DNA of 64,000 bases from Diphasiastrum complanatum (taxonomy: Eukaryota > Streptophyta > Lycopodiopsida > Lycopodiales > Lycopodiaceae), in NCBI GenBank assembly GCA_029204225.1, contig MU832076.1, positions 1 through 64,000 of the forward strand. The letters are read 5' to 3'. Positions within the stretch are counted from its first letter, which is position 1, and the number at the start of each line of letters is the position of its first letter. The translations under genes were made by a program, and so were the position numbers. The notes below the pieces were generated by a model that saw only the letters and a list, made by a program, of their open reading frames with translations, did not search any database and was not told the origin of the DNA. Positions 1-64,000 of this stretch are shown here, in pieces.

Positions 1-767
1 TAACAAAATCTTTGAAGCACATTGAAAGTCAGCAGACTTTGGCCAATAGAAGATTTTTCAACTCTAAGAAGGGATTATGGCCCTGATAATCCTTTATGCT
101 AGGGAATGGAATTTGTTGTGATGTTTCCATAGCGTTCACCGACCCACTCATCATGGCCTTTCTTATATGGCCCTTGTCATAATTTTATATTCAATTTACT
201 TGGTGGAATTGTCATGAAAAATTTCATTCTCTATGTCATGCCCATGATTGGTCTCGAGTAGCGTGTCCACGCTAGGGACCGGTAGACCAACAACCCGTAA
301 GTTAATTGTGACTATAAGGGAATTGGGGCCCTTATGTGTACATGGTCATAATTAATGGTTGTAGGCCTAAAACACTTGATGGTGGATTTGTATGGGTCTA
401 TCAGTGAGTCATTAGGGAACTGGATGACGTGGCCCAGATAGGCTGCAGAGGTGTCTAGTGAGGTGTCACAGTGCACTACTAGTGGTGCATGGGCCTTGGA
501 GGGTATAAGTATACCTGTTGGGCTCTCACTAGTGTATGCTTGATAGCATGACCGGTGGCAGGATGCTGCTGGTGTGATGACTCTTGTATCGCCTGATTTC
601 TATGCACATTCACAACAAAATATTACTGATTTTGGGCCTCATTTCTATGTCGTCATGCATGGGCAAATTTCCAACCTTACGGAAAGGAAAGGAAGTCCTA
701 AACTCCCAACCAATGCTTGATAAAAATTGGCAAATACAAACATGCCAATTCTTTCAAATTTTACCTT
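1..767. other. No gene; possible LTR-like fragment
   Basis: No coding frame here resembles a known protein. Between about 240 and 560 the DNA is moderately GC-rich and holds a TATA-like stretch (GTATAAGTATAC, about 503-514), as a retrotransposon LTR or a promoter would. I could not find TG/CA ends, a primer site or a second copy, so I do not call an LTR. Confidence 0.3.
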
Positions 768-1022
768 TTAGTTTTAGATTTGTAGGTTGTATAAAACTCA
801 GCTAGCTTTAATTTTACATTTAAGATTCAAAGATTCACTCCACTCTTTTATAGATTTCATTAAAATGTGGAAGGATTTTTATAACATACATTTAGCTTTT
901 AGTTTTAAATTTGTTAGTTATATAAAAGTCTGCTAGCTTTAATTTTAAATTTAGGATTCAAAAGTTTATTCCATTCTTTTATAGATTTCATTAAAATGTT
1001 TGAGGACTTTCATAAGAAACAT
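768..1022. repeat. Two tandem copies of a ~126-bp AT-rich unit
   Basis: About 768-893 and 896-1022 are diverged direct repeats. Both contain CTAGCTTTAATTTTA, then a GGATTCAAA or AGATTCAAA block, then TTTATAGATTTCATTAAAATG. The copies differ at many positions, so the duplication is old. No coding content is seen. Confidence 0.8.
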
Positions 1023-1170
1023 TTTCTAAGGATCACTCTAAGCACCTCACTTATGGGGGATAAGAAAATCTATAGATTGTTGTGGCCCTTGTGGGGTTTC
1101 TCTTATAAACGATACTAGTGAAGTTGGCCCGTCGGGCGGCCGATGGTGTGTTTGTGTGTGCGTGCGGGTG

Positions 1171-1171
1171 C

Positions 1172-1205
<34 letters not shown>

Positions 1206-1500
1206 GAGAGAGAGAGAGAGATAGAATGGAAATATTGGGCCCCCCCAAATGAAAAAAATATTCAAAAAAAAAAGGTGGGAGGGGGCATGGGGTACAATGC
1301 CCCCGCCCCCCCCCCCTTCCCCGTCCTTTTTTCCCTCCCTCCCCCCTACCTGCTCTCTCCCCATTCGTAGCTCGCTCTCCCACCCCCCGGGCTGCTAGCC
1401 CGATTGGGGGCGCAGCGGTCCGGGGCACCATGGCACACCCCCCCTTCCAAGAAAGCGCGGGGAGGTTCCCGGGCAGCGTGACCGACCTGTGAAACACTAA
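1171..1500. repeat. (GA)n microsatellite and GC-rich low-complexity stretch
   Basis: A slightly interrupted (GA)n run covers about 1171-1221. It is followed by C/G homopolymer runs and a GC-rich stretch to about 1490. Long overlapping frames on both strands here come only from low-complexity composition. Confidence 0.75.
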
Positions 1501-4500
1501 AATATTAATTAATATAAATTAATTGAAAATCACTCTAACCAGCTCACTATTATTGGAAACAGAATCAAAAGATTCAAAAATCCTTGTACAAGAATTCAAA
1601 TTTTACAAGCTTTTAAAAGCCTTGCAGAATAGTATTACCATACTCTTGGGATCATGAGTCCTGATGAGACTGAGGAGTCAGGACTCCTGACGCTGAAAGC
1701 GAGCTATTTTGTGTTTGGGGCCCAGTTTGGAAAGTGGGCCTCGTCCAATACCCAATAATTTCGGACAGCGGGCCTGGCCTGGCCTGGCCTGGGTGCGCGC
1801 CCATTGGCTCAAGGGGATGGGTGCGTCCGCCCCCTGCCCACGATCCCACCTTGCGCGGCCCATGTGGCGACTAAGACAGCCCCCGCAAGCACCGTGCCGC
1901 ACGTCAGGTGCCGGGTTGGGGTTAAGGCTGAAGCGCGGTGCAGAGTCCACAACACACAAGAGTCAAGAATGAAGGATGAAGATGGAAGGAATGGGTCCCA
2001 GTTCTTCCGCCTCCGCTGCGTTATATTAGATAATCTCTACTCCGAAACGCCCAGAGACAGTCGCTGTTAATCGACTGCGCAACGTACAGATGTCATGGCC
2101 GTGGTTTTTGTCATGGATTACCACTTGTACAAAAAGTTAAATCGCATTAATCTGGCAGCGCGTCCTGCGCTTTTGCCAAGAGATTAGGATTCAGATTCAT
2201 TGCAAAAAGCTCACTCGAGTGGATCGTGATTCGTAATGGCAAATTGCAATATTGATTTGTCAAACCTCATGAAGAGTTAGTTTCGTATAATGGGACATTC
2301 GGATGATTTCGGATGGGTCCAAGGGGATACTTATTAACGATTGCCTGAGCTGGAGGAGGGGCGGCGTTACTGATGATGAAGAATGAGAATGGAGCTAAAT
2401 GCCAGATGCTGCCTGAGTTGAGGAGGGCGGCGTTACTGATCAGGATTCAGGAGCCAGCCAGAGCCAGGTGCTGGAAAGGAAAGGCTGCAGTAATTTTTTA
2501 AGACAATCATGTGGCGACTGTGGGATCATTGCTTGAGGACAAAATGATTTGGACGGACGTTGTACACGCAAGTCAACAACGAATAGGTTTTTACAAGGTG
2601 ACTAGTCTGTCCAAAGCAAAACGCTTTCCCAAGTCTTGACAAGTCGGCATTTCTTCACAAAAATGCATTTTCATTCTCACCTTTTTGGAAGGTGATTGAT
2701 TATAATGCGTATCCACTCAAACACTGACATTAATCAATGGTTCAGATGTCAGTTTGGCGATCATTTATTTTCTTTCCAAAGTGTTGGGACATGATAATAA
2801 AATCTCATTGGTTTTGCAAATTTATAAGGCTAGTTTTATCATTTAGAATAAAAAGTTCTCATGAATGAAATTTAAAAATTACATACTATTGATTAGTGCT
2901 CGTAAAAAAATTTCAAATTAACCTTATAAAAAATTCACAACTATTATGGAATTGATAAAAGGTTAAAATAAAACCTTAAAACCTAAGATTTATAACTAAA
3001 ATCGACTAATTTTGTGCCATATAAAAAACCTATAAATCTAAAATAAAGCAGTAAAAAAAATGAATTTTCACAATTGGGTTGCTTGTATTTGTCGAGTTTT
3101 GGGGGGCACTGCTTGATGAATGGAATATCAAAACTACTTAGCTCTTTAACATAATTTTGAAAATGATTGTTTTTTATTTTTTGTGGCACATTATGTACAA
3201 TAAAGAGAGTATTTCAACCCATGGAGGTAATGATATAATGGTTTGTCTTCTAGTGATGTGGTCACATCAAGATGAAGTTATGGAATTAGCACCACAAAAG
3301 AAATTGTCATAATATACTTATAATGGGACACACCCTAAACCATTATCTAAATAATATCCTTATAGTAGGACTCCAAAAGATCATTATCTAAATGCATGAG
3401 CTTAGCTTTATTATATATAAGGGATTGACCTTAAAAAGAAGCTAATAGCACATTTATAAAAATGAATTTTTTGTTTTTTTTACCACCTTCAATAAAAAAG
3501 TACATACATGGCCTTTAAAACACAGGCCTGATCCAAAGGTAGAGGCACTTACATTGCATAGCATTGTTCGTGTTAATCTACTTAAAAACTTATTACTTTT
3601 AAAATTTGTAGATTTTGTTTCAAGTTGGGCTACTATTGGTCCTAGTTTTAACAGTTACATAACAAAGTTTCAATGCCATGGGAAAGAGAGGAGAGTAGAG
3701 GGAGGCTGAGGGCTGTTGTGGAAGGGCTGGTGGGCGGATGAAGTCTGCAAGCTGGTGAAGGCTACATTGGGTCCCTGCTTAGTTGTACCTTGTATAGTTG
3801 TAGCTTGTAGGCATAATGCTTTTTTTCAGCAAATTAAAAACTACAACTACAATTTGTTTTTACAATAGGTTAAAAATGTATTAGCCCTTTAGAATAGTAG
3901 CTTTAAGAAACTACACTATAAAATTATAGGTTAAACATGTATTACCAATTTAGATTAGTAAACTTAATAAACTACAATTAGTAGGTGAATATAAATTTTT
4001 CTAAAATGAGATGATAAGGCTTTGTAGGTTTTTCCGAGCACTGAAAGGAATTAATCAGCTTAAGGCACCAAATCATTCAAAAGATCTTGCTAATACATGT
4101 TCATCTTTCACAAAGCATTCGAAAGCTCTTGCTAATGCATGGTATCGTTCAAGTCACAATTCACAAGAGAATATACTAAGAGCATCCGGAATTCATACAT
4201 GGCATTCATCTTACAAACATAATCAAGCAATACTAGCGGCATTGTCAACGATAATACCATAAGCCCGTCAATCTCAATTTAGTTAATTGTTTTACAACTT
4301 ACATGAATCAAATTACCATCTGTCTTCGTATGGAACGTAGAGTTTCCCCGAATCACATCAGTAATATACTTCGTCACATCTTGCTTGTATTACGAATTTA
4401 GTTACCTTCTTTGTTGACTGTTTATCAGATTTTTCTGCGTTGGTTGAAACATAAAACATGAACTTGTTGCATTAGCCAAAGCAACATGTAAACCCTCTTG

Positions 4501-5058
4501 CATCGTATAATCATGTGACAGCTCCCGTTGTGTACTCGTCATTGTGGTATAAGTACCGTCTTTAGGTACCTAGCATCCCTTGACCACCGGTCTTGATGTT
4601 GTTGGGGCTTCAAATGCTCTCTGTGGAAGTTTACCAAGTAACAAGTTAGCTGGAAATAATCAATCAAGGTAAATTCATGTCATCTTAAAATCTTCAAACG
4701 GACTCTAGAGAACTAAAAAATGAACAAAAAAATCTAACCAGAACAAATTGTATATCCCATTGATGCCAAATTCACCGAATAGACTGGGCAGACGGTATTA
4801 CAATGGGCTGCCTAAATCAAGTTCATACTCAGTAATCAACTAAGAAGGTTATTTATTCCAAATCTCAAAAGCAATGGAACAATCAACAAGAAGCCAGCTT
4901 CCATAAGAAAAGTCGCTACCATATGCCAGTCCGTTTGATCGGTTATATCAACTTCTTAAGCTCTTTGTAATCAATAAAACCGTCTCCACTATGTTCAGCA
5001 TCATTAGTAAGAGTTGCCATTAAATAATTCACTGTTTACAAAGAGTAAAGTAGAGACT
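1501..5058. other. Intergenic, no gene recognised
   Basis: AT-rich sequence with a short GGCCT pentamer run near 1769-1790 and a GC-rich patch at 1700-1950. No frame shows a recognisable domain. The last part may include the 3' untranslated region of the SOSEKI gene, which ends at 5059 on the minus strand. Confidence 0.5.
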
Positions 5059-8000
5059 TTAGCACCTTTCATCGACTTTTGGCAGACGAGTATCTCGATT
5101 TATAGGGCTCAGATCCTTCCACTTAGACTCCGCTGGATTTTGGAGATGTTCTGTTGAATTAAACTTGTTCTCTACAATGTGAGCTGAAATGAGTTGTTGG
5201 CCTAAATTACACTGCCAGCTTTCCCTGTCACCTTCCGACGACGGAAGACGGATCGGGGAAACAACGCGGCTTGCATGTGCACTCTTGTACAATCCCGAAG
5301 GAATAGGGGAGCCCCCAGGGGTCTTGCATGGCGTTCCGAAAGCAGTTCCTATGTCTTTGATTTTCTTGTCCTGCTGAATATCGAAGTCGGTACTGCGACT
5401 AGACCTCCTGCAGATGTTAACCAGATCATTTTCCTTGTTAGAGAAGCGTCCCTCGTCAGAGAATCGGACGTTAGACGGGTTAGCAAACAAAATTTGTTTT
5501 CCCCTAACCGACTTCTGCAAATTGCTAGTCATTTACCATGTCAACTCCTTGTTCATACGATCAAGACTTAAAACTACCTCGAAAGTGCCTTGGAGAACAA
5601 CAACTGGGCCAGAAATGGAACAGAACCTCACTTCGGTGCTGCAAACTTATTCATTACGTCGATGAGTGTTGCAACAAGAATAAACGTATTACCTATGAGT
5701 CAGGAACAAAAATGAACGTACTTACGAGTCAGAAGTTTTGGTTACCTGCTTGAGAAAGATGAACATCTGCTGACAATCTTTGATTCGTGACAAGGAGAAG
5801 GTAACGCGGTAACGACTTCTTCGACCTCGGAACTTCGGGATTTAATAGTATGACCAAAAGCCTCATGATTGTTTCCAGTATCCAGTTCGAGCTCGCAACT
5901 ATACGTGATTGGTGTTCCCATTCTAGAATCGAAACTCTCAGGTGATCGAGGGCCTCGAGGAGTCACAGGCTTGCTTCTCACTCTGCTGGAGGGTAGGCTC
6001 TGACGGCCAGCTGGTTGTTCACGAGGGGCATTATTTTCTAGCGCAGTTTCTTTTGTATCAGCAGTTGGATTATTTTCTTGAACTTTGGTATCAACTCCAC
6101 CACATGACAAGATCTGAAGAAAAACTCTGGAGGCCGTTGTGTGCTTCAATCTGACGTTTGCACCAGAATCTTTGTCATGCAAATGACCAGAATTGACAAC
6201 TTTGCATTGTTTCTTTTTAGAACTCATGTTTTGATCTGATGTAAGCTCGCCAGATATCATCGACAGAAGCGACGCTTCAGCTTGATTAGGCTGTAGCCCT
6301 TGGTGCTCGTTATTAAAAATCTTCCAAGGCTTTGAAATTTCGTTGTTCGCTTTTTCTTGTTTTGTTAGACTTTCGTAGTATCTGCTATTGTCTAAGTCAG
6401 TCTGTGTAGCAGCATCACAACCATGACGAGCAGGCACTACTGTCGACTTGATCTGTAAAACTTTGATATCGTTCATGATTGTTTGAGTGCTTGAATCCGA
6501 AAGATCGCTGGAACTTGAGATTTTGTTGTCAGCAAGAAAGTCGTCCGGTGCTGAGAAACCATGTATTCCTCTCTTGCTCAATGCTTGGGCATAATCCGTA
6601 GGAAACGATTTCTTATGGCTGCCATTTCTCACCGCGTTAAGGTTTCCTTGAGAAATGCCATTGCACTTCTCAGAGACTTCGTGCTTCAGAGAACTTGGTG
6701 TGTACTGGTCAGAGCTGGACTTCGGCGGGTCTTGTTTGAGCCAGGTCTCTGCCCCGCGGTACTTGGTTTGAAGAACCTCTGGATGCTTGCGGCTATCAGA
6801 TTCTTGGCTAGAGACATACTTCATCATTTTATCTGCGAAACAATATTATGCAATAACTTAGCTGTCTTTAAATTAACTGATAAGGTACGGAACGTCTCCC
6901 CCTTGGATCTTCCTGGCCGTGATCTACTCCTATACAATCTGGAAAATATATTGATGACTACATTACAGTGACTATTGTAATCTTGTATAGGAGCTAGTGC
7001 TACGTATAAGCTAATGCCTATAGATTTATCCAGCTTCAAGGCTATAAAGGCACGTATCACACGTGAAATGAAAATCGTGTTATGCCTACCGATTAATCCA
7101 CGCTACAAAGTTACGTAGCGTACGTGAAATCCATATCCGCAACAACAAGCACATGATTTACACAGGAAAATCTAAATAAAACCAAAACTAGCAACTAGGA
7201 TCGTGCTCTTTGAATTGATTGAGAAACTCGTAGTAGAAGCGATTATATGCTTCAGAGAGTACCTTGACAATCGTCGAACAATTCAGAACCTTTCAGAACA
7301 TACTCTCCACCGCCTCCAGGAACGATGGCATCTTCATCTGACAAGTCTAGCCATATATATTTGTTCTTGTAGCTTCTGCATAACATGGAGAAAAACAAGT
7401 GCACGTACCAGTTGGACACATGAAGAATTGGAAATTATCCTTTGAAATACACGTACTTCTAACGAACATACACACAGAAATTTCAATTCCCTGTGCTCGG
7501 AGCTTTGTTAAGAAATGCATTATTTTGGTAAGACTATATTTGAAATCTCAAATGCTGGACTCATCATTATAGTAAATATTTGTTGTTATCAGCTTCTTAC
7601 CAATGATATCGAAAGAAATGCGCAGAAGACTTACCGTTTGTAAGACCAGGAAAACATGTTCCCCGCCGCGTTTCCACGAAGCACAGTCAGTCTGCGCTTC
7701 ACATCTGCTAGAACAAGAAGTTAAACTTACCATTATAATTTGAACACTCACATTTCACCTTCTTTAAACGCTCTGAAGTTATTTTCTTTACTGTCACAAA
7801 GAATGTGAGATTCTACAGTCTACTGCTGGAGGCCTCCCTTTTTGAGCAAAATATGCGGCTTTGACAATATCACTGAAGACCGTGCGAGTAATGCAACTGG
7901 ACAAAAACCACATACCAAAGGATAGCATACTCGAGGGCTTCCCTTCTCACAACATGCAGGCATTTGTCCTCACAAAACAGATAATGCAATGCAAGCAGGA

Positions 8001-8234
8001 TAGTTTCTCAGGCAATAGCAAACGTTCTGGACTACATTAGTCGAAGGCAAGTTACAGCAAAGCCAAACAGCTGTCATAACTTATGCGTAAAATAATTGCT
8101 ACTTTACCCATCAATCGCAGTCCTTCATTAGACAGATACGGCACTTCTATCATGTGAGGAGGTTCCATCTTTCCATTTCTACTGAGATAGTAGACCACCT
8201 GCGCTTTAGAAATGTTTCCTGCATTGGGCTCCAT
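5059..8234 (-). CDS. SOK: SOSEKI (DUF966, DIX-like) polarity protein, five exons
   Basis: SOSEKI proteins are plant polarity factors that polymerise through an N-terminal DIX-like domain and sit at cell corners or edges. Exons on the minus strand are 8234-8108, 7704-7635, 7375-7263, 6832-5746 and 5524-5059. All introns are GT-AG and the exon lengths sum to 1863 nt, giving 620 aa and a stop with phases matching throughout. The DIX-like domain covers about residues 11-100: AQVVYYLSRNGKMEPPHMIEV at the start, VKRRLTVLRG in exon 2, FSWSYKRSYKNKYIWLDL across exons 2-3, and GEYVLKGSEL at its end. Family motifs DAATQTD (about 243-249) and FLQILSCGG (about 341-349) follow in a serine-rich tail. The start is ATG 8234, with an in-frame stop just upstream. 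The domain reads KYIWLDL where relatives usually have GFVWHDL. The last exon start is the least certain point. Confidence 0.93.
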
Positions 8235-11200
8235 GAACGCTCGGATCAAATACTAGACTGTAGCTACAGAATCCTCAAAACATGCCGTGTGTGTCTGTAT
8301 GTGCATATGAGCGACAAAAAACAGAAAAATGGAGAGCCCACACCAACCCAACACCCCCCGATGATCGATCGCAGAAGTAAGAATGATAAAAGGTCGGCAA
8401 TGCGAAGCCCAGAAGAGGAGAAGCAACGAGCACGCCCACAAACGTAGAAGAAAGAAGAGATTCTGGCGAGCAGGCAAGCTGCAATGCAATACCCTGACAG
8501 CTCTTTGCATTTCAGAGGAAGGCAAAACAATCTGCTGATTGTCACTTGAAGGCCAGCAATGAAAGGTACGCGCCAATTTTAAAAGCTAAATGAAGAAGTC
8601 ATACTTCATCTGAAAGTCAAAATTCTCCAAAACACACTTTATAAACGTGTCGTGAAATGCTTTGAAGGCTTAGTGTATGTACATTTCATTTGAAAGGCAA
8701 AAGATGTATTAATTGGATTCCCATGGTAACATTATAAGTATTCAGGATATAATGGCAAGGAATGGATTCCCATGGTAACATTATAAGTATTCAGGATATA
8801 ATGGCAATTCCTTTTGTAGAGCTGCTATAGGAGCAACTAGACGAGAGGACGAGTCCATTACATCCCTATCATGCGCTGACAAACACCCATTATTGTACAT
8901 ATTGTGTGTCACCAAAATCTTAAAAAAAAATATCATTTTCAATATTATGTTAATGATTCTATCTATGAGTGAGGGCTGCTTTTAAGATTCCATCCATGAG
9001 GGTTATGTAGTTTCAAATTTCCACCCATGACTCTCAACTTTTAATTTTGAGGGCTGAAAAATTAAGACAATCAAATTTGTAAAAAATAATGAGGTCCTAT
9101 TACTATGCTCTAGGCGTTGGTGGCTCACAAACTTAATCTAGAGTCTAGACTATTTGATTCATGTCACTTTAGTAGACACACATCATAGATTAATAGCACC
9201 TCCATCTTCAAAGGAAAAAAAGGTCCTTAGAATATTGTGTCAAAATAATGAATGATGGAGAATTGCCATGATTCCACTTTTCACATATTGCACTACCCAT
9301 CACCAACAAAACTAGAAGTAGAGCTTCAAAGTCCACTTTTATGGTCATCCACCAACTAAAGGAAAAGTGCACCTCCAAGTAAATCCAAGGTCCACTATGT
9401 CCAAAACAATAGGAGTAGCTTTATACAAATATCATGTGTACCTTGTGGCAAAATATTGGTTGTTTGAGTCTCTCATGGAATTCCCAAAATGCTCCCAAAA
9501 GAGCATCTGCGTGACACTCCCAAACACCCTTCTTGGTCAATGATGTCCCAAGAAAAGTATGAGAGGCAAGCGTCTATAAATTTGGCCAAGTCTTCTATGT
9601 GTGCATAGTGGATATGATTAACTCGAGCCTATGACCTCTAAATGAGCTAGCCATTTAGCTATAGGAGAGGAGCTAGCTCTGGAATTTGTGTTTATGTAAT
9701 GAAAACTCCTGGTGCATGTTGTCGAGGAGCTAACAACTCTAATAGTGATTGTTGCCCAAGAGCATTGATGACATGTCCCAAACACCCGAATATAAACTCT
9801 CGAACCCAAAAATGCATGCATAATTAACAATGCACTATTATTTGATCGTGAGGAAAATATGAAGTGATAAGCAAATCTCGATAATTATGAGTAATTTTAG
9901 AAGACTAGCCTCATGTCTAAGCTCCCCTTTGTCTAGTATGTGTCAAGCTTGATGCCAAGCTCACACTAGTGGCCTAAATAAGAGAAATAAACATTGCACA
10001 AAGAAGGTTGCATGTGAGAGGCTTCATATTTGCCCCATAAGCACCCACATATGAGACGGAGATGATCCTTCACACTCATTCTTGCTACCAAGCTTTTTGA
10101 GAATACCCAAGTCACATAACACAACCCTATGAGGTTACGAAAAACGTCTAGGTGTTTGTGGTGGTCTTCTCTAACATGGGACATTAAAAGTAAGTGGTAC
10201 AAGCAGAAGGGCACACGTGAGGGGCCCCGTAATTGTCCTTATAAGCAATAATCAAGCTTGTAACCACCCACCTATGAAGTGTCTATGATTTTCACTCTCA
10301 TCCTTGGTACCAAGCTTTTGGAAATACTTGAGTGGTAGGTGCCTAGGTGATTTGAGGTGGGACCCCAACACTCAACTCTCATAGCCAAACAACCATATCT
10401 TGACATCCTTGAGACCAAATCCATGTCTAATTGGATGTGACCCTATCATGCTTGAGGAAGGATGAACCGTTGAGGTCTATCACCATCAAGTTTTGATCTC
10501 AATATTAGGACCAATTGAAGGACCGTTTTCAAACCTTTAAAGATGCACAAAGTTTGAAATATATGCTAGGTCATCATCTAATTGTTGTTTCTTACTTAAG
10601 GGAGTGGATGCTTGGTTAGCTTTATGTTGAGTTGTTATAGATTGTGATAAATGGCTAGGCTAATTCATCTTAAGTACAAGCCTTATGTCCGTTGGAAGTA
10701 GGCAAGCTAAATGCTAAGCTTGAAAATTCTTATGCCCTTGAGACATTAGGACAACATCTAGTACTAGATCCTTGATCGGTCAATGGTGGGGACTGAAAAT
10801 GGGCATTGTTATCAACAAGTGCTACAACAACAACTTGTTGAATCAATGTGCTTCCTATGAAAGTGTAAAGAAAGTAGGCTTGTGATCATAGTGGTTGGGA
10901 TTGAATGGAAACCTGATGAGTCAATGTATTGCCATGCTAGTGGGTGTAAGCACAATAGATCTCGATGTTTTAGGTTGCACAAAAGTCAATGCGGCAAGTA
11001 TTACCTTAATAGGTATAACCATGGTTGATGCTTTCAGGGTGCTGAGTTGCATGATACATGAATTGTACGAAGGGACTAGTGATTATTTATGAGATGCTCC
11101 CTTGAGGGGTGCTGCCTTTTTGGTTTAGGTGAGATGGTGAGATATATTGTGAGATGGTGAAAGCATGAACATGTTAGATATTGCTTTGGCTCCATTGGTA

Positions 11201-11344
11201 AGTGAAGCATGAGAACTTTGACAAGTGCAGTTGCGCAAAGTTCTTGAACCCAACCTCAAGGGTGGGCCTTCAAGTGCTTTCCATTTCCTCTTGATACTTA
11301 GCTTTTGCATGTGTATGGTATTTGATGTCCCGAAATCAACCACA
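8235..11344. other. Intergenic, upstream of SOSEKI; no gene recognised
   Basis: The first few hundred bases lie upstream of the SOSEKI start and would hold its promoter, but I see no convincing TATA box or element. Beyond 8.8 kb the sequence is AT-rich and non-coding. Two loosely similar blocks near 10040-10110 and 10260-10335 share ACCAAGCTTTT and flanks, suggesting an old internal repeat. Confidence 0.45.
8715..8807. repeat. 49-bp tandem duplication
   Basis: GGATTCCCATGGTAACATTA begins at 8715 and again at 8764. The unit runs on through TTCAGGATATAATGGCAA in both copies with no difference I can see, so the duplication is recent. Confidence 0.9.
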
Positions 11345-11355
11345 CTCTGATACCA
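11345..11355 (-). other. Primer-binding-site-like sequence below the copia C LTR
   Basis: On the minus strand the bases just beyond the LTR end read TGGTATCAGAG, matching the 3' end of initiator tRNA-Met used to prime plant copia elements. It lies on the outer side of what should be a 3' LTR. That fits a tandem LTR-internal-LTR-internal remnant or a second element sharing this LTR. No gag is visible below it. Confidence 0.55.
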
Positions 11356-11356
11356 T

Positions 11357-12342
11357 TGATGGAAACCGTGGGATCTCGGGTTGAGCCGGAGATGAAGGCC
11401 GGATAGAGCCGACTTCGCATCCGTAGCTACTGCTACTAACTACGGTCTAATTCTCTTCCAAGCCCCCAATTGCTTCTGACTATCTGTTGTAAAATTAAAC
11501 TTGTAAACAATGTTGAGTAAAACAACAACAAAAAGTTATCTACTGCTAGCATGCATTCCAATATTGTAGATCATAAACATTATAGAACAGAGCATTGTGG
11601 AAATCGCTTCTATTATCAGAACTAAGTTTACAATATTTTTCTTGAGCGCTGTCTGTTTCCTAGATCAACGTGTTGGCGCAAGAGAGATGTTCTCTCTCAC
11701 GAGTAATATGACTAGCTATTGCTAATCTGTAAACTCACTCTAGAGCTATCTCAAACTTTTACAGTTCTGCTTGTTTTGTATCCGTGATCTCTATTCTCTG
11801 ATCTCCTCATGTGATCTCCCTTCTCTTGTTTACTGTATCCTTCATTGATCCTTTCATGTGATCAATCTAGGAAACTGATTAAGTTAAAGCTCTAATCAAA
11901 ACTGATTCTAGTTTCCTATCACTGTCCTTCGTGCATTAGCCGCATTCTGTCCGTTACTTAACGTTGCAGACCTTCGCAGTTTGCTAAAAGATGCCTTCGC
12001 GATTTTAAGGGCAGTGTTGCATTTTCAAGAGCAGTGTCGCATTTTTCCGAAAGGCATTTGGAGACAGTGTCGTTTTTCTGAAGAGCGAAAAACCTGATAA
12101 TGTCATTTTTTTTTGAAGGGTGAAAAAGTGCGACAGGCTTGAAGAACATTTTCTAAGGCATTTGGAGACAGTGTCACTTTTTCCCGAAATGCAAAAAATC
12201 CGACAGTGTCACTTTTTTCTGAAATGTGAAAAATGCGATAGTAGGCCAGAAAACGTTCCTAAGGCATTTATAAGACAATGTCACATTTTTCCAAAATGCG
12301 AAAAATGCGACAGTGTCGGGACAGTTGGCCAGAATTATTTTC
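11357..12342 (-). repeat. 3' LTR of copia C, main part
   Basis: On the minus strand this ends in TTTCCATCA, next to the primer-like site. Its proximal part (about 11995-12338) is a periodic GCGAAAAATGCGACAGTGTC-like sequence that matches the 5' LTR copy at about 17931-18300 in the same orientation. The LTR start (TGAAGAAACTAAGAG) now lies at 12501-12596 in flipped orientation. The intact LTR would have been about 1.2 kb. Confidence 0.7.
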
Positions 12343-12596
12343 TGATAAGAGATCTGGTTAAGAAAGATAGGCTGAAGACCAAGTTTGTTCCAACCAATCA
12401 TATGGTGGCTGATATCTTCACGAAGCCTCTTGACAAGGCAATTTTTGAGAAGCAGCGTACAAGCCTAGGAATCAAAATAATACCAGCTTTGAGAGGGAGC
12501 TGAAGAAACTAAGAGTTTTTATCCTTTAAAGCCTTAGTATTTTTCTTAGTCTTTTCTTGTTGTTTTTCCTGAGTGTTGCATTTTGAACTATGTTTC
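12343..12596 (+). other. Micro-inverted block: RNase H tail plus LTR start of copia C
   Basis: On the plus strand 12343-12503 encodes a copia RNase H tail (KFVPTNHMVADIFTKPLDK, ending in ALRGS and a stop). It is followed by a purine tract GAGAGGGAG and the LTR start TGAAGAAACTAAGAG. The adjoining minus-strand frame stops at exactly the complementary point (HPRMKHIAIRY). The two halves belong to one protein but now face opposite ways. The LTR piece is the reverse complement of 18365-18483. Confidence 0.8.
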
Positions 12597-13365
12597 GCGA
12601 TATCTGATAGCAATGTGTTTCATCCTAGGATGAAACACTAGATCCTTCGTCAGATATATGGTAGATGTGTTATCCATGAGTAGCAGCGGCTCATTGGAGT
12701 TCTCTCCCAATGCATCAAGGAGCTATTTGAGCCATGTAAACTCATACGCCATCTTGGCTGCTGCAACATACTCTATTTCGCAGGATGATTGCGCAGTCAT
12801 GGTCTGCTTCTTGCTGACCCATATCACAGCTACACCGACTGCTATTGTGCATCCTTCTGAGATGCTTGTGCAGTCATCTTTCAAGGATGCCCAACTTGTA
12901 TCGTTGTAGGATTTGATCAAGAATCCTTCATGCTGAGAGAAATACGGCCCATAATCCTTCGTCTGTTGAAGGTACTGTAGAATTCTCTTTGTTATCTTCC
13001 AGTGCATAGGGCCTGGATATTGAACTGGCTCATTATGAAAACTGCATAAGCAATGTCAGGGTGTGTATTATCTGCCAAGTACATGAGTGATCCGATCAAC
13101 CTCCTGTAGGGCACGTTCTGCATGGCTTCCTACTCTTTTGCATTTTGCAGGCAGTCCTTTTTTGTCAGAATCGTTTCAGACACCATTGGTGTGTTAGCTC
13201 CCTTGCAGTCTGTCATTTGAAAATCATCAATGAGTTTTTGGATGCATCTTGACTGGTGAAGATACAACTTTCCTTCGTCAAGATCTTTGTCAACCTGCAA
13301 TCCTAGGTAGCATCTTGCTTCCCTTAGGTCTGATATCTCAAAATGTTGTGAAATATCATGCTTCA
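12597..13365 (-). pseudogene. Copia C: C-terminal RT and RNase H remnant
   Basis: Minus-strand pieces carry the RT thumb region (FEISDLREARCYLGLQV, 13.1-13.37 kb) and RNase H (VSKKQTMTAQSSCEIEYVAA, 12.7-13.0 kb; then a TAG and LLLMDNTSTIYLTKD at 12.6-12.7 kb). Several stops and frame changes interrupt it. At 13365 it is cut by copia D. Across the target duplication the reading continues into QVK at 15365 and above. Confidence 0.85.
13361..13365. repeat. Target site duplication CTTCA (left), copia D
   Basis: CTTCA precedes the LTR start TGTGAAAGATTC at 13366 and is repeated at 15360-15364 after the LTR end ATCTTTCACA. Removing one copy plus the element restores the copia C RT frame (LIAQVK then HDISQHF), which independently confirms both edges. 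Confidence 0.93.
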
Positions 13366-13987
13366 TGTGAAAGATTCAACTAGTTTGATCATATTTGCTA
13401 TATTTTCATATTTGGCATATTGAGGCCAACTTTGTTTTTAGACTTAGAGATTGGCTTTTCAAAGTTCATTAGTCTAAATGTCATTTGAATAAACACTTTT
13501 TGAAAGTGTTGGAAAGTTAGAAGGCGAGTTTGAGTAGATTCAAATTTGAATGTTGGGTACTTTGAATCTAGACCCAAAAATAATAGGGTTAGCATTTTGG
13601 AGGGAAAGCCAAGTGGCCAAATAGGGTTTGGACCTATTATGAAGGACGTATCTCGTGGAGAGAGTGATATTCTATCTTTTCTATCTCATTTCATGCTTAT
13701 ACATGGTTCTCTTGGAATCTACTATCCATTGGTGCACTCTACTTGTGATTGCATGCAATTCTATGTGTAGAATGATCTATATTTGCTATTTTTGGATCCA
13801 CACATGTGAAATAAAGTAGCTTTCTGGTTTTGTATGGATGGCAACAATACTTTATCATTTCATTCAAGTTTGATCAAGTTCTATTAGTGTTTGCATCTCA
13901 TTTTGTGTATATGCTGATTTTTTCTACAATGGTGAGATTGCTAGTGTATTTCTCTTTCTAACCAAAGATCTTTTAAGTGGATTAGAT

Positions 13988-14805
13988 GAAGTGTATGATG
14001 TCTTTGTCAAGTTCAAGAATGCAAGGGAGAACCAATTTTCCACAAAGATCAAGTGCTTGAGAGGTGACAATGGTGGTGTGTACATATCTAACAAGTTCAA
14101 GGCCTTTTGTGATGAGCATGGGATCAAGAGGGAGTATACAACATCAAGGACCCCACAACAAAATGTAGTGGCTGAAAGGAAGAATAGGGCTCTATGTGAA
14201 AGTGCTAAAGCTATGAGGTTAAGTGCTAATCTTGACAAACCATATTGGGATCAAGCTTTGTTGTGTGCCAATTTCTTGTGCAATAGGTGGCCGAGTGCTA
14301 TTTTGGATGGAAGGACACCTTTTGAGATGCTATTCAAAAGGAGGCCGAGTGTAAATTTTCTAAGAACCTTTGGAGGCACATGCTATGTCAACATTACTCT
14401 TGATGATAGGACCAAGGAGGATCCATCTTCAAGAAGAGGTATTTTTGTTGGATATAGTGAGGTGCGTAAAGCCTACAAGGTTTACATTCCTTCTACTAAC
14501 AAAGTGATTGTTGGTAGAGATGTCATCTTTGATGAGGAGAACATTCCAAAATTGTCTAATGTAACATTCTTGATGTTGGTGAAAAGGATCCTACTTTGGA
14601 TGGTGATGATGATGGACCTTCATCAAGTCAAAAGCCAAGGAGAACATCAAGGGAAAGACAAGTACCTGCAAGGCTCACATATAATCAAAAGGGTAAGCAA
14701 ATAGTTTTTGGAGATTATGTTGCTTTCCTAACCTATTTGGATGAACCTACAAGTGTAGATCAAGCAAGGAAAAAAGAGGAGTGGATCCAAGCAATAGATC
14801 TATGA
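13988..14805 (+). pseudogene. Copia D: integrase fragment
   Basis: About 240 codons match copia A integrase from the second catalytic Asp region (LRGDNGGVYISNKFKAF) through a degraded glutamate motif (QQNVVAERKNR) to the region before RT (DEPTSVDQARKKEEWIQA). It has no start, RT or RNase H. A frame shift lies near 14560-14600, before the EEEWIQA-like end. GGEY is changed to GGVY and QNGVAE to QNVVAE. Confidence 0.88.
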
Positions 14806-14924
14806 AGAGTGGAACATCTTTTGGAGGATCTTCTTGTGTAGATGGAGCTATGGAAGTGGATGGATGTTATCTTGTTGTAAAATAAAGTAATGTATCTGGA
14901 AAACAAAGTTTGTTCAATGACTTT

Positions 14925-14970
14925 GAACAATACCATTGGTCCTCATGCACGAGGACCAATGGTATTGTTC
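14925..14970. repeat. Perfect 20-bp inverted repeat with 6-nt loop
   Basis: GAACAATACCATTGGTCCTC (14925-14944), loop ATGCAC, then its exact reverse complement (14951-14970). The right arm and the ~75 bases after it recur near 18629-18715 without the left arm. The hairpin therefore arose in this copy by an inverted duplication. Confidence 0.92.
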
Positions 14971-15364
14971 TTATTTGGATGGATTGTGACTTGAAATACA
15001 TATTTCATGCTTGACTCTAGAGTTTCATGCAGTTGACTCTCTATCTCATTTCATGCTTATACATACTATCCACTGGTGCACTATACTTGTGATTGCATGT
15101 AATTTTATTTGTAGAATAATCTATATTTTTTATTTTTGGATTCACACTTGTGAAATACAGTAGCTTGTTGGTTTTGTACGGATAGCAACAATAATTTATC
15201 ATTTCATTCAAGTTTGATCAAGTTCCATTAGTGTTTGCATCTCATTTTGTGTGTAGATGCTGATTTTTTTTACATTGGTGAGATTGGTAGTGTATTTCTC
15301 TTTCTAACCAAAGATCTTTTAAGTGGATTGGAAGGCTTAATGATATAAAATCTTTCACACTTCA

Positions 15365-16195
15365 CCTGAGCAATTAGGTCACCTCTTCTGGACAGAATCA
15401 AAGTGTCATCAACATAGACAACAATGATTATGATTTCTCCATCTGTGACCTTTGTATAGACATTGTAGTCGGCCCTCAATGGTTGAAATCCTAAGGATCT
15501 GAGGGTGTGATCCTTCTTCTTATACCACTGCCTGGTAGACTCTTTCAGTCCATATATGCTTTTTTGCATTTGGCAGGCGTAGTTGGCAAAGGATGTACAA
15601 ATGAATCCTGGAGGTTGGTCCATGTAGACCCCTTCATTCAACTTGCCATGTAAGAAGGCGGTCTTTTCATCCACTATTGGATCTTGAGATTGTATGCTGT
15701 TATATATGCAAATAGTAGGCGCATGGATGAATGCTTTATGACTGGAGAAAAGGTTTCAGTATAGTCAACACCATACTTCTGAGAGAAACCTTTTGCTACC
15801 AATCTGGCCTTGTACTTTGATACGTTGCCATCAGGTCCATACTTGTATTTGAAAACCCACTTGCACTTTATAGTCTTCCTGTCTATTGGTAATGGCTCCA
15901 GACTCCAAACTTTGTTTTGCTCAATGGAATTCATCTCGTCTTCCATTGCTTTAATCCACTTGTCTTTATCTGGACAGTTGATAGCTTTCTCATACTTTTG
16001 AGGTTCTCCGCCAAATCCACAAAACTCTTGTGATACATAAGCTGAGCTATCAAGCACAAATATGATAGGTGCTCTTCTTTCTCTCATGGATCTTCTTGGA
16101 GAATCTGCAGTCAGAACGATGGCCTTGCCTTTGTTTTTGCCTTTGTTGACTGCTGAACTATGGTGAGTAGTAGGTATCCTAGGTACAGGTTGCAC
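15365..16195 (-). pseudogene. Copia C: N-terminal reverse transcriptase remnant
   Basis: Minus-strand frames encode the copia RT front half. KWIKAMEDEMNSIEQNKVWS and WVFKYKYGPDGNVSKYKARL lie at about 15.8-16.0 kb. DEKTAFLHGKLNEGVYMDQP, SIYGLKESTRQWYKK and the catalytic YVDD motif (VVYVDDTLILS) lie at about 15.4-15.67 kb. A frame break lies at about 15674, and copia D interrupts just after YVDD. Confidence 0.88.
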
Positions 16196-16311
16196 GTCTT
16201 TCTACTCATCGTCTGAATAGTCTTTCTGTCCATTTGGAATTTGAACATCTTGTTCTGGATACTTAGGGTCTGTTCCTTTCGTTGATGTTGGTAGATCATA
16301 GTAGTCTCTAG

Positions 16312-17280
16312 TCAGAATTTTGTAGTCGACTCGATCTCCGTCAGCCATTGTCTTTGACTCATCAAATATGACATCTCTGACAGTTTTGATTTGTCTGTTG
16401 TAGGCATGTAGATCCTATAGTATAATGAGTGAACATCATATCCTATGAGGAATCCTTGCTCCACCTTTTCTTCTAGCTTCTTTCTTTTTTGATCTGGAAT
16501 GTGGGCAAATGCGATGCATCCAAAACTGCGGACATGTGTCAGACTTGGTTTGTTGCCCCACCAAACCTCGTGTGGCATGGTATGTGCAACACTAGATCTA
16601 CATGTCCTGTTCTGCAGGTAGTTGGCTGCAGCTACTGCTTCAGCCCATAAAATTTTTGATGCATTTGAATAGGCCATCATGGATCTCGCAGCTTCCATGA
16701 GAGTTCGTTTTTTCTTCTCTGTCACACCATTGTGTTGTGGTGTGTAGGCTGCAATCTTCAAGTGAAGTATGCCTTTGCTGGTGCAAAACTCTGCAAAGCG
16801 TTTGGAGACATATTCTCCTCCTTTGCCCGTTCTCAGTTGCTTCACCTTCTTGTCAGTCCATTTCTCAGCCCAATTCATGAACTTAGTGAATTTGTCTAGG
16901 GCCTCTGACTTGTTGTGGATAAAGTACACGGCTGCAAACTTGCTAAAGTCATCAATAAAAGTGATGTAGTAGTTTGAACCTCCCAAGGAGACCACATCAA
17001 ATGGTCCACAGATGTCAAAGTGTACCAGTTTCAGGAGTTCTTTCATTTTGAAAGAGTCCTTGGTGAATGCTATACATGACATCTTGCCTTTGTTACATGC
17101 ATCACAGGACTTCAAGCATGCGGCATCTTTGATATTGACTCCAGTGAATGCTCCACTCCGGCTAGCATTGTATAGACCAACTGTATTCATGTGATATAGT
17201 CTCCTGTGCCATATAATATCCATCGATTCATTGATCTGGTGAGCTTGCTTTGAAGGTACTCCGATCCTGAGGTGATACAA
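16312..17280 (-). pseudogene. Copia C: integrase remnant with lost catalytic Asp
   Basis: A 322-codon open stretch carries the copia pre-integrase zinc motif (WHRRLYHMN, then CDAC), the first catalytic Asp (HFDICGPF) and the catalytic Glu context (QHNGVTEKKKR). The second Asp, normally in LRTDxGGEY, is replaced: the sequence reads LRTGKGGEY. Even without the other breaks this integrase should be inactive. Confidence 0.88.
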
Positions 17281-17289
17281 ATTCCCCTT

Positions 17290-17930
17290 TTGCTTTCCTG
17301 TGGTGACAAGCTAAGTGGTTGCGGATTCAACAACTTTGCAAGTATCACCTTCAAAGGTGATTGTTAGTCCTGCATCTATTATCTTAGCAATAGATAGTAG
17401 GTCCTTCTGAAGAGTGGGCACGTATAGAGTGTCATCAAGCCTTCTGTCTCTTCCTTTGGTGCTTAACCACAGTGCTCCTTCTGTGTGCATCTCATGTAGG
17501 TCTTCTTCTCACCATACTGTTGTCTCGGTTTATTTTTGCTTTTCCATTTGCCTTCTTTGGCTCACTCTGACTACTACTTTCAATCTTGTCTTTGGTCTGG
17601 CTCCCTCTTAGGCTTGAAATTCTTCTTTTTCTTCTCTTTGTTGCTTTAGAGAACTTGATCAGAGCTATCCTTGTCATCAACGTGTTCAAGGGCTTCCACC
17701 TCTTCTCTGATCTCGATTATAGCCTTCTCAAGGGTCATCTGTGGATTTTTAGCAAGCAATGTTCGGGTGGTATGTGAGCTGCTTTTCTGCTGAGACTACA
17801 TTCTCTGTTCCGGAGTTGTGTAGTATAAGGAACAGGTCCTTCATTCTTCTGATGAAGGAGGTGAGGTCTTTACCATCCCATCTCAGCTTGGTCAGCTGAT
17901 CTTCAAGAAGCATAATTTGGCTTTGTGACT
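17290..17930 (-). pseudogene. Copia C: gag remnant
   Basis: Minus-strand pieces read LTKLRWDGKDLTSFIRRMKD near 17.85 kb, MTLEKAIIEIREEVEALEHV near 17.7 kb and a basic KRRKRRISSLRGSQTK stretch near 17.6 kb. These resemble the gag N-terminal domain and basic linker of copia elements. The N-terminus is missing because the LTR repeat starts abruptly at about 17931. I see no intact zinc knuckle. Confidence 0.7.
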
Positions 17931-18483
17931 CAAGGGCAATGTCGCATTTTCAAGGGCAGTGTCGCATTTTTCTCGAAGGCATTTGGAGACAGTGTCGCTT
18001 TTTTCGAAGACCGAAAAATCCGACAGTGTCACTTTTTTCCGAAAGGCGAAAAAGCGCGACAGGCCTGAAAAACATTTTCTAAGGCATTTGGAGACAATGT
18101 CACTTTTTCCCAAAATGCAAAAAAATCCAATAGTGTCTCTTTTTCCCGAAATGCAAAAAAATCCAATAGTGTCTCTTTTTCCCGAAATGCAAAAAATGTG
18201 ACAGTAGGCCAGAAAACATTTTTAAGGCATTTATAAGACAGTGTCGCACTTTTTTGAAATGCAAAAAATGCAACAATGTCGGGACAGTTGGCCAGAATTA
18301 TTTTCTAAGTGTTTTGACTTAGTGTATTTTCCTCATGACCAAAATTGCGAACTGTGTGACGAAACAATTCAAAAATGCAAACTGTTCGAAACATAGTTCA
18401 AAATGCAACAGTAAGGAAAAACAGCAAGGAAAGACTAAGAAAAATACTAAGGCTTTGAAGGATAGAAACTCTTAGTTTCTTCA
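17931..18483 (-). repeat. Partial 5' LTR of copia C
   Basis: On the minus strand it starts with TGAAGAAACTAAGAG at 18483 and continues into the periodic GCGACAGTGTC-type sequence. It matches the 3' LTR (11.99-12.34 kb) and the flipped LTR start (12.50-12.60 kb). It ends within the LTR, adjoining mid-gag, so the distal LTR, primer site and gag start are deleted. Confidence 0.78.
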
Positions 18484-20201
18484 TTTGATACACATTGTTT
18501 GAAAAACTCACATGTAGTTTATCTATTGATTTAAGATGGATTGAATTAGGTGAAGCTCAAAAGGAGAAACTTTCTTTTGGCAAAAGCTATATGAGATGCC
18601 ATGATTCTTACATGGAGCAACTCATGCACGAGGACCAATGGTATTGTTTTTATTTGGATGGATTGTGACTTGAAATACATATTTCATGCTTGACTCTAGA
18701 GTTTCATACAATTGACTTTCTTTGAAGTAATTGAAAAACTATTGCAAAGTGTTTAACCTACTCTTCACAAGAACTCAATGAATATGTACATTAATGACAT
18801 TGTTCGAGAAGTCATGAAAGATATCCTCATAAGGGCTAAAAGTTTTTTGACACTTTGTTGGGACAAATGGCATCATTAAAAATTTGTGGGTCATGTATTA
18901 GGTCAAGAAGGTTTGACATCTCTCTTTTGCAATATAAATTTGGCAATATCTACATCTAAGATCTATCATACTAAAGAAATCTTCTAGCTTTATCTAGTCA
19001 AATAGATTGTCGATCTTGAAAATTAAATATCAAATTTTGATGACAGTCATGCTCACAACTTGAAAAGTCTTATCATTCTTTTTCTACAAACAGGACAAAT
19101 CTAAATAGAAAAACCCTTGTTCTAAATCAATCCATTAAACTCCAAAATTTAGTTTTCTAACATTCTAGACAACACACACAATGTAGGGACACCAACTCAA
19201 TTTTGTGATCTACAAGTATTTCTAGGAGATTATTTTGTGAGTCATTCCTTTGAAAAAACATTAGCAAGCTCTTTAAATCAATCCTCAATTTTGGTTGGTA
19301 GCACTTCTCTCTGGTCTTTTCACCATCTTCTATATGCTAGAAGTTGAAAAGATGGTATCAAAGTCCTTCATCCATTATCATGTTGTCCATTAGTAATTCT
19401 GTTACTAGATTTTGTTCAATGTCAAAACTTCAAAGCATTGATGGAGAATCAATCAGGTGCTAAGATCAAAGTGCTTAGGTGGTGAGTATCGATCTACAAC
19501 TTTCATTGATTTTGGCAAGGAACATGGGATTAAACATCAACTTGCACATGTTGATACATCCCAACATATGTCCTCAAATCACTATCAAAATAGCAAGTTT
19601 ACTATTTTTGGCCACCAACCAGCTCTAATACTATGTGAAAATTCTAGATCCAAAGATCTCAGGCAAGAATTATTGCACTAACCACTGATTTATCTATGTT
19701 AAACAACTCATTCGCTAGCTTGCTAGGTTGATCAGTCATTAGAGGAGTTCTCAATATCAAAAAGACCCTTTGTAAAAATACTTTTATTTTTTTTCTTTAG
19801 TTTCGACCGTCATCAGGCCCAATCAAAATGCACAGATTTGAAATCTACGTAACGTAGTTCAAATTAACTAAAAAAAAAAAATGCAATATAGAAAACTTTG
19901 AAATTTGTGTCCGGGCAGCATGGACGTATCCCATTGGTTTCTTCTTCCTGTCCGACACATGCTAATCTGCCCGACGTCAATAAGTCAAGTTAAATTTACT
20001 TGACTATGCTGGTTAGTATAATGAAAATTTCTAACTATACTAGTTACAGTTATAGAAATATAGTATGTACAGTTACATAAAATATGGTATACGCAGTAAC
20101 TGTGACTATGTTGGCATTACATTAGATTAAATGTGATACGAAAAATTGAAATTAAGTATCATATCAGAGAGATTTTTGGCGCCCAAGCTTTGAAAATAGC
20201 A
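18484..20201. other. Degenerate copia fragments, no intact gene
   Basis: 18625-18715 repeats the block seen at 14951-15030 of copia D. Around 19430-19570 on the plus strand a frameshifted integrase fragment is visible (GAKIK, then GGEYRSTTFIDF and KEHGIKHQLAHVD). The rest is AT-rich and shows nothing I can name. Confidence 0.6.
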
Positions 20202-21294
20202 ATGGCAAGGAGACCCAGATCTACAATCGATTCTGTGATTCTTTACAATGAGAAAGATGGAGCTGATAACTGGAAGCCAACAAAACATATGAAGAACTCA
20301 TGGGTATTGCTGCATCCATCATCAAAGGGCAATTTTCGACAAAAGAAAAGAGCAAAAATGTGAATGGGAACCCGCACAATCACTTGCAAGAATATTAGAC
20401 ATGATTCACTCTGATGTTGGAAAGCTGCAATACAGAGGAAGATGTCCAAAGGAACTTGCAGATTGTGGTATCTATTTTTATGAATCATTATATACGCCAC
20501 AAACAGATGGATGTTTTGGCAAGCTCGAAGCAATTCCATTGCCTATCTTTCAAAGTGATGAGTGGCCTACTCCGGACAACATTGTTTCTGAATCCTTCAT
20601 ATGCAAGCTACTAATTGATATTAGAAATGCTATGAAGATAAGCATAGGCTCGAAAATTGTTCACCTAAGTTGGTTTATCTCATTACATATATTTGTTGAT
20701 TTTTTCTCGAGTGCTAGTGTTCGTAGGACACCAACTTTATTTGTTTGCAAGGATTTATCAGATGAGACTTTGTCAGATCTCATGGATCAAGGCTGGGATA
20801 GTAAAACAAATAATGACATAGAATGCAGGATTAAAAAGTCCTCAATGATCTTTCGTTATCATATCGAAAAGCAAATGCTCAGTCTCACATTTAGCTACTA
20901 GAGATACAAGAAAATTGAAGGTACATGGCTACCACTGGATCAAGATTTTGAACTAAATGGTCACACAAACCGAATGGAGATAAGCATTATCTACACTGAG
21001 GAATATTTTACTATGGTTGAGGTGGAAGAACATTGGAAGTTTGATTTTATCAGAACAGAGCTCATGCTATTACAAACCAATCTACCAACATATTTCAGAT
21101 TTATCATCAACGAAAGACTCGTAAGTACTTTATGTTTATTGCCATGTCAAAATAGAACAAAATAATAGACAATGTCATGATTTACAATAGCACATTCACT
21201 AATATTTGTCATGTCACAGATGAGAAAAAGACAGAAGCTGATAACGTGCTGCAAAGATCTACCTACAACAATCATCATTGTGGGAGAACAATAG
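20202..21294 (+). pseudogene. Family A protein, copy 1 (unrecognised, broken)
   Basis: Function unknown. The best block, 20360-21120, aligns without gaps over about 44 residues to copy 2 (CEWEPAQSLARIL against YDWQHVKSFTGKF; CGIYFYESLY against LGVYFYDHMY). It stays alignable to the end (PTYFRFIINERL against PTNFVFTINGQI). An intron at 21121-21219 splits the frame in phase 0 at the same place as in copy 2, and the last exon is MRKRQKLITCCK to the stop at 21292. The C-terminal 60 residues look like a beta-grasp/ubiquitin-like end; that is inference from pattern only. Breaks: TAG at 20899-20901 where copy 2 has Arg, and a frame change near 20320 separating the ATG at 20202 from the main frame. 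Confidence 0.65.
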
Positions 21295-21489
21295 TTTCAA
21301 ATAAACTTTAGTACAAATCTGTGTATACACTCTTTCATTCAATAAATGAAAGCCCAATTTGGGCATCAATACATGTATTTTGTGCTCCCAAATTCATAAA
21401 ATGGAACAACATTTGATATATAAATGTATATTTTTCTATGAATTCTATACATGTATTTTTTTTCTATGCTATCTATATATGTTCTGATC

Positions 21490-21835
21490 TTAATTTAGTA
21501 CTACTACATCATCCTTTGCACCATCATCAATAAAGGGAGGCTGAAGCCTTGCCCTAGCCAGTATACTCAGGATGATTTCTTGTCTGAATCTGTACACCTG
21601 GCTTGATGTGTACTCAGGAAGTGTAAACTGCAAAATAGAACATTCATGTATTAGTAATGGCTAAAAACATCAACAAAATAGAAAACTAATCATGATTCCA
21701 AAAATAAAAATAAACATAATTTATTACCTTAGAAATATCAACATTTTCTTGAAGGTTGAACCACTCAAAAAATAACTTGGCATTGTATAAGTGTACCACC
21801 CACAACTGAATGAATCATTTTGCTGTGGTGACTGC
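21490..21835 (-). CDS. Two probable 3' exons of a minus-strand gene
   Basis: Exon 21627-21490 reads FTLPEYTSSQVYRFRQEIIL and ends in TAA at 21490-21492. It is preceded by acceptor TTTTGCAG. Exon 21835-21728 reads KLFFEWFNLQENVDISK and ends at a GTAATA donor. Joined, DISK runs into FTLPEY in phase 0. They are probably the last exons of the H3-like gene upstream, but the junction to its donor at 22596 is out of phase as I read it. I do not recognise the sequence. Confidence 0.45.
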
Positions 21836-21912
21836 AAAATAATTTAGCACAAAAAAAATCAATTATCAAACAAAATGAATTAGAATGAAACAATTACATT
21901 AGAATATCGATT

Positions 21913-22392
21913 TCAACATGCCGGTTCAGGTTTCACAAAATCTGTGGTGTCTACGATCTTTGCTCTCTTTGGAGCTCTCTTGGGGGCACTCTGCTTCCTA
22001 GGACGCTTCGTAGGAAGATCAGTCCTATCTACAGGTGTTGGCCTGGGAGCAGAAGGCTGAGATACGTGCAACCTACAGAACCTATCCCTCATTCTCATCA
22101 AGATTTGAAAATCCTTGGGCATTATTGTGACTCTCTTGGAATGAATGGCAAGCAAAAATGAATCTCCAAAAAAAGGACTAAGGTAATCTTCAGCAGCCTC
22201 CTGAAGGCACCGAAGAGCACTGGGTGTAAATCTGACCAGCTGTCCGAGATCATTTCTTGTTATGTTTTGGACAGCACGGTAGAATGGAGCCCTTGGGATC
22301 AATAGCACAGTTGATCTTTGGTACTTGCGTATCTCAGAGAGCCACCTGCTGCGGTTGCACGTTCTATGTCTAGCAGGAGTGGTAATGGCCAC
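21913..22392 (-). pseudogene. Histone H3-fold protein, tandem copy 2 (short)
   Basis: About 95% like the long copy at 22593-23543 over the histone fold and basic tail, but homology ends at KPEP (21923). It then stops at once, so it lacks the ~170-residue C-terminal extension. The fold is recognisable from EIRKYQRST (alpha-N), FYRAVQNI (alpha-1), LQEAAEDYL (alpha-2) and KRVTIMPKDFQ (loop 2/alpha-3). No ATG opens the frame: it is open from about 22425, and the upstream ATG (MDRRK) is followed by TAG. It lies where an intron of the long copy would be, so it may be an intronic duplication rather than a separate gene. Confidence 0.7.
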
Positions 22393-22561
22393 TGCAGGGG
22401 CTGAGGATGAGCCAAGAGAGAAGAAGTCCTTCCTGGTCTACTTTCTCCTATCCATGGATGTGTACTATGGAATAGCGGACTTGCGCGTGACGGGGAGGAT
22501 GAGAACAGAAGGGTGACAAAAATCTCACAGAGGACCGATATGTACGAAAGGAATGTATGGT
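21923..22561. repeat. Tandem duplicate of the H3-fold exon (with 23074-23712)
   Basis: A 639-bp unit, direct orientation, matched by 23074-23712 with only scattered substitutions. It covers the H3-fold exon, the basic tail and the upstream ATG-bearing segment. About 510 bp separate the copies. Confidence 0.93.
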
Positions 22562-22592
22562 GCATAAAACAGGAAGAATCACTTAATATATC

Positions 22593-23543
22593 TTACTTGG
22601 TATGATAAGAAATGACCAGATACTTTGTTGCTGGTGTGAATCCACTTGTCAGACACTGTGACAATGTGTCATTATTCTTCTTGAAGGCCTGGAGCAGAAA
22701 ATTACTCAGCACCAACAACTCGTTTGATGAATCTCTTGCAATGTCAAATTGCAAGAGTGTTAGCCCGGACTCTATCACAGGATCACTGATAGAAGTCCGT
22801 CTGTCTTTGAGATCCAAGCAATCTAAAACTCTAAAATTAATACTAAAATCAAGTTCATCTAGTCTAAAACAAAAAGGAGTACCAATTTTATCTATAGCAT
22901 CCGATATGTCTTTCTCAAATCTAAGATACTCATCCGAATCTGTATATGTATAAAGAATTGGAGGAGGAGGAGGAGGTGGATGTGTAGTATCTACAAGAAT
23001 TAAAGCAATATCCAAAACAACTGTAGCTATATTTACAGCATTATCAACAACAGCGTTATCTACAATTGATTTTGGTTCAGGTTTCACAAAATTTGTGGTG
23101 TCTACGATCTTTGCTCTCTTTGGAGCTCTCTTGGAGGCACTCTGCTTCCTAGGATGCTTCGTAGGAAGATCAGTCCTATCTACAAGTGTTGGCCTGGGAG
23201 CAGAAGGCTGAGATACGTGCAACCTACAGAACCTATCCCTCATTCTCATCAAGATCTGAAAATCCTTGGGCATTATTGTGACTCTCTTGGAATGAATGGC
23301 AAGCAAAAATGAATCTCCAAAAAAAGGACTAAGGTAATATTCAGCAGCCTCCTGAAGGCACTGAAGAGCACTGGGTGTAAATCTGACCAGCTGTCCGAGA
23401 TCATTTCTTGTTATGTTTCGAACAGCACGGTAGAATGGAGCCCTTGGGATCAACAGCGCAGTTGATCTCTGGTACTTGCGTATCTCAGAGAGCCACCTAC
23501 TGCGGTTGCGCGTTCTATGTCTAGCAGGAGGGGTAATGGCCAC
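22593..23543 (-). CDS. Divergent histone H3-fold protein with C-terminal extension
   Basis: Residues 19-105 match histone H3: alpha-N EIRKYQRST, alpha-1 PFYRAVRNI, alpha-2 SALQCLQEAAEYYL, loop 2/alpha-3 HSKRVTIMPKDFQILMR. Loop 1 (TRNDLGQLVRF) is one residue longer than in canonical H3, a feature of centromeric H3 variants. LIPRAPF in place of LIRKLPF also recalls CENH3. The canonical ARTKQTARK tail is absent. After the fold comes a basic NLS-like stretch (KRAPKRAK, about 137-144), a proline run and a ~150-residue acidic/hydrophobic region I do not recognise; canonical H3 stops right after alpha-3. The start is unresolved: the first residues come from a GTG, and the nearest ATG (23606) is followed by TAG. 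A GTAAGA donor at 22596 suggests more exons. It is divergent with the gene at 23835, about 300 bp apart. Confidence 0.8.
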   Translation of the reverse strand: MAITPPARHRTRNRSRWLSEIRKYQRSTALLIPRAPFYRAVRNITRNDLGQLVRFTPSALQCLQEAAEYYLSPFFGDSFLLAIHSKRVTIMPKDFQILMRMRDRFCRLHVSQPSAPRPTLVDRTDLPTKHPRKQSASKRAPKRAKIVDTTNFVKPEPKSIVDNAVVDNAVNIATVVLDIALILVDTTHPPPPPPPILYTYTDSDEYLRFEKDISDAIDKIGTPFCFRLDELDFSINFRVLDCLDLKDRRTSISDPVIESGLTLLQFDIARDSSNELLVLSNFLLQAFKKNNDTLSQCLTSGFTPATKYLVISYHTK

Positions 23544-23834
23544 CGCAGGGGCTGAGGATGAGCCAAGAGAGAAGAAGTCCCTCCTGGTCTACTTTCTCCT
23601 ATCCATGGATGTGTACTACGCAATAGCAAACTTGCGCGCGACGGGGAGGATGAGAATAGAAGGGTGACAAAAATCTCACAGAGGACCGATATGTACGGAA
23701 GGAATGTATGGTATATCGGACCTGTGCGAGTTGAATATAACAGAAAGATATTAGTTCTGAAGAAACGCGCACAAGTGTGATACAGGGGGACACGTAGGCA
23801 GGTGTATCAGACCTGTGCGCATGAAAGGCGGTAG

Positions 23835-25000
23835 GTGGAAATTCGAGTGTGTGTACTTTTTTTGTTAGTTCAGATCCCAGATGATGATGAAATTTTTGTT
23901 GCTGACCCTCCCTTTTCATCATCCTCCATTCAGTCAGCTATTAAGGACATCAGTCACTTTCTTATCGACACTCCTGATAAGGAAAGTGACTTTATAAATA
24001 TAAATACTGATTCTCTACGGGATTCATTTATTGGCCAAAATACATCTGCTGATGAATCCAACCCTACAAAGGATTCTAAATGTCTATTCAATTTGTCTGT
24101 ATATTATATTAATGACGATGTATATTTTACTACTGCTGATTTATGTAAGTTTTTTGACTATCGTGAAGAAGAGGTTCTATGTTTATTATCCGGCACAATT
24201 TCCGAATTCTCCAGCTTCGTAGATTTTGAAACATATGATCTTGTTGCTGGTATTGATTTTGATGATGAGGAGGGAATTATGACTGCTGAAGAATGCTTGA
24301 ATAAGACTTTCTCAAATATAACTGAGGATGGGCGAGGCAGACCATCCGATGAAGAATTCACGGCATTTCAATCCCATATGGGCTTCCCTCGTCCATCATT
24401 ATTGCATTTCACAGATGATTCCAGTTCAGTACGTGGTCATTATATTGATCATCCTGATCTGGTTGCTGCTGAAGATGAAGAATGTGTACGTGTTTAAACT
24501 TCCTTGCATTACGATATTTCTAATCATTGAATGTGTTTTTGCTAACAAATTTCCTATTGTAGGATGCTCTCATAATAGATGATTTTGCTGCGAGACGAGG
24601 TGGTTTCAGACAACATGCATCATCTTTCCAGAGGGATAGTGGACCTGGCCACTATCTTAGGCATTTCCTGAAGAATGAGATCTGTATTGCTCATTCCACG
24701 CTGAGCCCGGTCGAGGAGACTCTTATGATGGCAGTTAAAGCCTTATCATTTTACCTAGGAGGACATAAATTTGTAAAGACAAATAAGATCATTTTTGTCA
24801 AAAGATCTTATGTTTTGAACATTTTAGGCTTTACTGATGGGAATGTTCCTTTAAGGAGCTCCCATTATTCATTGTATTCCACTTATATTGAGCTTAGTGG
24901 AAATAAGAATAATGCACATCTATTAGATGCATACGCTAGCAGAGAATTTCTTCATGACAATACTGCCATAGAATCTGACACAAGATCTGATGATGAATAG
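23835..25000 (+). CDS. Unrecognised acidic protein, two exons
   Basis: Exon ~23877-24485 and exon 24563-25000 flank a 77-bp GT-AG intron (24486-24562, GTACGT...TTGTAG), joining EDEEC to DALIIDDF in frame. The 5' end is unclear: there is no ATG in frame, and the coding part may begin after an acceptor near 23876 (IPDDDEIFVADPPF). The protein is acidic and serine-rich. It holds NDDVYFTTADLCKFFDY (about 95-111), which looks like a small winged or KilA-N-like DNA-binding element, and a C-terminal IIFVKRSYVLNILGFTDG. That DNA-binding idea is a guess. It ends ESDTRSDDE and stop. It shares an upstream region with the H3-fold gene. Confidence 0.6.
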
Positions 25001-26561
25001 TTGACACTTTGTATTTTGGTATAATACAATCAATACATTTACATTGAGTATTTCTTCTTTCTTGTTCAATGAATTTGCAAAGCGATTCTGAACATGTCAT
25101 GATTTGATGATAATGATGATCTTGCACTCAACAATCATCTAATTTTCTCTTTCTGTATGAACTTGCATGCTTTTCTAAACTTGTTGTATTGTGTGGACTT
25201 TGTTATATGTCAAATTTGAATTTTGCGGTAGAACCACTGAAACAATTGACAAATGTAGTTTCGGTTTTCATTGGTTCCTCCATGTTGTGTATTTCGATGA
25301 AATGCTGCTTGTGCTTGCCAATGTGGCTTCTCCATCCCTTGTGATGACCATACACTCAAGCTTCCATATGTATTTGCAAAAAATGTTGTATGATCTCTTA
25401 GTATGTGATGCATATGTCAAAATCATAATGTTAGTCTTATGTTTGGATCTAAATATATATTTAAATTTGAAAGCATTTTAAGAATTTAATACTAACCATG
25501 TAATGAGTGATGTGATCATCTCCCCATGCTTTTGATACTGCATTAACAAACTCGACACAAGTCCTTTGGACAGCTTGCTTATCAATATCAGAGTATTTTT
25601 TTTCTTAAAATAGCAATCATACTATCAAGCTTTTTCCATACATCAACTTTTAGTACTCTGATTTTGTCGTCTTTCTCGAAGTCCTGAGTAGCAGCAATAA
25701 TATCTGTCCAGACTGAGTGTTGAATATTAGAAGCCCTACCAGTACGATTTGATAGGAAATGACGTGCTTTTGCTCCTCCTATGTTGGCTTAGTTGGCATG
25801 TTCCCATTCTTTCCTGAAAGCTTTTCATCTTTTTGAATTTTGACATGTCCTTTATGGAGTCTTGATTTTGATAAAACATCTTCTAATCGAGAGATAACTT
25901 CCTTTGCTAATGATGCTGGCTTAGTATTCCAAGCAAAAACTATATGAAGATAAATGATCTTTTCTATTAATCTAACTTCTGCACGAAGAGTGCAAACATG
26001 CACATTTTGTAAGGGGATAGGCAGCACAGGCTTCCAGTTTGGATCTGCATATTCTCTAGTAATTACTGTGCTCCTAGTTACATCTTTTGCCATTTTCATA
26101 CAGTACAAACAAGGGTGTTTTGATGTAGCACCGTGAGATACATTATACATACATTTTAATGTTTTCAAATCACCTGCTAAGTGCCATTCAACATTGAAGT
26201 CTCCAACTCCTAGAACATTGAGAAGTCCTCCATCCATATGGTCCTTGATGATCCTAGGATAAGATGTCCTTGAGAATATCCATGATAATATATCATTATT
26301 CTCTTTTAGAACTTGTCCAAAAAAATTAATCAGACTTAATTTACAATGCATTAATACTATTTAATGAATGTAATGTAATAATGAGGCTAGTTACCTGAAA
26401 CACTGCCAACCACCATATATCATTTTCTGGCTGGACACTAAATCTGAAATCTTCTTGGTTCTCTGTTTGTGATAGAGCACCATTCATGAGAGTTATACTA
26501 ACCCTCTCCATCTTCTGCCCTTTCACAATTTCTGACTCATCTAATTTAAGTACTATGATTA

Positions 26562-26566
26562 TTTTG
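26562..26566. repeat. Target site duplication TTTTG (left), copia A
   Basis: TTTTG at 26562-26566 is repeated at 32428-32432 on the other side of the element. Deleting one copy plus the element restores an open minus-strand frame through the junction. Confidence 0.97.
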
Positions 26567-27219
26567 TGTGAAAAATTGTCAACTAGTAGTATTTTCCTAA
26601 CTTGAGATTTTGTAGGCCTATGGCCAAATAAAAGTTAGAGATAGGTTCATACATGTATGTAGAGGCCCAAAGTATGTGTACACTACTTTTGAGGTCACAT
26701 TAATTAGAGGAGGTCGAGTGTGGAGCTCTTCTATTGGCTCATAATTTGGTGCATTCCTATTTGACCAAATTTCTAGGTATATGGGTGAATCCTATTGGAC
26801 CCCAATTTTAGCCTATCATAAGACAAGTGGCCAAGAGGCACTATGGCTGCTATAAATAGCCATCTCCACGAGTATGTACACATCTCATTTTCATTCTATT
26901 GAATGAATGTTATGCTCTTTGAAGGTCCATCTTCTTCTCTCTCACTTTTTTGTTCATATCTTGCATTCTAGCCACTAGAATTGTGATTTCTTTGTTGCTA
27001 TGGCTTCACACGTGTGAAATGCAGGTTGTAGGCTCTGAAGTACGGACAGGGACAGCAAGTTTCTGTTTGTGGAAGCTTATGATCAGATTTTGATGTTTAG
27101 TTGATGTTTAGTATGCTTAACATCACAATTTCTATCATTTTTTCAATCTAGATGTGCATAACTTCCATGGCCAAGATCTTTATGAAACTTTAGCATCTTT
27201 TGGATCTGAGTTTTTCACA
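26567..27219 (+). repeat. 5' LTR of copia A
   Basis: 653 bp, TG...CA. A TATA box TATAAATAG at 26851-26859 places the likely transcription start near 26880. A 14-bp perfect dyad TTCACACGTGTGAA lies at 27005-27018, in the part that would be transcribed. It is offset by exactly 5208 bp from the 3' LTR. Confidence 0.98.
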
Positions 27220-27231
27220 TGGTATCAGAGC
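27220..27231 (+). other. Primer-binding site of copia A
   Basis: TGGTATCAGAGC, complementary to the 3' end of initiator tRNA-Met, begins directly after the LTR, the usual arrangement in plant copia elements. Confidence 0.93.
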
Positions 27232-27828
27232 ATTAGGCGGCCAAATGTGCAGGTTTTGCCAGATTTAGAAGAGATTTGTGGGCGAGTTTGCTTTTGTAGC
27301 ATTCCAATCAAGTTTCTAGCTAAAAATCTTGTTGATTTATGTGTAGAAATTGGATCTTTGTGATCAAAACATCATTTGTATGCATTTCAATTGAAGTAGG
27401 GCGAATTCCCTCTGTACTTATCAGAATAAGGAGACAAAAATTGTTTTGGAAAGAGGGAGATGCAAGATCCAACAAGATCCTATTAGTTTTCCATTCTAGC
27501 ATATAGTTTTTTGATTCAATTTCTTGCTTCTTCATGTCAAAAACTTCAAAATTGATGTAACCCTCTGATTTTCAGTTTGCTGAATGATTCAAGAGTGTAT
27601 TTCAATCTTAGGAGTGAGGGAAAAGCAAGTATATTGAGGTTTGGTCTTGGTTTGATCAAGAAATCATAAAACTAGTGGCTAAAATTAAGGAAAAAGTGAG
27701 GAAAAGAGAGAAAAAGTAAGGTTTTAGGTTCCAAATCTTTGTGATTTCTTCTTGTGTTTCATTTGTTGATTCAAGAGAGTGCTTAGTGCATTGGAACAGG
27801 TCAAAGATCAGAGATCAATCATTGCAAC

Positions 27829-30800
27829 ATGGCTACAAATGGAGGCTACATGTTGGAAAGCAATGATAGGCTTACCTCCCTCAACTATTCTACTTGGAAA
27901 GTAAGGATGGAGTCTTTGCTTGAGATGAATGAGTTGATGGATATTGTTGTAGGTGTGGAGGAGAGACCTTTGGCACCTCAAGAACAATTGAGGTATGACA
28001 AGAGGGCAAAGAAAGCCCTTCACATGATCAAGATGAATGTGACAAATGAGCTTATCAAAGAGGTTGGTAAGTGCACATCATCTAGTGAAGCTTGGGAAGC
28101 CTTGAAGAAGGTTTATGAATCCAAGTCTACTTCTAGAGTGTTGACTTTAAGAAGGCAAATCTTTTCTTGTATGCAAAAGAAGAGTGAGAATGGACATGCT
28201 TTTGTTTTGAGAGTTAAAGCATTGAATGATGAGTTAGCATGCATTAATGATGGCATAAATAATGAGGAGCTTGTTCAAGTGATTCTCAATGGCTTGTTGG
28301 ATGATCATGCTAATCTTGTTCAAAGTTATGCTATCCAAAAATGTTTACCAAGTGTTGGAGACTTGCAAGAGGTCTTGTTGGCTGAAGAATTCAGGTTGCA
28401 AGCAAGAGTGGGAGCATCTTCTACATCTCAAGGAGGAGAAGAGGAGGCAATGTTCTCTAAAGGCAAGTTCAAGGGCAAAGGTAAAAGCAATTGGTCTAAA
28501 GGGCAAGACCAAGGTGAGCACTCTACTTTTGGCAAAAAGAAGGATAGATCTAAGCTAAAATGTTTCTATTGTGGAGTCAAAGGGCATTTTGCTAGTGATT
28601 GTTTTAAGAAAAAGAGGGATCAAGGGGAAAAGCAAACCAATCTAACTATTGATGAGGGTGGGGATGAGCTTCTTTCAAATGATGCTTTTGTTATGTCATC
28701 TTGCTTGTTGGCTAATCATGGAGACATTGATCCTTGGTGGATTGATAGTGGAGCCACTTCTCATATGACATATCATAAAGAGTATTTTTCATCTTTAATG
28801 GCATTTGATGGTGATAGGAAGGTAATCTATACCGCAAATGATGGTGAGTGTGCAATCAAGGGGATTGGCACAATTCCTATTTCACTTTCTACAAATAGGA
28901 ATATAGAATTGAAAGATGTTTTGCTCATTCCATCCATTACCAAGAACTTACTTAGTGTAAGCCAAATGCTTGACAAAGGATTCAAAGTTGAGTTTGATGG
29001 TGATGCTTGCTTGATCAAAAAGGGGTGTAGTATCATTGCAAAAGGGAAAAGGCAAGGGAAATTGTTCAAGCTTGATGCATGTGTTGTTGCTAACCAAGTT
29101 GGATGCATGGCAAATGAACAAATGTCAATTCAAGAGGTATGGCATAAAAGGATGGGACATCTCAACTACAAGGCCTTGGAGGTAATAGCCAAAAAGGAGG
29201 TAGTAAGGGGACTTCCCAAGTCTCTTACTTGCTTGAATCATGTTTGTGAAGAATGTGCTTTGTCTAAATCACATAGATTGCCATATACTAGATCTATATC
29301 TAGATCTAAGATGCCTTTTTCTCTCTTGCATTCGGATATTCATGGTGTTACTACAATTAGCAATGGAGGTGCTAAGATGTATGTAACTTTCATTGATGAT
29401 TTTAGTAGATTTTGTTGGGTTTATCTACTAAAGAGCAAGGATGAGGTGTTTGATGTGTTTGTCAAGTTCAAAGTTGCTATTGAGACTCAATTTACAACCA
29501 AAATCAAATGCTTGAGGAGCGACAATGGTGGTGAATACATTTCTAACAAATTCAAAGCCTTTTGCGATGAGCATGGGATCAAGAGGGAGTACACATGTCC
29601 AAGAACACCACAACAAAATGGAGTGGCCGAGAGGAAGAATAGAACCTTGTGTGAGAGTGCAAAGGCAATGAGATTGAATGCTAATCTTCCTAAACCTTTT
29701 TGGAGTGATGCTTTGTTGTGTGCAAATTTCCTATGCAATAGATGGCCAAGTGTTGTATTGGAAGGAAAAACCCCTTTTGAAGCTTTGTTTGGTACGAAGC
29801 CTAATGTCAAGTTTCTAAGAACTTTTGGATGCATTTGCTACTTCAACATTACTCTTGATGATAGAACTAAGGAGGATCCATCTTCAAGAAAGGGCATTTT
29901 TGTTGGTTATAGTGAAGTAAGCAAAGCATATAGGATTTATGTTCCTTCAATCAAGAAAGTGTTCACAAGTAGGGATGTCATTTTTGATGAAGGTAACATT
30001 CCAAAAGTTGTTTCAAGTGATGATGGTGTTGTTGCAACTAATGTGCTTGATGACAATGGAGTTGATGACACATTGGATGTGGATGTTGAAGAAGCCTCTT
30101 CAAGTCAAATTCCAAGGAGAACTCCAAGGCATAAAGTGAAACCCTCAAGGCTCACTTATGATGGCAAAGGTAAGCAAGTGGTGGATGGATCCAACTATGC
30201 TTTCCTAACTTCTTTTGATGTACCTTCATGTGTAGATGAAGCAAGGCAAGAAGAGGAATGGATCCAAGCAATGGATCTTGAGTTTGAAGCACTTATGAAG
30301 AACAACACATGGAGATTGGTGGAGCTTCCAAAGGGCAAAAGTGCAATTGGATGCAAATGGATCTTCAAGGTAAAGACAAATCAAGATGGATCTATCAACA
30401 AGTTGAAGGCAAGGTTGGTGGCTAAAGGTTATGCTCAAGAGCATGGCATTGACTATGAGGAAACCTTTGCACCCGTGGCAAAGATGGTGAGCATAAGAGT
30501 AATCATTTCCCTTGCAACTCTTTATGGATGGGATCTTTGGCAATTAGACATTTCTAATGCTTTCTTGAATGGTGATCTTGAAGAGGAAGTCTACATGGAG
30601 CAACCCGAGAGCTATGTTTCTCATAGCAAGCCTAATCATGTGTGTTTTCTACAAAAAAGTTTGTATGGTCTTAAGCAAGCACCAAGGAGTTGGTATGCTA
30701 GGCTTAACTCTTTTCTACTTTCTCAAAACTTCACTATGAGTGAGTATGATCATTCACTTTACTTTAGAATTAGTGCTAATGATGTTACAATCCTTCTAAT

Positions 30801-31779
30801 TTATGTGGATGACATTATTTTAAGTGGAGGGAACAAGGAAGATATAGAAGATATCAAGAAAGCACTAAAAAAGGAATTTGAAGTGCATGATCTTGGTCTT
30901 TTGAGCTATATCTTAGGAATAGAAGTAATTAGAACTTCTCAAATCACTTTTATTTCACAAGAGAAGTATGCTATTTCTATTCTCAATAGATTTCATATGG
31001 TAGATGCAAATCCTATTGATACACCTATGGAATCACATGTAAAGCTAACTATAAGAGGTAATGAAAGATCCTTCGAGGACATTACTCTCTATAGGAAGCT
31101 AATAGGTTCTCTTATATATCTAACCATCACAAGACCTGATTTATCTTATTGTGTTGGTAAATTAAGCCAATTCATGCAAGATCCTAGCATAGAACATTGG
31201 AAACTAGGAAAGAGGATCTTGAGATACATCTCGGGAACAAAAGATTTTGGCATTGTTTATAGAGGCTCATCACCTAACTTATTTGGTTTTTCAGATTCAG
31301 ATTTTGCAGGAGACCTTATGGATAGAAAATCCATAAATGCACATGCTATTTTCATAGGTGATGGAGCTATCTCATGGATGTCGAAGAAACAAGCAACTAT
31401 ATCACTTTCTTCTAGTGAGGCCGAGTACAAAGCTTTGACATCATGCACAAAGGAGATGGTGTGGATCAAGAGGATGATTATGGAGCTTCATTTGCTGGAT
31501 TTTTCAGAGAGTCCAATCATCTTTTGTGACAACCTTTCAGCCCAAAGTCTAGCAAGCAATCCGGTTTTCCATGCAAGGAGCAAACATATCGAGGTGGCTT
31601 ACCATTTTGTGAGAGAACAAGTGTTGGCAAAAGAGATCAAGCTTGAACATGTCCCATCAAAGGAATGTGTGGCTGATATCTTTACCAAAGCATTGGGAAA
31701 GGACTTATTTTTCAAGCATAGAACAAGTCTTGGTGTACTTTCTAAATCTATGCTAAAACTAGTTGAAGAGGGAGTGTGA
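27829..31779 (+). CDS. gag-pol: Copia A gag-pol polyprotein, intact
   Basis: 1316 residues in one frame, starting at ATG 27829. Gag (about 1-230) is followed by a CCHC zinc knuckle CFYCGVKGHFASDC (245-258). The aspartic protease has DSG at 306-308. The pre-integrase zinc motif uses H439, H444, C473 and C476. The integrase catalytic triad is D503, D565 and E601, spacing D-61-D-35-E. The reverse transcriptase has YVDD at 992-995. RNase H lies after about 1140 (SKKQATISLSSSEAEY, then CDNLSAQSLA) and the polyprotein ends ...KLVEEGV. Domain order gag-PR-INT-RT-RH is diagnostic of Ty1/copia. The stop overlaps the start of the 3' LTR (31775). No catalytic residue is missing. Confidence 0.97.
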   Translation: MATNGGYMLESNDRLTSLNYSTWKVRMESLLEMNELMDIVVGVEERPLAPQEQLRYDKRAKKALHMIKMNVTNELIKEVGKCTSSSEAWEALKKVYESKSTSRVLTLRRQIFSCMQKKSENGHAFVLRVKALNDELACINDGINNEELVQVILNGLLDDHANLVQSYAIQKCLPSVGDLQEVLLAEEFRLQARVGASSTSQGGEEEAMFSKGKFKGKGKSNWSKGQDQGEHSTFGKKKDRSKLKCFYCGVKGHFASDCFKKKRDQGEKQTNLTIDEGGDELLSNDAFVMSSCLLANHGDIDPWWIDSGATSHMTYHKEYFSSLMAFDGDRKVIYTANDGECAIKGIGTIPISLSTNRNIELKDVLLIPSITKNLLSVSQMLDKGFKVEFDGDACLIKKGCSIIAKGKRQGKLFKLDACVVANQVGCMANEQMSIQEVWHKRMGHLNYKALEVIAKKEVVRGLPKSLTCLNHVCEECALSKSHRLPYTRSISRSKMPFSLLHSDIHGVTTISNGGAKMYVTFIDDFSRFCWVYLLKSKDEVFDVFVKFKVAIETQFTTKIKCLRSDNGGEYISNKFKAFCDEHGIKREYTCPRTPQQNGVAERKNRTLCESAKAMRLNANLPKPFWSDALLCANFLCNRWPSVVLEGKTPFEALFGTKPNVKFLRTFGCICYFNITLDDRTKEDPSSRKGIFVGYSEVSKAYRIYVPSIKKVFTSRDVIFDEGNIPKVVSSDDGVVATNVLDDNGVDDTLDVDVEEASSSQIPRRTPRHKVKPSRLTYDGKGKQVVDGSNYAFLTSFDVPSCVDEARQEEEWIQAMDLEFEALMKNNTWRLVELPKGKSAIGCKWIFKVKTNQDGSINKLKARLVAKGYAQEHGIDYEETFAPVAKMVSIRVIISLATLYGWDLWQLDISNAFLNGDLEEEVYMEQPESYVSHSKPNHVCFLQKSLYGLKQAPRSWYARLNSFLLSQNFTMSEYDHSLYFRISANDVTILLIYVDDIILSGGNKEDIEDIKKALKKEFEVHDLGLLSYILGIEVIRTSQITFISQEKYAISILNRFHMVDANPIDTPMESHVKLTIRGNERSFEDITLYRKLIGSLIYLTITRPDLSYCVGKLSQFMQDPSIEHWKLGKRILRYISGTKDFGIVYRGSSPNLFGFSDSDFAGDLMDRKSINAHAIFIGDGAISWMSKKQATISLSSSEAEYKALTSCTKEMVWIKRMIMELHLLDFSESPIIFCDNLSAQSLASNPVFHARSKHIEVAYHFVREQVLAKEIKLEHVPSKECVADIFTKALGKDLFFKHRTSLGVLSKSMLKLVEEGV

Positions 31780-32427
31780 AAAATTGTCAACTAGTAGTAT
31801 TTTCCTAACTTGAGATTTTGTAGGCCTATGGCCAAATAAAAGTTAGAGATAGGTTCATACATGTATGTAGAGGCCCAAAGTATGTGTACACTACTTTTGA
31901 GGTCACATTAATTAGAGGAGGTCGAGTGTGGAGCTCTTCTATTGGCTCATAATTTGGTGCATTCCTATTTGACCAAATTTCTAGGTATATGGGTGAATCC
32001 TATTGGACCCCAATTTTAGCCTATCATAAGACAAGTGGCCAAGAGGCACTATGGCTGCTATAAATAGCCATCTCCACGAGTATGTACACATCTCATTTTC
32101 ATTCTATTGAATGAATGTTATGCTCTTTGAAGGTCCATCTTCTTCTCTCTCACTTTTTTGTTCATATCTTGCATTCTAGCCACTAGAATTGTGATTTCTT
32201 TGTTGCTATGGCTTCACACGTGTGAAATGCAGGTTGTAGGCTCTGAAGTACGGACAGGGACAGCAAGTTTCTGTTTGTGGAAGCTTATGATCAGATTTTG
32301 ATGTTTAGTTGATGTTTAGTATGCTTAACATCACAATTTCTATCATTTTTTCAATCTAGATGTGCATAACTTCCATGGCCAAGATCTTTATGAAACTTTA
32401 GCATCTTTTGGATCTGAGTTTTTCACA
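31775..32427 (+). repeat. 3' LTR of copia A
   Basis: 653 bp, apparently identical to the 5' LTR by eye. It is preceded by the polypurine tract AGAGGGAG (31767-31774) and followed by the TTTTG duplication. Confidence 0.98.
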
Positions 32428-33623
32428 TTTTGCCATTCACCTTTTCATAGGTTATATCATAGAATGTGATGATGTATCTCAGCAAGTAATTTAGATCAAC
32501 AAATAAATTGTTTGATGAATTATAGAATATCGATCTTCCATCAGTTTCATACACCTCCTCAATATGAAATGGAGTTCCAGTGATCTTATGCATACCTATG
32601 TTTAATGTATCCCTCTCTTTCTTCAAGTGATATGTCCTAGGGATTGGGACTTTTTTAATTTGAACTTGCTTAAAAGCTTCTCTAATTAGTTTAAATATTG
32701 TTGCATATGCTTCCCTGCTAATACCCGCAAAATCACAAGCATCCTGAACTATAGTCTTATCTAAATTTTTTTTAATGTCCACCATCAAAGACTCTGCAAT
32801 TTTACACTTTACATTTGAAATCCTATTGTTCATCATGATACGCTCAGTGGATTTGCAAGTCAATATTGTGCCCAATGACATTCCTAGTGAAGCATTGTCT
32901 TTAATATTTCGAGGAGCTACTAATGCAGATCTGCAAAAAAAACAGATAGTTAACAGAATATCACCATAGCTGAAATTAAATCCAAATGTCATTGAAAAAC
33001 TTACAAAAATCAGAATATGCTTACTTGAATGCACGGATCCTTCTATTTTGATAACCTCCTTTTGAAAGCGTTTGAATATCCTTGCAACTTTTTCACTTTC
33101 GCTTCTTACTTTCAGCCTTCTTCTTTGCCAAATCCACATCCTTCGATAATTGTAAGTTTTCAATACGAATAGACTATAAGAATGATTGCATTTGCTCTAG
33201 TTCTGATTTGATATCGATTGTTATCTTCTGTAATGATTCATTATTTTTTTTAAGTTGTTCATTTTCTTCTAATGTCTTTTGGAGATGAAAATCTCTATTT
33301 TGACAATAAGAGGATATCCGAATTAACTCACCTTCTAAAAAGTGAACTTTATTCATATAAATTTGTTTTCCCTGGTTCTGCAATCTTTCACAATATCCTA
33401 GTAATCCACTATGTCCATTGCATATCCATGTAACTAAATGAGTTATTGAAGAGAACTTGGGATGTGTCAAAGTGCTTGGATCTTGTGGATATAATGTTCC
33501 ATCTATCCACAAATCCAAGTTTTTTTTTCCTTCTGCCCTGTAACGAGAATGATCCTCAACAGATATTTGAATTCCTTTGCCTCCTCTTCTCTGCAAAGGT
33601 GCCAAATCAATAGGGATATCCAC

Positions 33624-36622
33624 ATGCAGATGATAGAGAAATCAGTTGTATCAAAGTACTATGACCAGATTCTATGAAGCAAAGCAAAGTACTAATCTTT
33701 GATTATATTATATACTATGTACGATCAATCCAAACTCCATGCTTGTAAGCTTGATTCAAATTTGAAAATGCCGCTCATTTTTTCATTCCAATAGGTAGTT
33801 GGCGCTCATATTTCCATTCCAAAGTAATGATGATCTATTGAAAATATTGCCCTTTTTGTAACCAATGGAGGGAATATTTTTGAATTTAGTAAGTTATACT
33901 GCGAACTGTTAACAGTTTTTAACTGTGACTATAGACACTGTGGTTAGATCATTGGGAGTTGGGGAGGCCTTGGGAGTGGTGTGGGCAAGCAAATAAACAA
34001 TATTGTTTTTTAAATTTTGATATTTTTCTATATCCTACATGGCATTCCTTAAAGCATCTTTTTGATATTGAGAACTCCTCTAATGAACACTTACCAAATG
34101 GAAATAGAATCAAAAGATAATCAAATGATACTTAAATTTGATATTAAGCATCTATTTATTGTCTATAAAATAGTAAAATCATAGTTAATTCATCACCTAT
34201 ATGCACATCAATCAAAACACACCACAATTCTTACACAAATATAAAAGATAGCCAAAATGAGATGATAATATTCCTCCAAAAACTTTTCCAAACCAGATAT
34301 AGACAAAGGATTCACTTTTCTGAATAGGAACTCATGCTGACTACAAAAGTACTTAAGAGGCTGGTGATTTGCATACACTATAGACTTACTACCATACAAG
34401 TATTGTCTCCAAGTTTTAAGCTAAACATGCTACCACAACTGCTCAAAATGTCGAGTCAAGCCTGGCCCCTAATGATGACACATTTTTTGATGTTGTACCA
34501 TTGAAGATGTTGTACTTGAAGATGATTTAGTGAATGAAGAGCCAGGATCAGAGGATACGGTAGTTGTCTCAATTCCATTAAGAGCAGCCAGTGCGTCAAC
34601 AACAACATCACTAGATTCAATAGATGTCCAAGGAATTTATCAACACCTTGGCATTCTGCTTATCTAGTTGCTACAAGAGAAACAAAACCTCGGTGATCGC
34701 CTATACAAGCTAAGTATAGAAGGGAAATTACAAGCACAAGAGTACATAGGTTAAAAAATGAGCTGGAGGTGACACAATAGCATGAAAGGGCTGCACAAAA
34801 ACAGTTACAACAGGCCCAAGAAATGGAATTGACCTGGTGATCCTACATGCAACAAATTCAAAAGAGTTTAATGAATGCCAGTGGTCAAGTTTCCCAAGCA
34901 GTGCAACAACAAGTGCCCTTATTACAAGCACAAGTCAACATATAAAACTGTTGTAGAGAAGGAGCATCTTAACAAAATGGTAGCAGATCTTACTATTGAA
35001 TGTGATGAGATCCTCGTAGCTCCACTATCAATTCTAGAGTACCTGACACTCCACAACTTATTGGTCCTTCAGCAAAGGGTGGCCAGGTACAAAATGACAC
35101 TAGTGAAATTCCAATCCTAGTTTGAGAGTTACAAGGGGTTTGATGTTGTAGCACTCCAAAAGGCAAAAACTGTATTACAAGCATAGCAACGACAAAGTCC
35201 CATTCCAATAGTGGTAATCTCACCCCCACCACTTCCACTAGATACCAACAAGAAGGGCCAACCCATGAAAACTTCATAGAATCAAGGGCCTGATGCTGGA
35301 GAGACAAGACTAGAGGAAGTAGCACCATCTAGCATGGCATCGACCCCATCAAGGCTTGCTTCACGAGCCTTTGCAAAGCCAAAGACGTCGACCAAAGAAA
35401 TAAATGAATTATTAGCTATCCATACCCATGAGTCTTCACGTGGTGGTTGGTCGCTAAAGTTCACGGCGGAAGAAATCAAGAACAAAGAGATCCAATCCAT
35501 ACCAGCACTGGATGATCAGCCGGCTTGGCACTTATGAATCTTTGAGAAAAATCCAAAGGCCCTCACACATTACGCATAAATCCATGGTATGTTCTCATGT
35601 CATGATGCAAGAAGTGTGGGCAGACTTTGGTCCAAGGGTCAAAATAAAAACTCCGATATGGTCAAAGATAAAAGCACCACATGGCTAGGCGACAAATGTG
35701 GACTTCATCAAGGCCTTGCGGACCAATGGAAAGGAGAGCATGCATTCACTCGATCCCACAATAATAAAAAAAATAGCCGATTATGCAACAGGTCTAGCAT
35801 ATTTAGTTGGCGTAAAGACCACTTGGGATAATTGCATGTCTCCCATTGCATTTAAAAAATCAAGATTTCGTCTTAGATGCAGTGTTGGATCAATTACCAT
35901 TCGCACAATTTGTCATGTATTTTAGTACATCCATGCTTATACAAGCAAGATAATATCCAATGTAAGCTTTGTAGGCCCAAAAGGAGTTATTAGCTTTAAC
36001 AACAAGGCGATTCCGTCAATAGGCCCTTCAAAGTAACTAATAAGGATAATAGGCCAATAAGGGCCCAATGTAGTTTAAATAATACTTAACAAGGGATAAC
36101 TATCCCTCAAGATAGTTATGTTCAGTTCAGTAAGAGCATTGTCTATAACTAGGCAAGAGATGTCAATTTGTGAATCTTTTGGCTCATTTGCAAGTGAGAG
36201 CTTTTAGCTTCCTTGTGAATGTGAGCCATAGGGATCTCCATTGCTAGGTCTCATGTGCCCTATCCACATGAATCAATGCTCATGTTCATATCTTGTACTC
36301 TTTCTTTCATTACTAATGTGATTCTATGCATTAGGGCCCTTTTTGGACTCAAAAAGGGCCTCTTCACTAATCATGATTAGTTTTAATGACGACACGTGTG
36401 CCAATAAAAGAATGACAATTGAGCAGCAATGGCCCATATGACATGGCAAATTGCATGGTGAAGATTAAATCAAGTGTGGGACCACTAAGTACACCTCTAG
36501 CATTAACCCTACATCAACTCTACATGGGAGGCTAACTACATATGTCACATAGCTAACTAGACCCAACATACCTGCACCTAATGGCTAGTTTATCTACTCA
36601 TTCAAAATATTCAACCTATACA

Positions 36623-36653
<31 letters not shown>

Positions 36654-36874
36654 AAATGACCTCCCACTCTACTCATTCTCCATATTGACATAGGCAATCT
36701 TTCCTCTGTATTATACACTCTCTAACTCAAGACCAGACACATTGTCTTTTCATATATCATGACTTCTAGTCAACAAGAAGAACAAAGATTCAATTAAACT
36801 TCATTGTTGCACCAATCAAAGACTCCAATGACCATTGGGTGCCTACGACATTTTTGACTCTTAATTGAGTATAT
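33624..36874. other. Non-genic, possible decayed element
   Basis: Short, stop-ridden plus-strand frames at 34.7-35.9 kb read like a glutamine-rich coiled coil (ERAAQKQLQQAQEMEL), then KPKTSTKEINELLAIHTHES and FTAEEIKNKEIQSIPALDDQ. They may be remnants of a gag-like or host frame; I do not recognise them. About 35.95-36.35 kb resembles an LTR in composition but lacks proven ends. A short (TC)n lies at 36627-36653. Confidence 0.4.
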
Positions 36875-38060
36875 ATGCAATCCTCTGGTAAAGGAATTCA
36901 TAGGCTTGCAAAGAGAAAATGTGACAACAAAGAGCACCATTGGAGAGGAAGAATTCACGAATTCAAAGTCGATTGCAATGGAGATTACCTAGCCAGAGTG
37001 CAACATGTCTACATGCGTAGAGATATTTTGTTGGACACGGTAGTTGTTGATAGAAAATACTTTCGCATTGTAAGTCTTACATCTTTGAATGTCAGAGATA
37101 TTTTACTTGTAAATTATTGTTGCTTCATTCTATTACCTCTTGTCCAGATGTTTTTCCTTCAGATAGCTATGACTGGCAGCACGTAAAATCGTTTACGGGA
37201 AAGTTCTCTACAATATATGCAAAATATGGAGTACTAATATATGATGGGCTCAAGTCTTCTGCGACCATAAGATTGGGTGTTTACTTTTACGATCACATGT
37301 ATGAAGTTCCAAAGAAGAACTTTGGGACTGGCAAATTATTGTTTCTTTTGGAGCCTACAATCGATTCTCACGATTGGCCTTGTGTTGATGAATTGACCAT
37401 CGAATTGACAAAATTCCAACTCGCCAAAGAGATTACAATGAATATGAAGCCAACATTTGGATCCAAACGTGTTTACACTAGTGTCAGCATGCCTATCGTT
37501 GTATTTGTTGCCATATTTAAAACAATACCATTTAGAAAAAGAAATACATTATGGGTATGGAAAGCGATAGAATCCTCATTGTTGGACAATGTATCTACTT
37601 CTTGGGACTCATGGAATGTAGATCACAAAGGTGATTTAATAAGGTGTGATATTTGTCATGAGACGATGACAATAAGATATCACATTGCACGCCAAACGTG
37701 CTCCTTCAGTTTCGTTTATAGGCGGTTCAAGTCTCACGGTCGATGGGATAGCTTGGATGTAGAGACGAGACATCAAGAATTTGAACTATCCATCCATATG
37801 CCAAATGATGAAGGGCGGAAAGTCTGTGTTAATGGTGAATGGAGTCTGGAAGATGTACGGGCTATGGTTGGTTTAATATATGCTGATGTGCCCACAAATT
37901 TTGTGTTCACTATCAACGGACAAATCGTAAGTGTAAACAATAAACGTGCTTCCAAATTTGTAAATGGCTGTTGAACACATATATAAAATGAATTTTAATA
38001 TCGATATGGTGGTGTTTGATTTTTCAGATCAGGAGACGCACAGAAAAACACCAAAAGTGA
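36875..38060 (+). CDS. Family A protein, copy 2 (unrecognised)
   Basis: Paralogue of the broken gene at 20.2 kb. A first exon from ATG 36875 (MQSSGKGIHRLAKRKCDNKE...) ends at a good donor (GTAAGT at 37070). The main exon runs from about 37148-37163 to 37926, and the last exon 38028-38057 (IRRRTEKHQK) ends at TGA 38058-38060. The second intron, 37927-38027, is GT-AG, phase 0, at the same place as in copy 1. The acceptor of intron 1 is not resolved: the obvious AGs are out of phase by one. Conserved points shared with copy 1 are GVYFYDHMY, MTIRYHIARQ and the end ADVPTNFVFTINGQI, which resembles the last strand of a ubiquitin-like fold (inference). An extra CDIC pair is present only here. Confidence 0.65.
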
Positions 38061-38551
38061 GCATCATTTTTAGATTTGGTCACCGTAAAAATAATTGAAC
38101 TATGAGATGCTCTTATGTACTAGCTTTAACTAATAACATTGATCTATTCGATGGGATTTCATCAAAAATTTGGTTCTATCGTTTCCATGTTTGTTAGGGC
38201 ATGAGCTATGGTTTGGTTTGATATGCAATTGCAATGTAAATGTTTGGCTAGACATTTTTCATAAGAAATTGTTAATAACATGTTTTGAAAATGTATAGAA
38301 TTTCATTGTGCTTACTTTACTATTTTTAAACAATCGAGAGATCTTTTTGGAATGCCTGCTATAATTGGAAAGGCACACTATATAAGGGTGTGTGGGTCCC
38401 CATTTTGCCATTTCATCCTTAGTGTCCGAGAGCTTCCTTTGTTTTTCATAGGTTGATATCATCCTTCTATGCTCACACAAGTGCAAATTAGTGTCATTAT
38501 TGCAATTCCTATACATTAGTACTCTATTATATCTGCATGGCGACCTAGTTT
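38061..38551. other. No gene seen
   Basis: AT-rich sequence downstream of family A copy 2, likely its 3' untranslated region followed by intergenic DNA. Nothing recognisable. Confidence 0.4.
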
Positions 38552-39610
38552 ATGGCACGTATGAAACAAACATCAAGGAGGAATCCAAGGGAAACAATGT
38601 TATTGCACCAAGCCACTTTACAAGCAATAGAAGCACAGAAAAGGTGCTCGAGGAGTACGAGTAGGAGCAAAAGTAGCAGCATTGAACCTGTGGCATTGAA
38701 AATGGACCAGAATCAGGATGAGTGGGCAACAATGGATGATCCTAGGGAGGTTCCCATGGATTGTGAGCAGGTGCAGGGGCAGGAGCAGGGGCAACAACAT
38801 GTGGCAATGGAAGAGCTTGGGTAGCAGCAAGCAGCTATGGATGAGCAGGGGCAGGAGCAGGGGCAGCAACAACCACCTCTAGATGAGCAGTAGATGGCCA
38901 GAGCAGTAGAGGATGTCCTACTGCATGATTTTGGTGTGAGGTCAGTGCTGAAAAGCCCCTCTTCAACATAGAGCCAGCGCGAAGCCACTCAGGCTTTTCT
39001 GAATAGTGAGGTAGCTGCTTCTAGGCCGATTCCCAATGATTTCCTTGGGATCTTTGACGATCAGGGTCTCAAGAAGAGGTGCCTCTTGATGGCTTTGTGG
39101 TTTGTTCGTCAGGAGTCGGAGCAGCTTCAGGGGACTCCACTCCGACACAATTACTCGGACATGTGCAAGGGCCTGTAATGGGGCCCATGATATCCTTGCT
39201 CGTCGGCTTAGACCAGACACCCCACACAGAAGACGTTGGGGAGGCTTCTCAGCATGTCAAGCCCACATCACGGCCGAAATCTAAAGTTGTTCGTCAAAAG
39301 AGAGGTCACTCGAAGCCTCGACGCCTTCCGCATACCATCCCTCAATCACAGCCACAGCCGGAAGCTCCCCAGGTGCCTCGAGATCAGTCAGCACCAGAGG
39401 TGCCGCAGGACCCCCCCACGGGACCCTCCCATGCAAGATGAGGCAGGTCCTAGCCAGCCAGCAACACGGAGTAGGGCAGCCAGACCGCCACCACCCCGGC
39501 AAGGCAAGGTCCTCAGAAGGATGCAGCCTCCGCAACCACGCCGCCAAAGACATGGACATGTTTTCCAAGAGATATGTGTAAGAAGTACTTTGTGGGATTG
39601 GAAAGCTTGT
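38552..39610 (+). pseudogene. Broken frames beginning with an H3-tail-like sequence
   Basis: ATG 38552 opens MARMKQTSRRNPRE, which matches the histone H3 N-terminus (MARTKQTARK) at 7 of 10 residues. A Gln/Glu-rich repeat follows (VQGQEQGQQHVAMEELG, then DEQGQEQGQQQPPLDEQ after a stop), then AVEDVLLHDFGVRS, NDFLGIFDDQGLKKRCLLM and ALWFVRQESEQL. A basic, proline-rich end (to about 39600) is spread over shifting frames. Stops at 38822 and 38890 and later frame changes mark it as degenerate. I do not recognise the rest. GC content is higher than in the surroundings, hinting at a different origin. Confidence 0.45.
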
Positions 39611-39816
39611 TAACTTACCAATATATAATCTAAATGTTGTATGTGAAAAGTCTACTTACTAACATGATGTACTACTTGGTGTTGTAGCATTTCTTACAAA
39701 CCACACTAGCATCTATGTTTCATATATCTCTATAAACATGAATTTAAAATGGTGTGACAACATGGTATATGCCATTAGCCAAAAAAAAATCTCTTAAAGT
39801 TTTTTATATTTGAGGT

Positions 39817-42131
<2,315 letters not shown>

Positions 42132-42642
42132 TGTTATGTCCACGTCCTGAACATAGGATTCAGTATAGTCCTAGACTTGGATACATGATACTCTAGTGAA
42201 TCAATTTTATTAGTTATGCCACATCATACTGGATGTGACCCTCAAGTAATTAATAACCTTGTGAGGCCCAGACACACTAATTGGAGTTAGTTGGGACCGT
42301 ATATGCATGTGTAGAGTATCAATAGTAGTCTATGTATAGAATCCATGTATAGGAAATCCATGCATAGTGAATCTATGTATAGGGGAGTTAGGACCTTGCA
42401 TTACCACATGCACAAGGGGTTCTAGAGCTTATATAAGGAGGCCAAAGTCGCCCTACTACACCATCATTTTGGTTGATTCATTGCCATGATCTCTCTCTAC
42501 TCTCATGCTTCCTTTTCCTTGGCTTGGGGGTGAAGCTTCTAGACATTGATTGGTTGCTTCTACTTGGTTGGGTGGTTTCTCCAACACTATGTCCTCTATT
42601 ATTTTGTCTTGTAAACAGAATCTTGAGGAGGCGTCTCTTACA
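42132..42642 (+). repeat. Probable LTR with adjacent primer site
   Basis: A 511-bp block starting TGTTATGTCC and ending TTACA, followed at 42644-42655 by TGGTATCAGAGC, the tRNA-Met primer site. Its 3' part has a TATA-like GCTTATATAAG at about 42427. No coding frame of a retroelement follows and I see no partner LTR. It is therefore the 5' LTR and leader of a truncated or non-coding element. The start position is less certain than the end. Confidence 0.6.
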
Positions 42643-42655
42643 TTGGTATCAGAGC

Positions 42656-44205
42656 AAGGCTTACGAAGATAGGAGAACTTGGAGAAGTGCTACTTTTTGT
42701 CGAAATTTCGGTGTGGATCAATTGGAATTCTCTTCCAGGTGGATAGCAAGATTGCAAGTGGGTGTACTATTCCGGTTTCCATTTGCATTGCTAAGACATT
42801 TCTCTCGAATTTTTTTTTGGGTTTTATGGAGAATTGTCCTAGAAAGCCAAGCATTTTTGGAGCTTTTCCTTGTGTAGCTCAAATCTTATGTAGATCTGAA
42901 TTATACAACAAGTTTACTTTCATTTTAGGGATCACTAATGATGAAATCAATGATGCATGCCGGTTCTTTTCACGATTTATGATTCTAGGCTATGTTTTGT
43001 TCAAAATTGCTTGTTTTTTCATGCTTTTTGACTCAAAATTCATAGTAAGAACACAAATGTAGCAAGATCGATCAATTAGATGGCTATAATTCTATAAATT
43101 GGTTTTCATGTGCTAGAGAAAGAGTTGCATGTCGTGAATTTCCACTTTATAGTGAAGAAAAAACCGGAAAATAGCCAAAAATCATCATTTTTGCTTGTGT
43201 TTTTTTTTTTTTTTCATAAAGTTGGATTGTAGGTGGTTGTAAAACACCATGTAGAGCTTGTAAAGAGTTGAACCAAAGTCTTTGAAGCTCTCCCTGAAGT
43301 TAGAGCCAAGAATTCCATGAATTGGGCTTGTAGAAGGTAAAAAAGACCAAAAAATAGTTTATTATTGTGGTTTTTGGGGAATGGGTTGCTCCCAATCCAT
43401 AAGGAGATCATGCTGGAAACTTTTATAGCATGATTAGCATTCCTTTGTGCCTTCCCAGCAAGCTATCAGACCTATAAATTGATGGCCGGTGGCTTATGCT
43501 TCACCTCCATCAAGTTTGAAGCTATTTTGACTTTTACAAACAAAGAAAATCTTCATTCTCAGCCTATACCGCTTCTTAGGACCAGTATGAATGCTTCACA
43601 AAAGTCTAACAGACCATTTAAGACTGTTGGTAACATCACTTTTGGGCTTGGGGTGGTGTTTGCATGTTTTTACAACATATGGCCTTGAGGAAATGCACCC
43701 TACTACAAAATTTCCGATGCTCTATTCTCACACGTGTTAAGCCTAGGTGGCAAGATGATGTGGCAACCATCTTGGTCACTTGTCTACCTCCGTACTGTGC
43801 TTTATACCACCTAATTTGTTTTGTTGTAGCCAAAGTTATGGCCGTTTGAAATTTTGGTAGTTTTGTGAGCAAAATGGGCAAAATCTGTAATTGTTCTGAT
43901 TGCATGCTAATCTTTTCCCTAATTTGTGGTACAATGCTTGCATGGATTGATTACATGTTGATTTTGAGTGCGATTCTAACATGCATGAAGGATTTACAAT
44001 CAATTTTTTTTTTTAGTGGTCATATGCATGTGCTATGACGATTGGGTCACAAACCAGTGATATTGGTTGACAAATTCTGTAAAACTGAAGTTTACATAAA
44101 AAATTCCGTAATGGCATTTTGTGACTGATGTAGTGTGCTTTGCATGCCAATTAGACAGTGGCTTAGTAACATTAGGCATCAAACAATATTTTAGCTTGAT
44201 ACAAC
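42656..44205. other. Leader-like and unassigned sequence
   Basis: Follows the LTR/primer site above and contains no retroelement protein. The plus-strand frame at 42679-43062 is hydrophobic and matches nothing I know. At about 44206 it meets the truncated end of copia B. Confidence 0.4.
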
Positions 44206-44206
44206 T

Positions 44207-47200
44207 TCCACAAAGAATAATGTCATCAACATAAATTAGAAGAATGACAATATTGCTATCAACAAACTTTAGATACATGGAAGGATCATAGTCACTAAGA
44301 ATAAATCCTAGTGAGATAAGAAAAGAGTTAAGTCTTGAATACCATGATCTTGGTGCTTGCTTGAGTCCATAAAGACTTTTGAAGAGCAAGCACACTTTGG
44401 ACTCATCCTTGATGAATCCTTGAGGTTGTTCCATATAGATCTCCTCCTCAAGATAACCATTTAGAAAAGCATTGGATACATCTAATTCGAACACCTTCCA
44501 CTTGAGAAAACAAGCAAGAGAAATAAGAATTCTTATTGTCACCATCTTTGCAACGGGTGCAAAGGTCTCCTCATAATCAAGACCATGGATTTGAGCAAAT
44601 CCTTTGGCACATAATCTTGCTTTATGCTTGTTGATGGTGCCATCATGATTGAACTTGATCCAAAATACCCACTTGCAACCAATCACATGCTTGTTGGATG
44701 GAGGCTCCACAAGCTCCCAAGTATTGTTGGTGATCAATGCATCATATTCTTGCTTCATGGCATCATACCACTCCTTGGTATTGAGTGTCTCTTGTACATT
44801 CTTTGGCTCTTCATGAGAGACATAAAAAACATAATTAGTGGAATCAAGATCCACTTCTTTGCCTTTGTCAACATATGAGAGCCTCTTAGGCTCGGATCTA
44901 TCTCTCATGGATCTTCTTGGTGAAAAAATCCGAGGAGAGTCTTCATCAAATCTCGACCCCATCACATCATGATTGTCTTCAAAATCAATAATTGATGATG
45001 CATCCATATATTTCTTGATCTCGGCCTCTTCAAATGATGAGTGTTGATCTTCATGAAAGACAACATATCTACTTTCAATAACTTGAGAAGTAGAGAGTAT
45101 AAAGACTCTATAGGCCTTCTTGGTGGATGAGTATCCAACCATGATCCCTTTGCATGCACTAGGATCTTCCTTCTTCCTTGTTTCCAAGGGAATATGGACA
45201 AAGCATAAGCATCCAAAAACTCTAAGGTGATCAACCTTAGGCTTCTTCAAAAATAAGATTTCATATGGTGACTTTCCTCCAAGAGCTATATGTGGGAGCC
45301 TATTGCAAAGATAATTTGCACAATTAATGGCTTCTCCCCAAAAATCTTTGGGCAAAGATGCCTCAATTCTCATAGATTTTGCACATTCACATAGAGATCT
45401 ATTCTTTCTCTCGGCCACTCCATTTTGAGATGGAGAGTAGGCGCAAGAAAACTCTCTTTTAATGCCTTCAAGCTCACAAAAATCTTGAAATTTATTGGAG
45501 ATATATTCACCACCTCCATCACTTCTAAGAGCTTTAATCTTGAATGAGAATTGCTTCTCTACATAAGCTTTGAAAATAAGGAAATGATCAAACACCATAG
45601 ATTTTGAAGCAAGAAGATATATCCAAGTGAATCTTGTGCAATCATCAATGAAAGTAACAAAACAAGTGGCTCCTCCCTTGCTTGTAGTTGATGAGAAATG
45701 CACATCCAAGTGGATTAACTCCAAAGGATGCTTGCTTTTGATAGAAGATCTTGTAAATGGCTTTTTGTGAGATTTAGCAATAGCACAAGCCTCACAAGGC
45801 TTGATCTTCTTGGAGAGTGACTTTGGCAAGCCAATAGCTTTGGCTTCTTTGATCATAGAGATCATGGATTTGTAGTTGGGATGTCCCAACCTCCTATGCC
45901 ATAATTCCTCCATAGAGAGCTTGTTCACAAGAGCAACATTACAAGCATTCACATACTCATTTGGATCTAGTTTATAGATGCCACCAAATCTAGATCCTAA
46001 TGGAAGTATCTCATCATTCTTCTTGATAGTGCAAGTATCAACATTGAATTTTACATCAAGGCCATTATCAAGCAATTGGCCAACACTAATAAGATTCTTG
46101 GTAAGCTTAGGTACATAAAGAACTCTAGAGAGAGAAAGAACTTTAGAGGATGCAAGCTTCAAGGGAATGTTCCCTATGCCTTCAATAGGACATTCAAAAT
46201 CATTTGCAGTGTATATTGATTTCTTCACTCCATCATAAGATGCAATAGAAGAGAAAGAGTCCTTGGAGCTACACATATGTGAAGAGGCTCCACTATCAAT
46301 ATACCATAGGCCATGCTTCTTGAAAGGAGTAGATGAGAAACTAGAGACCATAAGAGATCCCTCTCCATCACTTGCAATAGTGTCTTCCTTCTCATTGGTA
46401 ATATTGGCTTGCTTGAGTTGATTCTTCTTTTTGAAGCAATTGGTGGCATAATGACCTTTCTTGCCACAATAAAAGCACTTGATCTTCTTCTTCTTGAGCT
46501 TGGATGATGAAGCATTAGAGGAATCATCTTCCACCTCATCTTTGTCTTTGGATTTGACTTTGTCCTTGCTTGAGGATTGTTGATATTGGTTCTTGCTTCT
46601 CCCTTTGTGCTTATCCTTGGCAAAGAGAGCTTTGCCATCATTATGAGTGAGAGAAAGCTTGTCCATCCTCAAGAGCTTGTACTCTTGTCTTGATTCTTCT
46701 GAAATTAGCACACTTTGGAGAGCCTCCAAACTTGGTAGCTCCTCCTTAATGGCATAGGATTGGACAAGGTTATCAAATTCACTTCTCAAGCCATTGAGAA
46801 TGACTTGAACTAGCTCATTTTGATTGATGGAATCCCCAATGCAAGCAAGCTCTCTATGAATATCTTTTACTCTAAAAACATAACTAGATGCACTCTCATC
46901 ACTCTTTTGGCTACTTTGAAAATTTTGATTCCTAAGAGTGAGAAGCCTAGAGGTATTCTTAGCCTCATAGATAGTCTTGAGACAATCCCAAGCTTCTTGG
47001 GCTATTGTACAAGTACCTATCTCCCTCAATATCTCATTAGAGACATTCATCTTAATGTAGTGGAGAGCCATCCTAGCTCTCTTTTTGTATTTTTGAACCT
47101 CTTGAAGAACTTGTGGTTCTTCTTCAAGGCCAAGAACTATGTACATCACGTCTTGAAGGATCAAGATGGACTCCATCCTCATTTTCCAAATTAAATAATT

Positions 47201-47308
47201 TGAAGTGGTCAACCTTTCACTTGGTTCCAACAAGGATGAACCCATTGAAGACATTTGAAGTGAAGAAAACTCAAAAGATGAACAATAAATGTCGTTACAC
47301 ACTTTCAA
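44207..47308 (-). pseudogene. gag-pol: Copia B gag-pol, truncated after the RT active site
   Basis: About 1030 uninterrupted copia codons, the open frame running a little further into unrelated DNA to 44033. The likely start is an internal ATG near 47250 (MSSMGSSLLEPSERL). Gag carries a knuckle CFYCGKKGHYATNC. The protease site is WYIDSGASSHM. The integrase has LIHLDVH, LRSDGGGEYISNKF and QNGVAERKNR. RT ends at LLIYVDDIILCG. No stop or shift occurs before the break, so the element was young when truncated. It lacks RNase H, so it cannot replicate itself. Confidence 0.93.
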
Positions 47309-47998
47309 TAGGATCCAATAATTGAGTACTATCTCCTCCTATGAAAGATCTTGCAACTATTTGTGAATTGATTCTCACTAGCTACTCAAATCTCTCTAAA
47401 ACAAGATCTATTTCACATCAAATGATGGAGTATAGGCATAGTTAGGATCTAACACTCTTAGCACGTCTGAAATACACTAAGAAACCAAATTTGACTCAAA
47501 TACAATGATATTGCATGAAACAAAATGGCTAAGATCTCAAAACAGTGCCTAGATCACATATAGATGAGATTGGCAAGCATACAACTGTGATTTTGGATCA
47601 ACCAAGCAATCTCTTGACCAAACCAAATGTGTCCACCCAGGTCTAGGTGCCCTACCTAACCCTCTTCAAAAGCTTATAACTTTTGATTGGCTTAACCAAA
47701 TGGAATGAAACTGATTGCAATAGAAACTAGACAAAAATAGCTTCAAAAGAAGCTATCAAGCAAGATAAAGGGATCAAACATGAGAGAGAATTTCCAAATT
47801 GAAATTGGATGTTCCTCACACGTGTCTGAGCACCTGATTCCGTACAATACCAGGTCAGACCCAATCAATGTCCTTTTGATCTCTTTTGATCCAAGATTGA
47901 ACAAGATAGCTAGTAAAATGGGCCTTGACAACTTCTAGCTCAAGATTGATGAGAATTTTTCACTTAGATGGATCAAAATGCATGGTAACCTTAGGTAG

Positions 47999-48010
47999 GC
48001 TCTGATACCA
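47999..48010 (-). other. Primer-binding site of copia B
   Basis: The plus strand reads GCTCTGATACCA, so the minus strand is TGGTATCAGAGC. It abuts the LTR at 48011. Confidence 0.93.
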
Positions 48011-48669
48011 TGTTGAATTTCACACGTGTGGATTGTCCAGTACATGTACTTGTGATCTCCTAAGTGTGTAGATACACCAAGATCAAGACTAGATTGAGAT
48101 TCAAGATCAATCTTAGATCCTATGGCAAAAACACACTACTACATGCATTCAATCACTTCCAACTCTCACTCACACGTGTGGGAAGTATTCAAAAAATAAT
48201 CTAAGTAAAAACAAGCTGCTCTCCTCGGGTAGAGAGAGAAAATGCATCATGAGCTCTCGGGTAGAGAGAGAAAGCTAGAAATCCAATAACTCACAAAATC
48301 CATGAAATCACCAAATCAATTAGATTCAAAATGAGGAGTACAATGATACTAGTAGGTCCACGAGCTACCACTATGCTTAACTATGATTGGACCATATTTT
48401 GTCACCTCTTGATCCTATTGGATCATTGATCCATGCACCTCTTAATTCTATTGGACTATATTCAAGCACACCTCAATTTCCTATTGGACCTCACAAGGTT
48501 CCACCTCTAAATCCTATTGGAACTCTTGGAATTCATCAAACAAAATTTTTACACTTGTCTACACTCTAATTGGCACATGTTTAGCCTCTTACTCTATTTT
48601 GGCTCAATAGTGGCATTACAAGTGGAAATGCATAATTTGCCATCTATGCCAAATTTATTCCTATCAACA
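48011..48669 (-). repeat. 5' LTR of copia B
   Basis: 659 bp with TGTTGA...TCAACA ends. Two CACACGTGTG dyads lie inside (48171-48180, and 48020-48029 near the LTR end). Four CCTATTGGA-like repeats occur between 48410 and 48530. The outer end sets the element border. The partner LTR is lost, so no target duplication can be checked. Confidence 0.88.
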
Positions 48670-48923
48670 TCCTACACCTAGATGCTTGATGTAAAAAACA
48701 TAAGACCCCTATATCTAACATAGATAATCTTTTTCAATTCTTCACATTGACTACATTGAGTTTTTTCAGTTAGAGTTAGTCACAATGTTTTCACTAAAGC
48801 TAAATCATTTCTCGGTTATAGATAATTTAAAATTGACAGAAGGAACCGCAAAAAACATTGTACTCTAGTAAATGGAATTTGACGGCAATTTTTTCAACAT
48901 TATAACTTTGGAATAAGGTACTC

Positions 48924-49085
<162 letters not shown>

Positions 49086-49253
49086 AAGATTTAATTTTTT
49101 TTCTTTTCTGTTATATTTCAAGTTTGGTTAAAATTTGAAATTAATTACTTGTCATATATTTCTAGTTGATACAAATCATTAGAAATGGGTCAAGTGAATG
49201 TTTGTGCAAGATACTCGTCAAAATTGAACTAAAAACGTCAAACAATATAAAAT

Positions 49254-49352
49254 GGCCAGATAGAATTAGTGGTGACAGAAAGAACTCTTTATCCAAGTAG
49301 TGAATACTTGTTGGAGAAAGAGTTCTGTCACCACTAATTCTATTTGGCTGGT
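49254..49352. repeat. Fold-back repeat, ~34-bp arms, ~24-nt loop
   Basis: The left arm (about 49255-49290) contains TAGAATTAGTGGTGACAG and AGAACTCTTT. The right arm (about 49315-49351) contains AAAGAGTTCTGTCACCACTA and ends TTTGGCTGG. The arms pair almost throughout, with a small internal bulge. Size and near-perfect pairing fit a MITE core or a small-RNA hairpin; sequence alone cannot say which. Confidence 0.8.
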
Positions 49353-49941
49353 TTGGATACATGTTAAGAGTTACTGAAATCTTATTGGTAGGAGTTCCAT
49401 TAATGTAATTTCATCTTCTGATGTTTTGATGATTTTTGTTAATATTGACAGAGTAATGCCAAACCGGTCAATAAAAAAGAAAAAACAATGCAATTATATT
49501 GGAGAAATTGTAATTGATAGGAATTGATTAAAAGTTTAAAAAAACTGATCTCATTTCCTAGTTGAATTCTATCGCAAATTGTATGCAAAAGATCATATTA
49601 GTATTGTTTTTCATATTAGTGAATGATTTTTTTATATCAGAAATTCAACCTAGGTATAGGATAGAAATGGACAATATCAAAGAGAATTATGCTTTTGTAG
49701 GTCTTGGGAGTTGACATGCATCTATCCTTGGATGGGTTAAATGAAAGTTGAGAATAGGACAAGTAAGTTTTGTCGATAATACATGCAACTCCGAGGGATG
49801 ATCAATTTGATAGGCCATTATAAATAAGATTCTTAGTGCTCTAATGTATAAATAGGTGCGTCTTGGTCTTGTGAACTTTGAGAATGACATCACTAGCTCC
49901 AAAAGTTTAAGATGGTGCACCTAAATGTCATATCCAATGTA

Positions 49942-50063
<122 letters not shown>

Positions 50064-50347
50064 AATGATAATCTTGTGCCCATTTAAGCCTCAATTTCTT
50101 GATGACCGATTATTGTTGTAGAAGATGAATGTAATTGTATGGCATGTGTGTTTGAGAGTTGCATATCTTCTTTATAGATCATTTTTTTCTTTTGATGTCA
50201 TCATTGAGGATCTAGAAGGAAGTAAGAAAATAGTCCACCTAACTGTAAATGGTCTACTGAAGAATACAGAGGAGGGATTTCTTGTGTGTCATATTTGACG
50301 TAGGCAAATGCCAAAGTTGCTTGGGTGATATTAAAATTTAGCAATAA

Positions 50348-50525
50348 TATATGTTTAGAGACCACATGTTGTATGAAGCTTTGTGTTTTCTTTGCGTAAA
50401 ATATGGAATAGATCAGGCTACATTTTGAAAGAATCATATATGTTTAGAGACCACATGTTGTATGAAGCTTTGTGTTTTCTTTGCGTAACCTATGGAATAG
50501 ATAAGGCTACATTTTGGACGAGTTA
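50348..50525. repeat. 89-bp tandem duplication
   Basis: TGTTTAGAGACCACATGTTG starts at 50352 and again at 50441. Both copies continue through ATGAAGCTTTGTGTTTTCTT and GGCTACATTTTG with a few substitutions. Confidence 0.92.
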
Positions 50526-53056
50526 GCCACAACCAATGTGTGATAGCTCTTACTCCCATTTGTCGTTAAGGGTATGGCTTTAATCTTTGAAGTGCCCATG
50601 TTTTTGGCTTGGTTACATCACACTATCTTAACAATGACCAAACAATCTATACATTGATGTCATGGAAGCTTGACGTTTCCTTCCTATGTGGTTTTTGCAT
50701 GGTCTTTATCCATACAAAGATGCATTTCATTGTCTTGATAACAATGATAACTTGTAGTTAGTCATTCTAATTGATGGTTTTTTTAAATATGTATAAATGA
50801 GTGAAAATCATATTTCATGATTTAGGAATTACCTTTCATTTAAAGGATCAAAGAGGAAAGAAAAAAATTTAAGGAGTTAGTTCTTAAGATAAAGCAAAGT
50901 CATGTTGTTCAAATAGCAAGCTACAGTGAATAGGGATTGTGAAAAATAGAATAAAACCTAACTTACCTGATGGAGGGGGTAAGCAAGTTGAGTTCTAGTT
51001 GCTCATTTATATATTCTCACCATTTAGCAAATGTTTACATGTTAAAAGAGGCATAAGACCACCTCTCTTATTCTTCTAATGTGTAGGTGAAATATGGACG
51101 CTTGAAACTACTCAAGATTGCCTTATTACCATTGATCTTGATAAAGGGAGGCGATTGATTTGCATAAGTGGGTGTGTGGCAAAGATTCATTTGGGCCAAA
51201 ATGCATAGGGCAAGATCTCTTCACTATAAAAAGAGATGTGACATGGTTCATTATTTGTTGAGTTATTTGAGAGCTTTGGAGCTCATTGGTGGCACCTTGC
51301 CATTTTCTATCTTTTCTTGATCTATCTTCTTGTGAGATATAGTTTGATTTGTGGATGTATCTTTCTTTGGCATATTTGTAGGGTTTGTGCAACATTAGCC
51401 TACTTCATGAAGGTTTGGATCAGATCAATAGCTTTGCTAATATTGATTAGGGTTGAATATAATTTTTGTTATTGATTTGATCATTTGTGCTCTATTAATT
51501 GTGCTCTTGGCTAACATTGTCTTGTTTGTGTTTTGTTTGGTCATAGATTTCTTTGTATATGTATGTGTGTATTTTCTTTCACAAACTATTTCCAATGATA
51601 TTTTTCATGAGTGTAGAGATGTTTTAATCTTATGTTAAAAAAAAAGCTTGTTTAGATCAATATTATTGCAAGCTCTTGAAAATTAAATGAATGCGATGTC
51701 ACTTCTCATAGATAAGAAAGCAACTATCGAACCTGTAATTTCTAGTGAAATATGAGACATGTTTTTTTTTGCAAGACATTGAGTTATGTTGCTTTGTTTC
51801 ACGCATTAAAGATGAGCCATTTTGAAATTGGCAAAACCATGTTATCAAAAATTAAAAAATGTAAGTCACAAAACTCCACATATTCTTCAAGTAGGAGAAA
51901 AAGTTTGGAAATTGGTTTGAGATAAACATGCATCTATTTGATGTCAAGATATTTGTTGATCATAACAATCTCTTGAAAGTGCAAGTCAATCTAAATAGAT
52001 ATCTCTTGATATGAAGATTTTTGTTTTTGCCAGCTACATGAAATCTATTGGATCATGTAATTATACATGCTTGGTTGTTATGGGCATATAAATAGACAAC
52101 AAAGCTTAATTGAGAAATGGTAAAGTCTTCAAAGGTATTACAATGTACTATCATGATTCTTTCATGTTTTAGATTGATATCTTATATTTGTATCTTTAAG
52201 GTGCATGCTATTATATCATAATAGCCTCCTACCTCTTGGGACAAGAACTATCTAGAAAATAGAATTTCTAGTTTTCAAGATCCTCATGACCACAAACTAG
52301 GATACCGGTTACAAGACACATAGTGAACAAATGGTGGATTATACCAACCCAACCAAACCTAGATCATATGGACCTAACCCCCAAGCTATGGATCACTAAT
52401 CATGAATGGGAGTTGCCAATCTAGGAGCATGTAGCCATTATTAGAACCAAGGTGATCCCCGAAATGTAGCCTTTTCTCAAGTGAGCTAATGTGAAATACT
52501 AGGTGTACTTGAGTTCCATCCAAGAGTTCTAATTGGTAAGCCAAAGATCCAATCTATTTCAATATTTTATATGGTGCCCCATATCAAGTGGACAATTTGT
52601 AATGCTTGCCGATACACATTACTTTTGAATCCTTCAAGTTTACAAGTACACCCAATTGTCATTAGGAGCAGTTAATCTCCATAAAAGAGAAATTGATTAG
52701 AAACAAAGGACTTCCACATTTCCAAGAATCAATGTCTTCACATTTTGTCTTCTACGATGATCAAGTATTTATTAGTGAGTCATTATCTCCAATACATAGA
52801 ATTGGAATAATAATTGATCCAACTCTTAATTGACACTTGATAATATGAGAAAAAAAAGAGAAAATTTAAGAGGATGTGAACATTATTGCTCTTAGAAGAC
52901 ATATAGTTACTCTGGATCATTTCCACAAGGAAAGCTTTGAACTTATAAGAATTAACTCAACTCCAGGTCCTTATCGAGAAATGTGAAAAATACAATTCCT
53001 TTCTCACTCATTAGTCTAACTCCAACTCAATATCCTTTGAGTTTAGACCTGGACTA

Positions 53057-53177
<121 letters not shown>

Positions 53178-53638
53178 TTTTCTTTTCATAATCTATCAAT
53201 CTTTCAATTTTCAATCCATTGTGGTCAACTCTTAAGTCTTTAAGCAAATGTGCTAAGATGTTTTTCATCAATGAAAGCAAGTACTTATTTTAGCAATATA
53301 AAGCTTATTTTTGATATGATAAGTTCAATGTGTGTTCACATATTCCTACTGAGAACCTGTGAACACAATTCGCTCTTCCACTAGTTGATTTCTTATCTCT
53401 AAAATCGGGTGTTTCTTCCCGTTCCATGCAGTTGGCTCGTTATGCGTTATCTTCTTGGTTCAAAGCTAGATCAGGTAGAAAGGTTATTGCTCATTATAGT
53501 ATGTTTTCCAGCCTGTCAATGGAATGCTCAATAATCGGTCACTCCAATACATGCACACAATTACACATGCAACTGAAAACCATTCATCTACAGATCTGAG
53601 ATCCCTTCATGGTTAGGGTTGGGTTGGTCAGATATCTA

Positions 53639-55143
53639 TCAGGAGAATGGTGAGGTGGTGTTAGTCCAAAAAAAAAAGGGTTGATGGGGACGTGAAGGTG
53701 GCAATGGTGAGAATGGAGGGATGACGTTAGTTGAGATGGTGGTTGTGGGAATGATGGGTGGAGTGGTTAGGGCTGTGGTGGTGACGCTAGCTAGTGGGAT
53801 CTGAATTCCCCCCGACTGATTTGCTTTGCCATCTTCATCGTCACTTAGCTCCATCAGGTCCACAATATCAAAATACGTCTGGGCCTGGTTCAGTTGTGGT
53901 CGGCTATTGTATCCTTGGGAATGATATTCCCATCTCCCTCCCTTCCCAAAATTTGTGCCTTTGGTGAGTTTGGCAACGTCGACACTGTAACTATTATGGG
54001 GGGAGTTGTCACCGTGACTGGTTGGATAGCTTGGGAGTCCTTGTCAGTGTCTGCTGCTACAGATGTATATGCTCCAGCACCCCCATCAATGATTGTGTGG
54101 GAAATGCTGCTGGGATGCCGTATCGGAGGTGGAGCTGCCATCTTGAGAGTCTATCGAGCTCAAGGATGTCGAATGAGACTATGTGGCTTGGCTCGTGGCT
54201 CGTGGTTTCCTCTTGAGTGGCTCACCTTCAGATTCTGACTCATTTGTCCTGCTACCATATGGAGAACGCCTCTTGGCCATCAATTTTGTTCTGGTTCTCT
54301 GCTGGCATGTTCAGAAAGCTTGGCCTTGGAGGTATTAGCATGTTGTGCCGCAGAAGATCCTTCAGTTGGTGAATCTTGTTGGGAACCAGTTGGTTTCGGC
54401 TGCTTCTTGACTGTCAACTTCATTATATTCATGTTTGGTCTCTTAGGGGGTGGCCCCTACGGTGACAATGTTTGTTGTCTGGAACGCTTGGATTTTTTTG
54501 ATTGAACTGGTATTCACAAGCATTGTCGGCCATCCACAACAGCTCTCGGAGTCTCGATTCGTTAGTAGCTTGCTGGAGTGTGATATCTGTCATCATGTAA
54601 CCCAGCAAAGTGGAGGGTTGCTTGGTCTTTATGCACTCATGAATGCAGTTCGAAGCAAATTGGGCCCAATCATAGAGATTTTGGCCATGCCATCATGTGA
54701 AACAGGGACATGTGTATTCTCAGGATCTTGGTTCTGGGTCGTTGTGTGTACTTGGTTAAGTAGGCACAAGCAGCAGCCAGAGGTTGGTCATTGATGGCTT
54801 TGAACCGATACCCGTCTTTGTTCTTCCACTTTGCCATAGATGGATCTATAAATTTGAAATAGGTTGTCGTCTTGATCTTCTACAAAGTTTTTGTAACTGT
54901 ATTCGGTCCCCAAAAAAATCCGAAGGTATTGAAATCAACTGCAAAAAGATATATGTTATAGATATAATATTTGTCAGGAGGTACAATAAACTGGCATGAA
55001 CTTTTGTAGGAGGCATAGGCCATGTGCAATAGGTATGGACTCTGATAACCAGTCAGAAAAAAGATCTGAAACTCAATTTGAGTCAAGAATTGACTTGCCT
55101 GCTGGTACCAGGTTGTCATTTCTATACTATCAAGCTGACCCAT
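53639..55143 (-). pseudogene. Remnants of an unrecognised gene
   Basis: Minus-strand pieces in shifting frames. 55143-54990: QLDSIEMTTWYQQASQFLTQ. Then from about 54860: WKNKDGYRFKAINDQPLAAA. Then 54.70-54.45 kb: NLYDWAQFASNCIHECIKTK and TDITLQQATNESRLRELLWM. Then 54.2-53.7 kb: basic and proline/threonine-rich text with DIVDLMELSDDEDGKANQSG. The consistent minus-strand coding look suggests one decayed multi-domain protein. The middle piece recalls gag-like domains of uncharacterised plant transposons, but that is only an impression. The region is more GC-rich than its neighbours. Confidence 0.35.
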
Positions 55144-55259
55144 ATGGATATCGATCTTGTTTGCATTTGGATCGTCAGAGCTAGAGGACTAGTGGGAAGA
55201 CATGACTAGAAGCTGTTAGAAATGGTCTCTCCAAAATAGAACTTGGTTGAGATCTATAA

Positions 55260-55530
55260 CAAAGTTCTGGTGGGGTCCGATTTGGTCGAGATGGGAACAG
55301 TCTGTCGAGATGTTGATGAAAATACTTGGCCGAGATAGTGAGGAAGATACTCCATCGAGATGGTGATGAAAATACTCTGTCGAGATGGTGAGGAAGATAC
55401 TCGGTCGAGATGGTGATGAAGATACTCGGTTGAGAAGGTGATGAAAATACTCGGTCGAGAAGATGATGGAGACACTGGGTTCAAAGCTGAGGAAATGACT
55501 CGAAGGAGACGAAAACGATGATGCTCGGTC
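55260..55530. repeat. Minisatellite, ~30-bp unit
   Basis: About eight imperfect direct units of the form CGAGATGGTGATGAAAATAC TCGGT, each with AAAATACTC or AGATACTC variants. Similar 30-bp spacing makes an open frame on the minus strand with a repeating SSPSRPSIF peptide; I take that as a by-product of the repeat. Confidence 0.85.
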
Positions 55531-55772
55531 GAAAACGGAAGTGAAAGGACTCAATAGAGAACTGAGCTCAGGATTTTGATGAGAATGGAACAGCTGACTT
55601 GGTTGAGAGCGTTGAGTGTAAAGCAATGGCTATGAAGAGAAAGTGCTGGAAAATGGTTGTAGTTCCGGAAATGATGGATGTGGAATGGAAATGTGGTTCG
55701 CAATAGTGAAAACACAGTATCAATTAATTTTGGACTTTGGCAAAACAATTGGACTTTTTTGAGGAGTTTGCA

Positions 55773-55778
<6 letters not shown>

Positions 55779-55862
<84 letters not shown>
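55779..55862. repeat. Compound (CT)n-(CA)n microsatellite
   Basis: A C run at 55772-55780 is followed by CT units to about 55812 and CA units to 55862. Confidence 0.95.
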
Positions 55863-55864
<2 letters not shown>

Positions 55865-56657
55865 GGATAGAACATGGAAATGAAATTTGGTTTCACATTG
55901 ACCACATATTTAAATACACTTGTTTTAATATTTCAATTCTAATTTTATATTCTTATATATGAATTTAGTGTATCGCTTATAAATTACATCCACTACCTAC
56001 AATTATGACATCTTAAGAGACATATAACATTGGAATCTTCAAATTAGTTGTGTAGACTTTAAGGTTCATGAAATGAGAGAAAGAAACTAATTTGAGATGT
56101 TATTGTAACAATCAATATGTTGCAACATCATCCAAATTCTCATAAGTCTAGCATCATTTTAAATTTGCATAGTTAGAAGACACAAAATTGCAATTAAGAC
56201 ACATGGATTCAGTAACCGAAATTTCAAAATAAATTTTTTTATTGAAAAGTATGTTCATATGTACATGGGCGAGGATTGCTTTCTAATTGTTGAATGACTA
56301 TTACAAAATGTGCATCTCTTTGGTGCAATTTTAGAGCTTGAACCAAGTTGTACGATCATATTGCACATTGTGCATTTTCCAAGACCAAAGAGTAGAATAT
56401 GCACAAGTTTAACCTTTTAGACTAGATTATTCTATTCTAAAGTTTGCAAATTTGAAGCAACTAATATTTGGATCCTTTAGAATCTCTAAAAGTCGTTAAA
56501 CTTTCCACATTACAACTTCCTCATGGTCTTACAATACACATGCCATGGAATAGAATTAACTTGGGGTGACATGCCCACACTCTAGCATACAAAAAACCGG
56601 ATTTTTACAAAATTGTTAGGCTAGAACTGCAACTCTCAAAAAATTTACAACTTCAAC
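55863..56657. other. No gene seen
   Basis: AT-rich sequence between the microsatellite and the end of the DUF7869-type gene. The part next to 56657 may be that gene's 3' flank. Confidence 0.45.
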
Positions 56658-58425
56658 CTAGTACTCATCAACATTAGCTGCACATGCATCAACCAATTTG
56701 TACAAATACTCTTTGATGTGTGCTCGAGAGATTTCTAGAATAGATATTGATCTTTCGACATCATATCCATGTTTCTTTACCATCTTTTTTGCCTTGGTTT
56801 TCCATGCATAAATCACATCATCGATATCTACATCTTCTACACTGTCATTGTTTGGAACCCAGTCTTTTGAAAGACAGTCTTCGTATAATTCTTTGTTGTC
56901 AATTGGATTGTTTCCACGTCTTCGAGTGGATTTAGGTTCTTACCATAATGCTTTGAGTGAAGTGACCATACCATCAGCATTGGTCCCTACTCTGACAACC
57001 TTTGCCATCCAAAATGAGGCTCCCACTGCAACATCTTCATCTGGAGGTTGTATTGCAACAAATTTGTTCATTGCAACCTCTCTATTGGATATGAATTTCG
57101 ATAATGGCGCATCTCCTTTTCGTCCGCAATAACGATGAGGTAAGAGTTCTATTGTATCCATTTCAACTTCAGTGTTCACATTAGAAGGCATGCATCCTGA
57201 AGGTTGAAAAGCAATCATAAAAGATTGTGGCCAAAAAGTTGTTTGGTTGTATGTTGATAATGGCAAATTCTTTTGCTTTGTGAGGTACTCAAGAAGTTTT
57301 GTGGTTTCATCCACAGATGAGAAATTTTGGTCTTTGTATTCTGAATACTTCTCGCACATATATTGTCCGTATTTATGAAAGGATATCAATCCTTTCATCT
57401 CATCATTGTCCAGTTCATTTGTGGGTGCCAAAAAGATCGCTTTCTCTTTTGAAGGCAAAGAGTGCAACAATCTGAAAGGTTCACTCCAGGTATCGTCTCC
57501 ATCAGCGCAATAATACTTCCACTGCATGGTTGGTTCGCCATTCAACATTTGAAAACGAAAGTAGTGAGGATTGGTATGTCCTTCTAGACCATCATTTCCA
57601 CGAACAATAAATGGCTCTATGAATCCTTTCCAATCCACCATTTGTTCTAACAACTCTACTTTAGTACTTTCAGTACGACCACCACCTACCTTCTGGCCAA
57701 TTCGTCCCAACATTTTAGGCATAGTAAGAACAAATTTACATTTCAATGCCCTAGAGATTACACTAAAAACTTGATCGATGTCTTCATGCGTGTGTCCGAC
57801 CATCAAAAGCCCCATTTCAATAGTCTGAAATATGTTATGTGCCACAAGCATAGAACAAAGAACAAAGATGAACCTATTTTTATTTTCCCTCCAACAGTTG
57901 TCAGCCTGAATACGTAAGATGGGAGGGAGATTGCCGCATACAAGTTGCACCTTTTGTATTGCTCGCATAATGGATGTGACCACTTAATTGCTGTCATGCA
58001 GATGCAAGGTGTCTATCCACACATCACAGAGCAATTTGAATCCATGAACTAGCACTCCACAAACATGCGTTTTCAAAAAACGGTTACCCTCCAATCTTGG
58101 AGGAGTCTTTTTTGAATGGGGCAATGTTGTTGTATTTTGATCCATGCCATCAATAATATTACACAATGATTTCTCTGGATGTGATCTTGATTCTTCTTTC
58201 CGATATGTGTATAGCTTTCTCGAGTCAAAAACATGCAATAAGTGCCAATTTCTCGTTGCAATATGGCGATCTCGCACCTTGATATTAGTAGAAGTTTCTA
58301 TCGCATTTTTTAGCTCATCACAAGTCTTGCATTTGGACATTCTTTGTTTTGTTGGAGTCTTGACATATCGAAACTCATGTCTCCACAACCGATACAATGT
58401 ATTTTTGGAGATCAAAGGACCGTAG
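56658..58425 (-). pseudogene. DUF7869-type transposon-like protein with two in-frame TAA codons
   Basis: One minus-strand frame runs from about 58425 to a TAG at 56658-56660 (about 590 codons). It is broken only by TAA at 57984-57986 and TAA at 56940-56942. Visible motifs are TKQRMSKCKTCDELK near the N-terminus, RIQADNCWRENKNRF (about 57.9 kb) and MVGHTHEDIDQVFS (about 57.8 kb). The last two are the hallmark of DUF7869, found in uncharacterised transposon-like proteins of many eukaryotes (family knowledge). After the second TAA the frame continues EPKSTRRRGNNPIDNKELYE to its end. The N-terminus is cut by the minisatellite at 58.43 kb. With no frameshift, inactivation looks recent. Confidence 0.8.
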
Positions 58426-58925
58426 AGACCGTAGAGGCTTGCAGAGGTCATAGATGACCACAGAAAACTGTATATGACCTTAGAGGTCGCAGATGGCCTC
58501 AAAACCTCCCACTGTGACGGGAGGATTCCAGACGACCACAACCGGACTGCACCAGGGACCGTAGAGGACCGCGGAGACCGCAGAGGTCGCAAATGATCGC
58601 AGAGGACCACAGAGGACTACAGAGGTCGTAGATGGGCTCAGAACCTCCCGTTGCAACGGGAGGACTACAAACGACCACAACCGGACCTCACTAGGGACCG
58701 TGGAGGACAACAGAGACTGCAGAGCTCGTAGAGGTTGTAGATGACCGCAAAAAACCATATATGACCGCACTAGGGACCGCATAGGACCCTAAACCCTAAA
58801 ATCGTGTGGGCAGATGACCGCAGAGAACCGTATAAGACCTTAGAGGTCGCAGATGGCCTCAGAACCTCCCGTCATGGTGGGAGGATCCTAGACGACCACA
58901 ACCGGACCGCAGAGGACAGTGGAGA
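58426..58925. repeat. GC-rich minisatellite of GACCGCAGAGG-type units
   Basis: Imperfect direct units built from GACCGCAGAGGTCGCAGATG and variants. Longer blocks are repeated within it: CCTCCC, GGGAGGATTCCAGACGACCA, ACAACCGGAC, at about 58505, 58645 and 58865, giving a higher-order unit of roughly 140-220 bp. It directly joins the DUF7869 frame on one side and gypsy gag on the other. Confidence 0.85.
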
Positions 58926-58929
58926 CCGC

Positions 58930-61900
58930 AGAGGTCAAACTAAACAACATCGAAATGACAAAAGACGAAAAAGTACATGCCTATATTGAAAGATTTAAAT
59001 GATTAAAAAGTCAGGTACAAGAACAATCCATTGAGTCCATGCTTATCATCTGGTTTATAGTCGGACTTCCCAGATGGATCAGGCATGAACTCAGATCTAC
59101 TGTTGAATACACATCATTAAAACAAGCCATGTCTGATGCCATCCGAGAAGAGGATGAGGGATCAGATGTTGATGAAGCAAGAGAACATAGAGCACATTGT
59201 GCTGTCCATGACTCTAGACCAAACAAGGAAACTCGAGAACAATTATGAAAAACCCAGATGGAGTTGCTTAACCAGCAACACCAACAAAGATGGAGAAAAC
59301 CACTCGAGTTTCAAAACACCCTAAAAACTATACAGAGCTGCATGCCAAGTCAGTTACTCACTGGCCAAATTCTTCATAGATGGGATAATATCTGGTGCCC
59401 TCATTGTAGAGGTGCATACATTGGCAATGAGTTCTCATTATATCAACCAGTCCCAAATACTTCCTTGACTAAATGCGACATTTGTGACTTCATGGGCCGG
59501 AACCCATCACATCCATATCCTCTATGAAATAATCCAAGAGTTGCCAAGACAACCCAAGCAAGCATGAACCTCAATCTCAATTGGCACTCTTAGGTCCACC
59601 TCCAAGGGGACATCCAAATGTAGGAGCACAAAAATATAGACACCATAAAGACTCTGCACCAACACATTTTGTCGATCACTCTTGCAATCAAACATACCAT
59701 CAGAATAACACACCCACTTCTGGTAGTTCTCAACACTATCATGAAGTTAGCTCATTCTCATGCAAACGAGATGAGTATTCCACAAATCCGGAAAATCCAG
59801 AATAGCTAGCCATCCAAGATGGCTATGCAATTGCCATGGGGCCCATGAGCAACAGATGTTTTATCTGTGGCAAAATGGGACATTTTATGGTTGATTGTAA
59901 AGTAAAAAACCAATACCATGCTGAATGTCCGGACTGTGTTTGCAAACACAGTTTCAAAGATTGCCCAAAGCAACCTAACAGGATCCTACCAGCACGACAT
60001 ATCTCTTCTGAACCTATTAGAGTCCTCACTAGAACTCAATGCCAAAACCAACAACAGCAGCTAAACATAGAAAAATCAGCTGACCATACAAAAAGCTCTT
60101 TGACAGCTTCCACATTACCAAGAGATTACTTAGACCCACGAGTGGAACAAAGGCAATACAACGAATTCCGAGATGAGTTTCTATAGGAGGAACAAAACAC
60201 GGGACATCCGTTATCTGCTCCGATCCTCACAATAGAGCAACCCCTCCAAGGACTCAAAGCTTTCTCTGAACTTCTGTAGGCTCAAATCACAATGTCATTC
60301 CATAGTGCCATAAAGTCTTCCACCGGCCTCTAAAGCTATATCCATAGAAGTTTTCAGCTACCCAATATCCCAGATGAGCACCAAAAACCAGATGAGATTC
60401 CAGAATCTCAGATTTTCATGAATCTAATGAATATAGGTGTTGCTAAGGGGACTAGCATCACCTTATCTATGCACTATAAAGATTACCTAGCAAAATCCGC
60501 TATCCTTGATAGTGGATCGAGCGTCAACATAATGGCTTTGTCACTAGCAAAGTCATGGAGGTTCAATGCCTTAGAATAGCCACGTTACAAACTTCGTAAG
60601 ATCGATCAGTGAGTAACCAACCCTATAGCTCGCTTATCGAATATCCTAGTACATATTGCAAGAGTCAAATTTACCATAGATTGCATCATTCTCGATCTAC
60701 CAGATGATGCAAATACATATAAACTCCTTCTTGGCACACCTTGGCTAGAGATGGCAGACATTGTCCAAGATTGGAAGCGTAGCAAAACAACCTTTGGCAA
60801 CAGCAAAAAATGAGTCACTATTGACTCTACTGGCCACGTAAAGCCAGCCAAAGTTTATGATGATTGGTCATCTACAACATATGACAAATCTGATAGTGTT
60901 CCAATCCAACCGAAAGGACACTATACAAGATCAACTAATAGTATAAATTGGGGTCAAGCACTGGCCACTATGGATTGTGCCGATTCCAACTGATGTCCAA
61001 TAGAAACCGTCGCAGAAGACACATATATTCTACCATTTTCTACAGACATAAAGATGCCCATCATTCCATTAATGATGATAGACCCAATTCCTATAGCTTG
61101 GTGCCCAGGAGGACCTAGTATCTCTGTCACCTACATTTCGGAAGACGGTATTCTTTCGTTGAATGATGAAGTCATGAGTGACGAGCACGTTCTCCTATAT
61201 CTCAATGAAAAACGTTATACACCGAAATCAATTTCCAAAGAGATTAAGTCACCAAGGCCTCTAGCCCATGTCCAACTCATGTCCACAGTCATGCCAACAC
61301 AATGACCTATTGGCCAAAACCTAAGATCTACCAACGGGACATGTATCCAAATGAAGTCTGGGATACAATAAACGAAGAATTGATTCGAGAGGCAGCCACA
61401 CCACCTCCTCAACAAACTAGAAAACCTCGGTTACAAAAAAACAAAATCATCGACACAAAACTCACCGAGAGACAAAAACAAATGCGTGAAAAGTTTAAAC
61501 AACCCATCAAGTCATTATCCGAACAACAAAAGGACCATCCTTTTGATAGAGCTTCGACATCTGGTAGCGCATCCACATTGATGATTCCCAAAGTTCTAGA
61601 GAGCTTTGTGGAACCTCCTTTTGAACTACCCAGAAAATTCAAAGATTTCACACTTGATGAAGTCATCATCCAATTGCCACAACCCCAACGGGAACCTACA
61701 CAAGTTTTCCAGTCCTTTGAAGGACCAACCAAGACCATAGAGCTCAATCTTAAAGATCTTGATGAGGACGTGGATCGCATTGTTCACGTTGGAGCCCACC
61801 TCACACCAGGTTAACTTCTTGATCTAGAAACCTTAGTACGCAAATACAGGGATGTATTTGTCTCGAATTATACAGAAATGAAGGGGGTCCCACCCAAAGT

Positions 61901-62981
61901 AGTCGTCCACACTATTCCTTTAGAGGAGAACGCTAAGCCTATTCGGGTTAAGCTGTACAGATGTAATCCTGCTTATCATGAGTAGATCGATGAAGATATT
62001 AAGAAATTGCTGGATGTTGGCTTCATCTATGAAGTCCAACATACTGATTGGGTATCGTCCATTGTGGTAGTACCCAAGAAAAATGGCAAGCTTCATATCT
62101 GCATTCATCTCAAAAACTTAACGTGGTTACTAAAAAAGACCACTTCCCATTACCCTTAAACAAATCCTAGAAGAAATGGCAGAGCTGAAGCTTTTAGCTT
62201 CTTAGATGGTTTTAGCGGCTATTTTCTAGTTCAAATAGCCCCTGAAGATAAACACAAGACAACTTTTGCCACAAAAAACGGCGTTTATGCTTATAATGTC
62301 ATGCCTTTTGGCTTATGCAATGCCCCTTCCATGTTCCAACGCGTCATGCAAATGGCGTTTCAATATTTGTAACATCGAATTGTCGAGATTTATCATACAA
62401 CAACCGAACAAGAGACACTAGACATGATCTACACCGTACAACAACTCAGACACTATTTACTAGGCCAAACCTTTGCCTTCTACATAGACCATCAAGCATT
62501 GTTATATATTGGTAATAAATCTTGTAAAAGTGGATGCATAGCTCGATGGCTCTAAATACTTGAGAAATTCAATTTTCGCATGGTCGTCAGGAAATGAACA
62601 CAACATTTCATGGCTGACCACCTTTCTAGACTTCCCAATGCTGAAAAGGCTGATGCACCAGTCAACGATGATCTACCTGTTACATGTCTTTTTCAGATTG
62701 ATGCCACTCCCCTATGAGCTGAGGAAATCACTCAGTTCCTCACCACAAGGTAGATTAAAAGAAGGCCTAAATACAGTGGAAAAAAGGAGATTTTGCTCAA
62801 GGCAACACCCTTTCAACTAATTGCTGGACAATTTTGTAAAAGGGACGCTGACGATATTATATGTAGATGCACTTATGAATCTGAGATACGACCTATCATA
62901 TCTCAGGCACATGAGGGCATTAGTGGCGGTCGCTTCTCTGCCGAAGCGACTACTAAGATTATACTAAGAGCGGGCTTATGA
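58930..62981 (+). mobile_element. Degenerate Ty3/gypsy element
   Basis: Plus-strand remains in gypsy order. Gag is at 58.93-59.3 kb (ERFK, SMLIIWFIVGLPRWIRHEL). A zinc knuckle CFICGKMGHFMVDC sits at 59857-59898. The protease site is AILDSGSSVNIMALSLA (60.5 kb) and its flap-side LLLGTPWLEMADIVQDW (60.73 kb). RT has WVSSIVVVPKKNGKLH (62.05 kb) and YNVMPFGLCNAPSMFQR (62.3 kb). RNase H has FAFYIDHQALLYI (62.48 kb), followed by an integrase zinc-finger start (AHEGISGG...TTKIILRAGL, 62.9 kb). The RT palm with the YxDD motif is deleted at about 62372. Stops are frequent. It ends where copia E inserted. No LTR is seen. Confidence 0.85.
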
Positions 62982-63672
62982 TGTGAAAAGTACAGTATTA
63001 AGGACCATAAATGGATCTTTGAATGATCCACAAGGTGATTGTATGCTTGTTAAACAATCTATCAGAAACTAGTCATCAGAAAACAAGATCTAGTTTAGCA
63101 GCTTGATAGGAAACAAGTAGAGACAATCAAAGCATTGATCAAATAGTATAATCCAACTCCACACGTGTGGAAATAAGGTTGTAGTACGGCCTGTAGACAG
63201 TGTTTACAAAGTGCCAAAGCTGGGTTTCATTGGAAATCAAGAGTAATCACCATACAATGAGAGGAAACTTGAGTTTCTCCTTGAGGCTCCAAAAAGTTTC
63301 TATCTTCTCACTATGGAGAATGAGAATACATAGTAAAACACACTTCCTTTGAAAAGTTAGGTGAAAATCCAGCATGTAATAAGGAAGTAGACTCCACTTT
63401 CTTTCCCTAATGTGAAAACCCTAGCCTAGATCCAAGAGTCATGTTTGGTAGGTGCATGGTAGGTACAAATCTCATCATAAATCATGGTCTAGATCCTACA
63501 AAGTAGGAATCACTACCAAATAGACACAACCACTCCTCTTGACTCGTGGTAACCTACTTTAGGTGTGTATGTACAAGTGGCACTTTGGCCATTCAAGTAA
63601 CCAACAAACAATATTGACAAAATATACAATATTCTACATGGCTAGATTTGCCAATGTAGGCAATTTTTCACA
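62982..63672 (-). repeat. 3' LTR of copia E
   Basis: 691 bp. On the minus strand it starts TGTGAAAAATTGCC at 63672, right after a purine tract GAGGAGGAG, and ends CTTTTCACA at 62982. It contains the perfect 14-bp dyad TCCACACGTGTGGA at 63158-63171. Confidence 0.9.
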
Positions 63673-64000
63673 CTCCTCCTCAAATCTAGCCTTGGAGATC
63701 ACAATGCTATTATCAATAACTCCAATTGAAGATCTAAGCTTGACAAATGAATCTTTAGATAAAGGTTTAGTAAACAAATCAGCCAAGCAACTTGATGATG
63801 GCACGTGTTGGAGCTTGATCTCTTTAGCTTGCACTTTTTCCCTCATGAAATGATGAGCAATTTCGATGTGTTTGCTCCTTGCATGGAATGTAGGATTATT
63901 TGAAAGTGATTGGGCTGATTGGTTGTCACAATAGATGATAGGGATCTCCTCCTCCATGACATGAAGCTCCACCAATAGCCTTTTGAGCCACAAGACCTCC
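63673..64000 (-). CDS. Copia E RNase H C-terminus (partial)
   Basis: An open minus-strand frame entering from the right edge carries the end of copia RNase H: IIYCDNQSAQSLSNNPTFHA, RSKHIEIAHHFMREKV and SCLADLFTKPLSKDSF. The frame runs through the purine tract and stops inside the LTR at 63634. No defect is visible in this part. Confidence 0.93.

Follow-up and report, generated by a model that had tools for sequence, protein, structure and literature searches.

A repeated mobile unit in the genome of Diphasiastrum complanatum carries a histone H3 fold fused to an Ulp1 protease-like domain

The genome of the lycophyte Diphasiastrum complanatum contains a mobile unit that carries a gene in which an H3 fold is joined to an Ulp1-like domain; we put the probability of this reading at about 95%. 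One copy lies in the window, i.e., the analysed stretch of 64,000 nucleotides of contig MU832076.1 (positions 1 to 64,000). It occupies positions 19737-34085 and is read on the minus strand; of its 14,349 bp, a nested retroelement, copia A, takes up 5,861, and part of the H3 exon is locally duplicated. On balance, we consider it a probable decayed copy of a multi-gene DNA transposon of the cut-and-paste type with short inverted ends (CATTAGAGGAGTTCTC...). An earlier note on this DNA had listed two family A genes, an H3-fold gene, a two-exon gene (B), a DDE/CxxC gene and copia A, all of which are found in the sequence.

The borders are set by terminal inverted repeats of 35 bp at 19737-19771 (+; CATTAGAGGAGTTCTCAATATCAAAAAG...) and 34051-34085 (-), with 33 of 35 bases the same. 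Between them, in the minus-strand reading, are the DDE-motif gene, gene B on the opposite strand, the H3-Ulp1 gene and the family A gene A1, also on the opposite strand. Because the inverted repeats bound the unit, the second family A gene, A2, is excluded from it, and the grouping of the earlier note holds for A1, H3, B and DDE only. A copy of 8,009 bp (C3:29554425-29562433) has both ends, which form a 35-bp inverted pair with 94% identity, and is collinear with the window element at 93-95%. A1 is absent from the C3 copy and present in the C23 copy; position 10781 of C3, taken at one stage for an element end, was rejected, since that boundary reflects the missing A1. Copia A with its TTTTG target duplication spans 26562-32432 (+), inside the DDE-motif gene, which it splits in two. 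Its LTRs (26567-27219 and 31775-32427) are identical at 653 of 653 positions, and it is missing from a 99.2% identical copy, C19, as judged by match spacing.

The unit is abundant. For the 27-base element end, the 1.74-Gb genome gives 1919 matches (940 + 979, with at most one mismatch), against 0 and 0 for the reversed control. Scored genome matches, which are lower bounds, number at least 121 for the H3 exon, at least 150 for gene B (exon 2, 90-100% identity), at least 150 for the DDE-motif gene (3' part) and at least 145 for family A (A2). We examined 60 loci, 30 centred on H3 and 30 on B, and found the genes adjoining one another in a single order. Among the H3-centred loci, Ulp1 exon 2 is found in 27, B exon 1 in 17 (with a flank of 1.5 kb only) and an A1-type gene, on the same side of H3 and on the opposite strand, in 24, the window locus counted; a DDE exon is present in 27 of the 30 B-centred loci.

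The 8,009-bp copy sits inside a repeated copia element. Its joined flanks match at least 40 scored uninterrupted sites in the genome, 28 of 40 of which are exactly 154 of 154 bp, and the joined frame aligns without a gap across the junction with the window's own copia. Since these 28 sites are equal in length to the joined flanks, there is no target duplication at this insertion. Two candidate duplications were rejected: TA would give an excess of 8 bp and AC would fall 2 bp short, and both break the copia alignment. At five other insertions, 0-3 bases next to the ends agree; zero duplication is shown at C3 only. Agreement over 8 bp is seen in none of the six flank pairs, and no common target motif emerges from this small sample. 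The earlier note had suggested a DNA transposon with its own H3-like gene, to be recognised by genes recurring together, shared ends and target duplications. The linked genes, the common inverted ends and the copies elsewhere bear this out; the target duplication does not, being absent at C3, the one testable insertion.

Judged by its predicted protein, the H3 gene is a divergent H3 fold fused to an Ulp1 (C48) protease-like domain. Exon 1 (22624-23606, -) comprises an H3-tail-like start, the H3 fold, a linker and the start of the protease domain. It opens with MDRRK(stop)TRR; where the window has this TAG, half of the readable loci (13 of 26) encode Gln and then TR. The window reading (22596-23588, -) matches Pfam Histone at 97 bits (cut-off 26.4), and of the 60 PDB matches listed among 175, 59 carry the name histone H3, the other being a "histone domain-containing protein". 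The fold is 54-60% identical to plant H3.1. A longer loop 1 is a mark of centromeric H3 (CENH3), and here loop 1 has one residue more than in H3, but the fold scores higher against H3.1 than against CENH3 or CENP-A. The predicted structure of the exon has a pLDDT of 35.6 overall, with block means of 54-64 over residues 51-120 and helices in histone order; it is too weak as a query for structure searches. The duplication of H3 exons described in the earlier note is real for the window, where a partial copy (21913-22437, -; Pfam Histone 91.1 bits) is 93.6% identical to the full exon over 172 aa, and among the copies compared it is seen in that one alone: the C3, C8 and C23 copies have one H3 exon each.

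Overlooked by the earlier note is a decayed Ulp1-like domain at 21490-21831, into which the H3 gene extends. It consists of an exon with the Gln/Cys motif PQQNDSFSCG (21728-21831, -), which has a 1-bp deletion in the window, and the last exon with the C-terminal protease part (21490-21627, -), whose protein is 80-88% identical to the C3 and C8 copies. The broken fragment of the window has no Pfam or PDB match on its own. In the C8 copy, Pfam recognises both parts of the fusion, the fold as Histone with 87.1 bits and the protease-like part as Peptidase_C48 with 29.6 bits against a cut-off of 20.7, and the top PDB match of the Ulp1 part is yeast Ulp1 1euv (E 6.6e-4). As in peptidase family C48 (Ulp1/SENP), the active-site positions are kept in most copies: His in 24 of 24, Gln in 21 of 21, Cys in 19 of 21. 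Unlike in that family, the domain is located behind an H3 fold, and at the Asp position, placed by a phmmer alignment to 1euv with a gap adjoining it, 19 of 24 copies have Gly, one has Ala and four have Asp. The Gly at this position makes protease activity doubtful.

We estimated pN/pS among copies after removal of near-duplicates, which left 27 of the 30 H3 loci (exons 2, 3 and 4 in 24, 22 and 23). The value is 0.33 for the H3 fold (95% codon bootstrap 0.21-0.51) and 0.36, 0.42, 0.18 and 0.50 for the N-terminal part, exon 2, exon 3 and exon 4 of the Ulp1 domain. The linker between fold and protease is nearly neutral (0.91, 0.67-1.51). Thus selection very probably kept both parts of the fusion for the element during its spread, so far as comparison of the copies can tell; this in turn suggests that the element supplies a chromatin-modifying protein of its own.

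Exon 1 of gene B (23853-24497, +) is truncated at its 5' side, with about 945 bp lost beside 23852, where the alignment with C3 skips from 7722 to 8667; the near-identical C19 copy gives a reading of 337 aa for this exon. Exon 2 (24563-25000, +) is constrained (pN/pS 0.22), and exon 1 shows little constraint (0.69, 0.51-0.91). Neither gene B as it stands in the window (23853-25000, +), described earlier as an unrecognised two-exon gene, nor the 479-aa C19 reading matches a Pfam family above the cut-off, and the C19 reading has no convincing PDB relative. The DDE-motif gene consists of a 3' part (25497-26561, -), with GDLK and HPCLYC motifs found by eye, and a 5' part (32428-33641, -) with a coiled coil and the first acidic motif; the longer piece of the 5' part is about 93% identical in protein to C3 and C8. 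Its exons have pN/pS of 0.60 and 0.58, the latter spanning 0.36-1.07 and so reaching past 1. Because its partly broken readings matched no Pfam family above the cut-off and the gene matched no PDB chain, we only infer self-mobilisation, with cutting and joining by the DDE-motif protein.

A1 (20202-21294, +) is frame-shifted with one stop and a basic last exon, and the A exon is not constrained (pN/pS 0.97, 0.52-2.35). A2 (36876-38060, +) belongs to a second repeated unit. The two are paralogues, as had been proposed: they share 30% identity over 184 aa (E 2.8e-21) and align collinearly over a further stretch. An AlphaFold2 model of family A built from two sequences (mean pLDDT 31.3) was useless. 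In the second unit, A2 is followed by an ORF (38552-38824, +) with an H3-tail-like start, MARMKQTSRRN in the window. Such an ORF comes next in 17 of the 30 closest A2 matches, and in 4 of 9 other sampled copies it opens with the exact H3 tail MARTKQTAR; it is found in 0 of 20 members (from the best rows, few skipped) of an A group with about 67% identity. The 300-1000 bp upstream of A2 in the window and of two other A2-family copies have no sequence in common in any of the three pairs. It is doubtful, though conceivable, that the two repeated units each pair a family A gene with an H3 mimic and that mobile DNA contests silencing with histone-like proteins of its own, in nucleosomes or impersonating them, family A being the partner common to both.

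What the fusion may do is a matter of tentative interpretation. The H3 fold could carry it into chromatin, either as a partner of host H4 or with the help of an H3 chaperone. The Ulp1-like domain could then act on silencing proteins or histones that bear SUMO-type modifiers, stripping the modifiers or merely binding them, and B and A might be partners of the fusion. The element or its insertion sites would thereby stay open. We regard such an anti-silencing use as possible, and selection could serve another use. Plant transposons with anti-silencing genes offer a parallel. VANDAL and KIU (Kaonashi) Mutator-like elements encode the anti-silencing protein VANC and an Ulp1 domain (PMC13317346; PMC10398659). 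They resemble the present unit as multi-gene plant DNA transposons with an accessory protein and Ulp1 fused to another part; there the partner of Ulp1 is VANC and the elements are called non-TIR, whereas here the partner is an H3 fold and the ends are inverted. No Pfam match to a MULE transposase domain was found in the partly broken DDE readings.

An unlikely alternative is that the fusion serves transposition itself, the H3 fold being a nucleosome anchor for targeting, or else a means of packaging, and the Ulp1-like part processing the transposase or stripping modifiers from it. All the parts share one unit with the DDE-motif gene, and the loss of Asp in most copies would fit binding rather than cutting; however, the six flank pairs, a small sample, have no common target motif, and nothing links the fusion protein directly to the transposase. 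Insertion with no target-site duplication, here at C3, is also described for Spy elements (PMC4482050). The insertion site of Spy lies within AAATTT, and its DDE domain is of the PHIS type; neither is seen in the present element; in particular, AAATTT is not seen at the flanks of the six insertions.

Improbable, in our view, is that host H3 and Ulp1 genes were picked up and merely carried along by transduplication. Such capture is documented for H3 in fungal hAT elements (PMC6710886) and for Ulp1 in Vandal MULEs (PMC13317346), and many element copies (most of those with many matches) contain stop codons. However, the fold and the protease part are constrained among copies and the intervening linker is not, and the two domains are in one gene, kept in 27 of 30 loci. 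The Dothideomycete hAT transduplicated a canonical H3 (PMC6710886), which occurs in hundreds of copies in Pseudocercospora, inactivated by RIP there and in relatives, and in 26 copies in Pyrenophora, 23 of them apparently coding; the element has an 8-bp TSD and a hAT domain. Both are DNA transposons with inverted ends and an H3-type coding sequence at tens or hundreds of copies, but here the H3 fold is divergent, joined to an Ulp1-like domain and constrained, and the tested C3 site has no TSD. The partly broken DDE readings gave no Pfam match to a hAT transposase domain.

A host locus with host genes struck by transposons, the alternative of the earlier note, agrees with the nested copia and the local damage, but hundreds of dispersed matches, common inverted ends and the uninterrupted target sites of one copy refute it for the DDE-motif, B, H3-Ulp1 and A1 genes, and we consider it hardly credible. 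A scan of viral contigs with single sequences (A2, the H3 exon and the DDE exon), which reaches close relatives only, found no sign of a giant-virus origin.

Transposons with anti-silencing genes and transposons that capture H3 are already known, separately. A direct search for a transposon-encoded histone found no paper in the open-access literature, while the capture of H3 by fungal hAT elements is on record (PMC6710886). If our reading of the fusion is true, its H3 fold and SUMO-protease-like domain, kept together under selection, would amount to a selfish histone variant whose chromatin effector is built in. The element offers a direct test of how far mobile DNA can rewrite the very nucleosome by which it is silenced. 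From the H3-tail ORF that accompanies A2, it seems that histone mimicry may have arisen more than once in one genome.

The DNA transposon copy at 19737-34085 (minus strand), which holds a DDE-motif gene, gene B, an H3-Ulp1 gene and the family A gene A1, is a mobile multi-gene element whose H3-Ulp1 fusion is under selection. From 34085 to 19735 the window is collinear with C3:29551200-29567199, on another contig of the genome, at 93-95% identity. The alignment is broken by copia A (a retroelement nested inside the DDE gene), a loss of ~945 bp beside B, a local H3 duplication and A1 (20202-21294), which is missing from the C3 copy. This copy is 8009 bp long and has inverted ends; those of the window lie at 19737-19771 and 34051-34085 (33 of 35 bases alike). 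A genome-wide search for the 27-base end with at most one mismatch gave 940 and 979 matches, and none for the reversed pattern. Among the 100 places listed, all on contig C1, exact ends crowd two stretches (~65.0-66.7 and 95.5-98.6 Mb).

The five genes listed in the earlier note (two of family A, H3-fold, two-exon and DDE/CxxC) are all present in the window sequence. In the searched genome (1,744,706,496 bases, 5176 contigs, the window being contig C558) we scored at least 121 matches to the H3 exon out of 9617 first-look candidates, mostly full length and 78-91% identical, at least 150 to B exon 2 (90-100%), at least 150 to the DDE exon and at least 145 to family A, the last falling into two groups; these are lower bounds because scoring was limited to the best candidates, and they include some contigs that are near-identical second copies of one place. 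Many matches contain stops, and others are open. The earlier note proposed to check whether the genes recur together elsewhere, and they do. In best-scoring, non-random samples, the window itself and a small number of duplicate contigs among them, the 30 H3-centred loci (taken with 1.5 kb flanks) contain Ulp1 exon 2 in 27 cases, the last Ulp1 exon in 25, an A1-type gene in 24 (the window's own locus counted) and B exon 1 in 17, and the 30 B-centred loci contain a DDE exon in 27 and H3 in five, the latter count being limited by flank length. The C23 copy, like the 24 H3-centred loci, carries its A1-type gene in the same position and orientation as the window (85% over the best stretch in C23).

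The C3 insertion sits inside a copia gene. When the element is taken out and its two flanks are joined (CATTAG...CTAATG), the copia protein of the window aligns straight across the joint over 98 aa (E 6e-20), with no gap at that point. The joined 154 bases match at least 40 scored genome places out of 3413 candidates. Target duplications, another proposed check, are absent from this insertion, where 28 of the 40 uninterrupted sites match 1-154 over exactly 154 bases; nine are partial yet of equal length and three differ by one base. A TA or AC duplication was rejected, as either one stops the copia alignment at the junction. At five further insertions, including the window's, the bases next to the two ends agree at 0, 1, 0, 3 and 0 positions; four of these insertions are facing exact-end pairs on C1, 2.6-9.5 kb apart, paired from the listed end matches. 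According to the available part of PMC4482050, Spy elements likewise lack target duplications, but they target AAATTT.

The fusion gene of the C8 copy starts with MDRKKQTRRDFF, followed by the H3 fold, a Pro-rich linker and an Ulp1-like domain extending over three more exons. With exon joints as we read them, Pfam gives Histone at 87.1 bits and Peptidase_C48 at 29.6 bits (cut-off 20.7); searched by itself, the Ulp1 part matches yeast Ulp1 (1euv, E 6.6e-4). The start resembles the H3 tail MARTKQTAR: among 26 loci with a script-readable fold (four of 30 were dropped), 13 read KQTR and three K-stop-TR, which is also the window's form. Against the reference sequences used, identity of the fold is 54-60% for plant H3.1 and 50-55% for Arabidopsis CENH3; we place it in neither class. 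At the catalytic positions, His is kept in 24/24 copies, Gln in 21/21 and Cys in 19/21; the Asp position holds Asp in 4/24, Gly in 19/24 and Ala in 1/24.

After removal of near-duplicates, 27 of 30 loci were retained; exon 2 was present in 24 of these, exon 3 in 22 and exon 4 in 23. The calculation skipped any codon containing a stop or gap. The pN/pS ratio (95% codon bootstrap) is 0.33 (0.21-0.51) for the H3 fold, 0.91 (0.67-1.51) for the linker and 0.65 (0.41-0.90) for the tail. The Ulp1 N-part has 0.36 (0.26-0.50), in a range running about a dozen codons beyond the splice site, the effect of which, if any, would be a higher value. Exons 2, 3 and 4 have 0.42 (0.30-0.64), 0.18 (0.09-0.42) and 0.50 (0.30-0.96), respectively. 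Gene B has 0.22 in exon 2 and 0.69 in exon 1, the DDE exons 0.60 and 0.58, and the A exon 0.97 (0.52-2.35). These are pooled pairwise values that count shared branches repeatedly; the contrast between parts of one gene is the stronger point.

Copia A is young, since its LTRs are identical and it is absent, by match spacing, from a near-identical copy on C19. This copy (C19:11.568-11.577 Mb) is 99% identical to part of the window region, has a different copia inserted beside B, and is perhaps the other haplotype of the C558 region. More sequences related to copia A occur at 12591-17508, 44036-47338 and 63637-63999. A DUF7869 gene, split over two reading frames, lies at 56940-58616 (minus strand, Pfam 149 bits); we take DUF7869 to be a transposase-like family. 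Two long open stretches at 5059-6845 (minus strand), the longer of which has no Pfam match, are possibly one ordinary gene.

The second family A gene, A2 (36876-38060), had been counted in the cluster; it falls beyond the inverted ends of the element. An ORF at 38552-38824 (plus strand) is a repeated sequence linked to the A2-type gene. In at least 17 of the 30 closest of 145 A2 matches it follows the A2-type gene in the same orientation at a distance of 335-609 bp; these 30 were compared with 69 of 114 ORF matches (the first 59 plus ten lower ones chosen because they had already been noticed near an A2 match). Among 20 high-ranking members of the 67% group of family A, none had it nearby. In four of nine other copies fetched, the ORF starts with MARTKQTAR, exactly the first residues of H3; the remaining five read MARTKQTGR, MARTKQTTR, MARTK-stop-TTR, MACTKQTTR and MACTKQTAR. 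The ORF is a possible histone mimic carried by a second mobile unit.

The available part of PMC6710886 describes canonical H3 carried by fungal hAT elements; therefore a transposon bearing an H3 gene is not new. Our searches of open-access literature turned up no selected H3-Ulp1 fusion. Some VANDAL-type genes include Ulp1 (PMC13317346, available part). We suggest that the DDE protein would mobilise the element, while the H3 fold may anchor the fusion in chromatin and the Ulp1-like domain may act on, or bind, SUMO-type modifiers. The nearest worked example for such a mechanism, as far as the available part of PMC10398659 describes it, is VANC of VANDAL elements, which strips silent marks from its own family.
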